Shown piece by piece: positions 1 to 64,000 of a DNA stretch of 64,000 nucleotides. The position numbers and the translations under genes are program-made. Positions within the stretch are counted from its first letter, which is position 1; each line of letters begins with the position of its first letter. This stretch comes from Armatimonadota bacterium (GTDB lineage: Bacteria; Armatimonadota; Zipacnadia; Zipacnadales; UBA11051), in NCBI GenBank assembly GCA_013178155.1, contig JABLXH010000033.1, positions 1-64,000 on the forward strand, in the 5' to 3' direction. The notes under the pieces were generated by a model. It was not told the DNA's origin, made no database searches, and saw nothing but the letters and a program-made list of their open reading frames with translations.

Positions 1-69
1 CAACAGGCAAGTCAAGAGCCAAATGCTCCGGCCGCGGCCACGAAACAATAACTCGCAGGGAACTGGGGG

Positions 70-948
70 CTACACCAGAGCGGGCAGTACGGTCCGCGGC
101 AGGCAGGCGCGCGCTCCCACCAACGGATCCACGATCTGGTTGATGCGCAGGTCGCACAGGAGACTTTGCAGGATGAGCGCGTCGGCGTCCGAATGGCCGC
201 CGCGCTCTACCAGCAGCGTGCGAGCAGCGTCAACGGCCTGGTGCGCGGCCTCGTCGAGGGTGTGGGCGGCGGTCAGGACCGCGACGTGGGACGTGGTTTC
301 AACTACCGGCCATGGGCAGTAGACTTCCGGCAGGAGGCTCAGACGCACCGTGACCTCACCGGCCACCTCAACCCCCATGCCGCAGACTTCTCCGTCAGCC
401 TGAAGGGCATGTACGTCGCCACAGCCAAACAGCGCCCCGGGTACGCCGACCGGCAGGTAGACCTTCGCGCCACGCTTCACATCGCAGCAGTCCAGGTTGC
501 CGCCGTGGCGGCCGGGGGTGCTGTTGGGCACCTCCCCATAGCTTGGCGCCACACCGATGACCCCGATGACCGGATCGAGGGAGAAGGTCAGACCGTCGGC
601 AAACGTCACGGCGTCGCCGGAGATGGCAGGGATGCGGACCTCAAGGACGTTGGTGCGGCGGTCCGTGGCGTAGACGATTCCGCGCTCGGCGCAGGCGATG
701 TCGAGGATCTCCGCGACGAGGGTCATGCCAGGCTCGGCGCCCTCCACTGCCACCAGACCCGTGGCCGGATTGCCCCGACCTGGCTGGATGTGCTCCAGCG
801 CCGCGGGGTCGGCTTCGTGGGGCATCTGGCCGTCAAAGCAGTCGTTGGTCTCCAGGACCACCTCACTGCCGGGTTCGACGGTCAGCACAGGCTGATGGCG
901 GCGGGAGAAGCTGTAGACACGGTGCTCGCGAGCGACGCGGTAGGCCAC
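70..948 (-). CDS. acetamidase/formamidase family amidohydrolase
   Basis: A 292-residue member of the acetamidase/formamidase (FmdA_AmdA) family, which hydrolyses short amides to ammonia and the acid in the cytoplasm. Visible family hallmarks are PVLTVEPG (residues 20-27), GNPATGLVAVEG (59-70), a PGRHGGNLD segment (145-153) and GDVHALQADGE (177-187). I chose the GTG at 946-948 because GAGGTGA lies five bases upstream (954-960) and no in-frame ATG is close; a longer reading frame runs to 1320 but its extra residues do not resemble the family. Divergent from the SGNH esterase. The real substrate is not shown by the sequence. Confidence 0.9.
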   Translation of the reverse strand: MAYRVAREHRVYSFSRRHQPVLTVEPGSEVVLETNDCFDGQMPHEADPAALEHIQPGRGNPATGLVAVEGAEPGMTLVAEILDIACAERGIVYATDRRTNVLEVRIPAISGDAVTFADGLTFSLDPVIGVIGVAPSYGEVPNSTPGRHGGNLDCCDVKRGAKVYLPVGVPGALFGCGDVHALQADGEVCGMGVEVAGEVTVRLSLLPEVYCPWPVVETTSHVAVLTAAHTLDEAAHQAVDAARTLLVERGGHSDADALILQSLLCDLRINQIVDPLVGARACLPRTVLPALV

Positions 949-1053
949 GGCGGTCACCTCGGGCGGGAGATGGCAGCTTCTTCGCCGCCGCGACGCGTCC
1001 ACCTGCCGGATGGAGACAGAGGGATTGGGTCTGCCCGGCGGGAAGTGGTCCGC

Positions 1054-1791
1054 GTGCGACTGACCGCTCTGACGTTGCCAATGCTGGCTGCTGCGGCTGA
1101 GGTCCAGGTGATGGGCATGGTTCCGGGCGCCAAGCCGTTTACCATCGTGGCTTTCGGAGACTCCACGACCGCACCGCGGGGTGAACTGACGGTCTACCCG
1201 ATGCTGCTGGAGCGAGCCCTGGCCGCAGTCACACCGCCGATCAAGATCATCAACTCGGGCGCGCCATCTGACAGCACCCGAGAGGCGCGAGCGCGCTTCT
1301 CGGCAGACGTGCTGGCACACGCTCCGGACCTGGTCATCATGCAGTTTGGCATCAACGACGCGGCGATTGACGTCTGGCGCGGGGCGCGCCGGCCGCGCAT
1401 TGGCCTGACTGATTACGCCGCGAACCTGGCGGCGATGGTCAGAGAGCTGCGGCGGCGCCGGGTGGGCATCATCCTGATGACCCCTAACCCGCTGCGGTGG
1501 ACGCCTGAGCTACGGGCCATGTACGGCCAGCCGCCCTACAACCCCGACCATCCTGACGGGCTCAACGGGCTGTTGCCGCGGTACGCCCAGAAGGTCCGGG
1601 ACATTGCGGGCCGCTACGACGTGCCGCTGGTGGACAGCTTCACCGCCTTCCGCGAGTATGGCGAAGTGCCCGGGCAGTCCGTTGACGACCTGTTGCTGGA
1701 TGGCATGCACCCTAACGAACAGGGCCATGCCCTGGAGGCGAGACTGCTGTTGCCCCATGTTCGGGCCGCCCTCGGGCAGCGACCCGATTGA
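1054..1791 (+). CDS. SGNH/GDSL-family hydrolase (lipase/acylhydrolase)
   Basis: About 245 residues with all SGNH blocks: FGDS with catalytic Ser37, Gly69 in NSGAPSDS, GIND with Asn101, and the DGMHP motif with Asp216 and His219. The family hydrolyses esters, including acetyl groups on carbohydrates. The start is uncertain: GTG 1054 gives a short hydrophobic N-terminus and has GGGAAG about eight bases upstream, while GTG 1045, ATG 1081 and ATG 1111 are alternatives. The open frame upstream to 166 is only the antisense of the acetamidase. It lies 18 bases before the beta-helix protein, so the two are probably co-transcribed; a role in deacetylating a plant-type polysaccharide is inference. Confidence 0.88.
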   Translation: MRLTALTLPMLAAAAEVQVMGMVPGAKPFTIVAFGDSTTAPRGELTVYPMLLERALAAVTPPIKIINSGAPSDSTREARARFSADVLAHAPDLVIMQFGINDAAIDVWRGARRPRIGLTDYAANLAAMVRELRRRRVGIILMTPNPLRWTPELRAMYGQPPYNPDHPDGLNGLLPRYAQKVRDIAGRYDVPLVDSFTAFREYGEVPGQSVDDLLLDGMHPNEQGHALEARLLLPHVRAALGQRPD

Positions 1792-1809
1792 CGACGGAGG
1801 CTCACACCC

Positions 1810-3387
1810 ATGAAATCATTGACGGCTGTTGTGTTGGGGCTGCTCTGCACCGCCCTGACCTGGGCACAGGTCAACCAGGCGGCCATTGACGCGGTGAAGG
1901 CCGGGCGTCTGAAGGAGGCCAGGGCATCGTGGTGGGGCTTTGACGAAGTGGACGCGACCCGGTGCTTGCAGGAGGCCATCAACTCCGGCGTGCGACGACT
2001 GATTGTGGACAACGTGGGCAAGACCTGGATCGTGGAGCCCATCAAGTGCGTCAGCAATCAGGAGATCCATTTCGAACCGGGAGTGGAGGTGCGGGCCAAG
2101 CGCGGGGCCTTCAAGGGGGGCGGTGACTGCCTGTTCACCATCGCCAATGCCCGGAATGTGAGCCTGATCGGCTACGGTGCCACACTCCGCATGTGGCGCG
2201 ACGACTACGACCGGCCGGAGCTTTACACCAAGGCCGAATGGCGACACGTGGTCAGTATCCTCAGCTCGCGCAATGTCAAGGTCTACGGGCTGACTCTGGC
2301 CGAGAGCGGCGGCGATGGTATCTACATTGGAGTCGCCACCAAGGGAGTTACGGACACCAACATCCATATCAAGGATGTGGTCTGCGACCGGAACTACCGG
2401 CAAGGCATCAGCGTCATCAGCGCCCGCAACCTGCTCATCGAGAACACGGTGATGAGCAACACCGGGGGCACGGCACCCATGGCGGGCATTGACTTCGAGC
2501 CCAACGGCCCCGACGAGATGCTCGTCAACTGTGTGATGCGCAACTGCACGACCCGCGGCAACCGCAGTTGGGGCTATGTCATGTACATTCCGACCCTCAA
2601 CGGTTCGTCCCAGCCGGTGTCGGTGCGACTGGAGAACTGCCGGTCCATCGGCGACGCGGCGGGGGCGTTCGGTCTGACCACCGGCAACACGCGCGCGGCG
2701 GCGGTCAAGGGGTCGGTCGAGCTCATCGGCTGTCGGTTCATCTCACCCCGCAGCTTCGGCATTGTCAGCAACAGCAAGCCGGTGAAGGGCTGCCGGCTGG
2801 TCTTCCGCGACTGCGTCCTGACCAACCCCGCGTCGCGGAACCCGACCACGCCGCCCATCCTCTTCGACAGCTCGCAGGATTCCCGCGAGGACGTCGGCGG
2901 GGTGCTCTTTGACAACTTCGTGCTCCGTGACCCGCTGGATCGCAAGCCCATGGGGTTTGTGGACGCGACGGGCAACCTCACGGTGCGTGCGCTGCACGGG
3001 GCCATTGTGCTGGAGCGAGAAGGCCAGCGCGAGACCGTTGTCCTCACGGACCGGCAGCTCCAGCAGTGGATGCCGGCCCTGAACCTGAAGCGCATCCCAC
3101 ACTACGACGTCAGGGGGAAAGCCTTCGTGCCCCTCGGGCCCCTATCGGGGGCCAACCTGGCGCCGTCCAATGTGCGCCTCCGCGGCAAGTCGAGCTTCGT
3201 GCTGTACGCACGGGCAGGCGATCCGGTCACCATGACCATCGCCTTCGCGCAACTCGGGCGCTACACGGGCACGGTGGCGCCGGTGGACGTGACCTCGCCA
3301 ACAGGCAAGGCCTGTGCGCGGGCTGAGATACCTTTCCAGGGCGAAGGCGAGGTGAGCTTCACGGCTCCAGAAACAGGGCTCTACTAG
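1810..3387 (+). CDS. secreted right-handed parallel beta-helix protein (N-terminal part, ends at an in-frame TAG)
   Basis: 525 residues starting with a clear signal peptide (residues 1-19, cleavage after TWAQ). The body shows the short repeating strands of pectate-lyase-like right-handed beta-helices, with runs such as NVSLIGYGATL, NVKVYGLTLAESGGDGIYIG and NLLIENTVMSNT. Such folds bind or cleave polysaccharides outside the cytoplasm. ATG 1810 has GGAGG nine bases upstream. The frame stops at TAG (3385-3387) and then stays open in the same frame to 3795, where the protein looks as though it continues. No catalytic residues can be assigned, so lyase, hydrolase or binding function remains open. 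Confidence 0.85.
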   Translation: MKSLTAVVLGLLCTALTWAQVNQAAIDAVKAGRLKEARASWWGFDEVDATRCLQEAINSGVRRLIVDNVGKTWIVEPIKCVSNQEIHFEPGVEVRAKRGAFKGGGDCLFTIANARNVSLIGYGATLRMWRDDYDRPELYTKAEWRHVVSILSSRNVKVYGLTLAESGGDGIYIGVATKGVTDTNIHIKDVVCDRNYRQGISVISARNLLIENTVMSNTGGTAPMAGIDFEPNGPDEMLVNCVMRNCTTRGNRSWGYVMYIPTLNGSSQPVSVRLENCRSIGDAAGAFGLTTGNTRAAAVKGSVELIGCRFISPRSFGIVSNSKPVKGCRLVFRDCVLTNPASRNPTTPPILFDSSQDSREDVGGVLFDNFVLRDPLDRKPMGFVDATGNLTVRALHGAIVLEREGQRETVVLTDRQLQQWMPALNLKRIPHYDVRGKAFVPLGPLSGANLAPSNVRLRGKSSFVLYARAGDPVTMTIAFAQLGRYTGTVAPVDVTSPTGKACARAEIPFQGEGEVSFTAPETGLY

Positions 3388-3795
3388 GTTACGGTGGATC
3401 CCGGCACCAACTGGGCACGTATCGTCCGCAGCAATCGCCCTGTCAGTGTCAGCGCCGTGGACGGCTCGGTGCACCTCCTGAGCACCAGCGGGCCACTCTA
3501 CTTCTACGTGCCGCCGCGAACGCCGGAGTTTGGGGTGAAGCTCTTCGGCGAGGGCTCCGGGGAGGGTATCAAGGCTGCCCTGTATGACCCCGACGGGCAA
3601 CTGGTGGGTGAACAGGACAACATCACCCAGGCCTACCAGTTTGAGGTGGCCCGACCCGAGCCCGAGGGCCGCGTGTGGCGAGTGGAGCTGAGCCCGGCCA
3701 CCATCGCCTTCCACGAGGACCACTACCTGGACCTGTTTGGCATCCCGCCCTTCCTGGCCGGGGTGCCGGAAGCCGTGCTGAAACCCGCCAACTGA
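3388..3795 (+). pseudogene. C-terminal part of the beta-helix protein, separated by an in-frame TAG
   Basis: This stretch lies in exactly the same frame as the preceding beta-helix protein. Its translation (VTVDPGTNWARIV and onward, 135 residues) continues naturally from ETGLY before the TAG. It encodes a beta-rich domain with no start codon preceded by a ribosome site: the first ATG-like codon is GTG 3388 or 3394, immediately after the stop and lacking a Shine-Dalgarno sequence. One base change (for example CAG to TAG) would explain the interruption. It may be a real nonsense allele, a sequence error or a readthrough site. The frame ends with TGA just before the creatininase-family gene. Confidence 0.7.
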
Positions 3796-3803
3796 GGTCC
3801 CGC

Positions 3804-4463
3804 ATGTCCAAGCTGCGCTACGAGGAGATGCTGCCCGCCGACCTGGCCCAGGCCATCGCGGCGGCGCCGCTGGCCTACTTCCCCATCGGCTCGCTGGAGT
3901 ACCACGGCTTTCACCTCCCCTTCGGCCTCGACGCCATGCACGCCCATGAGTATTGCCTGCGGGCGGCGGAGCAGACCGGCGGGGTAGTCCTTCCCCCCAC
4001 TTACTGGGGCTTCCGTGGCCACGAGGGCTTCCCGGGATCGCTGCTGGTGAGTGAGGCGACCGTGGCCAGCCTCGCCGCCGACGTCTTCCGCCTGCTCACC
4101 GACCAGGGCTTTCGGCTGATTGTGGCCTTCACCGGGCACTGGCCGGCGGTGCAGGGGCAGCGTCTCCAGGAGGTCGCGGAGGCTCACATGGCTCAGCGGC
4201 CGGAATGTCGCATCCTGGTACCCGATCTCTTCGCCCTGCACCCGACGGACCGCGAGCCTGAGCACGCGGGACGCCTGGAGACCTCCGCGATGCTGTATCT
4301 GCGCCCCGACCTGGTTGAGATGCAGCGCCTGGCCGAGCCGGGAGCGCTGCAGAGTATCACCGCCGACTGCGTGGAGGGCACGGCGGAGGCGGGACGGGCG
4401 CACTTTGCGGTCTGCCTGGCCGAACTGGTCCGGATGGTCCGGGAGGCGCTGGCCACGCTCTAG
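3804..4463 (+). CDS. creatininase family protein
   Basis: 219 residues of the creatininase/creatinine amidohydrolase family, two-metal cyclic amidohydrolases also used in cofactor and riboflavin-type pathways. Metal-ligand motifs are visible: GSLEYHG (Glu32, His34), GLDAMHAH (Asp43), TGHWP, and EHAGRLETS near residue 155, the position of the family Glu. ATG 3804 has GAGG overlapping the stop of the upstream frame, so translation may be coupled to the beta-helix gene. The fold is certain, but creatininase activity is not implied: many homologues in carbohydrate loci of environmental bacteria have unknown substrates. Confidence 0.88.
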   Translation: MSKLRYEEMLPADLAQAIAAAPLAYFPIGSLEYHGFHLPFGLDAMHAHEYCLRAAEQTGGVVLPPTYWGFRGHEGFPGSLLVSEATVASLAADVFRLLTDQGFRLIVAFTGHWPAVQGQRLQEVAEAHMAQRPECRILVPDLFALHPTDREPEHAGRLETSAMLYLRPDLVEMQRLAEPGALQSITADCVEGTAEAGRAHFAVCLAELVRMVREALATL

Positions 4464-4484
4464 ACGCCAGGCCCGGATACCCAA

Positions 4485-4516
4485 CGACCCCGCGGTCCGT
4501 GTTGGACGCGGGGTCG
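4485..4516. terminator. bidirectional hairpin terminator between convergent genes
   Basis: A perfect 10-bp stem, CGACCCCGCG (4485-4494) with CGCGGGGTCG (4507-4516), and a 12-base loop. It sits between the plus-strand creatininase-family gene (ending 4463) and the minus-strand sialate O-acetylesterase (ending 4538). No T-run follows on either side, so intrinsic termination is likely but not proven. Confidence 0.55.
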
Positions 4517-4537
4517 CTGTGTCTGCGGCAGCCGTGC

Positions 4538-6727
4538 CTATCGCTTGGGCCGCACCAAAACGCGCAGGTTGCGAAGAGAGTACGAGGCGGCGTTGCTGGC
4601 GAAGGTCCAGTCGGGGTTGTCACCGGGGCCATTGCCGATGCCAAGGTCCGCCCCGCTCCCGCTCTTCCAGTTGTTGAAGGCGAAGATGGTCTGCTTCGCC
4701 TCGGTGTTGCCTATCTGCATCGAGCCGTAGCCGTCCTCCGGTGGCCCCGGGGAGTCACCGAAATCCCAGACACTGCTGGACGCACCCGCGAATCCCGCCC
4801 CATTGCCGGGCCCGTAGTTGTGGGGCCAGAACTCGATGACGCCGCCCTTCAGCGCCGTCCCGGTCGCGATCTCCGGCACGTTGGAGATCACGTTCATGTT
4901 GGTGACCCGCTGCTGGAACATGGCTCTGGAGGCGAGGGTCGGCACACCGATCTTGCCAAGGTCCGTGGTGAAGGCATCCATCGAGACGTAGACCCAGCGG
5001 ACCTGCTCTCCTGCGCGCTGCAGCTCCAGGAAGTAGGCGACGCGGTCAAACGGGCCGGTGACCTGGGCCCGGCGGTCAACATCGTAGCTGATGGTGGGAC
5101 CAGCCTTGCTCAGGTCCAGGGAGTACACCAACTCATACTCCTTCGCCTCGGCCACATTGAGCGCCAGGTAATCTCTGACCGGCACCTCGCCGGCGCGGAA
5201 GGCTCCCGCTGGCAGGCCTTCGGTGTTCATCAGGTTCGGCGACGCGTCGCGATGCCAGGCGAAGCGCACGGCGACCGGCGACGCAACGCCAAGGGCTGAC
5301 AGCACCACCGAGTCGCCCTCGATGACAGCATCAGCCCGGACGAAGTCCGTCTCCGGCCCGATGATCTCGAACCAGTCCGGGGCCTTGCCATCGCGGGTCT
5401 TCAGGCCCCCGCCGACGTTATCGAAGGTCACGCGCAGCCGGCTCCCCTCGATAGTGAGGCCCTTGAAGGTGGGTCCGCTGTCCACCACGTCTTGCCGGCC
5501 GTAAGTGCGCTTGAGCGCCAGCCGCGCCAGTCGCAGGCCCACGTCCTGCTTGTTGGTGGGATGGATGTCGTGGAGGTTGCCAACATCGTGGATGACGGCC
5601 ATGCCGGTGTTGGGAATACGCTGCGCCGCCGTCTGGGCCTCCCAGAACGACGGCAGCAGATAGGGATCCTCATTGCCGTAGGTATAAGGGGCGATCTGGA
5701 CGTAGTAGAAGGGGAAGTCCCCCTGCCCCCACAGCTTGCGCCAGCCACCGATGAGTGCTTCCATCTTGTCTACATAGCGCATGCCGTCACCGTGGTTTGC
5801 CTCACCCTGGTACCAGATGGCGCCGCGGATCGCAAAGGGCACCAGTGGGTGGATCATCCCGTTGTAGAGCGCGCTGGGGCTGCCGGGACCCTCGAGGGGC
5901 CGCAGGCCGGCCGGATACTCCGGCGGCGGCACCAGGGGTGTCTGGTTGCGCAGAGCCGCCTGAGCCTGCGCCGTCCAGGCGCTGCAGGCCTCCAGGTAGC
6001 CCTCCAGGGCGTGCTTGTAGCTCGGGTGCCGCGGGTCGGTCAGCTTGACGCGGCGGTAATAGGCGTCCAGCGCCGGCACGCCCGCAAAGCCTACCGGCGG
6101 AATCCAGGGCTCGATGGCTGTGCCGCCCCAGGAGCTGTTGATGATACCGACGGGCACCTCGAGGCTCTCCATCAGATGCTTCGCGAAGAAGTAACCCACG
6201 CCGGTAAAGCCACCTGCGGTCGCGGGAGTACAGACTTGCCACTCTGCGGCGAAGTCATGGGCCGGGTAGCCAGGCGCGACATGTGGCACTCTGATCTGCC
6301 GCAACTGCGGGTGATTGGCCCGCGGGACCTCCTCCTGGGCGTTATGGCAGGCCGCCAGTGGCCATTCCATGTTGGACTGCCCCGAGCAGACCCAGACCTC
6401 GCCAACCAGCACATCGTCGAGCACGAGGCGATTGTGACCGGATACGACCATGGTGAAAGGCCCCCCGGCCGGCATGGCTGGGAGAGTCACCCGCCACTTC
6501 CCGGCGTTGTCCGCTTTGGCCTGTACGGCCCTGCCTTCCGCCAGCCTGACCTGAACCGGTTCACCGGGGTCTGCCCAGCCCCAAACGGGAATCGGGCAGT
6601 CACGCTGTAGCACCATGTGGCTCCCGAAGACATGGGGCAGCCTGACATCAGCCTGCGCTGATGTCCCCAGCCATGCCGTGGCGAACATAAGACCGGCGAT
6701 TGTGATACGAGACATGCTCTGCTTCAC
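4538..6727 (-). CDS. secreted sialate O-acetylesterase family protein with C-terminal beta domain
   Basis: About 729 residues. After a signal peptide (MFATAWLGTSAQA) comes an SGNH-type sialate O-acetylesterase (SASA) domain: CSGQSNMEWP with the catalytic Ser near residue 118, NSSWGGTAIEPW, IWYQGEANHGDG, and a DVGNLHDIHPTNK block carrying the Asp/His pair. These enzymes remove acetyl groups from sialic acid, xylan or related sugars. The last 200 residues form a separate beta-rich domain (SYDVDRRAQVTGPFDRVAYFLEL onward) seen in secreted sugar-active proteins. I chose GTG 6727 because AGGAGG lies ten bases upstream; the in-frame ATG 6715 is 22 bases from it. The upstream frame to 6793 has no support. 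Confidence 0.85.
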   Translation of the reverse strand: MKQSMSRITIAGLMFATAWLGTSAQADVRLPHVFGSHMVLQRDCPIPVWGWADPGEPVQVRLAEGRAVQAKADNAGKWRVTLPAMPAGGPFTMVVSGHNRLVLDDVLVGEVWVCSGQSNMEWPLAACHNAQEEVPRANHPQLRQIRVPHVAPGYPAHDFAAEWQVCTPATAGGFTGVGYFFAKHLMESLEVPVGIINSSWGGTAIEPWIPPVGFAGVPALDAYYRRVKLTDPRHPSYKHALEGYLEACSAWTAQAQAALRNQTPLVPPPEYPAGLRPLEGPGSPSALYNGMIHPLVPFAIRGAIWYQGEANHGDGMRYVDKMEALIGGWRKLWGQGDFPFYYVQIAPYTYGNEDPYLLPSFWEAQTAAQRIPNTGMAVIHDVGNLHDIHPTNKQDVGLRLARLALKRTYGRQDVVDSGPTFKGLTIEGSRLRVTFDNVGGGLKTRDGKAPDWFEIIGPETDFVRADAVIEGDSVVLSALGVASPVAVRFAWHRDASPNLMNTEGLPAGAFRAGEVPVRDYLALNVAEAKEYELVYSLDLSKAGPTISYDVDRRAQVTGPFDRVAYFLELQRAGEQVRWVYVSMDAFTTDLGKIGVPTLASRAMFQQRVTNMNVISNVPEIATGTALKGGVIEFWPHNYGPGNGAGFAGASSSVWDFGDSPGPPEDGYGSMQIGNTEAKQTIFAFNNWKSGSGADLGIGNGPGDNPDWTFASNAASYSLRNLRVLVRPKR

Positions 6728-6871
6728 GATACGGCAACCTCCTGCTTGCTGAGTATGGACCTGGGCAGACCAGTTTCGGCGAGCAGGGCTCATCTACCTT
6801 GGCCGACGGTTCCGGGAGGAACGGCGGGAGACCGGAGCGAAGCCACGCCCAGCACAGCCGGAGGAGGACAG

Positions 6872-8977
6872 ATGCAGGCTATGCGAGCGCTTGTCGTGCT
6901 GTCGTTGGCCGTTGGTCTCGCTGGGGTCGGGGGGAGCGTCCATTGCCAGACGGAAGCGCCCAATCTCGCGGCCGCCTCAAACGGCGCGACGGTGACCGGT
7001 CCCCAGAACTCCTCCGCCAGCGCGGGGCGGCCCCTGGTCGCCAATGACGGCCGCTTCGACGGGTACTGCTGGGCCTACCTGGACACACCGCTCACCATCC
7101 ACTTTCCAGAGCCCAGGACCATCAACAGCCTCGACGTGCTGCTGCACCATGGGGGCACCTACTGGTACCGCTTCCGCGTGGAGGTCAGCAGTGACGGCCA
7201 GACCTGGCACCAGGTGGCGGACCGCACCTCCGGCGAGCCGAGCGGCTGGCAGCGACTTGACTTCGCACCGGTGGAGTGTCGCCAGGTGCGTCTCACCTTC
7301 ACCGACACGAATGTCGAAGCGCGCAGTTACCATGTGGTCGAAGTCGGGGCTTTTCTGTTGCCGGAGGGGGAGCCCAGTCCATTGCGGGCCGCGCAGGAGC
7401 GATACCTGCGGGAGGAAGTGCAGGGCTGGGATGACATCCTCCTGCGCTGCCTGGGGCCCGATGCCATCATGCCCGAGGAGCAACGTGAACGCGTGCTGGG
7501 AGGCCCACCAGGACAGCGTTTCCCCTCGGACCTCGACGGTGACGGCGACCCGGACGTGATGGACTTCGTGGACCCGGACCCCCGCCACACCATCCAGCCC
7601 ATGCTGGTGCGGGTCCTCGATGATGATGATGACATGCCGGCCGACGGCACACCGGACGAAGACAGCGACTGCTACGTTGCCGATCACCGGGGCGATGGCA
7701 GCACCGACCGGGCGGTGGACTACTGGGACGACGACAGCGACGATGATGTGGACCGACAGGACATCTACTACCGCGCCGGTACGTGGCATGGCAAGCAGGT
7801 CGAGGTGGTGGTCATCTCCGACATCGGCGATGACAACCGCCTCTGGTGGACCCGCAACTATGAGTACGATCAGTACACTTGCCAGTGGAAGTCGGACTTC
7901 AACGGCGATGAGATCTTCTGCATGTTTGGGTACGACCGTACGGCGCGGCGCTGGGTTGCTCATCTGGAGGAGCCCTTCACCCACCATGACCTGGACGGCG
8001 ATGGCGTCGCCGAACTGACCATGCAGTTCATGGGCACTGGCCTGAGCATCGCCACGCTGCGCTACAGCCTCGACGCGGACAATGACAGTCATCCCCGCAC
8101 CAACCGCCGTGACTACGACTTCTCGTTCAACTGCACGGGCCTGCTGACCGTGCCGCTGGACAAGGCCTTGACCTACACGCTTCGCAACGGTGACGTGACG
8201 GGGCCGTCGCTGGCCTGGCAGCACGCCCGTGAACAGGCCGAGAGAGGCGGCTGGCGCAACTGCCGCCTCTGCTGGGACGAGGTGGACAACAACGTCAACC
8301 CGGCGGACAAGGTCGAGCGGGAACAGGAACGTTGGGAGGGGGTCGGCGGCTACCCTATGCGCGAGGGCAACAAGCGTTGGGAGACCGACCAGGACTACTC
8401 CGGAGGCATGCGGCTGTACTACTGGCCGGTGGACGGCCGCCTGCACCTGATGGGGGCGGATACGGGCTACATTGAGATAGACATCAACCACGACTACCGG
8501 CTTGACGCCAAGCTCAACTACGCCGACAGGGACGGTGACGGGCACTTCGACCAGTGGGCTTACGACGCCGATGCCGACAGCCGGCCTGACTACGTCGCCA
8601 CCCCCCCGCCGATGCGATGCGAGCTCGTGGCCTGGGAACCGTACCCCGAATTCACGCGGCGCTACCGGGGCTGGGTGCAGAAGGCGCTGGCAGGCAACGA
8701 ACGTCTCATCGCCGCGCTGAAAAGCCTGCTCGGCGCCAAGGCCCGTTCGACTGCCGACGAGTGGTGGTGCGCGGGGCGGCTGGAGGGCTTCTACGCCGCG
8801 CGCAAGCTGGGGATGAGTGCAGAGGCCCGCCGCTACTACCTGGACCTCACACGCCTGGAGCTCTTCCTTCAGGCGCGGGAGGCCTATGGCCAGGAATCCT
8901 GGTGGCCGGCCTTCGCGGCGTCCCATGACTCTGGCGACCTGCAGGGGGCGGCCGACGTGCTGGCGGCCCCTCGGTAG
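6872..8977 (+). CDS. secreted protein with discoidin-like domain and Asp-rich calcium-type loops
   Basis: 701 residues. An N-terminal signal peptide (MQAMRALVVLSLAVGLAGVGG) is followed by an F5/8 type C (discoidin)-like carbohydrate-binding domain, roughly residues 30-170 (LDTPLTIHFPEPRTINSL, SSDGQTWHQVADRTSG). Then come many Asp-rich loops of the DxDxDG type (DLDGDGDPDVMDF, DDDDDMPADG, DLDGDGVAEL, DRDGDGHFDQW, DADADSRPDY) like calcium-binding VCBS/dockerin-type repeats. The C-terminal 120 residues are helical with no recognised motif. ATG 6872 follows GGAGGAGG closely. Divergent from the sialate esterase. A long antisense frame here is a composition shadow. The enzymatic role, if any, is unknown. 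Confidence 0.8.
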   Translation: MQAMRALVVLSLAVGLAGVGGSVHCQTEAPNLAAASNGATVTGPQNSSASAGRPLVANDGRFDGYCWAYLDTPLTIHFPEPRTINSLDVLLHHGGTYWYRFRVEVSSDGQTWHQVADRTSGEPSGWQRLDFAPVECRQVRLTFTDTNVEARSYHVVEVGAFLLPEGEPSPLRAAQERYLREEVQGWDDILLRCLGPDAIMPEEQRERVLGGPPGQRFPSDLDGDGDPDVMDFVDPDPRHTIQPMLVRVLDDDDDMPADGTPDEDSDCYVADHRGDGSTDRAVDYWDDDSDDDVDRQDIYYRAGTWHGKQVEVVVISDIGDDNRLWWTRNYEYDQYTCQWKSDFNGDEIFCMFGYDRTARRWVAHLEEPFTHHDLDGDGVAELTMQFMGTGLSIATLRYSLDADNDSHPRTNRRDYDFSFNCTGLLTVPLDKALTYTLRNGDVTGPSLAWQHAREQAERGGWRNCRLCWDEVDNNVNPADKVEREQERWEGVGGYPMREGNKRWETDQDYSGGMRLYYWPVDGRLHLMGADTGYIEIDINHDYRLDAKLNYADRDGDGHFDQWAYDADADSRPDYVATPPPMRCELVAWEPYPEFTRRYRGWVQKALAGNERLIAALKSLLGAKARSTADEWWCAGRLEGFYAARKLGMSAEARRYYLDLTRLELFLQAREAYGQESWWPAFAASHDSGDLQGAADVLAAPR

Positions 8978-8986
8978 GCGCCGCGA

Positions 8987-10408
8987 TCAGCGCAGCACCA
9001 TCTGGCCCTTGCGGCAGAAGTCTATCGCCGTACCGTAGATGCGCATGGCCTCCTGCGGGGCATGGAAGCCCATCGAGTTCTCGGAGTCCACGAAGTCAAT
9101 GTAGTACTGCGCCTTGCGCTGCCATTGGGCGGCCTCGGCGAGCTGGGCTGCAGTGGCTCCCGCCGCCTTACGCGCCTTCTCGGTATCGTACAGGTCCATG
9201 AGGGCATCGAGCGCCCGATTGCGCATCTCGAAGTTGCGTTCCTGAATAGCCTCGACTCGTGCCTTCAGCTCGTCTTCGGTTTCCCGATGGCAGGTCTGGC
9301 AGGCGTTGTTGATGTTGAGCAGCGGGCTGCGCACGTGGTGGTCGCTGATCTTCATGGCACCCACCCGCTTGTAGGGCATGTGGCAGTCGGCGCAGGCCAC
9401 CCCTGAGCGGGCGTGGATGCCCTGGCTCCACAGCTCGAACTCGGGATGCTGAGCTTTCAGAACCTGCGTGCCGGTCTCCTCGTGGGTCCAGTCAGTGAAC
9501 CCAACCTCCTCGTAGTAGCCCACGATACTCTCGATCTTGAGGCCCTTGTGCCACGGATAGGTCAGACGCTTGGCATCGCCCTTGAAGTAGTACTCCACAT
9601 GACACTGGCCGCAGACAAACCCACGCATCTCCTGCCGCGTGGCCATCTTGTTGACATCGTAGTTGGGAATGCCCTCCGCGGCCTTGAGGTTGCGAATGCC
9701 CTCGATGAAAGCCGGGCGGGTGATCCGCAGGGCCATGGTCTTGGGGTCGTGACAGTCAATGCAGGAGATCGGCTTGTTTACGTGCTTGGCGGCTTCGAAG
9801 TAGGGCATCTGGTTCAGTTTCTCAAACCCGGCGAACATGTCCCCGTTGCCTGCCTTGCGGTAGGGCACCCAGGTGGAGGCGTGGCAGTGCAAACACGTGC
9901 CGGGCTGGCCCTTCTTGAACTTCTGGCGCAGGGTGAAGGTCTGGTCCTGCAGCATGTAAGCATGGCCTCGCGCCTCGCGGAAGTCCACCGAGAAGGCATA
10001 GCCGGCATACAGGCGCTTCAGGCGCGGATCGGCCTCAAGCTTGGAGCGCGCCACCACCGAGCGCGGGTCGGCCTCACTCGGGGTGCGGGGCAACGCCTCG
10101 CTGCCACCGAATCTGGTGCGCACCATGTCCACGGTGCGCAGATAGAGGTCATACTGGCGGGGGAAGTTGCGGCCCCACACGGCCGGGTCGTCGGTGTCCT
10201 CCGTCAGCTCCACAACGCGGAAGAAGGGGTCACGGGCCTCGATCTTGCGCTGGTTGATGTTGATCAGCAGAGCGGCCACCGCGACGGTAAGCACCGCCGC
10301 GGCCCCCGCTGCCAGAACCGTGACGGCCAGGACACAACCGCAGGGGAACGCGGACCGCTTGCCGTCTGGCAAACCGGCTTTCCGGGACTCGGGCTGAGCA
10401 CTGTCCAT
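8987..10408 (-). CDS. nrfA: cytochrome c nitrite reductase catalytic subunit NrfA (five CXXCH hemes)
   Basis: 473 residues, membrane-anchored or exported through an N-terminal hydrophobic segment (28-49). NrfA reduces nitrite to ammonium with six electrons on the outer face of the cytoplasmic membrane. Five heme motifs are visible: CLHCH 172, CIDCH 216, CGQCH 266, CADCH 339 and CQTCH 370. Family active-site features are present: RGH (Arg147), CGQCHVEYY (Tyr272/273), LKAQHPE (Lys318, Gln320 of the calcium site, His321) and HH at 357-358. The first heme uses CXXCH where the classical enzyme has CXXCK. ATG 10408 is preceded by GGAGGT at a good distance. Second gene of the nrfHA operon, 34 bases after nrfH. 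Confidence 0.96.
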   Translation of the reverse strand: MDSAQPESRKAGLPDGKRSAFPCGCVLAVTVLAAGAAAVLTVAVAALLININQRKIEARDPFFRVVELTEDTDDPAVWGRNFPRQYDLYLRTVDMVRTRFGGSEALPRTPSEADPRSVVARSKLEADPRLKRLYAGYAFSVDFREARGHAYMLQDQTFTLRQKFKKGQPGTCLHCHASTWVPYRKAGNGDMFAGFEKLNQMPYFEAAKHVNKPISCIDCHDPKTMALRITRPAFIEGIRNLKAAEGIPNYDVNKMATRQEMRGFVCGQCHVEYYFKGDAKRLTYPWHKGLKIESIVGYYEEVGFTDWTHEETGTQVLKAQHPEFELWSQGIHARSGVACADCHMPYKRVGAMKISDHHVRSPLLNINNACQTCHRETEDELKARVEAIQERNFEMRNRALDALMDLYDTEKARKAAGATAAQLAEAAQWQRKAQYYIDFVDSENSMGFHAPQEAMRIYGTAIDFCRKGQMVLR

Positions 10409-10442
10409 GGCCAACCTCCGGTCAGTCTCGCAGTGTGCGCCG

Positions 10443-10895
10443 TTACTGCAAATGCCCCACCGTGGAATGACAGCGGGCGCATGACAGCTCGTCACCGTGG
10501 CGCCGGGTAACATCCACCGCGGCCACGAAATCCTCGTGGCAATGCCGGCAAGCTGCTTCGGTCACGGCGGCGTTGCGCGGCTTGATGCGAATGTTATCCG
10601 GATACCTGCCGGTGGTGAAGGCCGCTGAATGATGGTAGCCGTTGACGCCCTTGATCCACAGTTTCCCCACCAGGTTGTGCGGCGTGTGGCAGTCATTGCA
10701 GACCGCAACGTTGTGGTGGCTGGAGCGAGCCCAGGTGTCATAGTGCTGACGCATGACGTGGCAGTTGGCACAAGCAGTCGGATTATTGGCCGCGTAGGAG
10801 TAGCCGCGGGCGTAGATGAAGGTGAAGGCTCCCAGACCAGCAAGTGAGCCGGACGATACACCGAGGAAGATACCCAGCAGGTACGGGTACCTCAA
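10443..10895 (-). CDS. nrfH: NrfH, tetraheme quinol dehydrogenase subunit of nitrite reductase
   Basis: 150 residues of the NapC/NrfH family: one N-terminal transmembrane helix (residues 5-28) and four CXXCH hemes (42, 66, 116, 139). The first, CANCHVM, carries the Met48 axial-ligand pattern typical of NrfH. It takes electrons from menaquinol and passes them to NrfA. I chose TTG 10895 because GGGGAGG lies four bases upstream (10900-10906). The longer frame starting at TTG 10961 cannot be used from the promoter seen here, since its first codons overlap the -35 and -10 boxes. Followed by nrfA in the same operon. Confidence 0.93.
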   Translation of the reverse strand: MRYPYLLGIFLGVSSGSLAGLGAFTFIYARGYSYAANNPTACANCHVMRQHYDTWARSSHHNVAVCNDCHTPHNLVGKLWIKGVNGYHHSAAFTTGRYPDNIRIKPRNAAVTEAACRHCHEDFVAAVDVTRRHGDELSCARCHSTVGHLQ

Positions 10896-10936
10896 GAGGC
10901 CTCCCCGAACACTGAGTTGATCGCCTGTACCTAAGT

Positions 10937-10966
10937 TATATAATTCCTGTGGGCATACCAAGTCAA
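10937..10966 (-). promoter_or_regulatory. sigma-70-type promoter of nrfHA
   Basis: On the minus strand TTGACT (10961-10966) and TATATA (10937-10942) are separated by 18 bases, directly upstream of nrfH. Transcription would begin near 10930, about 35 bases before the TTG start. No FNR-type palindrome was identified nearby. Confidence 0.65.
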
Positions 10967-11054
10967 GGGAGATGTGGGCTGTGCGGAAGGAGGCACCGAT
11001 AGTGGTCGCGAACAGGTTCCTGCCGGACCTTCACTCCTGGAGGGCTAACTTGCC

Positions 11055-12161
11055 ATGACGACCCGCGAACGCTTCGTGAACACCCTCACTGGCCGGCCAG
11101 TGGACCGCGTGCCCTTCATGAAGGTGTTCGGCGGCGACAACGCCATCCTCCCGCACTGGGAACAGGAGTATCCCGGTATCGGGCAGTGCATTGACGAGCT
11201 GCTGCAGTTCGAGGGCGGCTACCGTGGCTGGCGTTGCACGCCTGTCAATATGGACCCCTCGCAGCTTGATCCGGTTGAGGTCCTGGAGGACGATGAAACC
11301 AAGCAAGTGCGGCGGCGCGGGGACGGCGTAGTGGATGTCTGGTACAAGGTGGGCGACTACCACCGGCACGACGTGGACTGGCCCATCAAGTCCATGGCCG
11401 ACTGGCGTGAGTACAAGGCCCGCCACATGCAGGCCGACGATCCGTCGCGCTTCCCGGACAACTGGCCGGAGCTGGTGGCCGAGTACCGGCAGCGCGACTA
11501 TCCCCTGCAGCTCACGCATCGGGGCGTGTATGGCTTCTGCCGCAACTACATGGGCGACGAGAACCTTGCCTACGCCTTCTATGACCAGCCCGAGCTGGTC
11601 CATGACATGATGGACCACTACACTGACATGGCCATCGCCATCTGGGAGAAGATGGTGGCCGAGGTGGACTTTGACCTCATCGAGTGCTGGGAAGATATGG
11701 CTTTCCGCACGGGATCGCTCATCTCCCCTCACACGTTCCGCGAGTTCATGGCCCCGCAGTATCGCAAGCTGCGCGAGTTTGCCCGAAAGCATGGCATCGA
11801 GATCATCCTGGTGGACAGCGACGGTTACATCGAGGACCTGTCGGAGCTCATGTGGGAAGCCGGGGTGAATGCCATGTACCCTTACGAAGTCCAGTCCGGC
11901 AACGACGTCGCGCGGGTGCGCCAGCGCTTCCCTGGCATGGGCTGCGTGGGAGGTCTCAACAAGCAGGTGATGGCCGAGGGCAAAGAGGCCATTGACCGCG
12001 AGATGGAGCGCGCGCGACACCTGATCGAGCTGGGGCGCTTCATCCCCGGTCCGGACCACTTCGTGCTCTCGGATGTGAGCTTCGCCAACTACCGCTACTT
12101 CATGGAGCAGTTGCGGGAGGTTGTCCTCACCACGACCCCCGGCACGGGCCCATCGGCCTAG
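11055..12161 (+). CDS. uroporphyrinogen decarboxylase (URO-D) family protein
   Basis: 368 residues with the URO-D/corrinoid-methyltransferase TIM-barrel fold: N-terminal MTTRERFVNTLTGRPVDRVPF, the central LIECWEDMAF segment, and a C-terminal PGPDH motif. True HemE enzymes have an Arg-rich substrate loop that is not apparent. Methyltransferase relatives bind zinc through HxC; here the equivalent position reads ILVDSDGY, so the zinc site is absent. It closely resembles the gene at 46953 in this feature. ATG 11055 is preceded by GGAGGG. Divergent from nrfHA. A lyase or isomerase role in sugar-acid metabolism is a guess; function is unknown. Confidence 0.85.
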   Translation: MTTRERFVNTLTGRPVDRVPFMKVFGGDNAILPHWEQEYPGIGQCIDELLQFEGGYRGWRCTPVNMDPSQLDPVEVLEDDETKQVRRRGDGVVDVWYKVGDYHRHDVDWPIKSMADWREYKARHMQADDPSRFPDNWPELVAEYRQRDYPLQLTHRGVYGFCRNYMGDENLAYAFYDQPELVHDMMDHYTDMAIAIWEKMVAEVDFDLIECWEDMAFRTGSLISPHTFREFMAPQYRKLREFARKHGIEIILVDSDGYIEDLSELMWEAGVNAMYPYEVQSGNDVARVRQRFPGMGCVGGLNKQVMAEGKEAIDREMERARHLIELGRFIPGPDHFVLSDVSFANYRYFMEQLREVVLTTTPGTGPSA

Positions 12162-12176
12162 CGGCGCACCCGTCGC

Positions 12177-12203
12177 TTGACTGACGGCGAGCTCGGGTAC
12201 AAT
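12177..12203 (+). promoter_or_regulatory. possible promoter for the 57-residue protein
   Basis: TTGACT (12177-12182) and TACAAT (12198-12203) separated by 15 bases, which is short. It lies about 50 bases upstream of the small reading frame and just after the URO-D-family gene. Confidence 0.35.
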
Positions 12204-12255
12204 CAGCACAGAGCTGGGTGCATATCCTGAGGGTTACCAAGGGTGGTGGTCAGCC

Positions 12256-12429
12256 ATGGATATCAGCCTGACCGACCAGGAGCTTGAACTCCTCAGACGG
12301 GTGCTCAGCAGTCACCTGCTGTCGCTGCGAGAGGAGTTGCGGCGCACCGAGAAGCACAACTGGCGTGTCCACCTCCGCGAGGAGGAGAACACGGTCAAGG
12401 CGCTCCTGGGCAGACTCCCGGCGGCCTGA
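12256..12429 (+). CDS. 57-residue conserved-type small helical protein
   Basis: A reading frame of 57 residues starting MDISLTDQELELLRRVL and ending LLGRLPAA. It is highly charged and helical, with regularly spaced leucines (LTDQELELLRRVLSSHLLSLREEL) and a closing ENTVKALLGRL helix. The pattern resembles small uncharacterised proteins found in many environmental bacteria that begin with an LTxxExELLRxVL helix. ATG 12256 is preceded by a G-rich stretch (AGGGTGGTGG). It ends eight bases before the convergent heparinase-like gene. No function can be assigned; a small cytoplasmic regulator or antitoxin-like helix pair is possible but unsupported. Confidence 0.65.
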   Translation: MDISLTDQELELLRRVLSSHLLSLREELRRTEKHNWRVHLREEENTVKALLGRLPAA

Positions 12430-12436
12430 GCCGTCT

Positions 12437-15055
12437 CTATGGCCGCCGCAGGATGCTTCCCAGGCAGACCACTTGCCGGACTGGTTCGCCGGCGGCATCC
12501 AGGCCCACCAGCGCGCAACGGGCGTCGGTCTCGTAGCCGCCGAAACGGCAGAGCCCTGCCTTGTCCTCGGCGAGGCAGTACAGATGAACGGTGCCGTCGG
12601 CAAACTCGAGGCGTGCTGCGGTAGCCGCCGCGGGGGTGCCGTCGGGGGTCGTGACGGTCAGTGTCTCTACGCGCGTCACGGGGCACTCCTGCCCGGCGGC
12701 CGTGGGGTACAGCACGAATGTCTGGCGCGTGACGCCAGTGGCTTGCCAGCCATAGAGTGCCGTGGGGACAGCGCGCCACGGACCGTTGGCCCAGCCCTGA
12801 ACCGGCTCCTCCTGGACTCCCTTCACCACCTCCACTGTCAGGCCCTCGCTATCCGCTGGTAGCAGATGCAGGTTGGCGTCCTCGCCAACAGTGCTCACGC
12901 TCTGCCCCTCGATGCGGGCCTCGTCAGCGTTCAGGTGGAAGATGGCCTCATAGCGGTGGGAGCCGGCGTCGGCCGGGGTCAAGGTATCGGTGACGATCCA
13001 GTAGTCCGGTTTCACGAACAGCACGGAGCGGCGGTGCGCACCGTCCGCCACCACAGTGCTGCCTGAGCCATAGCCGTAGGTGTAGACGCCTTCCACGAAG
13101 TCGGCCTCGGGCCCGGCGACCCAGGGATTGCCCAGAGGCTGGAACGGGTACGGCAGCACGTAGCTCTCGCGCACCGCCCGCGAACGCTGGTCCTGGTCGT
13201 CCACGCGCACCGTGTTGTGGGCCCGCGTGGACAGCACATACCGCCGCCACCGCGAGCGGTCGTACATGTAGTTGCCGCCCTCCACCAGCAGCGGCTTGCC
13301 GTAGGCGTAGCACAGCAGGCCCAGCTTATCCTCATGCTGGTGACCCGAGCCGAAGGGGCCGGCGTCGAACAGCAGGTGCCGGTCCTGGGGTTGCCAGCCC
13401 GACCGCATGACGTAGTGGCCGCTGTAGGGGAAGGCCACGGAGCCGACGGTGGGGGGCTGGCCTTCCTTGCCGCCGGTCGCGCCCCACAGGAAATCCAGCC
13501 GCCGAGGGAAGTAGGCTGCCGCCTCCCGCAACAGGCCCTGGGGCGACGCGTCACCGGAGTCGTTGAGACCGAAGAGCTTTCCATCGGGCCGCATGGCCAG
13601 AAGCTGGTAGTCGTACATCTTTTCCAGCTTGGCCTGATAGTCCTCCGGGACCGCCTCCAGCAGGTCATTGTGCTTGGCGACCTTCAAGACATTGGAGAAC
13701 TCCGTGAGCACCCAGTTGTTGTAGCCCAGTGCCAGCTCGTTCTCCAGCCCGTCGGGGTACACATCGTGATCAAGCTGGCCGTAGAGACGCTCGATGGCGA
13801 TCCGCCGCCACTCGGGAGCGCGCCGAAACTCCGGCCAGAGCACCCCGGCGTAAAACACCCCGCAGGACTCGCAGGTGAGCCAGTTGGCGGAGGTGGGCCA
13901 GCGCACCAGGTGTTCGGCCTGCTCGTACCATGACTTGAGAATGGTCACAAGCACCGCAGGCGTGAACGCCGGGCTGTCGAGACAGCGGAAGAGCGCGTTG
14001 GGCCAGGTATCGCTGATGCGGATGCCCGTGTTGAGGGTCTCCCACGCGTGATGATAGGGGGAGTTGCCCGACTGCCACAGCAGGACCGGGCAGTCCTCGA
14101 TCCAGGCCACCATCTGGTCCGCGACCTCCTGGGCGTACTTGTCCTGTCCGGTGCGCCAGTAGGCCTCCACCAGCGGCGCGAAGTGAAAATGCCGGTTGAA
14201 CTGCGCGTTCCACTCGATGGTGGCGCTCTCCCCTTCGGTCATGGCATTGTGGGACCAGTCAATGCGGCCCTCTGGTCGGTAGGTGGTGTTGATGAAGGTG
14301 AACTCATGGGCCATGATCTTGTCGGCAGCGCTGGTGTTGAAGGTGGGGTCGGGTGCCGGACGCGTCCGGAAGTCAACGAGCCATGTCGGCTTCACGCGCT
14401 GGCGGAGGTATGCCGCCAACGCTTCTCCGGCCGCGACGTAGTCACCCCGCCCTACCGCGGCCTTTACACCCTCCAGACCTGCCCGGTCCAGATCCAGCGC
14501 GGCATAGAACTCCTCATCTGTCATCCTCGGCCCTTTGTCGCTGCCGGACACCGTGATCACCCTGATGTCATCCAGTATGAGTACGCTGCGAGGATTGGGC
14601 TTGACGTCGGGATTCCAGGCCGAGTGGAATTGGAGCCGATCCACCTTGTGCCAGCCCACGGGCTGTCGGACGACCCCGATCTCGGCAAAGGGCACCACGA
14701 TACGCTGCCAGCCAGTCCAGTTCAGGCGTGTGCTGAAAGCGTAATAGTCTATCCCCTCGGCGGCGGCGTTCTCGGAGTGGCTCAGCACCCAGAACAGGTC
14801 GCCAGTAGCCTCTGGGCTGTAGGCCCAGAAACTGAGGCCGTTGCCGCTGGACCAGTCGCCGGGCGTGGCCTTCAGGCTCAGGCTGAGTGTCTGGGCCAAT
14901 GTCCAGCGCAGCGCGCCTGCGCCCTGTTGGATCGTCTCGGTTTCGAGGGTCGTCTCACCGTTCCAGGCGCCCGGGTCGTCGCAGTCGCTGATCGAGAGGT
15001 CGGCCCACAGGGGCCATGTCAGAAGCAAGGTGCAGGCCGGGAGTATCGAACGCAT
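12437..15055 (-). CDS. secreted heparinase II/III-family polysaccharide lyase
   Basis: 872 residues. A signal peptide (1-18, PLWADLS) is followed by a carbohydrate-binding-like beta domain (about 25-170), an all-alpha toroid (about 190-520: YWRTGQDKYAQEVADQMVAW, SANWLTCESCGVF, ELALGYNNW) and a C-terminal beta-sandwich with the family core (HLLFDAGPFGSGHQHEDKL, STRAHNTVRVDDQDQ). The Asn/Tyr/His pattern of heparinase II/III and alginate/oligo-alginate lyases is present, including the conserved GHQHED. It cleaves uronic-acid polysaccharides by beta-elimination; which one is not shown. Convergent with the 57-residue gene and divergent from the next lyase. Confidence 0.88.
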   Translation of the reverse strand: MRSILPACTLLLTWPLWADLSISDCDDPGAWNGETTLETETIQQGAGALRWTLAQTLSLSLKATPGDWSSGNGLSFWAYSPEATGDLFWVLSHSENAAAEGIDYYAFSTRLNWTGWQRIVVPFAEIGVVRQPVGWHKVDRLQFHSAWNPDVKPNPRSVLILDDIRVITVSGSDKGPRMTDEEFYAALDLDRAGLEGVKAAVGRGDYVAAGEALAAYLRQRVKPTWLVDFRTRPAPDPTFNTSAADKIMAHEFTFINTTYRPEGRIDWSHNAMTEGESATIEWNAQFNRHFHFAPLVEAYWRTGQDKYAQEVADQMVAWIEDCPVLLWQSGNSPYHHAWETLNTGIRISDTWPNALFRCLDSPAFTPAVLVTILKSWYEQAEHLVRWPTSANWLTCESCGVFYAGVLWPEFRRAPEWRRIAIERLYGQLDHDVYPDGLENELALGYNNWVLTEFSNVLKVAKHNDLLEAVPEDYQAKLEKMYDYQLLAMRPDGKLFGLNDSGDASPQGLLREAAAYFPRRLDFLWGATGGKEGQPPTVGSVAFPYSGHYVMRSGWQPQDRHLLFDAGPFGSGHQHEDKLGLLCYAYGKPLLVEGGNYMYDRSRWRRYVLSTRAHNTVRVDDQDQRSRAVRESYVLPYPFQPLGNPWVAGPEADFVEGVYTYGYGSGSTVVADGAHRRSVLFVKPDYWIVTDTLTPADAGSHRYEAIFHLNADEARIEGQSVSTVGEDANLHLLPADSEGLTVEVVKGVQEEPVQGWANGPWRAVPTALYGWQATGVTRQTFVLYPTAAGQECPVTRVETLTVTTPDGTPAAATAARLEFADGTVHLYCLAEDKAGLCRFGGYETDARCALVGLDAAGEPVRQVVCLGSILRRP

Positions 15056-15112
15056 GTGTCTGTCTGCCTCCGTCAGCGGAGTGCCGTGAGGTTAGTCGCA
15101 GGCGGCGGCTGG

Positions 15113-15130
15113 ACCTGCCCGCCGGCAGGT
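15113..15130. promoter_or_regulatory. inverted repeat between divergent lyase genes
   Basis: ACCTGCC (15113-15119), CGCC spacer, GGCAGGT (15124-15130): a perfect 7-bp palindrome in the 121-base region between the two divergently transcribed heparinase-like genes. A shared operator is plausible; a hairpin in the leader is the alternative. Confidence 0.4.
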
Positions 15131-15176
15131 AAGCTGTGCTCATCGGGGGAAGTGGTTCGCGCGAAGGAGGGTTTCC

Positions 15177-18100
15177 ATGGTCGCTCGCTCGACAGCTCTT
15201 GTGTGCGCTCTGATCCTGGGCCTGGCCCTGACTGCGCTGGCCCAGGAGGCAAACATCGCGTTCACGGCCGGCATCACCGCCTCACCGGACGTGGAGGGCG
15301 ATGTGCTCATGGCCTTGGATGGCAACACCGCCACGGCCCTGACCTTTGCCGTCGGTACCAGCGGAGAAGGCACTGTCACCCTGACCTTTGACGCTCCGCG
15401 AATGGTCTCGGGGGTGCGCCTTTTCCAGCCGTCCGAGGTCTACTACTCCACCGCCTACGTCATCGAGGCGGATCTGGACGGCACTGGCAGCTTCACGTAC
15501 TCGCTCGCCGCTGGCGAGGGGGCCGGCGTGGACCAGTGGCTGGAGCACCGCTGGGAGCCCATCGCCCTCCGGGCGCTGCGCTTTCGGTCCACGGCCGGGG
15601 TCTCGGGCGGCCGGCGGGCCCACCCAGCCCTGGGTGAGATACAGGTCCTAGGCCGCGCGGAGGCTGGTGATCTGACGGAAGCCGCCGAAAGAGGTGTCCT
15701 CGTGCCCAGTGTGCCAATGGTACGCCCCCTTAGCCGCCAGACAGCGATGGTCACCGCCGGCCGCGGCCCGGCGGTGATGGTCCCGCCCGAGCCGGCCTAT
15801 GCGGAGGCCTCGCGAGAGCTGCTGCGCGGCCTGGCCGCCTTCGGGCCTGAGCGCGTCGCAAGCGTCGAGCAAGCCGATCCCGGCCATCGCACCGTGGTCT
15901 GTCTGGGCAACATGCTGAACAACCCGCTGCTGGAGCGCCTCTACTGGAACCGATACACCTACGTGGATGCACTCACGCCCGGGCCTGGCAAGTACCTGCT
16001 CCACGTTGTCTACGACCCCTACCCCTGGACCGGCGGGCACGACGTTGTCGTCATCGGCTGCAGCGACCCCAGGGGGGCTGCTGCGGGTGTCAAGGCGTTC
16101 CTGGGGCACCTGCAGGACGGCGCTCTCCCCTACCTCGTCGAGGGTGGGCCGGAGCCGCTGGTGAGCGATGAGGCGGCCCAGAAGACTGCCGCCACCTCCC
16201 CTAACCCCACCTTCACGGACTTCACGGCCGCCGTCCAGGGCTATCTCCGCACGGGCTGCGAGGCGTATGCTCGCAAGGCCGTGGCGGTCCTGGACATCAT
16301 GGCCGGTCTCTACGCGCCGGGGGGACCCCGCAGCAGAGTGGAACGGGTCGCCGAAGTACTGCCCTGGAACGAGGAGACCACTTCCTTCGATATTCAGTGC
16401 GCGTGGGACGCCTTCGAGGAGTGCCCCCTGCTGAGCGATGAGCAGCGCCTGGCGGAGACCAACTGCCTGCTGAAGTTCACCCGCGACCTGGTCAGCCGCT
16501 GCTCGGACTGGGCGCGGCTGGGGCAGGATGACAGCATCACCTGGAACCACACGACCTTCCCCCTCCTGGGCATCTACGGCGGCGCGCGGTACTTCCAGCG
16601 TTACTATGGGCTTGGCGACATGCCCGAGAAGCTCGCCAAGGCCCGGGCGTGCTTCCTGGCCCAGGCGCGGTCCTGGAAACCGGAGGAGGACTCGGACTCC
16701 TATGTGGTGCTGGTCCCCGACCACGTGGCCACTTACTGCCTGGCCGAAAACGAGCTCGGCTACTTCACCTCGGGCAACCTCCAGCGCTACGCCGACTATC
16801 TCGTGGGCATCTGCGACAACCGCGGGCTGGCGTCGGGCTTTGGCGACTCCGGTATCTCATCCTCTCCGAGCGTACCCATGCGGCACCTACCGCTGGCCCT
16901 GTGGTGGACCGGCGACGGCGGCTACCGCTGGCTGATGGAACGCTACACAGAGGGTGCCTGGAAGAACCCCTACGAGAAAGGCATCAAGGCCGTGCGGCCT
17001 GACCGTTTCACGGGCGTCAATGTGTTCCCGCTGGACCCGCAGGTCTATGCCTTCCACCAGAAACGGCCTTCATACAATGAGAAGCTGGTGCCATCGGACG
17101 TCCCTCAACAGCAGGCCTTCGACAAGATCACCTTCCGGGACAGTTGGGACCCGGACGCCCAGTATCTGATCCTGGACGGCTTCGGGCGGGGCAAGCACCT
17201 GCATTACGACACCAACGCCATCATCGAGTTTGTGGAAGGCGGCGAGCGCTGGCTGTTGGACCATGACTACCTGGTGCGCAACACCACTGAGCACGCCATG
17301 CTGACCGTCCTGCGCAACGGCCGCGCTGATGAGCTCGTGCCGGGCATGGCGGGCCTCAAAGCGACCTGTGACCTGCCGAACTTCGGCTACGCCGACACCT
17401 TTGTCAGGAACTACGGGGGCTGCGATTGGCGACGCCAGGTGCTGTGGAACCGGGGCGAGTACTTCCTGGTGGCTGATACCGTGACGGCCCGCGAAGCCGG
17501 GAGTTACGATCTGGAGCTTACCTGGAAGACGATGGATGAGGCGGGGCATCAGTGGGTCGACGACGGTGGGAACTTTGTTGCGAAGCGTGGCGCGGGGCAG
17601 CCGGAGACCACCGACTGCTCTCTCCTGGACGATCCGGAAGCCTCAGGGGGCAAGGCCCTGGCCATGGACCGGGCCACCTCCCGCATCGCCTTCGGTGTGG
17701 ACTTGCCGCCCGGCGAGTACCAGCTCACGATCTTCGCCCGCGGCGTTGATGGCAGCAGCGACTCGCTTTGGGCCAGCGTGGACCTTGGCCCCAACCAGGC
17801 CTTCCATGTCCCACAGGGCCGCTACGCCCCTTCCAGCGCCAACGCCCTGACGGCGGACCCCAGCCCGCGAGTGACGCTGGCGGGGGAAGGCCCTCACCTG
17901 CTCATCGTGACCTTGCGGGAGAACCCGGTGGTGACGGTTGACCGTTTCGTCTTTCGTGATGCCAAAGGCCAGGAGACCACCTATCAGGCGGAGGCTCTGC
18001 CCCCGGCTCCGGAACCCAAGCGCGACCTGGGCCGCAGCCTCCACATCAAGCCGGCTACTCCTCTGCGGGCCTGGGTGACCAACCACGAGCGGATCGGCAT

Positions 18101-19736
18101 ATCCGTACCGGTCAGCGTCCTGCACCAGCGCCAGTCGGCTGAGTTGACGCCGGGCCTGAGCCGCCGCTTCGTCTCGCTGCTCTATACCAGCAGCCCCCGG
18201 CGACAACGGGATCTGCAGCCGGTGCAGTTGCAGGAGAACCTGATCGCCGTGCAGGGCAGCCATCCGGCGCTGCTGCTGACCGGCCCCGCTGCTTCGGACC
18301 GCTTCGCCATCGTGGCAATGGCCGGGTTGCTCAGTACCGAACGACTGTCGCTGGCGGGCCTGACCCGCCTGGACCTGGGCGACGTGCAACTGTCTACAGA
18401 CCAGCCCGTTGATCTCAGTCTGGAACTGGACAATGGCCTCACCATCGTGCGGGGGGCACCGCGCACGGAACTGCACATCACGGTTGGCGGCCGCGAGCGA
18501 ACCTACCGGCTGAAGGAGGAGCAGAAGCAGTTCACGCTTCATGGCAGTTTTCCGGCCACGGAAACCAGCCGACAGATCGAGCGCCTGCTGACTCACCATG
18601 CGGAGCCAACGATGGACGGTACTGCGGTGGCGGCCGCTCAGCCTGCCACGGCCACCTGGACCGCGCTGGAGGCCGGTGGGCAGATCAACTGCCTGAAGGT
18701 GGCCGACCTGCGAGACGGCGCCGGGCAGCGGGTGCTGGTCGGCCGCAATGCACTGCTGCACTGCCTGGACCTTGGCGGTCAGGAACTGTGGCGTTTCGCC
18801 TGCCAAGGTCCCGTGCGGGATGTGGCCTGGGGTGACCTGCGCCCGGAAGCCGGCGACGAGATCGTCGTGGGTTCGGCGGACACGTACCTCTATGTGCTGT
18901 CTGCGGACGGGCAGCTGCTGGAGAGAAAGCAGATGCGGGGTGTGCCCTGGGCTCGCAGCTTCGGCGACCAGGCCTACGCCGTCTGGCACGTTGGTGTCTG
19001 GGACGCCAACGCAGACGGACGGCCTGAGATCATGGTCACGCTAAAGAACTTTGACCTGCAAGCCTATGACGCCGACCTCCGTCTCCTGTGGAAAGACGAC
19101 TACGCTTTGCATGGCAGCGGTCAGCTCGAGTTCGTCGACACCGACCTCGATGGCCAGGCTGACACCACGTTCGTAGGCGACCGCTACGGCTCCGTGGTCG
19201 CCGCGGACGGCCTTGGCAAGAAGCTGTTCTCAGTCTACACCTCCATTGGCGACATGGTCTTTGCGGTGGGTGACGTGGACGGCGATGGCCGGGTCGAGGT
19301 GGTGGCGGGCTCTTCCACCGGCGATCTCGTCTGCGCCCGCTACCCCCAGGGCGAAGTGCTCTGGCGGTTTGACAACTTCGGCTATCCAGTGAAGCGCCTC
19401 CGCACGGTGGACCTGGACGGCGACGGGCGCCAGGAGGTCATCGTGGCCTCGGGCACCGGATGCCTCTACGCCCTGGGCGGCGATGGGCAGGTGCTTTGGC
19501 AGGACCGGGTCGGGCTCACGGTCAACGATGTGCTGGTCACTGCAGCGGGGCCGGCCCGGCTGGTCTATGCCGACGAGAGTGGCCTGGTGCGCCTGGCGAC
19601 GGCGGCGGGGCAGCTTGTGCGCGACTTGCACACCGCCAGCCCCCCGCAATGGCTGCGACAGATTCCCGGTACACCACTGGTGGTGGCCGCTTTGGCCGAC
19701 GGACAGGTTGTGGCCCTGGATCTCGGTACTGAGTGA
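15177..19736 (+). CDS. large secreted heparinase II/III-like protein fused to a C-terminal beta-propeller
   Basis: 1519 residues. A signal peptide (1-22) is followed by a discoidin-like domain (about 25-160), an alpha-toroid (about 330-640), and a heparinase-type beta-sandwich (650-800) with YLILDGFGRGKHLHYDTN and NTTEHAMLTV. A carbohydrate-binding-like segment follows (TSRIAFGVDLPPGEYQLTIF, about 840-940). The last 370 residues are a PQQ/FG-GAP-type beta-propeller with repeats such as DANADGRPEIMVT, DTDLDGQADTTF, DVDGDGRVEVVAG and DLDGDGRQEVIVA. ATG 15177 follows AAGGAGGG. The family core resembles uronate-polysaccharide lyases; the His in KHLHYDTN is the best candidate active-site residue. 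It probably acts at the cell surface; substrate unknown. Confidence 0.85.
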   Translation: MVARSTALVCALILGLALTALAQEANIAFTAGITASPDVEGDVLMALDGNTATALTFAVGTSGEGTVTLTFDAPRMVSGVRLFQPSEVYYSTAYVIEADLDGTGSFTYSLAAGEGAGVDQWLEHRWEPIALRALRFRSTAGVSGGRRAHPALGEIQVLGRAEAGDLTEAAERGVLVPSVPMVRPLSRQTAMVTAGRGPAVMVPPEPAYAEASRELLRGLAAFGPERVASVEQADPGHRTVVCLGNMLNNPLLERLYWNRYTYVDALTPGPGKYLLHVVYDPYPWTGGHDVVVIGCSDPRGAAAGVKAFLGHLQDGALPYLVEGGPEPLVSDEAAQKTAATSPNPTFTDFTAAVQGYLRTGCEAYARKAVAVLDIMAGLYAPGGPRSRVERVAEVLPWNEETTSFDIQCAWDAFEECPLLSDEQRLAETNCLLKFTRDLVSRCSDWARLGQDDSITWNHTTFPLLGIYGGARYFQRYYGLGDMPEKLAKARACFLAQARSWKPEEDSDSYVVLVPDHVATYCLAENELGYFTSGNLQRYADYLVGICDNRGLASGFGDSGISSSPSVPMRHLPLALWWTGDGGYRWLMERYTEGAWKNPYEKGIKAVRPDRFTGVNVFPLDPQVYAFHQKRPSYNEKLVPSDVPQQQAFDKITFRDSWDPDAQYLILDGFGRGKHLHYDTNAIIEFVEGGERWLLDHDYLVRNTTEHAMLTVLRNGRADELVPGMAGLKATCDLPNFGYADTFVRNYGGCDWRRQVLWNRGEYFLVADTVTAREAGSYDLELTWKTMDEAGHQWVDDGGNFVAKRGAGQPETTDCSLLDDPEASGGKALAMDRATSRIAFGVDLPPGEYQLTIFARGVDGSSDSLWASVDLGPNQAFHVPQGRYAPSSANALTADPSPRVTLAGEGPHLLIVTLRENPVVTVDRFVFRDAKGQETTYQAEALPPAPEPKRDLGRSLHIKPATPLRAWVTNHERIGISVPVSVLHQRQSAELTPGLSRRFVSLLYTSSPRRQRDLQPVQLQENLIAVQGSHPALLLTGPAASDRFAIVAMAGLLSTERLSLAGLTRLDLGDVQLSTDQPVDLSLELDNGLTIVRGAPRTELHITVGGRERTYRLKEEQKQFTLHGSFPATETSRQIERLLTHHAEPTMDGTAVAAAQPATATWTALEAGGQINCLKVADLRDGAGQRVLVGRNALLHCLDLGGQELWRFACQGPVRDVAWGDLRPEAGDEIVVGSADTYLYVLSADGQLLERKQMRGVPWARSFGDQAYAVWHVGVWDANADGRPEIMVTLKNFDLQAYDADLRLLWKDDYALHGSGQLEFVDTDLDGQADTTFVGDRYGSVVAADGLGKKLFSVYTSIGDMVFAVGDVDGDGRVEVVAGSSTGDLVCARYPQGEVLWRFDNFGYPVKRLRTVDLDGDGRQEVIVASGTGCLYALGGDGQVLWQDRVGLTVNDVLVTAAGPARLVYADESGLVRLATAAGQLVRDLHTASPPQWLRQIPGTPLVVAALADGQVVALDLGTE

Positions 19737-19758
19737 CACGGGATGAGGTGAGCGGAAG

Positions 19759-20763
19759 ATGCCAGACAAGCGGCTGATGCTGATCGGGGCGGGAGCGCTC
19801 GGACGGCAGCGCGCGCAATGCTTTCGGCGGATCGCGGGGGTGCAACTGGTCGCCGTCGCCTCACGGTCGCAAGACAGCGCCCTGCGCCTGGCGGAGGAAG
19901 TAGGAGCGCCCTTTGCGGGCACGGACCCCGAGCGAATGGCGGATCAGAAGCCCCTGGACGCCGTGGCGATCTGCGCCCCCAATGACCGGCACTACCCGCT
20001 GATCAAGTGGGCGCTGCAACGCAACCTGCATGTCTTCGTCGAGGGGCCCATGTGCAACACCGCCAGACAGGCCGAGGAGCTGAATAACCTGGCCATCGAG
20101 CGTCAGCTCATCGTGGAGGTGGGCTTTCAGCGGCGCTATCACCCGGTCATTCGACGTGCCCGCGATATGGTACAGAGCGGCGGTATGGGCCAGTTCACCT
20201 ACGGCGAAGTGGAGTTCTTCTACAACATACTGGCTGACAGCGCGGGCGGCGATCCCTGGTATGTGGACCAGGAGGTAAGTGGCGGCATGTGCGTCTGCCA
20301 CATGAGCTACGGCCTGAACACGCTTCGCTACATCCTGGGCGACCCGGTCGAGGTCTTTGCTGTCGCCAACAACTTTGCCTTCCGGGGCCCCGGGCACCTC
20401 ACCGAAGAGGCTGTGGCCGCGCTGCTGATGTACCGCAGTGGCGCCGTGGCTCACATCGTGGCCGGCTTTGCGGCCCCGCCTGGCTTCCCCACCGGCACAC
20501 TGAAGGCCTATGGCACCACCGGCGGTTTCACGTTGCAGATACTGGACCCGCCTTACGGCACGTTCTACGCCGGCGGCAGTCAGGACGAGATGCCCAACCC
20601 GCCTGGCAGCGATGACCTCCATGACCAGTGCCTGGCCTTCGTGGAAGCCTTGCACGGACGAGGTGAACTGCTGAACCCGCCCGCGGATAGCTGGCGAGAG
20701 CTGCGGATCATCGAGGGCATACTGCAGTCAGCAAAGCTGCGGCGGCCCATCGCGGTGCCGTAG
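19759..20763 (+). CDS. Gfo/Idh/MocA-family oxidoreductase
   Basis: 334 residues. An N-terminal Rossmann domain with GAGALGRQRAQ (10-20) and AVAICAPNDRHY is followed by a C-terminal alpha/beta domain with GFQRRYHP and GGMCVCHMSYGLNTLRYILG. These enzymes oxidise or reduce sugars with NAD(P). The usual EKP motif, whose lysine helps catalysis, reads EGPM here, so the canonical lysine is missing. It starts 22 bases after the preceding lyase and is likely co-transcribed. The Lys loss could mean an altered reaction or a non-catalytic role. Confidence 0.88.
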   Translation: MPDKRLMLIGAGALGRQRAQCFRRIAGVQLVAVASRSQDSALRLAEEVGAPFAGTDPERMADQKPLDAVAICAPNDRHYPLIKWALQRNLHVFVEGPMCNTARQAEELNNLAIERQLIVEVGFQRRYHPVIRRARDMVQSGGMGQFTYGEVEFFYNILADSAGGDPWYVDQEVSGGMCVCHMSYGLNTLRYILGDPVEVFAVANNFAFRGPGHLTEEAVAALLMYRSGAVAHIVAGFAAPPGFPTGTLKAYGTTGGFTLQILDPPYGTFYAGGSQDEMPNPPGSDDLHDQCLAFVEALHGRGELLNPPADSWRELRIIEGILQSAKLRRPIAVP

Positions 20764-20862
20764 GCTGCGGCACTGCCAGCAGGGCGACAGCGGCACCGAT
20801 GGCGGCAGGGGATGTCGGGTGCCACGGCCAGGCTCCCTCACCGCCAGCACGCCGATGACGGC

Positions 20863-22098
20863 CTACTCCGCGGCCTCCGCTGGAACCTCGGCCGCCATGT
20901 GGGCGCCCCGCGGCACCCGGATCAGGGACGCGAACACCGCATTCAGCAGCGCCAGTACTGCCCCTCCGTAGAACACCCACTGGTGACCGTATTTCATCCA
21001 GACAATCCCGCCGACTGCCGGCAGGGTCATCGAGACCGCGTGGTCGAGGCTAATGCCGAGGCTCAGGCTGGCCGTCACATGCTCAGGCGCGTGGGCAATC
21101 TTAGCCAGGTAGGTAGCCCGAGCGTTGCCAAAACCGAACATCACCTGGTCCAACACGAAGCAGGCAAAGGCGACATAGATGCCCGGCGTCCGCAGGCGGT
21201 GGGCATCACCATAGCCGAGGCAGATGGCCACCAGGATGAGTCCGTCCAGAACGAGCATTTTTCGCTCGCCCCAGCGGTCTATCAGGTTGCCCAGGTAGGG
21301 GCTGGTGAAGACGGTCAGCAGGGCGTTGGCGATGCCAAGGATGGCGAACGTGGTCACGGGCTGGTTGAAGACCTTGATCAGCACCCAGGGGCCAAAGGTG
21401 ATGAAGAGCTGCTTGCGAGCGCCGAAGAGCAGTGACAGCACGTAAAACAGCCAGTACTCCCGCCGCACGACCATCCGGGGCCGGGCGGTCTGACGACCCA
21501 CGTCGCGCATGCGGAAGAACAGCACTGCGGCCACCAGGGCCATCGCTCCGCCAACGATGTAGATGAGCCAATAGGGTGGGGTATCGCGGCCGGCGCTGAT
21601 GACCCAGACAAAGGCAGCCCCGATGATGGTGGCGGCAGCCCCGACGCCCGAGGCCTGTCCCAACCGCCGCCCCCGCCGCTCCTGCTTCGCCAGGCTCATG
21701 GCAATGGCCGAGGTGACTGGCATGACGACATGAGTACCGGTGGCCCACAGCACCGTGAACAGGACCATCCAGGTCCAGGCCGATGAACTGCCGGCGTTGC
21801 GGTCCACCAGGCCGAGACCGACCATGCCCATGCACGTCAGCAGGCCGGAGATACCGGCGACCCGCGTCTCCGGCAGGAAGGCCAGCATGCCGGTCAGCAG
21901 CGCCACCAGAAAGCCCGGCATCTCGCGGGGGAACTCCAGCGCTCCCCGGGCGTCGGCGCCCAGATGGAAGCTATCATCCAGCCAGTTGTTGTAGGAAGTG
22001 TGGAAGCAGCCGCCGGCAACACCCATGAAGGCGAGGGCGAGGAAATAGGTTAGCAACTGAGGGCTGGCGCGACGGAAGCGGTCGGCGAGATGTCTCAT
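20863..22098 (-). CDS. major facilitator superfamily (MFS) transporter
   Basis: 411 residues with about twelve predicted transmembrane segments in two halves of six (for example [64 protein letters not shown]). The motif [17 protein letters not shown] after the seventh segment matches the MFS loop signature. ATG 22098 has GAGGAA at good spacing; the upstream frame to 22182 lies inside the glyA terminator. Not homologous enough by eye to name a substrate; sugar-type import or drug export are both possible. Convergent with the Gfo/Idh gene. Confidence 0.88.
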
Positions 22099-22152
22099 GC
22101 GGGTTCCTCGCTCGGCGCCAGCGCCAGGGCGCAGCGCCCCTTCAGCAAAGAC

Positions 22153-22191
22153 ACGGGGGAAACGCCGTGTCGCGGGCGGCATTTCCCCCGT
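22153..22191 (-). terminator. hairpin terminator downstream of glyA
   Basis: A 14-bp stem with one mismatch (22153-22166 with 22178-22191; outer arms ACGGGGGAAA and TTTCCCCCGT) starts 31 bases beyond the glyA stop. On the minus strand it is followed by GTCTTTG, a weak T-rich tail. Confidence 0.6.
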
Positions 22192-22221
22192 CTGGTCATC
22201 AGGCGTGTCCGACGGTACGTG

Positions 22222-23490
22222 CTAGATGAGATCCTCGTAGATCGGGAAGGCCTCGCAGAGCTGAGCCACCTGGTCACGGACCTCAGCGATAACGGTTTCG
22301 TTGGGCGTCCCGTCCTCCTTGCGCCCATCGTGGATGACCCGCGCAATCCACTTGCCGATGAGCTGCATCTCGGGCTCCTTCATCCCCCGCGTCGTGACTG
22401 CCGGAGTGCCCGGGCGGATGCCACTGGTCTCAGCGGGACTGGCCGGGTCACCGGGGATCAGGTTCTTGTTGCAGCACATCCCGGCGGCTTCCAGCAGGTT
22501 GGCCGCTTCGCGCCCGGTGATGCCCTTGTTACGCAGGTCCACCAGCATCAGATGGTTATCGGTGCCTCCGGTGACGAGGGTGAAGTCCTCCTCCAGCAGG
22601 GACTGCGCCAGCGACTGGGCGTTGCGGATGATCTGCCGCTGGTATTCGCGGAAGCCAAACTCCTGGGCTTCCTTGAAGGCCACGGCCTTGGCGGCGATAA
22701 TCTGCATCAACGGTCCGGCCTGCACGCCCGGGAAGACCGCGCGGTCCAGGCGGTCGGCGAGGCGCTCCGGGCAGAGGATAAGCGCGCCGCGGGGCCCGCG
22801 CAGCGTTTTGTGGGTGGTGGAGGTGACTATGTCGCAATAGGGCACCGGGTCCGGATGGGAGCCGGCCGCGACCAGACCCACGATGTGGGCGATGTCCGCC
22901 ATCAGGAAGGCGCCGACTTCCTCGGCAATCTCCCGGAAGCGCTGGAAGTCAATGATACGCGGATAGGCGCTGGCCCCGGCGATGATCAGCTTCGGCCGCA
23001 CCTGCTTGGCGACCTCCATGATCCCGTCATAGTCCAGGCGGTCGGTCTCCGGGTTCAGCCCATAGGCATGAGCCTCATAGAAGTAGCCCGAGAAGTTCCG
23101 GTCCAGCCCGTGGGTCAGGTGGCCGCCGTGGGCTACACTCATGCCCAGGATGCGGTCGCCTTTCTCCAGCAAGCAGTAGAACGCCGCCATGTTAGCCTGG
23201 GAGCCGGTATGGACCTGGACATTGGCATGCTCGCAGCGAAAGATGTCCTTGGCGCGATCAATCGCCAGTTGCTCCAGGGCGTCGTAGGCCTCACAGCCGT
23301 TGTAGTAGCGCCTCTTCGGGTAACCCTCGGCGTACTTGTTGGTGAATATGGAACCCATCGCTTCCATCACGGCGCGGGAAGCGTAGTTCTCGGAAGGGAT
23401 GAGCATCAGGGTGGTCTTCTGGCGGTCCAGCTCCTGAGCCATGATCTTGGCGATCTCATGGTCGGCCTGGGCCAGAGTGCGGTTCATCAT
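22222..23490 (-). CDS. glyA: serine hydroxymethyltransferase
   Basis: 422 residues, the usual bacterial length. A PLP enzyme interconverting serine and glycine with tetrahydrofolate, feeding one-carbon units to purine and thymidylate synthesis. Visible are LIPSENYAS (30-38), [40 protein letters not shown] and the lysine loop [14 protein letters not shown] 23490 is followed by a second ATG, with AAGGAGAA about ten bases upstream. It lies downstream of purH on the same strand after purH's own terminator-like hairpin, a sensible neighbour since PurH uses formyl-tetrahydrofolate. Confidence 0.97.
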
Positions 23491-23551
23491 GGTGATGGCT
23501 TCTCCTTGCTCTATGGCGTAGGCACGTCAGTGGTACGATCCCCCCGCGTCG

Positions 23552-23572
23552 GCGCGTCAGTCCCTGACGCGC
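23552..23572. repeat. REP-like palindrome (copy 1)
   Basis: GCGCGTCAG-TCC-CTGACGCGC, a perfect 9-bp palindrome, preceded by a half copy GCACGTCAG at 23522-23530. The same element with one change lies at 56268-56288. Intergenic in both places, as REP elements are. Confidence 0.5.
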
Positions 23573-23593
23573 GCCGTCAGTCATGCGCTGAGA

Positions 23594-23634
23594 GCCCCGC
23601 GCAGGTACGGCAGGAAGCCCGACCTGCGCGGGGC
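23594..23634 (-). terminator. hairpin terminator downstream of purH
   Basis: A perfect 13-bp stem, GCCCCGCGCAGGT (23594-23606) with ACCTGCGCGGGGC (23622-23634), and a 15-base loop, about 110 bases past the purH stop and before glyA. No T-run, so it may act as an attenuator or RNA-stabilising structure instead. Confidence 0.5.
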
Positions 23635-23747
23635 CGATACCCGGACCGCCCCGGGGGGTCAGATGAGAGGCTACGGCCACGCCCTTCACACTCCGTCTGC
23701 GTGCGCCATGGCGCTTCGCACAAGCTGGCGAACCGCCCGCACCCGCC

Positions 23748-25388
23748 TCAATGCCAGAAATGCCGCATCCCGGTCAGCACCATGACCAGACCGTGCTCGT
23801 CGGCGGCCTGGATGACCTCCTCGTCGCGGATTGAGCCGCCGGGCTGGATGACCGCGATGGCTCCCGTCTTGGCGCAGGCGTCCAGACCGTCACGGGCCGG
23901 GAACATGGCGTCGGAAGCCAGGACCGACCCCGCGGCCCGTCTGCCGGCCTTGCGCGCGGCGATCATGGCGCTGTCCACACGGCTCATCTGCCCCGCTCCG
24001 CAACCCACTAACCGTGTGCCCTGCACCAGGACGATGGCATTGCTCTTGACGTGCTTGGCGATCTTGTCGGCAAAGAGCAGCGACTGAAGCTGCGCCTCCG
24101 TGGGCTGCAGCTTGCTGACAACTTTGAGGTCCAGCTTGTTGACACTCTGGGCATCGGGCGTCTGTACCACCAGTCCGCCGGGGATCTTCTTGAGGTCGAA
24201 GTCCTGCTCGCGCCCCGCCGGCGCCCAGTCCGGTTGAGCCATGACCCGCATGTTCTTGTGCTTCCGCAGGAGCTCCAGGGCCTCCGGCTCATAGCCCGGC
24301 GCAATGATCGCTTCGACGAAAGCGGCCAGGATGGTGCTCTCGTAGTCCCCGGACTCCTCGCGGTACCGCGGGGCGATGACATCCTGCAGATACTCGGCGT
24401 TGCCGATCATGCGTGCCGTTTCCACGTCTACCACGCGGTTGAAGCCGATGACGCCGCCGAAGGCCGAGATGGGGTCGGCTGCCCAGGCGTCAGCGAAGGC
24501 CTGCGCCAGCGTCGCTGCCGAGGCCGCACCGCAGGGGTTGAGGTGCTTGATGATGATGGCCGTCGGCTCCTCGAAGTCCCGCGCCGCCTCCATGGCCGCG
24601 GTCAGGTCCAGGAAGTTGTTGAAGGACAACTCCTTCTCTCCGGAGAGCTTCTCGGCCCGGGCCAGACCAGGCTCATGCGCGTTTAGGTCGGCGTACAATG
24701 CCGCCGACTGGTGCGGGTTCTCGCCATAGCGCAAGTCGTCCCCCACCTTCGCATACCATGGCGCGAAGTAGCTGGGAAACAGGCTCTTCTCCGCGGCGAA
24801 CTCCCGGGAGAGGTACTGGGCGATGGCGGCATCGTACTGCCCTGTATGGGCGAAGGCCTCCAGGGCCAGCTTCTGGCGGGTCTCCAGGGACAGTGCTCCG
24901 TCATTGGCCTGCAGCTCAGCCAGCACCTCGGCGTAGAAGGCCGGCTTGCATACGACGGCCACGTACTTGTGGTTTTTGGCCGCAGCCCGCAGCATCGCCG
25001 GGCCACCGATATCAATGTTCTCCACAGCCTCGGCCAGCGTCACCCCCGGCTTGGCCACTGTCTGCTGGAAGGGGTAGAGATTGACCACGACCATGTCAAT
25101 CATCTCGATGCCCAGTTCTGCCGCCTCGTCCATGTGCGATTGCTTGTCCCGCACCGCCAGTAACCCACCGTGCACCTTCGGATGCAGGGTCACGACCCGG
25201 TGGTCCATGATCTGCGGGAAACCCGTATAGCTCTCCACGGCCCGCACGGGCACGCCGGCCTCCTCCAGTTGCCGACGCGTGCCACCGGTGGAGAGTATCT
25301 CGACCCCCAGGGCGACGAGCCCCTGGGCGAACTCCACGATGCCGGTCTTGTCGCTGACACTGAGCAAGGCGCGAGTGACTTTCTTCAC
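23748..25388 (-). CDS. purH: bifunctional AICAR formyltransferase/IMP cyclohydrolase
   Basis: 546 residues, somewhat longer than the common 510-530. It catalyses the last two steps of IMP synthesis. The N-terminal MGS-like cyclohydrolase domain starts [15 protein letters not shown] and shows STGGT and HPKVHGGLL; the C-terminal formyltransferase domain shows [32 protein letters not shown] and the catalytic-type [11 protein letters not shown] chose GTG 25388 because GGAGGACGACC sits just upstream; the frame to 25436 adds unrelated residues. A consensus promoter lies about 115 bases upstream (25503-25531). Confidence 0.97.
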
Positions 25389-25502
25389 GGTCGTCCTCCG
25401 AGGTAAGCGGTGAGGCACGCCAAACCGCGCCCGCAAGAATACGGGCGCAGCAGAGCCGGTTTCCGGGGGCTGCGAAGTGGGTTATGGCTGTGGTACTCGG
25501 CC

Positions 25503-25531
25503 ATTATAGCGGGGAGCGGAGGGCCTGTCAA
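25503..25531 (-). promoter_or_regulatory. consensus sigma-70 promoter of purH
   Basis: On the minus strand TTGACA (25526-25531), 17 bases, TATAAT (25503-25508): both boxes and the spacer are perfect consensus. Transcription would start near 25496, giving purH a leader of about 108 bases. Confidence 0.85.
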
Positions 25532-25560
25532 AGCGCGCCGCCAGGACCGCGAGTTCCATC

Positions 25561-25588
25561 TTGACAGCCGGCCACTAGCAGGTATAGT
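25561..25588 (+). promoter_or_regulatory. sigma-70-type promoter for the gene at 25804
   Basis: TTGACA (25561-25566), 16 bases, TATAGT (25583-25588). It faces away from the purH promoter with the -35 boxes 29 bases apart. The predicted leader is about 210 bases before ATG 25804. Confidence 0.65.
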
Positions 25589-25803
25589 ATCTGGACACTG
25601 ACGTGGCTGTCGCAGGAGCCAAGCACCCGGGGGTTTCTTGACGTGGTCTGGTGCGCCTGTCTTGCCATGTCGTCCCCCAGTTGTCCCGCTTCACGGGGGA
25701 GCCGAATCGCCCCCCCCCGAGCGCCTCCTATCGCCTGCCCCAGCCTGAGCCGTTTCGTGCATCCCATCATGTGGCTGAAGCAGAGGAATAGGAGAGAGAA
25801 ACC

Positions 25804-26568
25804 ATGTTGAGAACGGCTATGCTCATCAGCGCTCTGCTGATGGTCAGGAGCCTGTCTGCTGTGGCTGGCAACGTCATCGAGTACGTCTGGGACCCGGCAC
25901 CCGCGGTCACAGGCCAGCTGATTCCGTGTGCGTCGCTGACGATCGAGGCGGGTGAGCAGGTCAGCTACATCTTCCGCACAGAGGACTGGGACACCCGGAC
26001 TAAGAAGGTCGACGGCGTTCCAGTCAACGCCGTGGCCGAGAACTTCATCGGCGTGGTTGGCAGTCGGTCAGTGCAGAGCTGTCAGAACGGCGGCACGTGC
26101 ACTGCCGTGTCGTACCCGCCCCCTGCCCGCACCTACGCCGACTGGCTCCAGTACGGTAGCGCACCCGGCCCTCTGGAGGCTGAGGCGACAGCTTACGACA
26201 CATGGTACGCTGACGACCAAGGGATTCTGCCACAGCAACCGGCTGACGGGACCCATTCGGGCTCCACTGACGATGCAATGGCAGGTCCGTGTATCATGAC
26301 AGTTACGATCACGCCCAACTGCGGCTGGATCTACGGCACGGTATCCGGCCCCGGAGGCCCGATTGGCTATATCACCGTTAAGCTCTATGTCGGAACCCAA
26401 TACCTCAGAGAGGTCCCGGCCGACGGGTCCGGCTACTACGTCTTCCGCTACGTTGCCGCCGGTAACTACACGGTGAAGGCCACGACACCAATGGGCAAGA
26501 CGGGGCAAGCCGGCGCAACCGTGACGAAGGGCAACGGAACACAGGCCAACATCACAATCAACCCCTAG
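25804..26568 (+). CDS. secreted protein with C-terminal carboxypeptidase-regulatory-like beta domain
   Basis: 254 residues: signal peptide (MLRTAMLISALLMVRSLSAVAG), a middle region with four cysteines (two pairs possible: PCASL, SCQNGGTC, GPCIM) and no recognised domain, and a C-terminal 75-residue beta-sandwich (WIYGTVSGPGGPIGYITVKLY ... YYVFRYVAAGNYTVKATTP) of the carboxypeptidase D regulatory-like type. Such domains are common as modules of cell-surface proteins. ATG 25804 has AGGAGAG upstream. First gene of a plus-strand set with 26644 and 27757. Function unknown; a surface or pilus-associated adhesin is possible. Confidence 0.75.
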   Translation: MLRTAMLISALLMVRSLSAVAGNVIEYVWDPAPAVTGQLIPCASLTIEAGEQVSYIFRTEDWDTRTKKVDGVPVNAVAENFIGVVGSRSVQSCQNGGTCTAVSYPPPARTYADWLQYGSAPGPLEAEATAYDTWYADDQGILPQQPADGTHSGSTDDAMAGPCIMTVTITPNCGWIYGTVSGPGGPIGYITVKLYVGTQYLREVPADGSGYYVFRYVAAGNYTVKATTPMGKTGQAGATVTKGNGTQANITINP

Positions 26569-26591
26569 ATGCCGCACCACCAAGGACCGGG

Positions 26592-26626
26592 AGCGGGGGA
26601 CGGCGCCACAGGTGCTGCCCCCCGCT
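26592..26626 (+). terminator. intercistronic hairpin
   Basis: AGCGGGGG (26592-26599) pairs perfectly with CCCCCGCT (26619-26626), with a GGCGCC palindrome inside the loop. It lies between the stop at 26568 and ATG 26644 and may partly separate the two genes. No T-run. Confidence 0.4.
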
Positions 26627-26643
26627 AGAAGGGAGTTGCGGAG

Positions 26644-27741
26644 ATGGGACGTAGAGGTACGCCCCATGCCGTAGCGATGGTTGTCGCGCTGGGCACGCTG
26701 GCGGGCCTGGGGGAGGCACAAGACGTTTGGAAACCCATGCCCATGTACGTGGAGACCGCTCTCACCGAAGCCCAGCCGCCGCGTGCGCTCCTGGACCAGA
26801 CGGTGAGTGTCACGCTGACCGGCACGGTCGCTGAGGTGGTGCGTGCCCTGGCGGAGGCGGCAGGACGAGACTGGGTGGTCAGTGCCCCCAGTGACGATTT
26901 CGGCCCGGCGAAGGAGTTCCGGGCAGAGAACGTGCCACTGTGGCAGGCGATGGACAGGTTGCTGGAGACCTTCGAGTATGACTGGGGGGTCCACGCGAGA
27001 GTCTTGGTCGCTTGGCCGGCGACCCAGCCCGCCCGCGAGCGACCGGAGACACCTGGCCCGGAGGAGGAGGTGTGGGTGGACAACGCGCCTCGGGAAGCGC
27101 TGCTAATGGATAAGCCAACCGCGCTGCAGGACCTCCTGGACCCGCTGTCACGCTGCTTTGACAAGTACGGAGACTACGTGGGCGAGTATGCTTGCGTAGC
27201 CCCGGAACTGCGTTCCTGGCGAGTACTCGGACAGATCAGCAAACTGGATCGCATGAACGGCAGGAGTGTTCCACTCGCAGTGGGGGCGGTCATAGACGGC
27301 GCGGGCGGGGTGATGACCCTCGAGTATGGAACACTCCGCCGCCTGGACGACGCTTTCGCGGCTCGTGCAGGTAGACCCGTTGGCACCGAAAGTGACACCG
27401 CGGAGAAGTCCATGGCGAGGCGGACGCGGTTCCGGAATGCCCTGCTGGGATTGCTTGGCGCTGCGCAGTGGGTAGCCCTCCGCAATGGGGTGGAGGTACA
27501 GATTGCCTTCCGCGAGCTGCCCCTGGAGACCGCGGTGCTATTCCTGGACATAATGGATGAGATGGCTCGAAGCAGGGGCGAACCTTGGCCTGTCGACTGG
27601 TCACAGCCACAGAGACTACACATTACAGTGAGGGCCGGCCAGACGGCTTGCGGGCAGCCCGACGGGACAGTTCTCATGCTGCCCACGCTCCAGATCGGGT
27701 GCAACATCCCTCTCCGGGGAGGCAGGTTCGCTCGCTTCTAA
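26644..27741 (+). CDS. exported protein with secretin-N/STN-like domain
   Basis: 365 residues. N-terminal signal-like segment (AMVVALGTLAGLGEAQ). Residues 55-110 (VSVTLTGTVAEVVRALAEAAG ... LWQAMDRLLETFEYDWGV) follow the pattern of secretin/TonB short N-terminal (STN) domains: a beta strand, a helix with a conserved leucine and valine set, and a second beta-alpha unit. The remainder, including a second similar unit near 290-330 (VEVQIAFRELPLETAVLFLDIM), is unassigned. A secretin pore domain is missing. ATG 26644 is weakly preceded by GGAG. Its neighbours (prepilin next) suggest a role in type II secretion or pilus assembly; this is inference. Confidence 0.65.
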   Translation: MGRRGTPHAVAMVVALGTLAGLGEAQDVWKPMPMYVETALTEAQPPRALLDQTVSVTLTGTVAEVVRALAEAAGRDWVVSAPSDDFGPAKEFRAENVPLWQAMDRLLETFEYDWGVHARVLVAWPATQPARERPETPGPEEEVWVDNAPREALLMDKPTALQDLLDPLSRCFDKYGDYVGEYACVAPELRSWRVLGQISKLDRMNGRSVPLAVGAVIDGAGGVMTLEYGTLRRLDDAFAARAGRPVGTESDTAEKSMARRTRFRNALLGLLGAAQWVALRNGVEVQIAFRELPLETAVLFLDIMDEMARSRGEPWPVDWSQPQRLHITVRAGQTACGQPDGTVLMLPTLQIGCNIPLRGGRFARF

Positions 27742-27756
27742 AGGAGGGTAGGCGGC

Positions 27757-28386
27757 ATGCTGACTAGCCGGCGCGCTGCGTTTACGCTGGTCGAGCTACT
27801 GGTCGTTATCGGCATCATCGCAGTGCTGGCGGGCATCCTGTTTCCGGTGTTTGCCCACGCACGGGCCAGGGGGCGCCAGACCCACTGCGCCGCCAACATG
27901 CGACAAATACACACCGCGCTGGTGGCCTACTCCGAAGACCACGGCGGCCTGCTGCCTCAGGCGACCACCAAGTGCCCCGGAGGGGAATTCGGTACGCAGT
28001 GGCAGGGGCAGATGGACATCGTCTGGTGGGACTTCGTGCTGCCCTACTTGGGTTCCCCAAAGATACTGTACTGCCCATCCGTACGCCCAACTTTGCCCGC
28101 ATACCTCATCAACTCTCAGTTCAGCTTCCTAGAAGGGCGTGCTCCAGACGACTGCACAGACCCTACCTCTACGGTCTTGCTGGTGGAGGGCAGAGTGCCC
28201 GACGGGCCCGGCTACGTGCTCTACGTGCCGATCGCTACTGGTTCGGATCCGCAGTTCGATGGGGCGTGTTTTCGCCACTCTGGCAAGATGAACGTCTGCT
28301 TTGCCGATGGGCATGTGAAGCTGCTGGGCCCAGAGAGCCTGGTGCAGGGCAGCCCGCTGTGGGAGGTGGAGAAGCCTCTGGAGTGA
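27757..28386 (+). CDS. prepilin-type protein with H-X9-DG C-terminus (DUF1559-like)
   Basis: 209 residues. The N-terminal AFTLVELLVVIGIIAVLAGILFPVFA stretch is a type IV prepilin methylation helix, cleaved before the Phe of FTLVE by a prepilin peptidase; the following HARARGRQTHCAANMRQIH fits the planctomycete/armatimonadete variant. The C-terminal ACFRHSGKMNVCFADGHVKLLG holds the H-X9-DG motif. Such pseudopilin-like proteins are often present in dozens of copies per genome in these phyla, and their export role is not settled. ATG 27757 follows AAGGAGGG. Convergent with the amidase. Confidence 0.92.
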   Translation: MLTSRRAAFTLVELLVVIGIIAVLAGILFPVFAHARARGRQTHCAANMRQIHTALVAYSEDHGGLLPQATTKCPGGEFGTQWQGQMDIVWWDFVLPYLGSPKILYCPSVRPTLPAYLINSQFSFLEGRAPDDCTDPTSTVLLVEGRVPDGPGYVLYVPIATGSDPQFDGACFRHSGKMNVCFADGHVKLLGPESLVQGSPLWEVEKPLE

Positions 28387-28431
28387 GCCTGCGCGACGTC
28401 AAGTGAAGGAAGGGGGCCCCGGGGCAGACGG

Positions 28432-29082
28432 TCAGCGGAAGGCTTCTCGTACCACGCGCTCAAACGGCAAGCCGTCGCCAGGGCAAGCCGTCGGGGCGTA
28501 GTCGCGATGGCGATGGATGTTCGCGGGCGTGAAGCCGTAGCGGCGGATGAGGCGCTCCAGCAGGTGGTCCAGGGCCGCCAACTGGGCCTCGGTGGGCCGA
28601 TTGGGCCCGTATCGTCCGTGGGGGTTGGCGCTGGAGCTGAAGTTGCCTACCAGACAGATGCCGAGCTGGTCGTTGTGCCCCTCACAGTGGGCGCCCCGCA
28701 TGTGCTCCGGCCGCCCGCGCTGAATGGTGCCGTCGGGCAGGATGACGTAGTGGTAGCCTACATGGTAGGTCCGGTCCTCCCCGGCCCGGGCAAACCCCCG
28801 TCGCTCATGCCAGCGGTCAATCAGGTGTACGTCCACCTCCTGCCCCTCGGCGGTGGCCGGACTGGCGCTGTGGTGGATAATGATGCCGATGGGGCTCGTC
28901 GGCAGCAACTGCCGCCACCAGCCGCTCCCGTACTGCATGCCCAGCCAGGTCCAGCCGAGACCGCCAATGGCCAGGCCCAGCAACAGCCACGCGCAACCGT
29001 TCTCCGTCCGGCTGAGGGCCTGCAGCAGCGCGGGAAGCCCGTGGTGACCGCTTGGTCTTTGGTCTGCCATGCCAGGAACCAT
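28432..29082 (-). CDS. membrane-anchored N-acetylmuramoyl-L-alanine amidase (PGRP/amidase_2 type)
   Basis: About 216 residues. One N-terminal transmembrane helix (CAWLLLGLAIGGLGWTWLG) precedes an amidase_2/PGRP domain that cleaves the muramyl-peptide bond of peptidoglycan at the periplasmic face. Zinc-ligand motifs: IIIHHSAS near residue 72, and HRHRDYAPTACPGDGLP near 186-202; YHYVILPDGTIQRGRP is the characteristic middle strand. ATG 29082 or 29070 are both possible and neither has a good ribosome site; the frame to 29178 begins with TTG. Convergent with the prepilin gene. Probable role is cell-wall turnover or recycling. Confidence 0.88.
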   Translation of the reverse strand: MVPGMADQRPSGHHGLPALLQALSRTENGCAWLLLGLAIGGLGWTWLGMQYGSGWWRQLLPTSPIGIIIHHSASPATAEGQEVDVHLIDRWHERRGFARAGEDRTYHVGYHYVILPDGTIQRGRPEHMRGAHCEGHNDQLGICLVGNFSSSANPHGRYGPNRPTEAQLAALDHLLERLIRRYGFTPANIHRHRDYAPTACPGDGLPFERVVREAFR

Positions 29083-29253
29083 TTCGCCAGGACGAACCGC
29101 GGGCCTGCCCGGCACGGCGGGGCCACGAAAGCCGGTGACGCACTCTTGCCGGTTTCGTCCCAAGAATGTGCTGACCAAGCGTGACCCTCACCAAGCCCCC
29201 CGCGTTATCATCTGTAGACTGACCAAACTGACGTCGGTCGAAGGGATTGCGGC

Positions 29254-30552
29254 ATGTCAGAAGAGCGAACTGCACCAACGGGCCTGGTGGGCTTCCTGCG
29301 GTGCTGCCAGCCGTCGAAGCTCGTTGGCTACAGCGGAATCGCGCTGGCTGCCCTGTTGCTGGTGGTGTACCTGGTCTGGGGGCGGCAGTGGCTGGCGATG
29401 CACCAGGAGATGTCGGGGCAGGCCAGCCAGACGCTTATCTCCATCGTTGATGTCTTCTCCTGCTGTGTGCTGACGCCCAAGATTCTGACGGTGATGCTGC
29501 CGGCCTTCGTCCTGGCCGGGGCCATCTCGGTCTTCCTGCCGACGCCGGTAATCTTGCGCTACCTCGGCGCCGGCACCCGCAAGGCCACGGCATACTCTGT
29601 GGCGGCCATCTCGGGGATGGTGCTGTCGCTCTGTTCGTGCAACGTGATTCCGTTGTTCGCCAGCATCTATCGGCGCGGCGCGGGGCTGGGCCCAGCCTTC
29701 ACTTTCCTCTTCGCCGGGCCGGCTATCAACGTCGTGGCCATGATCTTCACCTTCCAGGTCATCGGGGTGAAGCTGGGCATGTGGCGGGCTGTGGGTGTGC
29801 CCGTCATCGCCATCGCCGTGGGCCTGATCATGGCGGTGCTCTTCCGCCGGGAGGCTGCCGCGAAGGCTACGGCGCCGACGGCCGTGGCCGTCCACGCCGA
29901 CAGTCCCACTCGAAACGGCCGGCTGTGGCTGCTCTTCGGCCTACTGCTGGTCACCGTGATCTATGGGGCCTGGGATGGGCTTTGGCGCACCTCCAGCGAA
30001 GGCACGATCCTCGGCGCCACCTGGTGGCTGGCGGGGATGGTCCCCCTGGTCGTCGCGACCGCTGGGGTACTCGTCTGGGGCTTCGAGCGCAGCCAAGTGC
30101 TGGCGCTGTTGCGCGAGACGTGGGCGAACATCAAACTCGTCGTGCCCGTGCTGCTGCCGGCAGTCCTAGCCATCGGTGCCCTGGCGGCCTTCATTGACGT
30201 CAAACTGGTCTACCGATGGGTCGGCAGCGCACCGGACAGCGCAGGACTGTGGGGAACCATCCGGCCCATCCTGGTCGGTACGCTGTTTGGGGAGATCATG
30301 TACTTCCCGATCCTGACGGAAGTCGCCTTCACCAAGGCCTTCCTGAAGCTGGGGATGGGCGTGGGCCCGGCGCTCGCGATATTGCTCACGGGACCCGGAA
30401 CCTCTCTACCGGGCGCCTTCATCATCGCTCGAGCCATTGGCTGGAAGAAGGCGCTGGCCTTTGAGCTCGTCGCCATGGCGGTAACGGCCATCTACGCCGT
30501 CGTGTTTGCTACTGAGATTGGCGAGTACATTTGTGCCTGCATGATGAACTGA
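29254..30552 (+). CDS. DUF318/ArsP-type permease
   Basis: 432 residues with about ten transmembrane segments in two homologous halves. The first half holds the LCSCNVIPLFASIYRRGAG motif (around 128-146) and the second PGTSLPGAFIIARAIG, typical of the PF03773 permease family (ArsP organoarsenical efflux, SO_0444-type metal efflux). Also SCCVLTP near residue 70. Members export thiophilic species in some organisms, but many are unassigned. First gene of a plus-strand run with ABC binding proteins and thioredoxin-like lipoprotein; only 17 bases separate it from the next gene. ATG 29254 was chosen; a clear promoter was not found upstream. Confidence 0.85.
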   Translation: MSEERTAPTGLVGFLRCCQPSKLVGYSGIALAALLLVVYLVWGRQWLAMHQEMSGQASQTLISIVDVFSCCVLTPKILTVMLPAFVLAGAISVFLPTPVILRYLGAGTRKATAYSVAAISGMVLSLCSCNVIPLFASIYRRGAGLGPAFTFLFAGPAINVVAMIFTFQVIGVKLGMWRAVGVPVIAIAVGLIMAVLFRREAAAKATAPTAVAVHADSPTRNGRLWLLFGLLLVTVIYGAWDGLWRTSSEGTILGATWWLAGMVPLVVATAGVLVWGFERSQVLALLRETWANIKLVVPVLLPAVLAIGALAAFIDVKLVYRWVGSAPDSAGLWGTIRPILVGTLFGEIMYFPILTEVAFTKAFLKLGMGVGPALAILLTGPGTSLPGAFIIARAIGWKKALAFELVAMAVTAIYAVVFATEIGEYICACMMN

Positions 30553-30569
30553 CACTGAGGAGGAACTGA

Positions 30570-31472
30570 ATGCGTTCATTGGCCACCGTCGCTTTGCTGC
30601 TGGCATTGGCGGTCACCTGTCTGGTATTCGTGGGGTGCAAGCAGCCCGCGACCAACGCCGGCGATAGCACCCCGGTCGCCTCGTCACCCCTGCCGGCTCC
30701 CGAAGGCACCACCGGTGCCGCAGACAAGGCCTCCGCCGAAGAGATCAAAGTGTACGTGCCCTGCGGCATGATCGTCCCGGTCAAGGCCGTGATGAGTGCT
30801 TACGAGGCTCAGAACCCGGGGACGAAGGTGACCGGTGTCTTTGACAATGGCGGGATCATTGTGGAACGTCTGACCAAGAAGGGCGAGAAGGCCGACGTCG
30901 TCATGACTGCCGGCCGGGTTGAGATGAAGGCCTTGCAGGACGCGGGGCTGGTGAGCGCCGACGCCGTGCAGGCTCTTGGCGAGTTCGAACTGGTGGTCAT
31001 CGTGCCGAAGGCCAGCAAGCTGGGCCTGAAGACTCCGGCCGACCTCAAGAAGTGTAAGACCATCGCTTCGCCAGACCCGGACGTGAACTCCACCGGGGCA
31101 TCGGGCAAAGAGGCCCTGACCAGCCTGGGCCTCTGGGACGAGCTGAAGCCCAAGATGGTCTTCACGAAGCATGCCATCGAGGCTTACACGATGGTGGCCA
31201 GCGGCAAGGCCGACGCGGCGCTTGCGTACCGGAACTGCCCGCTTGAGACCAACCCGGAGAAGCTCAGCAAGTCCAAGGTCGGCCTTGCCTTCGACATCCC
31301 CGAAGATGCCTACAAAAAGCAGCAGTGCCTTGTTGCCCCCGTGCAGGGTGGGAGGACCGAGGCGGCTGGCAAGTTTGTGGCCTTCATGGTCTCCGACGAG
31401 GGACGCAAGCTGCTGTCGGACAACGGTCTTTCGGGCGCCCTGGACTTGAACAAGCCCGCCGGGACCAAGTGA
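30570..31472 (+). CDS. ModA-like solute-binding lipoprotein with PCG motif
   Basis: 300 residues. A lipobox (LVFVGC, Cys23) and a low-complexity linker lead to a type-2 periplasmic binding fold of the molybdate/sulfate class (IKVYVPCGMIVPVKAVMSAYEAQNPGTKV). In ModA the first loop has small/Ser residues that bind the oxyanion; here it is PCG with Cys65. Cys223 (AYRNCPLE) sits where ModA has its second-lobe ligand loop, and Cys162 and Cys253 are additional. ATG 30570 has GAGGAGGAACT upstream. Expected to deliver a ligand to the ABC permease at 33678. Whether the ligand is an oxyanion or a thiophilic metal is open. Confidence 0.85.
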   Translation: MRSLATVALLLALAVTCLVFVGCKQPATNAGDSTPVASSPLPAPEGTTGAADKASAEEIKVYVPCGMIVPVKAVMSAYEAQNPGTKVTGVFDNGGIIVERLTKKGEKADVVMTAGRVEMKALQDAGLVSADAVQALGEFELVVIVPKASKLGLKTPADLKKCKTIASPDPDVNSTGASGKEALTSLGLWDELKPKMVFTKHAIEAYTMVASGKADAALAYRNCPLETNPEKLSKSKVGLAFDIPEDAYKKQQCLVAPVQGGRTEAAGKFVAFMVSDEGRKLLSDNGLSGALDLNKPAGTK

Positions 31473-31489
31473 TACGGAGGATGATGAGC

Positions 31490-32032
31490 ATGCACCGAGT
31501 GGCTTTGACAGTCATCGTGGTCTTGCTTCTGCTTGCTGTCCTGGGGTGCAAGGGGCCCCAGCAGGCGGCGCAGACGGTACAGCCTGCAAAGGCTCCCGAA
31601 GTGGCGGCGGCCGAAGCGGGGAAAACGGTAGCACCCGCGGCGTCCAAACCAGAACCGGCCGGCGAGGAAGCTACCGCCACTGCCAAGGATGACGGCGCCA
31701 TACAGGTCGTGGCCTACTACCCCGACAACGAGGGCCACGCCAAGATCAAGGCGATGATCGAGGGCCTGAACACGAAGTACCCGGGCAAGGTCAAGGCCGA
31801 GTTCGTAGACTTCACCTCCGATGAGGGTTTCAAGCGCTGGCAGGACGATGGCCTCAGTTGCGGCGGCATCCTGATTAACGATGAGCAGACCTTCACCTAC
31901 GAGAAGGACGGGAAGACCACCGAGGTCACCTTCAAGATGGCCGAGGGTGGCGAGTGGACCAAAGCTGACCTCTACGCTGTGATAGAGAAGCTCATCGCTG
32001 AGCAGAAGAAAACGCAGAGCAAGCAGCAGTAG
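31490..32032 (+). CDS. thioredoxin-like-fold lipoprotein
   Basis: 180 residues: a lipobox LLAVLGC (Cys20), an Ala/Pro/Glu-rich linker to about residue 66, then a compact alpha/beta domain (IQVVAYYPDNEGHAKIKAMIEGLNTKYPGKVKAEFVDFTS) whose strand-helix-strand order resembles thioredoxin. It lacks CXXC; the only cysteine of the domain is Cys124 in GLSCGGILIN, at the place of a cis-proline loop. It ends with a WTKADLYAVIEKLI helix. ATG 31490 is nine bases from GGAGG; ATG 31481 and 31484 are too close. Lies between two PCG-type binding proteins, so likely part of the same transport or redox system. Function not known. Confidence 0.75.
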   Translation: MHRVALTVIVVLLLLAVLGCKGPQQAAQTVQPAKAPEVAAAEAGKTVAPAASKPEPAGEEATATAKDDGAIQVVAYYPDNEGHAKIKAMIEGLNTKYPGKVKAEFVDFTSDEGFKRWQDDGLSCGGILINDEQTFTYEKDGKTTEVTFKMAEGGEWTKADLYAVIEKLIAEQKKTQSKQQ

Positions 32033-32050
32033 TGGTGGCTGATGTTGTCT

Positions 32051-32082
32051 CGGCCGGGCGAGGGACATGCCTCGCCCGGCCG
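32051..32082 (+). terminator. strong intercistronic hairpin
   Basis: A perfect 13-bp stem, CGGCCGGGCGAGG (32051-32063) with CCTCGCCCGGCCG (32070-32082), and a six-base loop, just after the thioredoxin-like gene and 18 bases before ATG 32101. No T-run; it could partially terminate or stabilise the upstream RNA. Confidence 0.5.
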
Positions 32083-32100
32083 CATACCGGAGGCGTTCGT

Positions 32101-33681
32101 ATGTCCAAGCATTATCATCTGATTATCATTATCGGTCTCGCAGTCACCGTCGCTGGCTGCTCGAAGCCTGCCGACAAGCAGACCCAGACCCCGCCCAAGG
32201 GTGCTGGCCCTGCAGCGCGGGTCAGCGGTGAGATCCTCGTCTTCGTCCCCTGCGGAGTGGCTGGCCCTTACGGTGAGATCAAGAAGCTTTTCGAGGCCAA
32301 GTACCCCGGGGTCAAGGTCACGCAGGAGCTGGCCAACATTGACGTCCAGACGAAGCTCATTCTGGACGGCAAGGCTGCCCCTGACATGTGGATTGCCCTC
32401 GGCGATCGTGAGATGAATCGGGTCAAGGAGGCCGGCAAGGTCGCCGGCGAGCCAGTGACGTTTGCCTACAACTCCATCGCCTTTACCGTCCACAAGAACA
32501 ACCCCTGTGGCATCGCCTCGCTGCAGGACCTTACCAAGCCCTCCGTCAAGACCATCGCCCTGGCCACACCGGAAAACAGCTCCGGCTACTACGCCGAGCA
32601 GGCCTTCCGCCAGGCCGGCGTGTGGGAGCAGGTGGAGAAGAAGATCTGGTTGACGCCGGAGCCGGCACAGGTCAAGGTTGCCCTCTCCAGCGGCAAAGCC
32701 GAGGTCGGCGTCGTCTACTACCCGTGTGCCCGCGAGACGCGCATCATGGGTGGCGAACCGGAGGAGATGAAGGGTAAGCTGCAGCTGCTCAACAAGTTCC
32801 CGGAGGACGTCGCCAAGCCGTTCCCCGCTCAGGCTGCGGTGATTCAGGGCTGCGCTAACCCCGAGGGCGGCAAGGTCTTCCTGGACTTCATGCTCAGCGA
32901 CGAGGTTCAGGACGTCTGGGAGAAATGGGCTTTCGACCGCGCCAAGCAGCCTGCCAGTGGGAAGCGCGTGGTCCTGTACATGTACTGCGGCGCCGGTATC
33001 CGCCCGATGATGGACGCGGCCATCGAGGCCTTCAAGCAGGTCAGGCCCAACGTTCGCATCGACGTTGGATATGCTGGCTCGGGATGTCTCTTGGGGCAGC
33101 TCACGTTCGGCAAGCGGGGTGACCTGTATATGCCGGGCGAGGACTTCTACCTGAATCAGGCAATGGACCGCGGCTATATCGCGTCCTCCAAGCCCATCGG
33201 ATACTTTGAGCCAGTTCTGCTCGTCGCCAAAGGCAACCCGAAGAACATCAAGACACTTCAGGACCTCACGCGACCGGGACTCAAAGTGGCGCTTGGCGAC
33301 GCCAAGGCATGTGCAGTCGGCCTGACGGCTGATCGTCTGTTGGGGAAAGCGGGGCTTGCTGAAAAGGTGGAAAAGAACGTTGCAGTCAGGCACGGCAACG
33401 TGCCCGAGCTGGGCAATGCCGTGAAGTTTCGTACCATCGACGTGTCCATCGTCTGGAACGTGACTGCAACCCAGCAGCTTGAGGACTGCGACAGCATCCC
33501 GATTGACCGCAAGTACTATGAACCGTCCTTGGCGCCGATTGGTCTGCTGAAATTTTCAAAACACAGCGAGGAGGCGCAGGCTTTCATTGACTTCCTGGCC
33601 GGGCCGGAGGGCCAGAAGATCGTTGCTGACAGCGGCATGACGCCCGCCGCCGGAAGCAAGGCAGCAGGATCAGGGTCATGA
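32101..33681 (+). CDS. double-domain ModA-like solute-binding lipoprotein
   Basis: 526 residues: lipobox (VTVAGC, Cys20) and two consecutive type-2 binding folds. Domain one (about 45-285) opens with VFVPCGVAGPYGEI (Cys51) and has Cys209 in VYYPCARE, matching Cys65 and Cys223 of the 30570 protein; Cys136 and Cys251 are extra. Domain two (about 288-515) opens with VLYMYCGAGIRPMM (Cys296) and has GSGCLLGQL (Cys329), Cys404 and Cys463. Single-domain CGAGxRP proteins are annotated elsewhere as molybdate-type binding proteins. ATG 32101 follows GGAGGCG; its stop overlaps the next ATG (ATGA), so translation is coupled to the permease. Confidence 0.85.
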   Translation: MSKHYHLIIIIGLAVTVAGCSKPADKQTQTPPKGAGPAARVSGEILVFVPCGVAGPYGEIKKLFEAKYPGVKVTQELANIDVQTKLILDGKAAPDMWIALGDREMNRVKEAGKVAGEPVTFAYNSIAFTVHKNNPCGIASLQDLTKPSVKTIALATPENSSGYYAEQAFRQAGVWEQVEKKIWLTPEPAQVKVALSSGKAEVGVVYYPCARETRIMGGEPEEMKGKLQLLNKFPEDVAKPFPAQAAVIQGCANPEGGKVFLDFMLSDEVQDVWEKWAFDRAKQPASGKRVVLYMYCGAGIRPMMDAAIEAFKQVRPNVRIDVGYAGSGCLLGQLTFGKRGDLYMPGEDFYLNQAMDRGYIASSKPIGYFEPVLLVAKGNPKNIKTLQDLTRPGLKVALGDAKACAVGLTADRLLGKAGLAEKVEKNVAVRHGNVPELGNAVKFRTIDVSIVWNVTATQQLEDCDSIPIDRKYYEPSLAPIGLLKFSKHSEEAQAFIDFLAGPEGQKIVADSGMTPAAGSKAAGSGS

Positions 33682-34478
33682 CCGCGCGGCAGCGAGCCAG
33701 TGCGGCTCTGTTCCGCTACCTGGTCACCTCCGCCCTGTTCGTGATGGTCGGAGTCACCACTTTCACCCTGCTGAACATGGCGCTCTATGTCAAGCCTGGG
33801 GAGTTTCTGCAGGCCGCCTTGTCGCACGAGATCATCCATGCCGTCAAGTTGACGGCGGTCACCACCACCATTACCACAGGTATCGCGGTCCTGCTCAGCG
33901 TGCCGGCGGGCTATGCCCTGAGCCGCTACCGGTTCCCCCTCCACAATCTGGTGGATGCGCTGGTAGATCTGCCCATAGTCCTGCCACCGTTGATCGCCGG
34001 AATCGCGATGCTCATTTTTTTCGGGTCGCCTCTGGGCAAGTGGATCGAAGAGCACATCATGCCTTTCGTCTATACGACCCAGGGGATCATTCTGGCTCAG
34101 TTCGTGCCCGCGGGCAGCTTCTGTGTCCGGGCGATGAAGGCCGCCTACGACGGCGTTGACCCGCGACTGGAGCAAGTGGCCCGGACCCTGGGGTGCAATG
34201 AGAGGCAGACCTTCCAGCGGGTGACCCTGCCGCTGGCGCGCAACGGCCTGATCGCCGGGATGATCATGACCTGGTGTCGCGCAGCGGGCGAGTTCGGCCC
34301 CATCCTGATGTTCTGTGGCGCCACGCGGTACAAGACCGAGGTGCTGTCGATCGCGGTGTTCCTGAACATGTCCATTGGGCAGGTGGAGGTGGCGCTGAGC
34401 GCAACCATCCTGCTGGTGTTGATGGGCGTGGCGGCACTGCTGCTGTTCAGAAGGCTGGGGGGCCGGGGCATATGGTGA
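33678..34478 (+). CDS. ModB-like ABC transporter permease with extra cysteines
   Basis: 266 residues, about six transmembrane segments and the EAA-type loop typical of molybdate/sulfate importers (EQVARTLGCNERQTFQRVTLPLARNGLIAG). Cysteines at 149, 173, 200 and 213 include MTWCRAAGEFGPILMFCGAT, where ModB usually has RALGEFGATLMFAGN. The cysteines near the gate parallel those in the binding proteins. It starts at ATG 33678 overlapping the previous stop, and ends overlapping the next start (ATGGTGA). Forms the channel for the ATPase at 35245. Confidence 0.9.
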   Translation: MTARQRASAALFRYLVTSALFVMVGVTTFTLLNMALYVKPGEFLQAALSHEIIHAVKLTAVTTTITTGIAVLLSVPAGYALSRYRFPLHNLVDALVDLPIVLPPLIAGIAMLIFFGSPLGKWIEEHIMPFVYTTQGIILAQFVPAGSFCVRAMKAAYDGVDPRLEQVARTLGCNERQTFQRVTLPLARNGLIAGMIMTWCRAAGEFGPILMFCGATRYKTEVLSIAVFLNMSIGQVEVALSATILLVLMGVAALLLFRRLGGRGIW

Positions 34479-35248
34479 AGCTCCTGGGACTGGGAGCCCT
34501 GGCCGTGCTGCTGCTGGGCGGCTGCCGTCCCGGGACCGTGAGCATCAAGGTCCGCGGCGGGCCCTCGCTCAACGGCCTGTTTGCTGAGCTATCGCAGGCC
34601 TTCGAGGCGGAGAACCCCAGCCTGCGGGTGGACGGGGACTTCACGTGTCCGCCGTGTATCCTGCTGCAGCCGGGGAACCGCCCACCCATGTTCGATCTCT
34701 TCGTCGCGCTCGGCGATCAGGAGATTGAGTTTCTGCAGGCTCAGCCTAACGGCCTAGCTTTCGGGGAGCAGCGGACTCTGGGCCACACATCGCTGGTTCT
34801 GGTGACCTCCGCGCGGACCGATCCGCCGATCAGAACCCTGGCTGACCTGCACCGGGAGGGCCTGGGCCAGATTGGCCTGGGCGACCCGGAGCAGACGTCC
34901 GTGGGCTACTATGCCAGGAAGGCACTCCGGAAGGCTGGTCTGTGGGGCGAACTCAAGCCCCATTTCCTCTACGCCCGCAGTGGCTGTGAGCTCCTGAAGT
35001 GGCTGGCCCTGGGGCGCGACCTGGACGCCGCATTCGTCTATGGCATCTGCACCCGGGAGGTGGGCGGCGGGCTGCGTTCGGTGGTGGACCTGCCGGAGGG
35101 TAGCACAGAGCCGATCCCGGTCATCCTAACGGCTGTCCAGGGCTCCCGGCGGCCGGCCGAAGCGCGTCGGTTCATGGATTTCTGCGCCAGTCCGGCCGTC
35201 GCCGACATCCTGCGGCGCTATCTGGTCGAACCGGTGAAGCAGCCATGA
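34472..35248 (+). CDS. third ModA-like solute-binding lipoprotein (CPPC variant)
   Basis: 258 residues with lipobox LLGGC (Cys18). The first ligand loop reads VRGGPSLNG rather than PCG, but a CPPC motif (Cys59, Cys62) occupies the GS-x loop region, and Cys193 (VYGICTRE) lines up with Cys223 and Cys209 of its paralogues; Cys172 and Cys238 are extra. Between permease and ATPase genes, overlapping both (ATGGTGA at 34472, and its TGA overlaps ATG 35245). Such placement supports one transcript and one transporter. Why three binding proteins serve one permease is unknown. Confidence 0.8.
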   Translation: MVKLLGLGALAVLLLGGCRPGTVSIKVRGGPSLNGLFAELSQAFEAENPSLRVDGDFTCPPCILLQPGNRPPMFDLFVALGDQEIEFLQAQPNGLAFGEQRTLGHTSLVLVTSARTDPPIRTLADLHREGLGQIGLGDPEQTSVGYYARKALRKAGLWGELKPHFLYARSGCELLKWLALGRDLDAAFVYGICTREVGGGLRSVVDLPEGSTEPIPVILTAVQGSRRPAEARRFMDFCASPAVADILRRYLVEPVKQP

Positions 35249-36306
35249 TCGAGGTCAAGGACCTGCACAAGGCGCTCGGGGAGTTTTCCTTGCATGGCGT
35301 GGACCTGCGGGTGGAGTCGGGCGAGTACTTCGTCGTCCTCGGCCCCACCGGCTCCGGCAAGACAGTCCTTCTGGAGTGCATCGCCGGGCTCCACCGCCAG
35401 GACCGCGGCGAGATCTGGCTGGAGGGACGTGAGGTCAGCGCCCTGGCTCCCGAACAGCGCAACATCGGCTACGTCCCACAGGACTATGTGCTGTTCCCGC
35501 ACATCTCGCTGCAAGCCAACATCGCCTTTGCGCTAAATGTCCGCCGCCGGCCGCCCGACGAGATCGAGGCGCGGGTAAGGGAACTGGCAGAGCTCCTGCA
35601 CATCAGTCACCTGCTGGACCGTCGCCCCCGCACGCTCTCCGGAGGGGAGCAACAGCGTGGGGCTCTGGCCCGGGCGCTGGCGCCACGGCCGACGCTGATG
35701 CTGCTGGACGAGCCCCTCAGTGCCCTTGATGAGGGTACCCGGGCCGAGTTGGCGGGCGAACTGCGGGGCCTTTCCGGGCGCCTCGGCACGACCATTATCC
35801 ATGTCTGCCACAACTTCGACGAGGCGCTGCAACTGGCGGACCGCATTGCCATCATCCACGGCGGCCGGGTCCTGCAGGTCGGGACACCCGGCGACGTCTT
35901 TCGCCGTCCCCGGAGCGCCTTCGTGGCCCGCTTTGTGGGGGCGGAGAACATCTTCCCGGTCATACAACGTGATCACCGTGCGAATGTGGTGACGGTGGGC
36001 CAGAGCTTGCCGTTGCAGGTTACCGCCCTGCCCGACCACCCATCGCTGCTGACGATGATCCGGCCGGAGGAGATCATGCTGCGCCCGGCCGATGCGCCCA
36101 TGCCCCCCTTCAACAGCTTCCATGCGAACCTGCTTGAGGTGGAGGACCGGGGACGCCTGATGCGGCTGAACTTGGCCGGGCCGCTGCCGCTGCTGGTGGT
36201 GATGACGCCCCAGGCCTTCCGCGAGTCGGGCGTGGCGCCCGGCGACCAGGTCCAGGTCCACTGCCCTCCGGAGGCGGTGCACCTCCTCCCGCAGGACTCC
36301 CCATAG
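35245..36306 (+). CDS. ModC/CysA-like ABC transporter ATPase with TOBE domain
   Basis: 353 residues. Walker A GPTGSGKT (33-40), Q-loop at VPQD (77-80), signature LSGGEQQR (131-138), Walker B LMLLDEP (151-157), H-loop His189 in IHVCHNFDEA (the usual Thr of HVTH is Cys). Residues 240-350 form a TOBE-like regulatory domain (RPEEIMLRPAD). It powers import by the permease at 33678. The gene overlaps its predecessor by four bases and ends 13 bases before the convergent amidohydrolase. Generic annotation would be molybdate or sulfate transport ATPase; the cysteine-rich partners make that uncertain. Confidence 0.92.
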   Translation: MIEVKDLHKALGEFSLHGVDLRVESGEYFVVLGPTGSGKTVLLECIAGLHRQDRGEIWLEGREVSALAPEQRNIGYVPQDYVLFPHISLQANIAFALNVRRRPPDEIEARVRELAELLHISHLLDRRPRTLSGGEQQRGALARALAPRPTLMLLDEPLSALDEGTRAELAGELRGLSGRLGTTIIHVCHNFDEALQLADRIAIIHGGRVLQVGTPGDVFRRPRSAFVARFVGAENIFPVIQRDHRANVVTVGQSLPLQVTALPDHPSLLTMIRPEEIMLRPADAPMPPFNSFHANLLEVEDRGRLMRLNLAGPLPLLVVMTPQAFRESGVAPGDQVQVHCPPEAVHLLPQDSP

Positions 36307-36319
36307 ACCGGCGGACCCG

Positions 36320-37339
36320 TTAGCTACCAGGCGCCAGGTCCAGCAGCCGTGCCGCATTCCCCCAGAACAGCGCCCCGACGTCGCCGTCGTTCAGCTTCGC
36401 CAGCCGGGCCGCCGCCCGGACCGCGCGCAGGTTCTCCACGCCCACCAACGGCAATGCAAAGTCCGCCGCGTGCGCCGGTGCGTCGGGCGCATGCTCTTCG
36501 TCGAGCCACAGGAAGGTGTCCGCCACACTGAACGCCGTGCCGCGAATCTGCGAAACGCAGAAGTCCGACCCATACAACACCCGCCCGGTCCCCATGATCT
36601 GCAGGGCGGCCAGAACGCCCATCGCATTGCACACGGCCGAGGTGTCTACCCAGAGGTTCGGCAGGTCGGCAAGAGGCGGCAGACCCTCCAGCACGTGGTA
36701 GGGGTTGAAACCGCGCGCGCAGTGCGCCAGGACCAGTCGGGCCCGAGGGTAGCGTTCGCAGTAGCGGCGCACCCAGTGCTGGTTCAGGGGGTCGGCGATG
36801 CCCCGGGGCCGCACCAGATGCAACACCACGACCCACTCCTCGGCATCGGCCACCGCCATCAGCGACTCCGGCAGGTAGTCGGGGATGGCGGCGTCCCAGG
36901 TCCGCTCCAGCGCTGCGTAGAGATGATAAGGCTTGAGGCCCCGCACGCCCAGGCTCCGGCCCGTCTCTCGTACCTGGTCGGGGTCATCGTTGGGGGGTAC
37001 CACCATCAGGCAGGCTCCCAGCGGGTCCTGCGCCGCCTGAGAGGCTACCCAGGCGTTGGCGGCCGCCAGCGTGGCCTCGTCGGCGCCGGCGAAGGGGTAG
37101 GCCATGTGCAGAGCATGGAGTTCGCGCCCGGGAAGCAGCCGGCCCAGGTGTTCGCGGTAGGTCTGCAGCCCTGCCTCGAAAGGCCCGGTCACCACGATCG
37201 GCGGCGGCGAGGCCCACCACTCTGCCCGGTGCAGATGGGCGTGGGCGTCGAAGACGCGGTCCGGTACGAAGCCGCTCAGCTCACGCCCAATGACCTCGCG
37301 GTCGTCGTCGGTTACTTGCCAGTTGGCGCTCGTGGTCAC
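36320..37339 (-). CDS. amidohydrolase-family protein (TIM-barrel)
   Basis: 339 residues, PF04909-type amidohydrolase: FDAHAHLH (metal-binding HxH, about residues 29-36), the Lys/His segments LKPYHLYAAL and VVVLHLVRP, RLVLAHCARGF, and LYGSDFCVS with the Asp. This superfamily covers decarboxylases, lactonases and deacetylases. The start is GTG 37339, overlapping the stop of the uronate-isomerase-like gene (ATGTGACC), so it is translationally coupled. Last gene of the minus-strand sugar cluster. A lactonase or decarboxylase of a sugar acid is plausible but not shown. Confidence 0.85.
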   Translation of the reverse strand: MTTSANWQVTDDDREVIGRELSGFVPDRVFDAHAHLHRAEWWASPPPIVVTGPFEAGLQTYREHLGRLLPGRELHALHMAYPFAGADEATLAAANAWVASQAAQDPLGACLMVVPPNDDPDQVRETGRSLGVRGLKPYHLYAALERTWDAAIPDYLPESLMAVADAEEWVVVLHLVRPRGIADPLNQHWVRRYCERYPRARLVLAHCARGFNPYHVLEGLPPLADLPNLWVDTSAVCNAMGVLAALQIMGTGRVLYGSDFCVSQIRGTAFSVADTFLWLDEEHAPDAPAHAADFALPLVGVENLRAVRAAARLAKLNDGDVGALFWGNAARLLDLAPGS

Positions 37340-38667
37340 ATCCGGAGGGTCTCCCGGGGGCAGTCGTAGAGGATCGCCCGGGCGATCGCCAGGGCCTGAT
37401 CCTGGGTGTACTGCCCCTGCGCCACCTTCTGCGCCAGCACTTGCGCCAGCATTCGCCTCACCAGCGCCGCCTTGGCGTAAGCCCATTCCACGCAGTAGGC
37501 GTCGGAGAAGAAGCCTACCTGGCGGTTGAGGGGCAGCATGTCCAGGCGCTCCTCCATCACCTGCCGGATGGCGCTGGGGAAGAAGTTGTGCCACCAGTAT
37601 CCGGCCAGGGACAGGTTGGGTAGCTCGCGGCAAAGCGTGCAGAGCGCCTGGTTGGCATGGCGGCTGGCCAGGAAGCACTGGAAGCGCAGGCCGGGATGGC
37701 GAGCCACCATCTCGGCCAGTTGGCCGATGCTGCGCTGCGTCAGCCGACTGCCCGTCTCGAAGGGTAGCGGCTCGGCGCCGAAGCTGAACTGGAAAAGGAC
37801 CCGGTCGCCATGCACCTGCTCCAGCCATGCCAGAAAGGTCTCGTTCACGTAGGACGCATAGACATCTCTCTCGGCCACCCCGGCGTGGGGACGGCGTTCC
37901 AGCGCGGCCGCCATCCGGGACTCACTGACTGGGGCGAAGTCTATGTCGGTGGAGATGTGGGTCGCCATGGAGAGTATGCGGTCCACCGGCATGGCCTGCA
38001 CATAGTGCTCGACCGCCTGGTGCACGTCGTCCACGGAGCGGATGGTTCGCTCCGTCGGCGGGCGCGCACCGGACCCGATGGGCATCGGGCTGTCGGGCGT
38101 CTTGCCCCAGCAGCGCTCCAACTCGTACAGGGCCGTGTCGTACTCACCCCACTGTGTCCGCGTGAAGAAGGCCCACTCCAGCGAGTAAGCGAGGATGTCA
38201 TCGTCGGCTCCGTCGCCCCGTCGCGCCAGCTCGGTACAGAACCGCTCGATGCCGGCCCGGCGCATGACCTCACGCTGCCACGTTCGGTCGTCCGCGCGCT
38301 CGCGCACCAGGGCATCCAGGCGCTCCCAGTTGTCCGCCGTCACCGGCTCGTCCCAGCCGTAGAGGTCCCCGAGCGCGATGCGCACGCCCCAACTGATAGC
38401 CGTGTTGCGCACCACGGGCAGATAAGGGATCGCCTCCCGCAGTCGTGCGTGGGCTTCCTCGGTGCTGGGCCAGCCGGGGTACTGGGTCAGGCGGGCTCCG
38501 CTGGGGCAGCCGGCCGCATAGAGCTCGCTGATGGCCATGTGGTACAGCAGGATGTCATGCAGCCCCCGCGCGCCCAGTTTGCCGCCTACCAGGTGGGTAT
38601 GGGCATCCAGGAGAGCTGTCTCCAGCAGGCCCTCGTGCAGTTCGTGGACCAAGCCGTCGGCGTCCAT
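37336..38667 (-). CDS. glucuronate/uronate isomerase-like amidohydrolase-superfamily protein
   Basis: 443 residues. The N-terminal LLDAHTHLVGGK is a metal-binding HxH; AGYWWHNFFPSAIRQVMEERLDMLP and FFSDAYCVEWAYAKA near the C-terminus match the uronate isomerase (UxaC) family's WWF and late D/W motifs. UxaC converts glucuronate or galacturonate to the keto form. The similarity is by eye and partial, and length is slightly short of 470, so it may act on another acid. ATG 38667 is preceded by AAGGAG about ten bases away. Overlaps the amidohydrolase gene at its stop. Confidence 0.75.
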   Translation of the reverse strand: MDADGLVHELHEGLLETALLDAHTHLVGGKLGARGLHDILLYHMAISELYAAGCPSGARLTQYPGWPSTEEAHARLREAIPYLPVVRNTAISWGVRIALGDLYGWDEPVTADNWERLDALVRERADDRTWQREVMRRAGIERFCTELARRGDGADDDILAYSLEWAFFTRTQWGEYDTALYELERCWGKTPDSPMPIGSGARPPTERTIRSVDDVHQAVEHYVQAMPVDRILSMATHISTDIDFAPVSESRMAAALERRPHAGVAERDVYASYVNETFLAWLEQVHGDRVLFQFSFGAEPLPFETGSRLTQRSIGQLAEMVARHPGLRFQCFLASRHANQALCTLCRELPNLSLAGYWWHNFFPSAIRQVMEERLDMLPLNRQVGFFSDAYCVEWAYAKAALVRRMLAQVLAQKVAQGQYTQDQALAIARAILYDCPRETLRM

Positions 38668-38683
38668 GGCGATGAGGCTCCTT

Positions 38684-39535
38684 TCAGGCCCGTCCGGCGG
38701 CGCCCGTGCGACGGATCCACCCGGCAACGACGCCGGCCATGCCAGCCATCGCCTCGGCCTGTGCACTGGGAATCCAGGGGTTGCGGCCCTCTTGCCACTG
38801 CCGCAGCAGGGACTCGCGCACGCCGGCTACCAGGTCGGTGGCGACATTGACCTTGGCGATGCCCAGGCCGATGGCGCGCTGCAGGTCAGCGTCGGGCGTC
38901 CCGCTGCCACCGTGCAGGACCAGCGGCACCGGAACCGCCTGCCGCAGTCGCTCCAGGAGCGCAAAGTCCAGCCGGGGCAGACGGGCGTACTGTCCGTGGG
39001 CGTTGCCGATGGCTACGGCCAGGGCATCCACACCGGTGGCGGCGACATACTCGGCCGCCTCGGCGGGGTCGGTGAGCGCTGAGGCCTCGCCCCCCTCTAC
39101 CACACTCGCCTCCACCTTACCGACAACCCCGATCTCCCCTTCGACAGTGACCCCCAACGGGTGGGCCAGCGAGCAGACCTCGCGGAGCGCGGCGATGTTC
39201 TCCGCCAGGGGGCGGGTCGAGTAGTCCAGCATTACCGAGGTGTAGCCGGCGTCCAGACACTGCTGCACGCGCTCCAGCGACTCGCCGTGGTCAAGGTGCA
39301 GAGCCGCCTGTGCCGGGTAGCGCGCGATCAGCTCGTGGGCAGCGGCGGCCAGCGTAGACGGGGCGAGGCAGGGGAACTCGGCTGGCCCGTTCATCAGAAT
39401 CACCGGCGCGCGCATCTCCCGAGCCACCTGCAGCACCGTCTGCATGGCCTCCGGGCACCACACGCAGAAGCCGGGGACGGCGTAGCCCGCGGCGTAGGCC
39501 TCGGCGAGCAGTTCAGACATGGGTACGAAGGGCAT
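38684..39535 (-). CDS. class II fructose-bisphosphate/ketose-bisphosphate aldolase family protein
   Basis: 283 residues of the zinc-dependent class II aldolase family (FbaA, KbaY/GatY): AVPGFCVWCPEAMQ near the N-terminus, LHLDHGES (Zn His), EGEIGVVGKVE, and the LVLHGGSG and KVNVATD phosphate-binding loops. These enzymes split ketose or tagatose bisphosphates into two three-carbon units. ATG 39535 has GGAGG four bases upstream, which is short; the longer frame upstream is a shadow of the next gene. In operon with uronate-isomerase-like, dehydrogenase-like and cupin genes, so a role in splitting a modified sugar is plausible. Confidence 0.9.
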   Translation of the reverse strand: MPFVPMSELLAEAYAAGYAVPGFCVWCPEAMQTVLQVAREMRAPVILMNGPAEFPCLAPSTLAAAAHELIARYPAQAALHLDHGESLERVQQCLDAGYTSVMLDYSTRPLAENIAALREVCSLAHPLGVTVEGEIGVVGKVEASVVEGGEASALTDPAEAAEYVAATGVDALAVAIGNAHGQYARLPRLDFALLERLRQAVPVPLVLHGGSGTPDADLQRAIGLGIAKVNVATDLVAGVRESLLRQWQEGRNPWIPSAQAEAMAGMAGVVAGWIRRTGAAGRA

Positions 39536-39557
39536 GGAGCCTCCAGATAATGCAAAG

Positions 39558-40730
39558 CTATGACCAGGCTTCGTAGGCAGCGGCGACCCGGGCCACCAGC
39601 GGGTGGTCCGGGGGAAGTCCCAGGATCGCCGGGAGTGCTGCGTCCGCTCCGGTCGCGGCCAACTGCTCGCGCATTTCGACCGACTGCCGATCGTCGGGGG
39701 CGCTGTAATGCAGCGCCGCGGCCATGGCCAGTACCAGCTCGTCGCACGGCAGGCCGTACTCCACGGCCCACACCGCCGGCGCAGTGAGACGCTCCTGCCG
39801 CGAGAGCTTCCGCAACGGGTCGCGCACGACCCGCGACACCAGGTCCCTGATCTCGGCGACAGCACCGCGGGCGCCCAGCTCCAGGCCGTAGGCCCGGACA
39901 GCCCCCAGGTCTAGCCCATAGCGCCTTGCCACCACCTGGGCTAACTCCTCGATGGCGCCCAGGACATGGGCACTCACAACCGGGTCGGCAATCGCCTGGT
40001 GGATGTAGGTGTGGCCGCGGTGGAAACCCCAGTAGCCGCATACCGCGTGGGCGCCGTTGTGCATGAAGAACTTGCGGGCCAGGCGCGTCTCCTGGTCAGG
40101 GACCAACTCCATGGCCGGGAGCTCCGGCGCTGGTCCAACGAAGGCGCCAGCGTCCACCGTCCACTCGTTGTAGTCCTCGGCCACCAGGGCCAACGGGTTC
40201 CCCTCGGGCAGCGGCACCACGCGCGAGACCATGCAGTTGGGGAAGCCCACGCGTTCCGCCGCGTAGGCCCGTTGGTGCGGCTCCAGCAGCGCCAGAACCA
40301 GATCGCGCAGGACTGTGGAGCTATCCTGCATGTTCTCACAGCAGATGACATTGAGGGGCGTCACCACGCCTGCCGCCGCCCTTGCGGCGATGATCCGGGC
40401 CACCAGGGGCGCAATGTGCGGCAGGTTCTGGCTGAACACCGAAGTCAGGATAAGGGGGACGGTGAGGCCCTCCCGCACCACGGCTTCCACCTGATCGGTG
40501 TGATAGGCCCGGTAGCCGTCCACAGTGACCGTCCGCGCGGAATCAGCGCGACAGAGCCGCACCGTGTAGAGGCCCACGCGGCGCAGAGCCTCGATGAGCT
40601 CGCGGTTGTGGTCCACCAGGACCAGCTCCCAGCCGGCCTCGTGGGCCAGTTGCCCCAGATGCCCCCGACCGGTCGCTCCCGCGCCGATGATCATCACCCG
40701 CCGCGGCGCGGGGTCAGTCTCAGCGGCCAT
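39558..40730 (-). CDS. mannitol-1-phosphate 5-dehydrogenase (MtlD)-family protein
   Basis: 390 residues. Rossmann start VMIIGAGATGRGHLGQLAHEAG, then LNVICCENMQDSS, which is characteristic of MtlD, and NGAHAVCGYWGFHRGHTYIHQA. MtlD oxidises mannitol-1-phosphate (or a related polyol phosphate) with NAD. ATG 40730 is chosen because GGAGG precedes it by six bases; ATG 40736 is directly against that GGAGG. It overlaps the cupin gene's stop by 11 bases, so the two are coupled. Substrate is probably a sugar alcohol or acid phosphate specific to this cluster. Confidence 0.85.
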   Translation of the reverse strand: MAAETDPAPRRVMIIGAGATGRGHLGQLAHEAGWELVLVDHNRELIEALRRVGLYTVRLCRADSARTVTVDGYRAYHTDQVEAVVREGLTVPLILTSVFSQNLPHIAPLVARIIAARAAAGVVTPLNVICCENMQDSSTVLRDLVLALLEPHQRAYAAERVGFPNCMVSRVVPLPEGNPLALVAEDYNEWTVDAGAFVGPAPELPAMELVPDQETRLARKFFMHNGAHAVCGYWGFHRGHTYIHQAIADPVVSAHVLGAIEELAQVVARRYGLDLGAVRAYGLELGARGAVAEIRDLVSRVVRDPLRKLSRQERLTAPAVWAVEYGLPCDELVLAMAAALHYSAPDDRQSVEMREQLAATGADAALPAILGLPPDHPLVARVAAAYEAWS

Positions 40731-41073
40731 GGTCATCCTCCACCCGCACGACGTCATCCAGATGGGGCGTCTGCACCTCAAACAGGCGCACTTCCTCGAG
40801 CGCCTCGACGCGATGCAGGTCGCCCGGCTTGTGCTCCAGGATCGTGCCCGGGCCGACGATGTCGGTGTGCAGCGCCCCATCCGGCCCGGTGGACTCGATC
40901 CTGGCCAGGCCCGCGTCAATGTAAATGTGCTCTTGCTTGCGCTCATGGTACTGCAGGCTGCTGCGCTGACCCTTATGCAGGACAATGAGCTTCAGGCAGT
41001 ACTCATCGGTCACGGCGACCCAGAGCTCAGAGCCCCAGGGCTTTTCCACGCGCTTGACGGGGTCAACGATCAT
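40720..41073 (-). CDS. cupin-domain protein (mannose-6-phosphate isomerase type II-like)
   Basis: 117 residues, one cupin: KPWGSELWVAVTDEYCLKLIVLHKG, then YHERKQEHIYI (the HxH...E-type first metal motif), then GTILEHKPGDLHRVEA with the final His. Such small cupins resemble the cupin part of type II phosphomannose isomerases. ATG 41073 is preceded by AGGTGGGATG. First gene of the minus-strand cluster, 82 bases from the divergent RuBisCO-like gene. Could be an isomerase, epimerase or regulator; not decided by the sequence. Confidence 0.85.
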   Translation of the reverse strand: MIVDPVKRVEKPWGSELWVAVTDEYCLKLIVLHKGQRSSLQYHERKQEHIYIDAGLARIESTGPDGALHTDIVGPGTILEHKPGDLHRVEALEEVRLFEVQTPHLDDVVRVEDDHGR

Positions 41074-41155
41074 GCTATCATCCCACCTGTGGCCGCCAGT
41101 CGCGGCCCTTGCCTCTACCAGGAAAGAGTGTCAGCATCCCCCAAGGAGACGCCCC

Positions 41156-42580
41156 ATGCCCACCCCCGATGCCGTGCTGGCCGCCATGACCTATGACCTG
41201 GACGCTCGCGGCGAGATCATCCGGGAGTACGTGGGCGAACGTCTGGCGGCACGCGTCCCGGTGCAGGCTCCAGACCACATTGTCGGGCTGTACGTGGTGG
41301 CCTCCCGTAGCCACTCGGTATCCGCCGTCGGAGCGGAGATATCCTACCACATGACCTCCGGCGTGCGACACGCCCCGCCGGGCTCGCTGCTGGCCGCCTG
41401 CACGGGCGAGGTTCTGGATGCCGACCCCTGGGACCCTGCCGGCCGGGTCGGCATGGTCTGGGTCGGTTTCCCCGTCCGGATGATGCAGCAGGCCGGTGGG
41501 CGGGTCTTCTCCACGGACATCCTGCACCTCATGGCCGGCGAGGGCGCCTTTGGCCTGACCGACAACTCCGACATCCAACTGGCTCGTCTCGAGATTCCTG
41601 GTCCCGTGCTGGCGACCTTCCCGGGCCCGGCCTACGGCGCCCCTGGAGTGCGCCGCATCACCGCCTTCCCGCCCGGCGAGCCCATGTTCGGCACCATCCT
41701 CAAGCCCACCTCTGGCATTACGCCCCAGGAAGTAGGCCAGTTGGTCCGTGAACTGGCTGGTAATCCCCTGTTTGCCTTCGCCAAGGAAGACGAGAACCTC
41801 AACCCGGGAGTCACCTTCTGCCCGCTGGCGCAGCGCACCCGGGAGGCCGTGGCCGCGCTGCGCGACCGAGCCCCGGAACGCGGCGGACGCGGCTTGCTCT
41901 TTGCGCCCCACATCACCGCCCCACCGGACCTGCTGCGGCGTCACCTCGACATCGCCCTGGAGGCCGGGGCCAACGCGGTCATGTTCAGCGACCAGTTCGC
42001 TGGCGGCGCGACCCGCCTGGTGCGCGAGGCGACAGCAGGCCTTGAGCATCCCCCCGCGATCTACGCCCACAACAGCGGCATCTCCACCCGTACCCGGGCC
42101 ATCTGGCGGGAGGTGCTCGACCTGCTGGTCCGCCTGGACGGCGCGGACTTCCGCCAGACGGCTCCCGTCACGACCGCTGCCCCGCTGCTGCGCCCGTATG
42201 GCCGTGAATGGCTCAACTGCGAGACCGAGCTGACGCGCCCCCTGGGCCCCATCGCGCCCACCATGATCGCCCGGGCCGGGGGCCTGGACCAGGGCAATAT
42301 CATCCTGAACCTGCGCGATGCCGCCCAGCGAGGCTATGGCGACGGCGTGCTGTTCCTGGCCGGGTCGGCCATCAGCGGCATCAAGGACAGCGCCGGGAAG
42401 CCCTCGCCAGAGCTGGGCTCGGCAGCCATGCGTGAGGCCTTGGAGGCCTACACCACTGGTCGCGTCACGGGTGACGACCCGTCGCGGCACCTCGAAGAGC
42501 TCTACTCCTACGCTACCTCCGAGCGAGCTCCGGCACTCCGGACTGCTCTGGAGCAGCGGTACCCCCATCTGCGGCAGTAG
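41156..42580 (+). CDS. RuBisCO-like protein (form IV, RuBisCO large-chain family)
   Basis: 474 residues. The C-terminal TIM barrel is unmistakably RuBisCO-type: FGTILKPTSGITPQEV (Lys183, corresponding to Lys175 of the plant enzyme) and FAKEDENLNP with Lys210, Glu211, Asp212 and Glu213, at the carbamylated-Lys and metal-ligand position. YAHNSGIS and RLDGADF follow. The loop-6 GTxxGK motif needed for CO2 fixation is replaced (APVTTAAPLL), so it is not a carboxylating RuBisCO. RLPs act as enolases or isomerases in methionine salvage and as decarboxylases in apiose-type acid catabolism. ATG 41156 follows AAGGAG. Divergent from the cupin-led operon, and probably one pathway with it. Confidence 0.9.
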   Translation: MPTPDAVLAAMTYDLDARGEIIREYVGERLAARVPVQAPDHIVGLYVVASRSHSVSAVGAEISYHMTSGVRHAPPGSLLAACTGEVLDADPWDPAGRVGMVWVGFPVRMMQQAGGRVFSTDILHLMAGEGAFGLTDNSDIQLARLEIPGPVLATFPGPAYGAPGVRRITAFPPGEPMFGTILKPTSGITPQEVGQLVRELAGNPLFAFAKEDENLNPGVTFCPLAQRTREAVAALRDRAPERGGRGLLFAPHITAPPDLLRRHLDIALEAGANAVMFSDQFAGGATRLVREATAGLEHPPAIYAHNSGISTRTRAIWREVLDLLVRLDGADFRQTAPVTTAAPLLRPYGREWLNCETELTRPLGPIAPTMIARAGGLDQGNIILNLRDAAQRGYGDGVLFLAGSAISGIKDSAGKPSPELGSAAMREALEAYTTGRVTGDDPSRHLEELYSYATSERAPALRTALEQRYPHLRQ

Positions 42581-42613
42581 CTAACGGGCTCGCGGCTGGC
42601 TTCCTGGCGGCGC

Positions 42614-42642
42614 TTGACATGCGACGGCCATGAGGCTAAGAT
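42614..42642 (+). promoter_or_regulatory. sigma-70-type promoter of the sulfate transport operon
   Basis: TTGACA (42614-42619), 17 bases, TAAGAT (42637-42642). Transcription would start near 42649, about 70 bases before ATG 42719. A palindrome at 42643-42671 overlaps that start. Confidence 0.75.
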
Positions 42643-42671
42643 TGCACTCAGACGGGAGTGTCATGAGTGCA
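42643..42671 (+). promoter_or_regulatory. operator-like inverted repeat at the sulfate operon start
   Basis: TGCACTCA (42643-42650) and TGAGTGCA (42664-42671) are perfect 8-bp inverted repeats separated by 13 bases. The position right at the predicted transcription start suggests repressor binding; no known regulator motif is recognised. Confidence 0.5.
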
Positions 42672-42718
42672 CTATATGGACGCCCACGGGGGTGTCCGCT
42701 CGGGGAGATGTCCGCCAC

Positions 42719-43816
42719 ATGCGATCCGCGCTGCCGCTTCTGCTTCTCGCCCTCCTTCTGAGCCTGACCGTCATGTCGCTGTCCGGGTGTCCGCAGGCCC
42801 AGGAGCCGTCGGCAACGGCGCCGTCGGCGGCCGAGCCGGCCCCGGCGCCAGGCAAGGACATCGCCGGTGGCCCGGTGACACTGACGTTCGCGGCTTACAC
42901 CGTACCCAAGGAAGCGTACCAGAAGTCTGTTATCCCGGCCTTCAAGAAGTACTGGAAAGACAAGACCGGGCAGGATGTGGAGTTCGTGGAGTCCTACGAG
43001 GCCAGTGGGGCCCAGAGCCGGGCCATCTGCAGCGGGCTCGAGGCCGATGTGGCCTGCCTGTCCCTGGCAGCGGACATTGACCGCATCAAGGACAAGGGAC
43101 TCATCACCCACGATTGGACCTCCAAGCCCCACAAGGGCATGATCACCAACTCGGTCGTCGCTCTCGGCGTCCGTCTGGGCAACCCAAAGGGGATCACCAG
43201 GGATTGGGAGAGTATCGCCAAGCCGGGCATCGAGGTCCTTTGCCCGAACCCGGAGACCTCTGGCGGGGCGCAGTGGGACGTCAACGCCATCTACGGCGGC
43301 GGCCTCAAGGCCAGCGAGAAGAAGGGTAGGAAGGACGAGGCCTACGCTGCTGACCTGCTGAAGCGCGTCCGCCGGAACATCAAGGTCATGGACAAGAGCG
43401 GCCGCGCCTCGATGACCACCTTTGAGAAGGGCATCGGCGACGTGGTCATCACCTACGAGAACGAGCTTCTCCTGCGCAACATGGTGAGTGAGAAGTACGA
43501 GATCATCATCCCCGACGCCACGCTGCTCATCGAGAACCCGGTGGCCGTCGTGGACGTGAATGCCGACAAACATGGTGTGCGCGAGGTGGCTGAGGCCTTC
43601 GTGGACTTCCTGTGGACCACGGAGGCGCAGGAAGGCTTCGGCAAGTACGGCCTGCGTCCCGTCGATCCGGAAGTCTTCAAGCGGTTCGCCGACAAGTATC
43701 CGACCCCGCCGCAACTCTTTACCATGGAGTATCTCGGCGGGTGGGAGAAGGTGAACAAGGTCATCTACGGCCCCGATGGCCTGTGGACGAAGATCGGCCG
43801 TGAACTGACGAAGTAG
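42719..43816 (+). CDS. sulfate/thiosulfate ABC transporter substrate-binding lipoprotein
   Basis: 365 residues. Lipobox SLSGC (Cys24), an Ala/Pro linker, then the sulfate-binding fold: TFAAYTVPKEAYQKSVIPAFKKYW, ESYEASGAQSRAICSGLEADVACLSLAADID, CPNPETSGGAQWDVN and NPVAVVDVN. The SGAQSRA and TSGGAQW loops are the anion-binding segments of Sbp/CysP. It captures sulfate or thiosulfate for the permeases that follow. ATG 42719 is preceded weakly by GGGGAG; the frame to 42614 lies inside the promoter. A hairpin separates it from the permease genes. Confidence 0.93.
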   Translation: MRSALPLLLLALLLSLTVMSLSGCPQAQEPSATAPSAAEPAPAPGKDIAGGPVTLTFAAYTVPKEAYQKSVIPAFKKYWKDKTGQDVEFVESYEASGAQSRAICSGLEADVACLSLAADIDRIKDKGLITHDWTSKPHKGMITNSVVALGVRLGNPKGITRDWESIAKPGIEVLCPNPETSGGAQWDVNAIYGGGLKASEKKGRKDEAYAADLLKRVRRNIKVMDKSGRASMTTFEKGIGDVVITYENELLLRNMVSEKYEIIIPDATLLIENPVAVVDVNADKHGVREVAEAFVDFLWTTEAQEGFGKYGLRPVDPEVFKRFADKYPTPPQLFTMEYLGGWEKVNKVIYGPDGLWTKIGRELTK

Positions 43817-43852
43817 CCGCGCCTTCGGCAATAACTCATCGCGCGCCTCCTC

Positions 43853-43880
43853 TCCCGGGGGCTGCCGGCAGCCCTCGGGA
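43853..43880 (+). terminator. intercistronic hairpin in the sulfate operon
   Basis: TCCCGGGGGCTGCC (43853-43866) against GGCAGCCCTCGGGA (43867-43880): a near-perfect 14-bp palindrome with one mismatch, between the binding-protein and permease genes. Such structures commonly give more binding protein than permease. Confidence 0.55.
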
Positions 43881-43893
43881 GGGGAGCCGGGGG

Positions 43894-44775
43894 GTGTCAA
43901 CCCCAGAAACCGTGCGAGACCCCAACGTGACCACCGTCACCCTCAGCCAACACCCCACCTCCGGGCCCATCAACTGGGCCGCCTACACGGTGCGCGCCAC
44001 GGCCATCGGCTACATCGGTCTCCTGGTCTTGCTGCCGCTAGTGGCCCTGGCGGCCTCGGCAGGCCATGTGCCCCTGCGACAGCTCCTGGAGAGCCTGCGG
44101 CAGCCGGAGGCGACTCACTCCCTGGCTCTGACCTTCGGCACGGCCCTTGCCATGGCGCTCATCAACTCCGTCACCGGCACCGTGGTGGCCTACTGCCTGG
44201 TGCGCTATGAATTCACCGGCAAGTCGTTGCTGAATTCGCTGGTGGACCTGCCCTTCGCCATCCCGACAGTGGTCACTGGGCTGATGCTGGTGGTGCTCTA
44301 CGGTCCCGGCAGCGCTGTGGGCCATTTCCTGACCACCCACGGCGTCGAGGTGATGTACGCCAAGCCAGGCATTGTCCTGGCCCTGCTCTTCGTCACGTTC
44401 CCCTTCGTGGTGCGCGCGGTGCAGCCGTTGCTGCTGGAGATGGACCTGGAGACCGAGGAGGCAGCCCATACGCTCGGAGCGGGGCACTGGCTGACCTTCC
44501 GGCGGGTCACGCTCCCCACGGTCGCGCCGGGCCTGGCGACGGGAGTGACGCTCAGCTTCGCCCGCGCCCTGGGAGAGTTCGGCTCGGTGGTCATCGTGGC
44601 CGGCAACATCCCGCTCAAGACCCAGGTGGCCTCGGTATATATCTACGGCCAGATTGAGACCAGCCAACCCGAGGCTGCGACGGCCATGTCGCTGGTGCTG
44701 CTGGCAGCGTCCCTGATCTTCCTGGTCACGGTGGATTTCCTGCAGCGGAGGGGGGCCGCCACCCATGAGCGTTGA
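43894..44775 (+). CDS. cysT: sulfate ABC transporter permease CysT (CysU)
   Basis: 293 residues with six transmembrane segments and the importer EAA loop (EEAAHTLGAGHWLTFRRVTLPTVAPGLATG) followed by FARALGEFGSVVIVAGNIP, typical of CysT/CysU. The start is GTG 43894 preceded by GAGGGGAGCC; a second GTG at 43912 is possible. It overlaps the next gene by 11 bases. Makes the membrane channel with CysW. Confidence 0.93.
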   Translation: MSTPETVRDPNVTTVTLSQHPTSGPINWAAYTVRATAIGYIGLLVLLPLVALAASAGHVPLRQLLESLRQPEATHSLALTFGTALAMALINSVTGTVVAYCLVRYEFTGKSLLNSLVDLPFAIPTVVTGLMLVVLYGPGSAVGHFLTTHGVEVMYAKPGIVLALLFVTFPFVVRAVQPLLLEMDLETEEAAHTLGAGHWLTFRRVTLPTVAPGLATGVTLSFARALGEFGSVVIVAGNIPLKTQVASVYIYGQIETSQPEAATAMSLVLLAASLIFLVTVDFLQRRGAATHER

Positions 44776-45718
44776 GGTCGCGCCCGTCTTCCGCCGGGCC
44801 ACGTACAATCGCCGCGACACCACACGCGCGGGCCTCCTGGCCGGCACATGGGTCTACTTCGGCCTGCTCATTCTTCTGCCCATCGTCTGGATGCTCAAGG
44901 AAGCGCTGGCCCAGGGCCCGGCGTCCTTCCTGAACCAGTTCCGCCAGCCAGAGGTCCTCCATGCTTTCATGATGACCGCAGGGCTAACGGTGGGGGCTGT
45001 GGTCATCAACACCTGTTTCGGGGTCGTGGTGGCCTATGTGCTGGTACGGCAGCGCTTCTGGGGCAAAGGCCTGCTCAATGGCCTGGTGGATCTGCCCTTT
45101 GCCCTTTCGCCCGTCATCGCCGGCTACATGCTCATCCTGCTCTTTGGGCCCGATGGCTGGCTGGGCCCGACGGTGTCCCGCTTGGGCGTGAAGATTGTCT
45201 TCTCGTGGCCGGGGATGCTCCTGGCAACATTGTTTGTGACGCTTCCGTTTGTGGTGCGCGAAGTAGGCCCTGTGCTCGCCGAGATCGGGCGCGAGATGGA
45301 TGACGCCGCGGCAACGCTGGGCGCCGGACGTCTCTACACCTTCTTCGTGGTGACCATCCCCTCCATCAAGTGGGGGCTGCTTTACGGCATGACGCTGACC
45401 ATCGCCCGCGCCATCGGCGAGTTTGGGGCGGTTCTGGTGGTCTCGGGTAACATCATCGGCAAGACCCAGACGGCCACCCTGCTCATCCACCAGTCCATGG
45501 TGGACATGCAGGAGAACACGGCTTTCGCGGCCGCGGTAGCGCTGGCGCTCATCTCCTTCGTAGTGTTGCTGGCCTCCGAAGTCATCCGAGTGCGGTCCCA
45601 GCGGACCATCGAGGGCGGCCGTCCGGCCGGCATGCCCGGGGGCACAGAGGCGCCCGTGGCCGAGTACTCGCGCCGCGACGACCCCCAGGACACAGCGTGG
45701 CGCGGCGGCGTGGCATGA
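44765..45718 (+). CDS. cysW: sulfate ABC transporter permease CysW
   Basis: 317 residues with six transmembrane segments. The EAA loop reads MDDAAATLGAGRLYTFFVVTIPSIKWGLLYG, followed by ARAIGEFGAVLVVSGNIIGKTQTATL as in CysW. The C-terminal 40 residues form a hydrophilic tail. ATG 44765 overlaps the end of cysT. Partner of CysT in the sulfate/thiosulfate importer, 28 bases before cysA. Confidence 0.93.
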   Translation: MSVEVAPVFRRATYNRRDTTRAGLLAGTWVYFGLLILLPIVWMLKEALAQGPASFLNQFRQPEVLHAFMMTAGLTVGAVVINTCFGVVVAYVLVRQRFWGKGLLNGLVDLPFALSPVIAGYMLILLFGPDGWLGPTVSRLGVKIVFSWPGMLLATLFVTLPFVVREVGPVLAEIGREMDDAAATLGAGRLYTFFVVTIPSIKWGLLYGMTLTIARAIGEFGAVLVVSGNIIGKTQTATLLIHQSMVDMQENTAFAAAVALALISFVVLLASEVIRVRSQRTIEGGRPAGMPGGTEAPVAEYSRRDDPQDTAWRGGVA

Positions 45719-45746
45719 CTGGCAGCAACTGGAGAGCGAGGGAACG

Positions 45747-46784
45747 ATGACTGACCGCATCGAGCTTCGGATAGACGGCATCAGTTACCACTACGGCAAC
45801 TTCCCGGCGGTGGACCAGGTCAGCTTTGAGGTGCACGAGGGTGAACTCGTGACTCTCCTGGGTCCCAGCGGCAGCGGGAAGAGCACGATTCTGCGCCTGA
45901 TTGCGGGCCTGTTGCGGCCTTCGACCGGACGGGTGGAGATCGGCGGTCAGGACGCCACCCGCCTGCCGCCACAGCAGCGCAACGTGGGCTTCGTGTTCCA
46001 GCAGTATGCGCTCTTTCGGCACATGACGGTCTTTGACAATGTGGCCTTTGGGCTGCGCGTTCGCAAGTGGCCCAGAGAGCGCATCGCCGAACGCGTGGCC
46101 GAGTTGCTGCGCCTGGTGCAGCTACAGGGCGAGGAGCACAAGCGCCCGGCCCAGCTCTCTGGCGGCCAGCGACAGCGCGTCGCTTTGGCCCGGGCTCTGG
46201 CCCCCAGCCCCCGCGTGTTGCTGCTGGACGAGCCCTTTGGCGCCGTGGACGCCAAGGTGCGCCTGGAACTGCGCGAGTGGCTGCGGCGGCTGCATGACGA
46301 CTTCCACGTCACCTCTGTCTTTGTGACCCATGACCAGGAGGAGGCGCTGGAGCTGTCCGACCGGCTGGTCGTACTCGACCACGGTCGCGTGGAGCAGATT
46401 GGCACGCCTGACGAGATCTACGACCAGCCAGCCACGCCCTTCGTCACCAGCTTCATCGGCCCCGTCAACCAGCTATGGGGCGAGGCCGGCGGGGGCATTG
46501 CTCACGCGGGCGGTTTCGCCGTGCCGGCGGCCTGGGCCAACGGCGACCGCTGCCCGGCGTTGGTGATGGTGCGGCCCGCAGATGTGCGGCTGATCCCTGG
46601 CACGAACGCCACGGTGCGGCGGCTCGTCCACATTGGCGACCTGGCCAAACTGGAGCTGGCGACCGCCGATGAGCAGTTGCTGACCGTGCACTGTTCGCGC
46701 CAGCGGGCGGCCGAGCTCAACCTGCAGCCGGGCGTCAGGGTGGGCACGGAACTGTTGCGTGGCTGGGCCTACCCGAGGGGATAG
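45747..46784 (+). CDS. cysA: sulfate ABC transporter ATPase CysA
   Basis: 345 residues. Walker A GPSGSGKST, Q-loop VFQQ, signature LSGGQRQR, Walker B VLLLDEP, H-loop VTHDQEEA, then a TOBE-like domain. Energises CysT/CysW. ATG 45747 is preceded by GAGGGAACG. Last gene of the operon, followed by the hairpin and T-run at 46798-46819. Confidence 0.94.
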   Translation: MTDRIELRIDGISYHYGNFPAVDQVSFEVHEGELVTLLGPSGSGKSTILRLIAGLLRPSTGRVEIGGQDATRLPPQQRNVGFVFQQYALFRHMTVFDNVAFGLRVRKWPRERIAERVAELLRLVQLQGEEHKRPAQLSGGQRQRVALARALAPSPRVLLLDEPFGAVDAKVRLELREWLRRLHDDFHVTSVFVTHDQEEALELSDRLVVLDHGRVEQIGTPDEIYDQPATPFVTSFIGPVNQLWGEAGGGIAHAGGFAVPAAWANGDRCPALVMVRPADVRLIPGTNATVRRLVHIGDLAKLELATADEQLLTVHCSRQRAAELNLQPGVRVGTELLRGWAYPRG

Positions 46785-46797
46785 GGAGTGACCACCA

Positions 46798-46819
46798 GGA
46801 CCCGAGCGGGTCCCGTTTT
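46798..46819 (+). terminator. intrinsic terminator of the sulfate operon
   Basis: GGACCC (46798-46803), four-base loop GAGC, GGGTCC (46808-46813), then CGTTTT (46814-46819), 13 bases after the cysA stop. A short but classical stem with T-run. Confidence 0.7.
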
Positions 46820-46952
46820 GGCTTCGGTGAGAAGCTGACGGCAGGGCGGGTGGGCCCGGCCTCTCCGACCAGCCATCAATCATCCCACAGTTGGGCCGCC
46901 TGCGGCTCTCCGCCACAGAGGTCCTTCCCTTCCTGCAGCGAACCCCTCGCCC

Positions 46953-48113
46953 ATGAACGACCGCGAGCGTTTTCTGGCCGTCTGCCGGGGCGAGAAGCCC
47001 GACTACGTGCCTATCTTCGGCTTCCCGGGATCACCGGGGATGAGCCGGGGGGCGATGAAGTACACCCACGACCGCCTGGTGGCGACGGGCATGCCAGCGC
47101 ATGTGGGCGGGTGCTACATCAACTACGTCAGCCAGGATGTCGAAAGCTGGTACCGCTACTGGGGCACCACCGGCCCCATCGGCCTGGACTTCGGCCTGGC
47201 CTGGGGCGCGGAGGGGTTCCGGACCGAGGTGCGCGTTGAGGACGGCTTTGAGATCATCGAGGATGAGTGCGGAGCCATCACTCGCCAGGTCCTGGAGAAT
47301 GACATCACCTACAGCATGCCCGAGTTCATTCGCTACCCGGTGCGCGATTGGGACTCCTGGCTCTTCTACAAGCAGCGAACCACGCCACGCCAGTTCATGT
47401 CACGCGAGGACATGGAAGCCAACTGCCGCCGGTTCGACGACCGAACCATGCCCCTGGTCATCTCCGCCGGCAGCACCTACGGTACCGTCCGCGGCCTCAT
47501 GGGTACGGAGGCCGCGAGCCTGGCCATATATGACGCGCCCGACCTGATCCATGACATCGTCCAGACCACGTTGCAGCGTGTGCGTGATGACGCTTTTCCG
47601 CTCATCGAGCGCTTGCGCCCCGAGGTCGTCGGCATTGGTGAGGACCTCTGCTACAACCACGGCATGCTGCTCTCTCCCGCCCAGTTCGAGGAGTTCTGCG
47701 GTGACTACTACCGGGAGGTCTGCGACTGCGCCTTCGCCAACGGCGTGGAGCTGGTGGCCGTGGACACCGACGGCAACGCCATGGAGTTCACTGGCGTGGC
47801 AGCCGCCTGTGGCGTCAACGCCATTCATCCCTACGAGGCCAAGGCCGGCAACGACCTGTTCGCCCTCAGAGACGAGTTCCCCGAGTTCGTGCTTTTCGGC
47901 TGGCTGGAAAAGGAGTGCGTCAACGAGGGTAACGAGGCCATGATCGAGCCCGAGATCATGGGCAAGGTGCCGCCACTGCTGGCACGGGGGCGCTATTTCC
48001 CCAACGGTGACCACGGTATCCAGCCACCCGTGACCTTCCCTAACCTCTGCCGGTTCATGACGCTCCTGCACGAGGTCTGCGACAACCCCGAGGGGGAGTT
48101 TCCTCGCATCTAG
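46953..48113 (+). CDS. uroporphyrinogen decarboxylase (URO-D) family protein
   Basis: 386 residues with MNDRERFLAVCRGEKPDYVPIFGF at the start, PEVVGIGEDLCYNHGMLLSP, and a C-terminal FPNGDHGIQPPVTF. A close paralogue of the 11055 gene: both have NA-x-PYE-x-x-x-GND after the DSDG/DTDG motif. The HxC zinc site of methyltransferase relatives is replaced by VAVDTDGN. No good ribosome site precedes ATG 46953. It is 10 bases upstream of another URO-D gene that does keep HSC, and the pair precedes the glucuronidase-like gene. Function unknown; a sugar-acid-related lyase is only a guess. Confidence 0.85.
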   Translation: MNDRERFLAVCRGEKPDYVPIFGFPGSPGMSRGAMKYTHDRLVATGMPAHVGGCYINYVSQDVESWYRYWGTTGPIGLDFGLAWGAEGFRTEVRVEDGFEIIEDECGAITRQVLENDITYSMPEFIRYPVRDWDSWLFYKQRTTPRQFMSREDMEANCRRFDDRTMPLVISAGSTYGTVRGLMGTEAASLAIYDAPDLIHDIVQTTLQRVRDDAFPLIERLRPEVVGIGEDLCYNHGMLLSPAQFEEFCGDYYREVCDCAFANGVELVAVDTDGNAMEFTGVAAACGVNAIHPYEAKAGNDLFALRDEFPEFVLFGWLEKECVNEGNEAMIEPEIMGKVPPLLARGRYFPNGDHGIQPPVTFPNLCRFMTLLHEVCDNPEGEFPRI

Positions 48114-48123
48114 GGAGCCGCCG

Positions 48124-49170
48124 ATGACGTCTCGCGAGCGCGAGTTGGCCGCTATCCGCCACGAGGTCCCCGACCGGGTGCCCCTGGATGTCATCTGCAT
48201 CGAGATCCAGGAGGAGATCGCTGACCACCTGAGCATCGAAGCGGGCGAAGTGTACGACGCCCTGGGCATAGACGACCGCATCGTCGCGGCTGGTTACACC
48301 GGACTGGAGTGCCGTGGCCCCCAGGGCCAGCCTCTGGACCCGTGGGGCGGCGAACCACTGCTGGACTACGGCACAGCGCACTGGTATCCGTTGAGCGGGG
48401 CGACGACGGTCGCCGAAGTCGAGCGCCATGCCTGGCCTGACCCCGAGGACTTCGATTACGCCGGCGCAGCGGCGGTCGCCGCCGCCCTGGGTGACCGGTA
48501 CGCCGTGCGCGGGCCCTACTGGCTGCCGCTGTTCTGCCGGGTCTGCGGGCTTATGGGGATGGAGGAGGCCATGGCGGCGATGGTGACCCGGCCGGCGGTC
48601 TTTGAGGCGGTGCTGGAGGGCGTCTTCAGTGTGACCCGCGAGTACTGCCGCCGCCTCCTCAACGCCTGCGGCGACGCCATGCCCATCCTGTGTCTGGGTG
48701 ATGACTTCGCCACCCAGCGCGGCATGATGATCTCCCCCGAGAGCTGGCGGCGGTTCCTCAAACCCCGCTTCGCGCAACTCTTCGCCCTGGGCAAGAGCCG
48801 GGGCAAGTTCGTCTGGTTCCACTCCTGCGGCGACATCACTCCCATCCTCCCCGACCTGATTGAGATCGGGATGGACGTCTGGGAGACGGTGCAACTGCAC
48901 ACTCTGCCGCTGAGTGCGGAGGAACTGAAGCGCGAGTTCGGCCGTGACCTGACCTTCTTCGGCGGCATCAGCACCCAGCACCTGCCTCACAGCAGTCCGG
49001 CGGAGGTCGCCGCGGAGGTGCGCCGCCGCATCGAGCAACTGGGCGCCGGCGGCGGGTACATCTGCGGCCCCGATCACCACCTCAAGCCCGACGTTGCGGC
49101 CCCGCTGGCCGTGACGCTGTTTGCAACCGCGCGTGACTTCCGCGCACCAGGTTACACAGCCCCGCTCTAG
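48124..49170 (+). CDS. URO-D/corrinoid methyltransferase-type family protein with HxC site
   Basis: 348 residues. RERELAAIRHEVPDRVPLDVIC at the start, DDFATQRGMMISPE in the middle, and KFVWFHSCGDITPILPDLIEIGMDVW with the His-Ser-Cys zinc-type motif shared by MtaA/CmuA-class methyltransferases; it ends with CGPDHHLKPD. In those enzymes zinc activates a thiol for methyl transfer from a corrinoid. No corrinoid protein gene is seen nearby, so the actual partner is unknown. ATG 48124 follows GGGAGCC. Confidence 0.85.
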   Translation: MTSRERELAAIRHEVPDRVPLDVICIEIQEEIADHLSIEAGEVYDALGIDDRIVAAGYTGLECRGPQGQPLDPWGGEPLLDYGTAHWYPLSGATTVAEVERHAWPDPEDFDYAGAAAVAAALGDRYAVRGPYWLPLFCRVCGLMGMEEAMAAMVTRPAVFEAVLEGVFSVTREYCRRLLNACGDAMPILCLGDDFATQRGMMISPESWRRFLKPRFAQLFALGKSRGKFVWFHSCGDITPILPDLIEIGMDVWETVQLHTLPLSAEELKREFGRDLTFFGGISTQHLPHSSPAEVAAEVRRRIEQLGAGGGYICGPDHHLKPDVAAPLAVTLFATARDFRAPGYTAPL

Positions 49171-49191
49171 CGTCCAGCACGAGGTGCCACC

Positions 49192-52100
49192 ATGCGCCAG
49201 CTAGTCTGCCTTCCAGCCCTCCTCGTGTGCGGTGTGGCCGTGGCCGCGCCATTGTGCCAGGTGGTTGCGCCCGCCGAGGCCCCGCCGCTGGTGCGTCAGG
49301 CGGCGCAGGAGCTGTCGGCGTACTTGTCGCGGTGGGGGGAAAGCGCAGTGCCGGTGACCACAGCGCCGCGTTCCGGCTTGCCGGCCATCGTTCTGCAGCT
49401 TGCGCCCGATGACCGGGCCCTCACCGATGAGGCCTACGTCCTTTCGTCGTCCGGCAAAGGCACGGGCCTGCGGGTGACGGTGCAAGGGCGAACACCCCTG
49501 GGTGTGCTGCACGGTGCCTATCGGCTGCTGCGTGAGTACGGTTTCGGCTTCTACTTCGATGGTGATGCGGTGCCGCCACACCCACCGAGGACACTCGGCG
49601 TTGCGCCCGTGCGCGCGGCCCCGGTCTTCGCCATTCGGGGTAGCCTTCCGTGGTACAACTTCCTCAATAGCCCCACCACCTGGGACGACCAGGACTTCCG
49701 CTTCTTCGCCGACCAGATCATCCGCTCGGGGCAGAACTTCATTGGCTTTCACACCTATGACCACGAGCCCTTCGGGGCCTACGAGTACGATGGACGCGTC
49801 CTTGGCGGTGAGCCGCTGCAGACAACCGAGAGCAGCGTCTGGGGCACATCGCCGCTGGCCGTGAATGACTTTGGCTTCGGCACGGGCCGCCTCTTTCCCG
49901 GCCGATTCTGGGGTAGCGATGTGGCTCGCCAACCTGGCACTCGCGAACAGCGCATCGAGGCCCAGAAGGCGCTGCTGGCGCGGGGACTGGCCTATGCCTC
50001 GGCCAGGGGCGTCAAGACCTGCCTGGGCTTCGAGGTGCACGGCGACCCGACAGACCCCGAGGAGCAGCGGCGATTCCGCGCCCGCTTCCTGCAGCTTCTG
50101 CGCGACTACCCGATGCTGGACTACGTATGGCTTTGGCAGGGCGAGGCGCGCTCCATGGAGGGGACAAACCCGCCGCCGCTGCGCTCCCAGGGGGGGCGAG
50201 TCTACCGCGAATGGGACCACGCCTTCGCCTACACCGGCAGCCCGGCACGTCGCTGGGAAGGGATGCGGGTCGCCTACTACGGGCTTCTGGCGCAGCGACT
50301 GCTGGACAGCCAGGCGCCGGGTGTGAAGCTGGTGCTGTCAGGGTGGGGCGGCGACCAATGGCTGCACGTCTCCGACTACTTCCCCGCCTGGGATCAGGTC
50401 CTGGACAAACGCATCATCTTCGCGGCCCTGGACAACATCCGCGTCAGTCCCCAGGTGAGTCAGCACTACAAGCTCCCGCCCGACCGCGAACGGTGGGCCA
50501 TCCCGTGGTACGAGTACGACGGTGACCAATGGTTCCCCCAGGCCAATGCAGCCATCTTCGCTCAGACCGTCCGCGACGCCCGCGAGAAGGGCTGTCAGGG
50601 CCTGCTGGCCATCCACTGGCGGACCAAGGAAGTAGGCGAGTCCCAGGCTCTGGTGGCCGACTACGCCTGGCATCCGGAACGGACCCTCGAAGGCTTCTAC
50701 GAGGACTATGGCACGCGACGCGTTGGCGCGAGCCAGGGCCGCGCCTTCGGGCGGGTCCTGCAGGAGCTCGATGCCCTGGGTTATCGCTGGCTGGGCGGCC
50801 CGGGACAGAGCGAGTGTGCTCCCTTCGCGTGGTGCCACGTGGACGACCCGGCGCGGGTCCGCAAGCTCGGCGAGCTGCGCCGGCGGTTGGTGGCCATCCG
50901 GAAGGCCCTCAAGCCGGCGCAGTGCCCCAGCGGCGCCGTCGGGCGAGTGGATGACATCATCGCCGCCCTGGACCGGGGGCTGCTCTTCAACGAGGTCGCC
51001 CGCACCATGGTTGCGGGAGGCCTGGTGGACCAGGCGCTGTCACTGCCGGCTACTGACCCCCAGCGTGCCGCGACGTGTGCCAGGCTTCTGGACGAGATGC
51101 CCCACGAGCAGTTCGCGCGGATGCTGGACCTCTGGGCCCAGACCATCACCTCCCGGGGCGAGATGGGTGTCCTGGCGACCATCAACGGGAAGGCCTATGT
51201 GGACTACCGCGACAAGCTGCGACGCTTGCAGGAGGCGGTCGGGGCCGAGGGCTCCCTCTCCCTCGCCCGCCAGACGCCGGCCCCGACGGGCATTGTCAGC
51301 GACTACCAGCAGACCAGTATCGCCGCCGGGACGTGTTTGGCGGTACGCTGTGCGGCCTTCGAGGGCCTGCGCCCGGCGCGCCGTGTGACTCTGCACTACC
51401 GTACGCCCGACATGGCCGAATGGACTGCGCTGCCGATGCGGCGACTGGAACGCTGTGTGTTTGAGACGACGATTCCGCCGGACGCTGTGCAGGCAGGGTG
51501 GGTAAGGTACACTATCGCCGCTGAAATGCGATCCGGCGAACTACAGTGGCCGCAACTGCGCGGCGAGCCCTACCGCCAGGTGACGGTCTTTCCGGCCGGG
51601 CAACTCGTGGCGCGTGCCAACGAGGTGTACACGGCGCCGCCGGCGCTGGCAGAGGGGTTGGCACTCAGCGCGCGGACAGGGCAGCCAGGCACGGTGCAGC
51701 TACGCTGGGAGGCGCCGGGCATGGTCGAGGTGGAGGTGCAGCGCCGGGCGCCTGGAGCTGACTGGGTAGCTCTGGGCCGCACGCTGGACAACGTGTGGGA
51801 GGACGCCGCGCCACCGTCTTCCACTGCGGAGTACCGGCTGGTATCATCAGACGGCCGCCGGCTCGCCGTCGTCACCGCCGACGGCGCTCGCCCCTTGCCA
51901 CCAACCGCTCCCACGGGCCTCGCCGCCCGTCCGCGCGGCACGGCCGTCCGCCTCTCCTGGGGACCCGGTGACCTGTCGGTGGATCACTACACCGTCGAAC
52001 GCGCCCTGAGCCCGGAAGGTCCGTTTGCCCCGGTTGATCCGGACCTGCGTGTCGCCCCCGAGGGCTTCAGCGGGCACAGTTTCGTGGACCGCCCCCGGCA

Positions 52101-53319
52101 GGCAGGCACCGTCTACTACCGCATCGTGGCTCACGGAGGTCCCGGCACGTCGCCCGCCTATGGTACGCCGGTGGGGGTGCAAGCACTGGCGGAGATCCCG
52201 GCGCCGCTGCTTAGCGTGGACTTCGTCGGTGGGCACCCGAACGGGACGGTCGCGGGCCTGGAGTTCAGCGGGCCCTATGAACTGACCGAGTTGGACGGGC
52301 GAGGCATCCTGCGGACCCAGGGCGGCTTCACGCTCCCCTACTCTGACACCATAGCTGTCCGCGAGGCCTTCACGGTGGCCATTCGCTTCCGTCTCGGCGA
52401 GATGACGCCCATCCCGGTCCTGGTGAGCCAGGGGGCCTGGGAGGGCCCAGGGTACTTCGTGCAGCTCATGGGGCCGCAACTGCGCTTCTACGTCGGCGGG
52501 GCCGGGGTCCTCGACCGCCCGGTGAGCGTCAGGCCTGGTGAATGGCACACCGTCGTCTGCAGCTACGACGGGGCCTGTCTCGCCAGCTACCTGGACGGCG
52601 TCCTTCTTGGCGAGAAGGCGGCCGAGGGGCCCATGCAGCCTTCAGACGCTCACTTCACCGTCGGCCGCTACACGACCGTGGGGCCGGAGTGGACCTTCAA
52701 GGGCGACGTGGACTTCGTGCGTCTGTACGGCGCTGCCCTGGAACCGTGGATGGTCATGCGCAGCGACCCATCGCGCGAGGCTGTGGTGGACGTGGACTGG
52801 AGCACGGCCGAAGTGGCTGTAGGTGGTCTGCGAGTGGTGTGGCACCAGGAGCCGCGGGTGGAGGACACCGAGCGGGGCCCGGCAGCGGCGATGGCTGGTG
52901 GTCTCACGATCCCGTTTGGCGACCTACTGGCTGTCGGCGACCGCCTGACCATCGAGACCAGTTTCCGCCTGGACAGCACCGAGGGCATGCCGGTGCTCGT
53001 CAATCAGGGCCTGTGGCCTGGCGAGGGCTACATGTTGCAGGTCCTGGGGCGGCGGCTGCGCTTCCACATCGGGGGCGTGGGTTCACTGGACTGCGGCCCG
53101 GAGCTGGAGCCGGGCCGCTGGTACGCGGTGCGGTGCACTTACGACGGCGAGACCCTGCGCGCCTGGCTCGACGGCCAGCTGGTGGGTGAAATGCGCTCGG
53201 CCGCCGCCATGGTACCCTCGGTCCGCCCGCTACGCCTGGGCCGGTACGAACAGGAGGGTGCGGCCTATGTTATGCACGGTCTCCTGGGGCGGACGCGGAT
53301 CCTGGGGGCGGTAGAGTAG
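49192..53319 (+). CDS. large secreted alpha-glucuronidase-like protein with FN3 and two LamG domains
   Basis: 1375 residues. Signal peptide (1-18, VAVAAP). Residues 20-135 resemble the N-terminal domain of GH67/GH20-type hydrolases (LVRQAAQELSAYL ... LGVLHGAYRLLREYGF). A TIM-barrel-like region (about 145-500) follows with FEVHGDPTD and DYVWLWQGEARSM, reminiscent of alpha-glucuronidases, then a helical domain, beta-rich linker modules and a FN3-type segment (about 885-1010). Two LamG/concanavalin-like domains at about 1010-1180 and 1190-1375 each contain a FTVAIRFRLGE/TIETSFRLDS pattern and GLW/GAW-GxGY. ATG 49192 has GAGGTG upstream. Substrate likely a glucuronic-acid-bearing polysaccharide, by inference. 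Confidence 0.8.
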   Translation: MRQLVCLPALLVCGVAVAAPLCQVVAPAEAPPLVRQAAQELSAYLSRWGESAVPVTTAPRSGLPAIVLQLAPDDRALTDEAYVLSSSGKGTGLRVTVQGRTPLGVLHGAYRLLREYGFGFYFDGDAVPPHPPRTLGVAPVRAAPVFAIRGSLPWYNFLNSPTTWDDQDFRFFADQIIRSGQNFIGFHTYDHEPFGAYEYDGRVLGGEPLQTTESSVWGTSPLAVNDFGFGTGRLFPGRFWGSDVARQPGTREQRIEAQKALLARGLAYASARGVKTCLGFEVHGDPTDPEEQRRFRARFLQLLRDYPMLDYVWLWQGEARSMEGTNPPPLRSQGGRVYREWDHAFAYTGSPARRWEGMRVAYYGLLAQRLLDSQAPGVKLVLSGWGGDQWLHVSDYFPAWDQVLDKRIIFAALDNIRVSPQVSQHYKLPPDRERWAIPWYEYDGDQWFPQANAAIFAQTVRDAREKGCQGLLAIHWRTKEVGESQALVADYAWHPERTLEGFYEDYGTRRVGASQGRAFGRVLQELDALGYRWLGGPGQSECAPFAWCHVDDPARVRKLGELRRRLVAIRKALKPAQCPSGAVGRVDDIIAALDRGLLFNEVARTMVAGGLVDQALSLPATDPQRAATCARLLDEMPHEQFARMLDLWAQTITSRGEMGVLATINGKAYVDYRDKLRRLQEAVGAEGSLSLARQTPAPTGIVSDYQQTSIAAGTCLAVRCAAFEGLRPARRVTLHYRTPDMAEWTALPMRRLERCVFETTIPPDAVQAGWVRYTIAAEMRSGELQWPQLRGEPYRQVTVFPAGQLVARANEVYTAPPALAEGLALSARTGQPGTVQLRWEAPGMVEVEVQRRAPGADWVALGRTLDNVWEDAAPPSSTAEYRLVSSDGRRLAVVTADGARPLPPTAPTGLAARPRGTAVRLSWGPGDLSVDHYTVERALSPEGPFAPVDPDLRVAPEGFSGHSFVDRPRQAGTVYYRIVAHGGPGTSPAYGTPVGVQALAEIPAPLLSVDFVGGHPNGTVAGLEFSGPYELTELDGRGILRTQGGFTLPYSDTIAVREAFTVAIRFRLGEMTPIPVLVSQGAWEGPGYFVQLMGPQLRFYVGGAGVLDRPVSVRPGEWHTVVCSYDGACLASYLDGVLLGEKAAEGPMQPSDAHFTVGRYTTVGPEWTFKGDVDFVRLYGAALEPWMVMRSDPSREAVVDVDWSTAEVAVGGLRVVWHQEPRVEDTERGPAAAMAGGLTIPFGDLLAVGDRLTIETSFRLDSTEGMPVLVNQGLWPGEGYMLQVLGRRLRFHIGGVGSLDCGPELEPGRWYAVRCTYDGETLRAWLDGQLVGEMRSAAAMVPSVRPLRLGRYEQEGAAYVMHGLLGRTRILGAVE

Positions 53320-53324
53320 GCGGT

Positions 53325-53888
53325 TCAGGGCGTCGCCCCGGTCGCTTCCACCTGGGCGTGGACGCGCACCGCGCCCGGAACGACCTCTACGCCCAGCAGT
53401 TGCAGGTCGTTACGATCGAGGGCCTGGTTGATAGGGCCGGTGATAGTGTCGGCGATACCCCGGTGGAAGCAGGTGGGCAGGGGGATGCCGCTGGCCCGGA
53501 CGCGACGCACGACGAGCCGTAGCCGCCCCCGGACGATCTGCGGGGCCAGGCCCACGCTGACCCGCGAGGCGATGAACAGCACCTGCTTGCGGGCGCTGAA
53601 CTCGACGAGGCCATTGCGGAAGCTGACCCGCGGGTCGGCGAAGTCAGGGGGAATGCCCAACTCGCGGGGATGGGCCTGCAGGTAGGCGTTGAGGTTGGTC
53701 TCGGCGATCTCAATGGTGACGCGGGGCTGCAGCGCCCGGAACAACTGGGTCATGGCCTCGGCATCAATCGCCGGAGCTTGGGCCTCCGCCCCTCTAACCA
53801 GAACCGCCCCCAGCAGCAGGCCCAAGGCGGTCGCGAACCTGAGCGCGGCGCCACGCGGGTCGTTGTTGTAGTGGATGCGTTTTGCCAT
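53325..53888 (-). CDS. small secreted protein (LmeA/DUF2993-like pattern)
   Basis: 187 residues with a signal peptide (ATALGLLLGAVLVRGAEAQA). Remaining residues alternate beta strands: VTIEIAETNLNAYLQAHPRELG, VSFRNGLVEFSARKQVLFI, VSVGLAPQIVRGRLRLVVRRVRASGIPLP, reminiscent of LmeA/DUF2993 lipid-binding beta proteins, by eye only. ATG 53888 is preceded by GGAAGAAG. Divergent from the following membrane-anchored protein; 5 bases from the convergent glucuronidase-like gene. Function unknown. Confidence 0.65.
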   Translation of the reverse strand: MAKRIHYNNDPRGAALRFATALGLLLGAVLVRGAEAQAPAIDAEAMTQLFRALQPRVTIEIAETNLNAYLQAHPRELGIPPDFADPRVSFRNGLVEFSARKQVLFIASRVSVGLAPQIVRGRLRLVVRRVRASGIPLPTCFHRGIADTITGPINQALDRNDLQLLGVEVVPGAVRVHAQVEATGATP

Positions 53889-54038
53889 GGCGTCTTCTTC
53901 CCGTCCGAAGAGAAGGTTCCTGCTGGGGAGGTCCCAAAACCGAAGAAGGTCTATCTAACAGGCACAGGGAAGCCTGTTGCCAGACGCGGTCTGGTGATGG
54001 GGCCGCGTCTCCTGCTGTGCCGTGGAGGAGTGTATCCT

Positions 54039-55103
54039 GTGTCGTCGTCGCGTAAGGTTTTGCTGGTCGTTCTGCTGGTCCTGGTTGCGGTGCTGGTCGT
54101 CAGCCGCCGCCACGACCGCCTGGTGGCGCCGGTGCAGGGTCAGGTTACCCGTACCGCCGCCGGCCCGGGTGGGCTCTACTGGATCGAGCGCAAAGCCGAC
54201 GGATCCCAGGCGGCGCTCTGGCGGGCGACAGGCCTGGGCCGGCCGGGCGAGCAGTTGGCGACGGCTCCGGACATCCGTGACCTGGCTGTCGCCGAGCGCG
54301 AAGTCTACTTCCTGACTGAAGAGGGTGGGCCGGGCTCCGGGCGATTGGCGCGGGTCGGTGCCGGCGGCGCGCCGCAGGTCCTGGCCGACGGCCTCAAGGC
54401 CCCGCAGGGGCTGCTCGTCACCACTGACAGCGTGTATTGGGCGGAGACGCGGCCGGCAGCGGTGCCGGGCATCGCCTGCGTGCCAGTGCTGCAGCCGCTG
54501 AGTCTCATCTATGCTGCGGACCGGGCGCTGCAGTCGCGGCGGCTTCTGGTGGTGGCCGAAAACGCCGAGACCCACTTCGGCGGCAAGTTGCTGGGGGAGC
54601 GTGACGGCCAGTTGTACTGGGTGCAGCAGTTCGGCCAGCAGTACAACCGGGCGGTCACGACGGTCTCGCGGCTGCCGGTGCAGGGGGGCGACCCGGAGGA
54701 GCTGGTGCGCGTGCTGGGTAGCCAGGACGCGGCCCTTGGGCGCTCCGTGCTTTACTGGACTGCACCTTCCGAGGAGCGCATGCCCCCCGAGTCAGCCCGC
54801 ACCGTATACCGGCGAGCGCTGGCCGGTGGCGAGCCGGAGAAGCTCACGGACTGGATGGCGCTGCGCGGCGTCCTGCTGGTGCTGGGTGACAGGCCGCTTT
54901 ACTGCGATGACCGCGTCGTTTGGCGCGTGCCCGACCACCTGGCTGAGCCGGTGCCGCTGGCCAGTCTCCGGGTAGAGCCAGCGACCGTCTCCATGGCGCA
55001 CGGGACCCTTTACGGCTACCGCATGGACGAGAAACTGCGGCACGTGGTACGCTGCCCCCTGACCCTGGCGGCGCGGCTGCGAGGGCTCCTGCGACTGATC
55101 TAG
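54039..55103 (+). CDS. membrane-anchored beta-propeller-like protein
   Basis: 354 residues. An N-terminal transmembrane anchor (KVLLVVLLVLVAVLVV, 7-22) precedes repeated short beta units (GLYWIERKADGS, DLAVAEREVYFLTEEGG, GLLVTTDSVYWAETR, VLYWTAPSE, VLLVLGDRPLYCDDRVVWR) that look like a six-bladed propeller. GTG 54039 is chosen because GGAGGAG lies eight bases upstream; the longer frame to 53670 crosses the opposite-strand gene. Next to a NHL-repeat gene with the same anchor layout. Function unknown. Confidence 0.75.
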   Translation: MSSSRKVLLVVLLVLVAVLVVSRRHDRLVAPVQGQVTRTAAGPGGLYWIERKADGSQAALWRATGLGRPGEQLATAPDIRDLAVAEREVYFLTEEGGPGSGRLARVGAGGAPQVLADGLKAPQGLLVTTDSVYWAETRPAAVPGIACVPVLQPLSLIYAADRALQSRRLLVVAENAETHFGGKLLGERDGQLYWVQQFGQQYNRAVTTVSRLPVQGGDPEELVRVLGSQDAALGRSVLYWTAPSEERMPPESARTVYRRALAGGEPEKLTDWMALRGVLLVLGDRPLYCDDRVVWRVPDHLAEPVPLASLRVEPATVSMAHGTLYGYRMDEKLRHVVRCPLTLAARLRGLLRLI

Positions 55104-55128
55104 GAACACATCGGGGCGTTGGTGACGA

Positions 55129-56259
55129 GTGAAATCGCGAATCTCGCCGGGTGTGGCGGCTCTGGTTGTGGTGATTGCCTGCAGTACGGTGCTGGTGGCC
55201 TACTGGCGCGGGCTGGTGCGTCAGGGCAAGAAGACCGAGATGGCCAAGATGAAGGGCGGTGGCTCCATGCCGCCCCCGCCGCTGACCGGCCTCTCGACGG
55301 TAGATGTCACGACCCTGGCCGGCAATGGGGAAGCAGGTCTGCAAGATGGGAAGGGTAGCGCCGCCCGTTTCGACGGCCCCAGTGCCGTGGCGGCGGGGCC
55401 CGGCGGCGTGGTCTATGTCTGCGACAGTCGCAACCACCGTCTCCGGCAGGTGACAGCGGCCGGGGAGGTCACCACTGTGGCGGGTACCGGTCCCCACGGT
55501 TCGGTTGTGGGCGGCTTCCAGGATGGCCCGGCGGCTGCCGCACGTCTCTGGAACCCCTCCGGGATTGTGGCCCTGCCCAATGGTACTCTCTACTTCACCG
55601 ACACGGGCAACCACCGGGTCCGCTTTCTGAAGGCGGGGCAGGTGGGTACGCTCGCCGGAGGCGACACGCCGAAGGACGAGGCAGGCATCCCGACGGGCGG
55701 CTTTGCCGATGGCAAGGGGCCCGCAGCCCGCTTTCGGTTCCCCACCGGCCTCTGCCGCAGCCCTGAGGGGAGTCTCCTGGTGGTTGACACGGCCAACCGG
55801 AAGCTGCGGAAGGTGACGCTTCAGGGTGCTGTGAGCACGGTGGCTGACCTGGGAGCTGCAGGTGCCCACGCGCCCTTCGGAGTCACTGTGGGGCCCGATG
55901 GCGTCTACGTCACCGACCCGGGCTCGGCGCGGGTCTTTGTCGTGCGGGGGACCGCGGTGTCGGTCGTTGCCGATACCCCTGCAGGGCCGACCTGGAAGCT
56001 ACCCACAGGCATCGCTTTCGGCACGCAGTTGTACTTGGCGGATGCCGGAGCCCACTGCCTGCTGACGAAGCAACAGGGCGCGCCTGTCCTGCTGGCGGGT
56101 GTGGTGCCGGTGCAGGCGCCCTGGGCCACCTTCATTGACGGCGCGGGTGACAAGTGTGGGTTTGCCTGCCCCTCGGCATTGGCTCTGAGCCCGGACAACA
56201 GCGCCCTCTATGTCGCGGACTATGGCAACTGCGCCATTCGCGTGGTGCGCTGGCGCTAG
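55129..56259 (+). CDS. membrane-anchored NHL-repeat protein
   Basis: 376 residues. An N-terminal anchor (ALVVVIACSTVLVAYW) is followed by NHL repeats of a beta-propeller: GPSAVAAGPGGVVYVCDSRNHRLRQ, GIVALPNGTLYFTDTGNHRVR, GLCRSPEGSLLVVDTANRKLRK, and ALALSPDNSALYVADYGNCAIR. NHL propellers usually bind other proteins or nucleic acids, or act as enzymes. GTG 55129 is the start with a weak GGTGA upstream. 25 bases after the preceding propeller gene and likely co-transcribed. Confidence 0.85.
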   Translation: MKSRISPGVAALVVVIACSTVLVAYWRGLVRQGKKTEMAKMKGGGSMPPPPLTGLSTVDVTTLAGNGEAGLQDGKGSAARFDGPSAVAAGPGGVVYVCDSRNHRLRQVTAAGEVTTVAGTGPHGSVVGGFQDGPAAAARLWNPSGIVALPNGTLYFTDTGNHRVRFLKAGQVGTLAGGDTPKDEAGIPTGGFADGKGPAARFRFPTGLCRSPEGSLLVVDTANRKLRKVTLQGAVSTVADLGAAGAHAPFGVTVGPDGVYVTDPGSARVFVVRGTAVSVVADTPAGPTWKLPTGIAFGTQLYLADAGAHCLLTKQQGAPVLLAGVVPVQAPWATFIDGAGDKCGFACPSALALSPDNSALYVADYGNCAIRVVRWR

Positions 56260-56267
56260 CCCCGTTA

Positions 56268-56288
56268 GCACGTCAGTCTCTGACGCGC
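56268..56288. repeat. REP-like palindrome (copy 2)
   Basis: GCACGTCAG-TCT-CTGACGCGC, a palindrome with one G.T-compatible mismatch. It matches the element at 23552-23572 (one base differs in the left arm and one in the loop). Lies nine bases after the NHL gene stop and 40 bases before the ABC ATPase start. Confidence 0.5.
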
Positions 56289-56328
56289 CGGCGGCTGCTC
56301 ACAACCGGAACTGCGGGAGGGATTCCCT

Positions 56329-57228
56329 CTGCGAATCGAGATTGATGGGTTGTCCAAGACCTACGAAGGCGGCGTGCAGGCGCTCAAGCCCCTCACCATG
56401 GAGTTCGGCGACGGGGTCTTCGCCCTCCTGGGACCCAACGGGTCCGGGAAGACGACTTTCATGCGCATGCTCGCCACCCTCCTGGAACCAACTTCAGGTA
56501 CCGCGCGTGTGGACGGCTTCGACATCCAGCGCGACCGGCCGCAGATCCGCCGCCTGCTGGGCTACCTGCCCCAGGACTTTGGCTTCTACCCCGGATTGAC
56601 CGTCACCGAGCAACTGGACTACCTGGCCCTACTCAGCGACATCCGCGATCCGCGAGTGCGCCGGGACGCGGTGGACCGTGTACTGACCCAGGTCAACATG
56701 CAGGATTTCCGCGAGCGCCCGGTGGACAAGCTTTCAGGCGGGATGAAGCAGCGGGTCGGCATCGCTGCGGCGCTACTCGGGTCGCCGCAACTCCTGATCA
56801 TTGATGAGCCGACCTCGGGCCTGGACCCGGAGGAGCGCATTCGCATCCGCAGCCTGCTGGCCGAACTGGGTCACGACCGCGTCATCATCATCTCCACTCA
56901 CATCGTGGCTGATGTGGAGGCGACCGCCGATCAACTGGTCATCCTGTGGCTGGGTGAGCTGCTGCTGAAGGACACGGTGGAGGGGCTGATCGAGAAGACC
57001 CGCGGGCGCGTGTGGTCTGTTGACGTGGAGGTCGAGGAGATCCCCCGCCTGAAGCAGGCGTATACCTTCACCGGCGTGTTCCGTGCCTCCCGCGGCATTC
57101 AGGTCCGGGTGATCGCCGATGCGGTGGACCATCCGCGGGCGGTAGCTGTTGAGCCCACCTTGGAGGATGCCTACATCGGCACCATCGAGGCCGCTCGGGC
57201 GCGGGCGGGAGTCGAAGCTCTGGTCTAG
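56329..57228 (+). CDS. ABC-2-type exporter ATPase
   Basis: 299 residues from the CTG at 56329. Walker A GPNGSGKTT, Q-loop LPQD, signature KLSGGMKQR, Walker B LLIIDEP, H-loop STHI (about residue 190). Typical of ATPases of ABC-2 multidrug/polysaccharide or Cu-processing systems. The usual N-terminal strand IEIDGLSKTYEGG is complete only if translation begins before TTG 56350. CTG 56329 has GGGAGGG seven bases upstream and is the best start. Pairs with the two ABC-2 permeases downstream. Confidence 0.9.
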   Translation: MRIEIDGLSKTYEGGVQALKPLTMEFGDGVFALLGPNGSGKTTFMRMLATLLEPTSGTARVDGFDIQRDRPQIRRLLGYLPQDFGFYPGLTVTEQLDYLALLSDIRDPRVRRDAVDRVLTQVNMQDFRERPVDKLSGGMKQRVGIAAALLGSPQLLIIDEPTSGLDPEERIRIRSLLAELGHDRVIIISTHIVADVEATADQLVILWLGELLLKDTVEGLIEKTRGRVWSVDVEVEEIPRLKQAYTFTGVFRASRGIQVRVIADAVDHPRAVAVEPTLEDAYIGTIEAARARAGVEALV

Positions 57229-57279
57229 CCCGCCACAGGGCGCTCGGTCCAGAGCCTGTCTCACTATGAGGAACCAAGG

Positions 57280-58650
57280 ATGGTTGTTGACTCGGACACC
57301 CTAGTCCCGGCCCCGGCCTGGCGCAAAGTGGCGCCGGCGTGGGACGCCATCTCGCGGCTATGGCTCGTGCTGCTGCGCTACGAAGTTCTGCTAGCCTGGC
57401 GCAGCCGGCTGGGCATGGTCGTGCTGGTGGTCTGTTGCCTGGCCGGTGTGCTCGCTGGCGCCAGTGCCGGCCTGGGCCCGGCCCCGGCCGCCTACCGGGC
57501 CTGGCGACTGGGTAGCCTGCTGCTAAGCTTCCTGGCTCTGCCTCTGATGGCTCTTGCCGCCCGACGAGATGACCTCACCCGCGCTGGCGACGGGGTTGAG
57601 TCACGTCCTCAGCCGGTGGGGGGGCGCATGCTGGTGCGTCTCGCCGGCAGTGTGCTGTTCATCTTCGCTGTGTACGCCGCGATGGTTGTTGCGACCTGGC
57701 TGTCGCAACTGGTGTTTGGCGGCAAGCTGCCCGAGGGGTCGGGCCCGCGGTTCAGCCTGCTGGCACCGGCCCATGCTTTCGTCTACGGGTTGGTTCCGCT
57801 GCTTTTCGTCGCCACTCTCGCCTTCTTCGTGAGTTCCCTCTCACCCAATCCTCTGGCTGTCGCGATAGTCGGTGTCTACTGGATCCTGGTCCTGGTGGGT
57901 CGTGACTACGTGTCGCGTGTCTTTGACTTCTCCCTGACGCAAAACGCCTGGCCCTACTTCCTGCTCAGCCTTGGCCTGGCGTTGCTGGTGACACAACTCG
58001 TCCGCTGGCGCAGCCGCGAGGCGGGCCTCTGGCAACCACACCTGGGGTTGCCGGCAATCCTGTTGCTTCTGGCCGGAGTCCAGATGGCTCACGGACTCGT
58101 CCAGAGACGCCACGACCCGCCGTTCCATTTGCACCCGGTCGCGGTTTCCATGGGTGGGCAGAACGTTCGCGAGGATCTCATGCCGGGGTTCTGGCTGCCA
58201 GACCAATGGGGGCGTCGCACCGGTCTGCACGACCTGGCCGGTGGGCCCTATCTGGTGGGGTTCTGGTCGCCGAACGAACGCGACTCGCTGGCCCTGCTGC
58301 CTAGCTTCCAGCGTTTGCACGCTCGGTACGCTGACCGCGGCTTGCGCGTGATCGCTATCTGTCTGGCCGACGACTGGTCCATCGCCCGTCGCTTTGCGCG
58401 GGAGCAGGGCTACAGCTTCCTGATGCTGGCGGACACCAACACCCACTGGGCAGCGACTGTTGAGCACAGCTCCCCGCTTGCTGAAGCCTACGAGGTCAGC
58501 TCACTGCCCGCCGTGTACCTGGCAGACCGCCAGCGGCGGCTACGCCTGAAGGCAAGAGCGGTCTTTGGAAGCTCGGGTTGGGAGGATGTGAACAGGGCCG
58601 TCGAGAGCCTGTTGTCGGAGGCGGGCCAGGGAGGGGTCGCTGATGGCTGA
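57280..58650 (+). CDS. ABC-2 permease fused to a cysteine-less TlpA/thioredoxin-like domain
   Basis: 456 residues. Residues 20-275 hold about six transmembrane segments of an ABC-2-type permease (LGMVVLVVCCLAGVLAG, LLLSFLALPLMALA, FAVYAAMVVATWLS, FVYGLVPLLFVATLAFFVSSL, WPYFLLSLGLALLV, AILLLLAGVQMAHG). Residues 290-450 have the TlpA/AhpC fold: GFWSPNERDSLALLPSFQRLHARY, where TlpA has WCxxC, and SSLPAVYLADRQ with the cis-Pro. No cysteine stands at the active-site position, so redox activity is unlikely. ATG 57280 follows GAGGAAC; it overlaps the next gene by 8 bases. The fusion is unusual. Confidence 0.85.
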   Translation: MVVDSDTLVPAPAWRKVAPAWDAISRLWLVLLRYEVLLAWRSRLGMVVLVVCCLAGVLAGASAGLGPAPAAYRAWRLGSLLLSFLALPLMALAARRDDLTRAGDGVESRPQPVGGRMLVRLAGSVLFIFAVYAAMVVATWLSQLVFGGKLPEGSGPRFSLLAPAHAFVYGLVPLLFVATLAFFVSSLSPNPLAVAIVGVYWILVLVGRDYVSRVFDFSLTQNAWPYFLLSLGLALLVTQLVRWRSREAGLWQPHLGLPAILLLLAGVQMAHGLVQRRHDPPFHLHPVAVSMGGQNVREDLMPGFWLPDQWGRRTGLHDLAGGPYLVGFWSPNERDSLALLPSFQRLHARYADRGLRVIAICLADDWSIARRFAREQGYSFLMLADTNTHWAATVEHSSPLAEAYEVSSLPAVYLADRQRRLRLKARAVFGSSGWEDVNRAVESLLSEAGQGGVADG

Positions 58651-60277
58651 GGGTACCCGAGGGCTGTCGGCGCAGTTGCTCCGCTACAATGTGCGTATCG
58701 TGGTGCTGAACAGCTACTGGCTGTTCGTGGTCCCGCTGGTCGCCAGCCAACTGATCATCTTCTGGCACATGGCGATGGAATCGTTGAACAAGGGCACAGC
58801 GGTGTTCGTGGCGCAGACCACGGAGCTGGTCGCGCCGATCTTTGCCGCTTTCCTCTGCGCCCAGGTGCTGGCTCCCGAGTACCGGTACCGGCTCGATGAC
58901 CTGGTTTTCTCCAGACCAATTGCCTTCACCCGTACCGTAGTGGCGCGTCTTCTCACCATGTACCTGTTCCTGGCCTTCCTGATCGCGGTCATGCTCTTCG
59001 TGTACCGGGTGGGCCTCAAGGCCGAGTACGACCTGCGGACGGTGGTCCTGGCGGGTCTGCCCTCCGTCCTGTTCCTTTCCCTGCTGAGCCTGGCTGTGGC
59101 GGCCATCTGGCACAGCCCCACGGCCGGCACCGCAGTGGCCGGCGCCGTATGGGCGGCGGATCTGCTCGTCGGCGCTCAGGCAAACCCCCTGCTGAACCTG
59201 CATTCCTACTCCGTGGCGCTGACCGAGGAGACCACGGATGCTCCCGTATGGCTGGTCAGCAAAGCCCTGCTGTCTGTGGGCGCTCTGATCCTGGCACTCA
59301 TCGCCAGCCGAGCCGTCGGCCGTCCCGCCGGGCCCCTAAAGTGGCGGAATGTCGCCAAGGTCGCTGTCGGTGTAGGCCTCGTGGCCACCGTCTACATTGC
59401 CAGCGGCGCTGTCTACAAGGTCCAGCGTCTGGAGGCCATGGAGGCCGACCCTGCGCTACTGATGGATGTGCGTCGCGCCCACCAGTTGGCCTTTGAGGTC
59501 TACAATCGTCTTCCCGTGGCCTACCTCTTCGGTCCTGCCTATGCCAACTACATCGGCTATCCTGTTCGCCGCGGTGGGATCTTCAGCGAGCTCCAGAAGG
59601 GCCGCCAGCGCATGATCAACCAGTTGTCGTCGGTCGTGTTTGAGCACCCCAGGAGCCGCTGGGCCGACAACGCTTTCTTCGAGCTGATTCGGACCGCCGG
59701 GGCCATCACCGAGGATATGAAGGCGCTCAAGGGGACACAGGATGGCGAGGTTGTTGACCGCAAGCGGGCGATCCAGTACTGCCGGCAGTTCCTGCGCGAG
59801 TATCCGGAGAGCCCCTTTGCCCCGCTTGTGGCGGAGAAACTCATGGCGATGGGTGCTTCCTTCCAGGACGAGGCCACGCAGCGCGAGGGCTTTGAGGTGC
59901 TGGTCACCTCGTACGCCACCAGCCCGATCACCTTGCGCGCGGCAAAGACTCTGGTGGGGTATTACGTCAATGCCAACCGTACGGCCGAGGCCACCGCGGT
60001 GGCCGAGCGAGTCCTGCCTTACGCTTCGACAGACCCTTCGGGCACAGAGCCGCTGCTGAGCCTGGGTGATTACCTGCGATCACAGGGGCGGGTAGAGTCG
60101 GCGCGCCGAGCCTACGAGCGAGCCCTGGAGGCTGCCCGGACGGCGATGCACGAGCTGCAAGAAGGCCACCTGGGCCAGAGGGGATTGGACGAAAAGTACC
60201 TCAAGGCAAGGGGCCAGGCCCGTGGCGTGGTTCAGCGAGCGCAGAGTGCCCTCGACGCGCTGCCGCCGACACCTTGA
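58643..60277 (+). CDS. ABC-2 permease fused to a TPR-like domain
   Basis: 544 residues. Residues 20-265 hold six transmembrane segments of an ABC-2 permease (LFVVPLVASQLIIFW, LFLAFLIAVMLFVYRVGL, LFLSLLSLAVAAIW, VAKVAVGVGLVATVYIASG). Residues 300-530 are helical repeats typical of TPR/Sel1 domains (YCRQFLREYPESPFAPLVAEKLM, AKTLVGYYVNANRTAEATAVAERVL, SLGDYLRSQGRVESARRAYERALE). ATG 58643 overlaps the stop of the preceding permease, so both subunits are made together. Likely partner of the ATPase at 56329. A TPR on the permease would be expected to dock an exported or periplasmic partner. Confidence 0.8.
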   Translation: MAEGTRGLSAQLLRYNVRIVVLNSYWLFVVPLVASQLIIFWHMAMESLNKGTAVFVAQTTELVAPIFAAFLCAQVLAPEYRYRLDDLVFSRPIAFTRTVVARLLTMYLFLAFLIAVMLFVYRVGLKAEYDLRTVVLAGLPSVLFLSLLSLAVAAIWHSPTAGTAVAGAVWAADLLVGAQANPLLNLHSYSVALTEETTDAPVWLVSKALLSVGALILALIASRAVGRPAGPLKWRNVAKVAVGVGLVATVYIASGAVYKVQRLEAMEADPALLMDVRRAHQLAFEVYNRLPVAYLFGPAYANYIGYPVRRGGIFSELQKGRQRMINQLSSVVFEHPRSRWADNAFFELIRTAGAITEDMKALKGTQDGEVVDRKRAIQYCRQFLREYPESPFAPLVAEKLMAMGASFQDEATQREGFEVLVTSYATSPITLRAAKTLVGYYVNANRTAEATAVAERVLPYASTDPSGTEPLLSLGDYLRSQGRVESARRAYERALEAARTAMHELQEGHLGQRGLDEKYLKARGQARGVVQRAQSALDALPPTP

Positions 60278-60299
60278 GCGGTTGGGTGTGGTGCATGCG

Positions 60300-61439
60300 A
60301 TGGGAACCCTCGCGAGGGTCTGCGCGGCCCTGCTCCTGACCACGATGGCCGGGGCCCAGGCTCCCACCGCGCAGGTGACCGACCGCCTGTGGGTTGGCCC
60401 CATGCCCTTTGCCGGACCCCGTGACCTGCGGCCCGACTTCTTCGACACTATCACCAATCCCGCGGCCTGGCCGACAGTCCTGTCGCATACCGATGTGTTC
60501 AAGAGCTACCTCATGGTGCTGCCAGCGGACCCGGTTCCCGGGAAGACGGCGCCTGAGCTCCCGGACACTCAGATGGCGGAACTCGCCTCGTTCTTCCGCG
60601 ACCGGAGCATTCGTGTCGCCTTCGAAGTGGGAGGCCTGCGCATGGGGCCGGACAAGCCGCAGCGCGGGCAGTGGGGCAAGCAGGTGGCTGAGGGCGAGTT
60701 TCGGCACCTCAAGCGCTGGCTGGATGCCGGGGGCAGCATTGACTACCTGACCACCGACCACGCGGTCATGGCGAACCTGGGGCACCGCGTGGCCGAGGGC
60801 ACTGACTGCAGGCTTACGCTGGCGGAGGTCCTCGAGGAGCTGGGCGACTACTTTGCCGAAATGACTCGGCGTATCCCAGGGGTTCGCGTGGGCTGCATCG
60901 AGTCCCTCGGCTTCTTCCACGTGGCCGGTCCCGATGGGAGTGACTACCCCCGCACCGTACCCACACTGCCCGTCTGGCGTTTCGAGGAGTACTTCGACCT
61001 GCTCCTGGCGACATTGCGCCGACGGGGGCTGACGCTGGACCACTTTCACATTGACTTCGGCTACGAGGGGGTGGCATACGACGGGCGCCGACTAGGGAGG
61101 GACGGATTGGACTTTGGCCGCGTGCTCGGGGTGGAGCGTTTCGTTCAGTCCCGGGGGGTGCGCGCCGGAGTCATCGTGAACGCCTTCCACGATCAGACCG
61201 TCGAGCAGCCCGACCCCGCCGTCGCCAGCCGTGAGGCCCAGGAGCGGACCCTGGCCTTCCTGAGCGGCTACGCCGCAGCGGGAGGTCGGGCTGAGCACCT
61301 CGTGTTGCAGACCTGGCAGCCGTTTCCCGACCGGACCGGTCCGGAGGACGAGCCGGGCACCGTGCTGCATTTGGACAAGCGGCTGCTCACCAGCGAGGCC
61401 ATGCGCGTGCTCCTCCCGGACCTGGCGCCACGACGCTGA
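60300..61439 (+). CDS. secreted protein of unknown function (possible TIM-barrel enzyme)
   Basis: 379 residues with a signal peptide (ARVCAALLLTTMAGAQA). The body contains DYLTTDHAVMANLGH, RVGCIESLGFFHVAG, LTLDHFHIDFGYEG and HLVLQTWQPFPD, which suggest an alpha/beta barrel with His and Asp/Glu at strand ends, but I do not recognise the family. The start may be ATG 60300 or GTG 60288/60291; no strong ribosome site decides it. It begins 22 bases after the ABC-2/TPR gene and is likely co-transcribed. Ends 5 bases from the convergent lyase gene. Confidence 0.7.
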   Translation: MGTLARVCAALLLTTMAGAQAPTAQVTDRLWVGPMPFAGPRDLRPDFFDTITNPAAWPTVLSHTDVFKSYLMVLPADPVPGKTAPELPDTQMAELASFFRDRSIRVAFEVGGLRMGPDKPQRGQWGKQVAEGEFRHLKRWLDAGGSIDYLTTDHAVMANLGHRVAEGTDCRLTLAEVLEELGDYFAEMTRRIPGVRVGCIESLGFFHVAGPDGSDYPRTVPTLPVWRFEEYFDLLLATLRRRGLTLDHFHIDFGYEGVAYDGRRLGRDGLDFGRVLGVERFVQSRGVRAGVIVNAFHDQTVEQPDPAVASREAQERTLAFLSGYAAAGGRAEHLVLQTWQPFPDRTGPEDEPGTVLHLDKRLLTSEAMRVLLPDLAPRR

Positions 61440-61443
61440 GGGG

Positions 61444-64000
61444 TCAGGGCCGCTGGTACCATGCCCACTGGGGGATAACTATCGTCTCCCCGCCGACGAA
61501 GGGGTAGTCCCGGACCCTCAACTGCGCCCCCTCAATGGCCTCGATCTCAAAGCCCGTGTCACCGGTGATCAAGTACGATCCGGCAAGCGCCGAAGCCTCT
61601 GGCACGGGCGCGTCGAGCTCTACGACCGAACCTTCTACCCGCTGTACGCGCCGCTCCACCCGGGCCACGGGCAATCGCAAGCGCGTCTCGCCACACACCA
61701 GCTCCGTACCGTCCAGCAGATACCCCCGCAAGAGCTGGCCCTCCTTGCTCACCGAGGCATAGCCGAAGCGCCCGGCCAGCGTCACCGGGCCATAGGTCCG
61801 CGGGTTGTCGTCCGGAGCCGAGATGATGTAGTCCCGGCGATCGCCCAGGTCCACGACTACGGCCACCGCGTCGTCTGCGTCGGCATCGCGTTCTTGGGTA
61901 TCAGGCGTGAGGCGGCTCACGGCGCGCACCGGTGCGGAGGCCGTGCGTGACGGCGACAGCACGGCGGTGAACAGGCTGCTCACTTCACTTTCACCAGTCC
62001 GTTCGGCCAGGACCTGCGTGATGGGCGGGGCATGAAGCTCGGTGCCCTTGTTACTGCGCCAACCCGGGGCGTCCGCGACGACCACTCGGTCCACTGTACC
62101 TGCCATGAGCAGGGTGAGGGCCGCTGCCGGCTGTTGCCACGTTGCCCGCCATTGTCGCCCGGTTACCCGGCCGGCGCGCAAGTTGGTCAACCAGGAGATC
62201 TTGCCCTCAACGGGCTGCATGTCGGCCCCTTCCAGACCCAGGAACTCACCATTGGCGTTGAGGGCGTACTGGTGAAGCCTGCCCCCCACCACCCGAAAGA
62301 TGTCCACGGCGTAGTTCCCGCCTTCGGGCAGCCGGACCAAGGCACAGAGGCGCCGGTAGACCGAGCACTGCTTGTAGGCGTCGGCACGGGCCTCGATGAC
62401 CTCCAGGCCAGGGGCCACACCGAACAGCTCAAGGCTCGAGTGACGACCCACCGCGTTCTGGTTCTCACCATCTACGGCCACGATGTTGTGCGCCAGTGTG
62501 CTGCTAGCCCAGGCCTTGCGCGGGTCGTCGGCGATATAGCCCCGGTCAGAAGCGAGCTCCGTGTTGTAGGCATGATAGATGAGGCCGAGAGTGTCCGCGT
62601 GGCGGTGGCCGTGAGCGCAGTAGCCGTTGAAGTACAGTGAGGTCCGCGTCTCATCCATCCCCGCGCGCAGCACTCCCACCTGCCAGCCAGGGAAGTACTC
62701 GGTGCGCAGGCCAGCATCCACCGGCCCGGGCGGTGTCCGCAGGTTCGGATCACGGTGCCAAAGCGCATACTCGCTGCCGGCCTCCTCCAGGGGTCGACCC
62801 TGCAGGGCAACCAGCAGACTGGCGTAGCTCTGGTCTATTCGGTCGGTCAGAATCTCGACGAAGTGTGGGCTGGCGCCACCCCCTGAGTGGGTATCGCCGA
62901 TCACCGGATACCGCAGGTCCTGTCGCAGCATTCGGACCATGCTCTGCAGGGCCAGACCGTAACGGGCGGTGTGCCGGAAGGGGTCGAAGTTCTCCAACCG
63001 GGGGCCGGAAGCGGGCTGGTAGTCGGGCGGGTCCGAGTAGCCCGCCAGCAGGTCCGGGATCTCCTCCATGTTGCCCAGATGCATACCGGAGTAAGAAGGC
63101 GACTCCTTGCAGAAGCCGTCGAAATGAAAGCAGTCCTGCATGAGTCGCTCGAAGCCCTCCAAGGCCCGCCGGACACGCGCGGGCTGCCCAAACATCATGC
63201 CGATGGCGCCGCTCAGGGCTCGCCCGGGGCCCGCCTTGTTATTGATGTCGGCGTAGTTCTCCAGGTCAGCGCATCCGGCCAGCAGCAGGTCGCGCTCGAT
63301 CTGCTCCCGTTGTGCGGCGGTGTAGAGGGGCCGACCGTCCGGCAACGTCGCCTCGCGGGTCAGGTCATAGGCCACCGTGAAGCTTAGGAGCAGGGCGCCT
63401 TCGCCGCCAACGCCGGGTGTCAAGCGCCCCGAGCCCCAGAAGCCGGCGTCGAGATCGCCGAAGCCGTCATTGTTCATGTCTCGCATCCGGGCTGCGGGGT
63501 GCCGGATGACACCCGGCGGGAACTTGCCCGCCCGGGGGTTGCGCCCCATCTCGCGTGCGGCCTCGGCGGGATCACAGTCAGCAAAGCACCCCCCATAGCT
63601 GTGGTACAGGTAGGTCGGGAAGACCTCTGCCAGTCGCTCCAGGAGCCACTGGACGCGCTCAGCGCAGGCGAGGTCGCCGGTCAGGGCGTAGAGCTTCGCC
63701 AGTGGAAGCACCTGCTCCATGGCCCACGCCAGCTTTTGTGCGCGGATAACCCCGGTGAAGCTGACCTGGACGGGGCGTCCGGCCCATTGGTAGGCATACC
63801 TCCCGGGATCTTCATCGGGATGCGCACGTTGCTCGTCATTGAGGTAGTAAGTGAAAGTCTGCCCCATCTGCGGGCATTCCAGGACCCCGGTCTCGGGGTA
63901 CGCGGGGTCGGGGTAGACACGCCCGCAGTACTTGCAGGTGAGCTTCTCCGGGTCGCGGGCGCTCCACTTCCACACTCCGGACTCACCCATGGCGCACTTC
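61444..64000 (-). CDS. heparinase II/III-like protein, partial (5' end beyond window)
   Basis: At least 851 residues, the frame running off the window's right edge with no start in view; the ATG at 63990 is probably internal. The N-terminal visible part has a zinc-ribbon-like CA..CKYCGRVYPDPAYPETGVLECP pattern common in heparinase II/III-type proteins of planctomycete-like bacteria. An alpha-toroid follows (LPLAKLYALTGDLACAERVQWLLERL, CKESPSYSGMHLGNMEEI), then a beta-sandwich with LYFNGYCAHGHRHADTLGLIYHA and STLAHNIVAVDGENQ. The GHRHAD/NIVAVDG pair matches the family's His/Asn core. A polysaccharide beta-eliminase is likely; substrate unknown. Confidence 0.85.
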   Translation of the reverse strand, partial: KCAMGESGVWKWSARDPEKLTCKYCGRVYPDPAYPETGVLECPQMGQTFTYYLNDEQRAHPDEDPGRYAYQWAGRPVQVSFTGVIRAQKLAWAMEQVLPLAKLYALTGDLACAERVQWLLERLAEVFPTYLYHSYGGCFADCDPAEAAREMGRNPRAGKFPPGVIRHPAARMRDMNNDGFGDLDAGFWGSGRLTPGVGGEGALLLSFTVAYDLTREATLPDGRPLYTAAQREQIERDLLLAGCADLENYADINNKAGPGRALSGAIGMMFGQPARVRRALEGFERLMQDCFHFDGFCKESPSYSGMHLGNMEEIPDLLAGYSDPPDYQPASGPRLENFDPFRHTARYGLALQSMVRMLRQDLRYPVIGDTHSGGGASPHFVEILTDRIDQSYASLLVALQGRPLEEAGSEYALWHRDPNLRTPPGPVDAGLRTEYFPGWQVGVLRAGMDETRTSLYFNGYCAHGHRHADTLGLIYHAYNTELASDRGYIADDPRKAWASSTLAHNIVAVDGENQNAVGRHSSLELFGVAPGLEVIEARADAYKQCSVYRRLCALVRLPEGGNYAVDIFRVVGGRLHQYALNANGEFLGLEGADMQPVEGKISWLTNLRAGRVTGRQWRATWQQPAAALTLLMAGTVDRVVVADAPGWRSNKGTELHAPPITQVLAERTGESEVSSLFTAVLSPSRTASAPVRAVSRLTPDTQERDADADDAVAVVVDLGDRRDYIISAPDDNPRTYGPVTLAGRFGYASVSKEGQLLRGYLLDGTELVCGETRLRLPVARVERRVQRVEGSVVELDAPVPEASALAGSYLITGDTGFEIEAIEGAQLRVRDYPFVGGETIVIPQWAWYQRP

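Follow-up and report, generated by a model that had tools for sequence, protein, structure and literature searches.

We describe a conserved operon of Armatimonadota that, judging from its sequence, probably handles soft, thiol-loving metalloid or metal species via thiol ligation; we put the probability of this reading at roughly 0.6, a figure that refers to thiol ligation of a soft species and not to arsenic in particular. Our best guess for the ligand, a tentative one, is trivalent inorganic or methylated arsenic. The operon occupies positions 29254-36306 of the window, i.e. the whole 64,000-nucleotide stretch that was analysed, and the observation of conserved cysteines in a conserved operon is real and beyond chance.

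All genes lie on the forward strand at the positions given in a first-pass annotation of this DNA, which had named every gene except C. Gene A (29254..30552) encodes a DUF318/ArsP_1 permease of 432 amino acids with Cys70-71 (CC), Cys127/129 (CSC) and Cys427/429 (CxC), and is followed by B (SBP1; 30570..31472), a ModA-type binding protein with Cys65 (PCG) and Cys223 (CPLE), and by the overlooked C (31481..32032; start codon uncertain), a small lipoprotein-like protein whose single invariant cysteine is encoded at 31859-31861. Next come D (SBP2; 32101..33681), a double ModA-type binding protein with Cys51/Cys209 in module 1 and Cys296/Cys329/Cys404 in module 2, and E (33678..34478), a ModB-like permease with Cys173 (LGC), Cys200 (MTWC) and Cys213 (MFCG). 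The last two genes encode F (SBP3; 34472..35248), a ModA-type binding protein with a CPPC motif (Cys59, Cys62), Cys172 and Cys193, and G (35245..36306), an ABC ATPase with a TOBE domain and the H-loop HVCH (Cys188). A neighbourhood search for the same gene set found the order A-B-D-E-F-G again in seven other genomes (L048-L054).

The three binding proteins had been assigned a ModA fold each, and SBP_bac_11 is indeed found in B, D and F, but D consists of two ModA modules, which brings the operon to four modules in three proteins. In profile searches B scores 119.3 bits on SBP_bac_11 (cut-off 25) and 83.1 bits on the ModA model TIGR01256 (cut-off 62.5), and D has two SBP_bac_11 stretches (317.1 bits) and scores 149.1 bits on the ModA model, each of its modules D1 and D2 exceeding the cut-off. 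F scores 99.8 bits on SBP_bac_11 (cut-off 25) and 58.7 bits on the ModA model, below the cut-off of 62.5. The AF2 model of D (mean pLDDT 83.7) shows the two modules, the mean pLDDT for F being 84.2, and in a comparison with solved structures ModA proteins are the nearest folds, although the matches listed for D cover module D2 only.

Cysteines are not unusually abundant in the operon (38 of 2316 residues, 1.64%, versus 1.36% when 35 other ORFs of the window, each at least 200 amino acids long, are pooled, a set chosen mechanically that may include some non-genes), which rules out abundance as evidence; the cysteine bias that the first-pass annotation saw across five genes is ordinary in quantity, and the signal lies in position and conservation instead. 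Cys65/Cys223 of B, Cys51/Cys209 of D and the CPPC motif with Cys193 of F, all singled out earlier, are present and invariant in seven of seven full-operon orthologues (L048-L054), and by alignment to ModA they adjoin ligand positions, as had been suggested. Across wider alignments Cys65 and Cys223 are present in 17/17 B-type rows, and Cys59, Cys62, Cys172 and Cys193 of F are invariant in 9/9, while the second module of D has a cysteine set of its own (296, 329, 404). When placement is measured by alignment to ModA at reference positions 12/39/125/152/170, which we take to be the ligand contact set, 10 of the 11 binding-protein cysteines that are invariant in L048-L054 fall at most three residues from a ligand position, versus only one of six variable cysteines (one-sided hypergeometric about 0.005). 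Against this placement counts Cys162 of B, which is invariant in the same orthologues yet lies off the ligand site.

A similar arrangement was seen among 132 ModA-like domains, which were taken from loci fetched by binding-protein and DUF318 searches and hence are no random sample. Among 227 columns, the commonest cysteine positions are 173, 11 and 41, then 123 and 9, and a cysteine at 10-12 is paired with one at 170-175 in 63 of 64 domains (58 of 59 after de-duplication at 80%), a count that is inflated because the domains are related. A tree-based test retains only four supported independent pairs, in which Cys173 follows Cys11 in 2.6 on average and opposes it in 0.0 (median p 0.25). Cysteines have been engineered at two of the positions that carry natural ones here, in PDB 3axf ("Perrhenate binding to A11C/R153C ModA mutant"), where they stand opposite natural cysteines of B and F; unlike that engineered protein, the natural ones also use other pairs and trios. 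Thiols thus appear, from alignment, to surround the ligand clefts of the binding proteins, so that the ligand is probably something other than plain molybdate. This agrees with the earlier proposal of a thiol-bound ligand as far as placement and conservation go.

Cysteines in the transport machinery fared unevenly. E is a BPD_transp_1 permease by profile search and scores 214.8 bits on TIGR01581 (cut-off 210.3), the model for a NifC-like ABC permease. Two of its cysteine motifs had been pointed out earlier: Cys213 of MFCG is found in six of seven orthologues (L048-L054), but Cys200 of MTWC is not conserved, being absent from all 32 permease rows that cover the site (two further rows lack coverage); Cys173 (LGC) is the permease cysteine that is widely retained. 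The H-loop cysteine of G, as noted earlier, is kept in seven of seven orthologues. G scores 115.5 bits on ABC_tran (cut-off 25).

The link with the DUF318 permease proved to be real and is backed by conservation. A scores 164.1 bits on PF03773 (ArsP_1; gathering cut-off 32.3), its CSC motif is invariant in 15/15 rows of alignment A2 and its C-terminal cysteines nearly so; a search of solved structures with the DUF318 alignment gave no match. Binding-protein genes lie within 5 kb at 24 of the 33 loci of the A-type DUF318 subfamily, whereas an E-type ABC permease lies within 8 kb at only nine, or ten if the window locus is counted, since its own piece in the count ends before gene E. Outside the 33 loci stand a shorter DUF318 group that ends before the C-terminal CxC (with the own-genome copy C72, 387 bits), three split-contig hits (G257:C919, G250:C48 and G259:C257), all operon-bearing, and the partial hit G202:C213. 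The phylum-wide core is permease, thiol binding protein and Cys domain, with an optional ABC importer, and the label "uptake cluster" originally given to the locus is too narrow. One might go further and regard the core unit not as an ABC importer but as a binding-protein-dependent secondary transporter; some genomes would have gained an ABC importer in addition, and the thiols of the binding proteins would have shifted between five or more sets of positions in the cleft, a reading that we consider rather unlikely. In design, such a DUF318 permease, working together with Venus-flytrap proteins that carry dithiols and with a fused Cys-transfer domain, would be TRAP-like, its cargo being a metalloid bound by thiols.

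The small protein C (family profile 176 bits) is fused to B-type or D-type binding proteins in many relatives, and its single cysteine is invariant in 14/14 rows. We tried C as a thioredoxin, and dropped this as a suspicion only, with no significant match among solved structures and an hhalign probability of 6% (E 0.006).

Genes found near the operon in relatives point in more than one direction. An ArsD gene (98.1, cut-off 90) lies inside the homologous operon of L102/L070 (relative G209), two further genomes with the operon have ArsD-like genes below the cut-off close to CcdA-like ones, and in L072 an ArsM-like gene, far below its cut-off (104.6 vs 500), and lipoyl-domain genes stand immediately beside A. 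No ArsD was found in the window's own genome. ArsD exceeds the cut-off in 22 genomes, only two of which have the operon, one of them with its ArsD elsewhere. The ArsD, ArsM-like and ArsE-like neighbours favour arsenic. On the other side, L070 and L076 have MoaD between their E and G homologues, MoeB/ThiF-like genes are neighbours of L058, L059 and L072, G is followed by a ModA-like gene in L050 and L052, and ChrA-like genes occur near L056, L057 and L072. Taken together these point to oxyanion/molybdenum biology and were counted against our main explanation, the MoaD, MoeB-like and ModA-like genes among them keeping a molybdenum/tungsten ligand open.

Uptake of molybdate/tungstate or of thiomolybdate/thiotungstate, the cysteines tuning redox state or thio-anion binding, would explain those neighbours together with ModBC-like ones, and it fits the binding-protein fold shared with ModABC/WtpABC, the scores of B, D1 and D2 above the ModA cut-off, and the ModB/WtpC-like permease and ATPase, G having WtpC as its nearest NCBIfam model (369.9 bits, cut-off 440). 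In addition, the best ModA hit of the genome (C150) itself has cleft cysteines, so the idea of a separate clean ModA in this genome could not be upheld. However, the thiols here are located in the oxyanion loops, there are four binding modules, a DUF318 permease and a C domain, and E and G score below the equivalog cut-offs of ModB (TIGR02141; 163.5 bits vs 182.6) and ModC (192.5 vs 285.05), as F does for ModA. The E-type permease is also missing nearby in most core loci, and the associated DUF318, ArsD and ArsM-like genes are not known as molybdenum genes. We regard this explanation as unlikely.

The first-pass annotation knew of no described system with this gene set. Haft and Gwadz reportedly described in 2023 a selenocysteine-assisted organometallic (SAO) system. 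The review PMC13188914 lists as its parts the binding proteins SaoB/SaoX, permease SaoP, Trx-like SaoT, MerB-like SaoL and SaoC, and NCBIfam models include an ATPase (SaoA) and an efflux transporter (SaoE). This similar parts list speaks against the earlier statement as worded and makes SAO the nearest described system, with binding proteins, permease, ATPase, Trx-like protein and DUF318-related efflux transporter in common as well as a proposed thiol/selenol ligand chemistry. It could also mean that thiols here take up organomercury or another organometal and that the DUF318 permease exports the metal, and elsewhere the genome does combine a DUF318 permease with a Trx/MerB-like fusion in a cluster of its own. 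We nevertheless regard this as improbable. The curated SAO models are not reached (A scores 76.8 bits on SaoE, NF040736, cut-off 325; B, D and F match neither SaoB nor SaoX families at E up to 0.01), the binding proteins are ModA-derived, the operon has no lyase, and searches of the own genome for SaoL and SaoB gave no match, although control genomes were equally silent. Mercury methylation as such was rejected, HgcB exceeding its cut-off in only five of 291 genomes, none with the full operon. No in-frame stop interrupts the window genes, in which cysteine but no selenocysteine was seen; in relatives, the in-frame stops in the flagged rows that were checked (L010, L013 and L017) are located at the gene ends or beyond them. 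Equally improbable is a sulfur or selenium/tellurium oxyanion system in which sulfane sulfur, thiosulfate, selenite or tellurite would be held as a thiol adduct and undergo reduction assisted by Trx-like parts. Some relatives do have MoaD, MoeB/ThiF-like, CcdA-like, Trx and lipoyl-domain genes close by, which would suit it, but the scanned neighbours include no recognised sulfur or selenium enzyme, and DUF318 and ArsD are not known as sulfur genes. A literature search of titles and abstract openings, with subscription journals mostly outside its scope, returned no description of this gene set.

Returning to thiol ligation of a soft species, two arsenic proteins offer parallels. ArsP exports methyl-As(III) according to PMC6205960, which gives trivalent organoarsenical export for C. 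jejuni ArsP; A belongs to the same Pfam family (ArsP_1) and has the CSC motif, but also an extra CC, a C-terminal CxC and binding-protein and C partners, and any arsenic export by A would be putative. AioX, a periplasmic binding protein, requires Cys108 for As(III) binding, according to PMC7533571, and the operon proteins may work alike, although AioX is the sensor of a signalling system and is likened by mode of working. We infer sulfur ligation, direction of flow, ligand and role of C along the following lines: between two and four cysteines on separate loops of the cleft would grip the ligand of the ModA-derived binding proteins by sulfur, letting the lobes close on it; C may supply these proteins with ligand or electrons; where present, E and G would import the ligand; and A would move it or a processed form, probably outward, by analogy with ArsP.

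Thiol-bound metalloid capture by dedicated transport binding proteins is hardly known beyond the proposed SAO system. A ModA scaffold re-armed with cysteines in several combinations amounts to a natural experiment on how an oxyanion site can be converted into one for soft metalloids, and through the link with DUF318 permeases the substrate of that large family would become accessible to testing.

Seven adjoining genes on the forward strand (29254-36306) encode, in order, a DUF318/ArsP_1 permease (A), a binding protein (B), a small cysteine protein (C), a double binding protein (D, with ModA modules D1 and D2), a ModB-like permease (E), another binding protein (F) and an ATPase (G); an Amidase_2-domain gene (28432-29178) is divergent from the run. 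The first-pass annotation had the permease, binding proteins and ATPase but overlooked C. The contig, C139, is one of 211 that make up a genome of 5.53 Mb. A further ABC set in the window (42614-46784; two permease genes and one ATPase) has few cysteines and adjoins a binding-protein-like ORF (42614-43816), and the same genome has a second ABC operon of the same type (contig C190:7420-11166, L063), with a double binding protein, an MFCG permease and an ATPase, a cysteine set unlike that of the window operon, and no DUF318 gene recognised alongside.

The operon is real and conserved. In the genome-neighbourhood search that the annotation had proposed, the order A-B-D-E-F-G recurs in seven other genomes (L048 to L054; A is truncated at or near a contig end in L050, L052 and L054), and D-like sequences occur in 44 of the phylum's 291 genomes at E up to 1e-20. 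Named-genome records bearing the same genes are from Armatimonadota, including Zipacnadia and Hebobacteria. Of the 22 loci that a B profile picked up in named genomes, one is labelled Omnitrophota, one comes from a MAG labelled Bacillota, and the other 20 carry the labels Armatimonadota, Armatimonadia, Armatimonadetes, Zipacnadia or Hebobacteria; 15 of the 22 have an A homologue by BLAST, and at least two of the remaining seven are incomplete. L098, a MAG labelled Bacillota, has a Trx gene, two binding proteins, C and then a gene resembling L101:12975; this order matches Hebobacteria loci, and the taxon label is perhaps wrong.

Among 33 A-subfamily loci, ModA-type genes lie within 5 kb of the A-subfamily gene in 24, a C domain is found at 20, both at 19 and neither binding protein nor C at eight, while an E-type permease lies within 8 kb in nine, a count in which the window's own piece ends ahead of its E gene. 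The core unit is therefore A, a binding protein and C, and the ABC part an optional addition. By profile, C is fused C-terminally to B-type proteins (L048 to L054, L069, L099, L126) and N-terminally to D-type or other binding proteins (L058, L059, L060, L072, L080, L081, L086, L087, L093, L157), standing alone at other loci, the window included; C thus belongs to the transport system. Over 14 rows it has one invariant cysteine and a nearly invariant proline and histidine, and we suspect a thioredoxin-like fold.

The cysteine bias claimed for the operon did not hold, its content being ordinary (38 of 2316 residues, 1.64%, versus 1.36% in 35 other window ORFs pooled), but the cleft cysteines (Cys65/Cys223, Cys51/Cys209, Cys193 with CPPC) are invariant and near presumed contact positions by alignment. 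Signal and lipobox residues omitted, the seven orthologues share 11 invariant binding-protein cysteines (B65, B162, B223, D51, D209, D296, D329, F59, F62, F172, F193), and six others vary (B253, D136, D251, D404, D463, F238). All the invariant ones except B162, and D404 alone of the variable ones, align within three residues of E. coli ModA positions 12, 39, 125, 152 or 170, which we take to be ligand contacts. Support independent of these assumed contacts comes from PDB 3axf ('Perrhenate binding to A11C/R153C ModA mutant'), whose two engineered cysteines align opposite a cysteine of B and Cys172 of F. AlphaFold2 models built from window and named-locus sequences (D, mean pLDDT 83.7, pTM 0.60; F, 84.2 and 0.81) match 4kd5_A for D2 (Z 28.3, rmsd 1.6, 225 aligned) and 7tav_C, 3gzg_A and 3axf_A for F (Z 24.6-24.7, rmsd 2.8-2.9, 222-223 aligned). 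In the predicted secondary-structure strings, D Cys51 starts the first helix following the first strand, and F Cys172 is within the beginning of a helix.

In 132 ModA-like domains from the fetched loci, cysteine is commonest at columns 173, 11 and 41 (of 227), then 123 and 9. Removing duplicates at 80% identity leaves 122 domains, of which 58 have cysteines near 11 and 173, 15 near 39 and 124, nine near 124 and 153 (10 counting one also with 173), eight near 39, 153 and 173, and six near 153 and 173; nine have none at the five sites, and the remainder have single or odd sets. Cys11 and Cys173 occur together in 58 of 59 domains, a count on which kinship weighs: the two traits require 6 and 8 changes on the tree, Cys173 follows 2.6 times on average and opposes 0.0, and with only four supported independent pairs significance was out of reach in this kinship-aware test.

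E scores above the TIGR01581 cut-off, and B and both D modules above that of ModA, so that they would be named molybdate proteins. The cysteine sets argue against reading function from the model name. For molybdenum, tungsten or other oxyanions we counted MoaD-like genes between E and G (L070:8676-8951, L076:9398-9670), MoeB/ThiF-like genes adjoining the cluster (L058:6310-7095, L059:12982-13755, L072:1916-2656), ModA-like genes downstream of G (L050, L052) and ChrA-like genes near L056, L057 and L072. The MoaD-like and MoeB/ThiF-like neighbours suggest a sulfur-carrier link in the relatives. For arsenic we counted ArsD above cut-off within the operon of L102/L070; two further genomes with the operon have ArsD-like genes that score below the cut-off and lie close to CcdA-like genes. 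In L072, A is directly adjoined by genes for a lipoyl-domain protein and for an ArsM-like methyltransferase, the latter scoring 104.6 bits against a cut-off of 500, a wide shortfall. Also on the arsenic side are lipoyl-like genes near L105 and L099 (BLAST) accompanied by aquaporin-like genes (by eye), a weak DGC match (23.4 versus 27) and a Thioredoxin_3 protein in L099, and the ArsE-family Trx of a cluster on contig C72 of the window's own genome. Trivalent arsenic fits two- and three-thiol sites. ArsP, a methylarsenite efflux permease, is a precedent for the trivalent arsenic reading (PMC6205960), AioX is a periplasmic binding protein able to bind As(III) via a cysteine (PMC7533571), and 77 marine Armatimonadota MAGs include 16 with ArsC, 21 with ArsB and 53 with ArsR (PMC10290634).

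Several gene rows are recorded here as observations. The C72 row (L067) comprises an ArsR-type regulator, a DUF318 permease, the ArsE-family Trx, ProC-like, Trx/MerB-like fusion, Trx and CcdA-like genes; a ModA-like gene rich in cysteine is divergent from it. ArsR-like, FtsX-like, LolD-like and ArsD (above cut-off) genes and the start of an ArsA-like gene stand in a row, partly recognised by eye, in an operon-bearing genome (L187:3537-8114); in two phyla, FtsX/LolD-type ABC genes adjoin the core of DUF318 permease and binding protein (L069:10962-13143, L099:11092-13124). A fusion of a MerR-type regulator with a Trx domain, a candidate regulator of the system, lies near the DUF318 gene at L143:4580-5386 and L105:8467-9255.

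By the parts list in PMC13188914 and by NCBIfam names, the nearest known system is the selenocysteine-assisted organometallic system, yet the window operon's proteins score below its model cut-offs; given the similar parts list, the annotation's statement that no such system is described is not supported in that form. Building on the observed conservation, cysteine placement and C fusions, we infer that the binding proteins most likely hold a soft metalloid via thiols as the cleft closes. C would hand on ligand or electrons, E and G would import the ligand in loci possessing them, and A would transport the ligand or a product, probably outwards.

Follow-up and report, generated by a model that had tools for sequence, protein, structure and literature searches.

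A RuBisCO-like protein clade with a rebuilt active site in a conserved, apparently catabolic gene set of an Armatimonadota genome

We analysed a RuBisCO-like protein (RLP) encoded in an Armatimonadota MAG, which lacks the parts that RuBisCO uses for CO2 fixation and belongs to a recurring gene set apparently built for sugar breakdown. Few RLP reactions are known, namely those of a methionine-salvage enolase, a methylthio-sugar isomerase, and the decarboxylase and hydrolase of apionate routes.

Within the window (the whole 64,000-nucleotide stretch of this MAG that was analysed), all six genes described in an earlier note were found at the positions it gave, with gene starts inferred from the open reading frames. 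The RLP gene (474 aa, 41156-42580, plus strand) is divergent from a cupin gene across a gap of 82 bp, and a promoter-like site upstream of the RLP (41054-41081, plus strand; TTGACG-16-TATCAT, 10/12 with TG) is a consensus match only. On the minus strand follow the cupin of mannose-6-phosphate isomerase C-terminal type (117 aa, 40720-41073), a mannitol-1-phosphate 5-dehydrogenase-like oxidoreductase (MtlD-like; 39558-40730) whose gene overlaps that of the cupin, a GatY/KbaY-like class II ketose-(bis)phosphate aldolase (38684-39535) after 22 bp, a UxaC-like protein of the 4I6V type and probable sugar isomerase (37336-38667) after a further 16 bp, and an Amidohydro_2 protein (36320-37339; PF04909, 61 bits) overlapping the UxaC-like gene by 4 bp. 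The gene order, the overlaps or spacings of at most 22 bases, and the divergent RLP are thus as the earlier note had described them. Sulfate/molybdate-type ABC transporters also flank the locus, and a promoter-like site at 42614-42642 suggests that they form a separate unit; a sulfur link through them was considered and set aside, as such transporters were not seen in relatives' loci.

The RLP scores 46.5 bits against PF00016 (Pfam cut-off 30.1), and its AF2 model (pLDDT 89.6) matches RLPs and RuBisCOs in the PDB, MtnW structures among them, with Foldseek TMq of 0.67-0.75 and TMt of up to 0.84; the family score and this predicted fold together place it in the RuBisCO superfamily, in the form IV sense. 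It scores far under every NCBIfam cut-off for RLPs or RuBisCOs. In RuBisCO numbering, the protein retains K175, the carbamate lysine K201, D203, E204 and H294. The Lys210-Glu-Asp-Glu motif pointed out earlier does correspond to K201, D203 and E204, with K210, D212 and E213 invariant across the RLP's own clade (clade 1), and residue alignment likewise bears out the absence of loop 6: the RuBisCO sequence GTVVGKLEG, which carries K334, is replaced by RQTAPVTT, and the K334 column reads P, S or G across the clade. The phosphate-site residues T65, W66, G403 and G404, as well as R295, H327 and S379, are replaced in every clade-1 row, with the exception at these sites being G381, kept in all rows but one; five arginines (R314, R318, R333, R346 and R373) are invariant. 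From this alignment, on which the pocket was judged, clade-1 RLPs would fall outside RuBisCO forms I-III, lacking K334 and the phosphate-site residues even though the metal site is kept.

In a tree that set it against MtnW-like, apionate-type and form I sequences, but no R. rubrum-type RLP isomerase, the RLP fell in a separate, well-supported clade. One reading would nevertheless make it an unusual methionine-salvage enolase of MtnW type (DK-MTP-1-P enolase), as its pairing with a cupin recalls that of MtnW with acireductone dioxygenase, and as its retained metal site and the MtnW fold matches would fit; enolisation chemistry without CO2 is a probable common feature, and the loop-6 lysine is also absent in some MtnW-like rows. 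The approximately unbiased (AU) test was borderline and did not firmly reject a grouping of clade 1 with MtnW (p = 0.052). However, the RLP's clade is separate from the MtnW-like rows (support 100/97 and 100/98), the RLP scores 26.8 bits against the MtnW equivalog TIGR03332 (cut-off 513.6), the cupin matches the PMI-type family PF01050 (32 bits) rather than acireductone dioxygenase, and the neighbours differ, with no further methionine-salvage gene recognised nearby. We therefore regard this reading as very improbable.

A second reading, proposed in the earlier note, is that the RLP, like OiaX, is a decarboxylase acting on a branched or 3-oxo sugar acid, with the MtlD-like enzyme making the keto acid, the RLP removing CO2, and the aldolase releasing triose phosphate. 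In apionate routes, 3-oxo-isoapionate-4-phosphate is the substrate of RLPs that either decarboxylate or hydrolyse it (PMC6302742), and the clade-1 RLP resembles the decarboxylase OiaX and the transcarboxylase/hydrolase OiaT in its RuBisCO fold, its K201/D203/E204 metal site and its setting among sugar-degradation genes, with a dehydrogenase and kinases in the neighbourhood. Against this, OiaX keeps K334, R295 and the glycines G403 and G404, all missing from clade 1 (as is S379, a further difference from OiaX and OiaT), and the loss of K334, R295 and phosphate-site residues speaks against decarboxylation of the OiaX kind. The RLP scores 69.5 bits against the OiaX equivalog NF042437 (cut-off 700; Rhizobium control 785), apionate-type RLPs form a clade of their own (support 99/100), and the AU test rejected their grouping with clade 1, although only at the border (p = 0.0496). 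Most apionate-type RLPs that we examined have a four-carbon acid sugar kinase annotated beside them, whereas none was seen beside the clade-1 RLP. We consider this decarboxylase role unlikely; a branched sugar or sugar acid may still be the substrate. Tree, residues and family cut-offs agree that the RLP is of neither methionine-salvage nor isoapionate type, with the AU test against MtnW remaining borderline, and the outcome named beforehand as contrary to the proposal—an RLP grouping with MtnW together with an operon unlinked in relatives—did not occur.

The aldolase scores 265.8 bits against PF01116, and alignment to 1gvf shows the catalytic Asp, the metal-binding His residues and the HGGSG and NVATD phosphate motifs all kept; family score and DHAP/metal motifs together identify it as a predicted class II fructose/tagatose bisphosphate aldolase, in keeping with the earlier note's idea of a route ending in triose phosphates. 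The MtlD-like protein matches PF01232/PF08125 and 3h2z (E = 1.6e-61) and carries, by eye, the K-x4-N-x2-H motif; it belongs to the Pfam domain family, with a best NCBIfam score of 256.8 bits for mannitol-1-phosphate 5-dehydrogenase (PRK02318) against a cut-off of 368, and homologues of 63-66% identity occur only in RLP genomes. The UxaC-like protein has 4I6V as its nearest solved relative (E = 1.4e-23) and shares with uronate isomerase UxaC, a member of the amidohydrolase superfamily, the active-site HxH, WW and Asp (with H33, H35 and D412 in E. coli numbering kept).

The presence together of a UxaC-like protein, a mannitol-dehydrogenase-family enzyme and an aldolase, with a PfkB kinase adjoining the UxaC-like gene in relatives, would also suit a hexuronate route, in which UxaC acts on glucuronate or galacturonate, the MtlD-like enzyme serves as UxuB/UxaB, the aldolase yields DHAP and tartronate semialdehyde from a phosphorylated ketouronate, and the RLP has a side role. 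Such a uronate route, also raised earlier, is weakened because two residues of canonical uronate isomerase, H297 and R414 in E. coli numbering, are missing from the UxaC-like family, where Ser and Tyr take their place in 11/11 homologues checked. The protein moreover falls below the uronate isomerase cut-offs (16.8 bits against 25 for PF02614; 36.5 against 387 for a second UxaC family model), and the MtlD-like protein belongs with the short mannitol-1-phosphate enzymes rather than with UxuB (33 against 603 bits), making this reading quite unlikely.

Comparison across genomes confirmed a conserved, linked and catabolic-looking gene set. RLP, cupin and MtlD-like genes are adjacent in 8/11 RLP relatives, in two orientations, with the neighbouring cupins 47-83% identical. 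A UxaC-like gene (60-100% identical) occurs in 10/11 RLP genomes, spanning ten families, compared with 17/291 genomes overall (hypergeometric p~2e-13, or 9e-8 at family level, both uncorrected for shared ancestry), and the grouping of these genes is not due to chance. A PfkB kinase adjoins or lies within a few genes of the UxaC-like gene in 11/17 genomes. An aldolase adjoins that gene or lies near it in G001, G283 and the window, where it is of class II, and in G046 and G131, where it has the DeoC/LacD fold. The window operon has no adjoining PfkB gene, the best match in this genome being 38% identical and located elsewhere. Among the matches listed in plasmid searches with the UxaC-like protein, the cupin and the MtlD-like protein, no similar cluster was found.

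These counts also bear on whether the two parts of the set, RLP-cupin-MtlD and UxaC-kinase-aldolase, are separate in function, acting on different sugars and brought together through horizontal transfer or regulation. Seven genomes carry the UxaC-like gene but no RLP, so the UxaC module can do without the RLP, and the two genes lie on different contigs in G288 and G040. Set against this are the near-constant co-occurrence across families and the presence of both genes in one locus in the window, G270, G271, G229 and G249, and we judge two functionally separate halves to be unlikely. In G270 a single locus reads SSF symporter-UxaC-DeoR / PfkB-RLP-cupin-MtlD (SSF by homology to L120), and contig ends in G001 suggest the arrangement RLP / cupin-MtlD-aldolase-UxaC-PfkB, with a putative join.

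The set is not uniform across relatives. G050 has neither cupin nor MtlD-like gene beside its RLP, and in G267 and G040 the RLP's neighbours are instead PDH-type E1 subunits together with a SIS isomerase. The cupin-MtlD pair of G033 and G029 adjoins genes scoring as true ilvB and ilvD (NCBIfam), so some adjacency may be incidental; on the same scores, these IlvD and TPP-enzyme neighbours were dropped as candidate sugar-acid enzymes. Next to the RLP of G288 lies a non-canonical ALS-like TPP enzyme (~264 bits against the TIGR00118 cut-off of 538). Finally, close Amidohydro_2 homologues (52-60%) occur only in G007, G008 and G012, all without an RLP; the amidohydrolase is therefore probably a bystander, a local neighbour outside the conserved set, and was rejected as a pathway lactonase.

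Gene content, linkage, co-occurrence, predicted fold and residue pattern underlie the model that we tentatively favour, giving it somewhat less than an even chance: an EMP-like sugar route that runs by way of isomerase, kinase and aldolase to DHAP, in which the RLP works with the cupin and MtlD-like protein as a Mg2+-dependent enolising, carbonyl-shifting enzyme. We infer from these the reactions, their order, the substrate and the lysine carbamylation. From an aldose or sugar acid taken up by the cell, the UxaC-like metal enzyme would form a ketose, which the PfkB kinase (present in most relatives' loci, not adjoining here) would phosphorylate; the class II aldolase would then cut this ketose phosphate into DHAP and an aldehyde, a role that the DeoC/LacD-fold aldolase may take in some RLP-free relatives. 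The RLP, as a carbamylated-Lys/Asp/Glu Mg2+ enzyme without the CO2 lysine and phosphate sites, would probably enolise a ketose or keto-acid intermediate and shift its carbonyl, as do MtnW and the Rhodospirillum rubrum RLP isomerase, the latter acting on 5-methylthioribulose-1-phosphate. On the same intermediate the PMI-like cupin may isomerise or epimerise and the MtlD-like protein oxidise or reduce, so that the trio would bring a sugar that the aldolase cannot cut into the aldolase branch. Sulfoglycolytic EMP and tagatose/fucose-type routes similarly combine an isomerase, a PfkB-type kinase and a class II or DeoC/LacD-fold aldolase in one locus; in this analogy their isomerase is non-homologous and the RLP-cupin-MtlD trio is extra here.

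We further put at nearly an even chance that clades 1-3 of this RLP represent a functional branch of the RuBisCO superfamily that has yet to be described, with clade 1 carrying out a new ketose or sugar-acid reaction, its anion held by a new arginine-rich site (the five invariant arginines) replacing the RuBisCO phosphate sites, in an unreported isomerase-kinase-RLP-cupin-dehydrogenase-aldolase pathway. With its rebuilt active site and conserved gene set, such an RLP clade would extend the reactions known for these proteins and show another reuse of the RuBisCO scaffold. For the partner protein, annotation as UxaC probably names the wrong substrate, and the mostly uncultured Armatimonadota would gain a predictable nutrient.

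All six genes that the earlier note had described are present at the positions it gave, with the RuBisCO-like protein (RLP, 41156-42580, + strand) divergent from genes for a cupin, an MtlD-like dehydrogenase, a class II aldolase, a UxaC-like protein and an amidohydrolase (Amidohydro_2). The packing is tight: MtlD overlaps the cupin gene, the aldolase starts 22 bp past MtlD, and the UxaC-like gene starts 16 bp past the aldolase and is overlapped by the amidohydrolase gene by 4 bp. The divergent start codons of RLP and cupin lie 82 bp apart, with a putative promoter-like site (10/12) in this region. The window is part of contig C139 of a 5.53 Mb Armatimonadota MAG, in which the RLP is the sole PF00016 match. 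Directly past the RLP lies a sulfate/thiosulfate-type ABC transporter (42614-46784; SBP, two permeases and ATPase) with its own predicted promoter-like site (42614-42642); none was seen near other RLPs. A URO-D-family gene (46953-48113) is followed by an uncharacterised gene (48124-49170); URO-D-like genes also occur elsewhere in the window, and near the RLP or UxaC-like gene at two other loci (L049, L053). The window further holds a 549-aa ORF with two tandem ModA-like solute-binding domains (32032-33681) and, after it, a second ModA-like gene (34274-35248) with ModB/ModC-type genes.

The RLP scores 46.5 bits against Pfam RuBisCO_large (cut-off 30.1) and falls far under the cut-off of every NCBIfam equivalog (OiaX 69.5/700, rubisco_III 67/497, MtnW 26.8/514), with Rhizobium OiaX scoring 785 as a control for the OiaX model. 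Its AF2 prediction (24 input sequences; pLDDT 89.6, pTM 0.91) gave Chlorobium and Rhodopseudomonas RLPs, MtnW and archaeal RuBisCO as top Foldseek matches, at ~20-23% identity. In a 34-row tree, of the kind the earlier note had proposed, the window RLP groups with six relatives as clade 1 (support 100/100; stem of 2.4 changes per site). This clade joins two other Armatimonadota clades (100/98); the apionate-type (99/100) and MtnW-like (100/97) groups and form I are placed separately. Constraining clade 1 to the apionate or MtnW group gave borderline AU p values (0.0496 and 0.052, respectively), which makes the exact position of this long branch tentative. In a clade-3 subset (G246, G247, G248), K201 is replaced by S and H294 by E with good conservation otherwise; these RLPs are perhaps metal-free or non-catalytic.

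Alignment to form I RuBisCO bore out both the claimed retention of active-site residues (K201, D203 and E204, with K175 and H294 kept as well) and the claimed lack of loop 6, with K334 replaced throughout clade 1. Also replaced in all clade-1 rows are T65, W66, N123, R295, H327, S379, G403 and G404, while new invariant residues include R314, R318, R333, Q334, R346, W352, R373, D378 and Q379. This pattern leaves the enzyme its metal/enolisation core, with the CO2 lysine and all the usual phosphate clamps gone.

Among 291 Armatimonadota genomes, clade 1 occurs in 8 and clade 2 in 3. Cupin and MtlD-like genes lie beside the RLP, codirectional or divergent, in eight genomes (G000, G288, G001, G270, G271, G229, G029, G249), and MtlD at 63-66% identity to that of the window was confined to RLP genomes, though the family is common. 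The UxaC-like gene (60-100% identical) was found in 17 genomes, including 10/11 RLP genomes (hypergeometric 2e-13; by family 9e-8; both ignoring shared ancestry). The amidohydrolase, by its distribution, does not belong to this set. Some neighbourhoods are counter-evidence: the RLP is accompanied by a SIS isomerase and by E1 subunits of PDH type (G267, G040), an ALS-like TPP enzyme follows it (G288), and the trio adjoins true ilvD (G029). In G033, a cupin-MtlD pair without RLP lies next to an ilvB gene that is true by cut-off and to a member of the ilvD family. The RLP may act in two or more pathways, or certain neighbouring genes may be incidental. The ilvD/ilvB genes of the last two loci (L015, L132) are branched-chain amino acid genes. 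In G249, the RLP is separated from the UxaC-like/URO-D genes by a xanthine-dehydrogenase-like molybdenum hydroxylase (L053:6628-9075), which suggests an oxidation step there. On Vibrio nigripulchritudo plasmid pVNTG1 (L064, 1692-6311), a different RLP directly follows two TPP/E1-type subunits and precedes an FGGY kinase, an E1-RLP neighbourhood resembling that of G040 and G267 and possibly marking a further RLP pathway.

A PfkB kinase lies beside or near the UxaC-like gene in eleven genomes (G001, G050, G229, G068, G069, G070, G270, G267, G283, G046, G131), and this gene occurs with a class II aldolase in the window, G001 and G283, with a DeoC/LacD-fold protein in G046 and G131, and adjoining an SSF symporter in G270 and G283. 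That one isomerase and kinase are paired with two unrelated aldolase types speaks well for an isomerase-kinase-aldolase route. In G001 (C404, L131) the UxaC-like gene spans three overlapping frames, a frameshift that is perhaps an assembly error. Compared with E. coli UxaC, H33, H35, W381 and D412 are present. H297 and R414 have a role in UxaC; a uronate substrate, one option in the earlier note, is doubtful because S replaces H297 and Y replaces R414 in 11/11 sequences compared. The nearest solved structure is 4I6V, to our knowledge without an assigned function.

The window aldolase aligns with tagatose-bisphosphate aldolase 1GVF across catalytic and phosphate motifs, from which DHAP would be its expected product. 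The MtlD-like enzyme has a K-N-H catalytic motif (judged by eye) and belongs to the short, sugar-phosphate type; the cupin is similar to the isomerase domain found in type II mannose-6-phosphate isomerase. The genes present, their linkage, the predicted fold and the residue pattern are observed, and from them we infer the substrate, the reactions and their order. The locus would encode a sugar route whose RLP neither carboxylates nor decarboxylates in the manner of OiaX but catalyses, assisted by metal, an enolisation or a shift of the carbonyl, because proton-transfer residues are retained and K334, kept by OiaX, is lost. Cupin and MtlD would act on the same intermediate. No PfkB gene adjoins the window operon, the genome's best (38%) lying elsewhere, which is a gap in this scheme.

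The substrate of the apionate RLPs is 3-oxo-isoapionate-4-phosphate, on which they act by decarboxylation and by transcarboxylation/hydrolysis (PMC6302742). Most of the plasmid-borne RLPs of that group that were examined have a four-carbon acid sugar kinase next to them, and this gene is absent at the window locus. A literature search covering few subscription papers found no published RLP with this gene set. The window RLP is a real, conserved and new variant of RLP.
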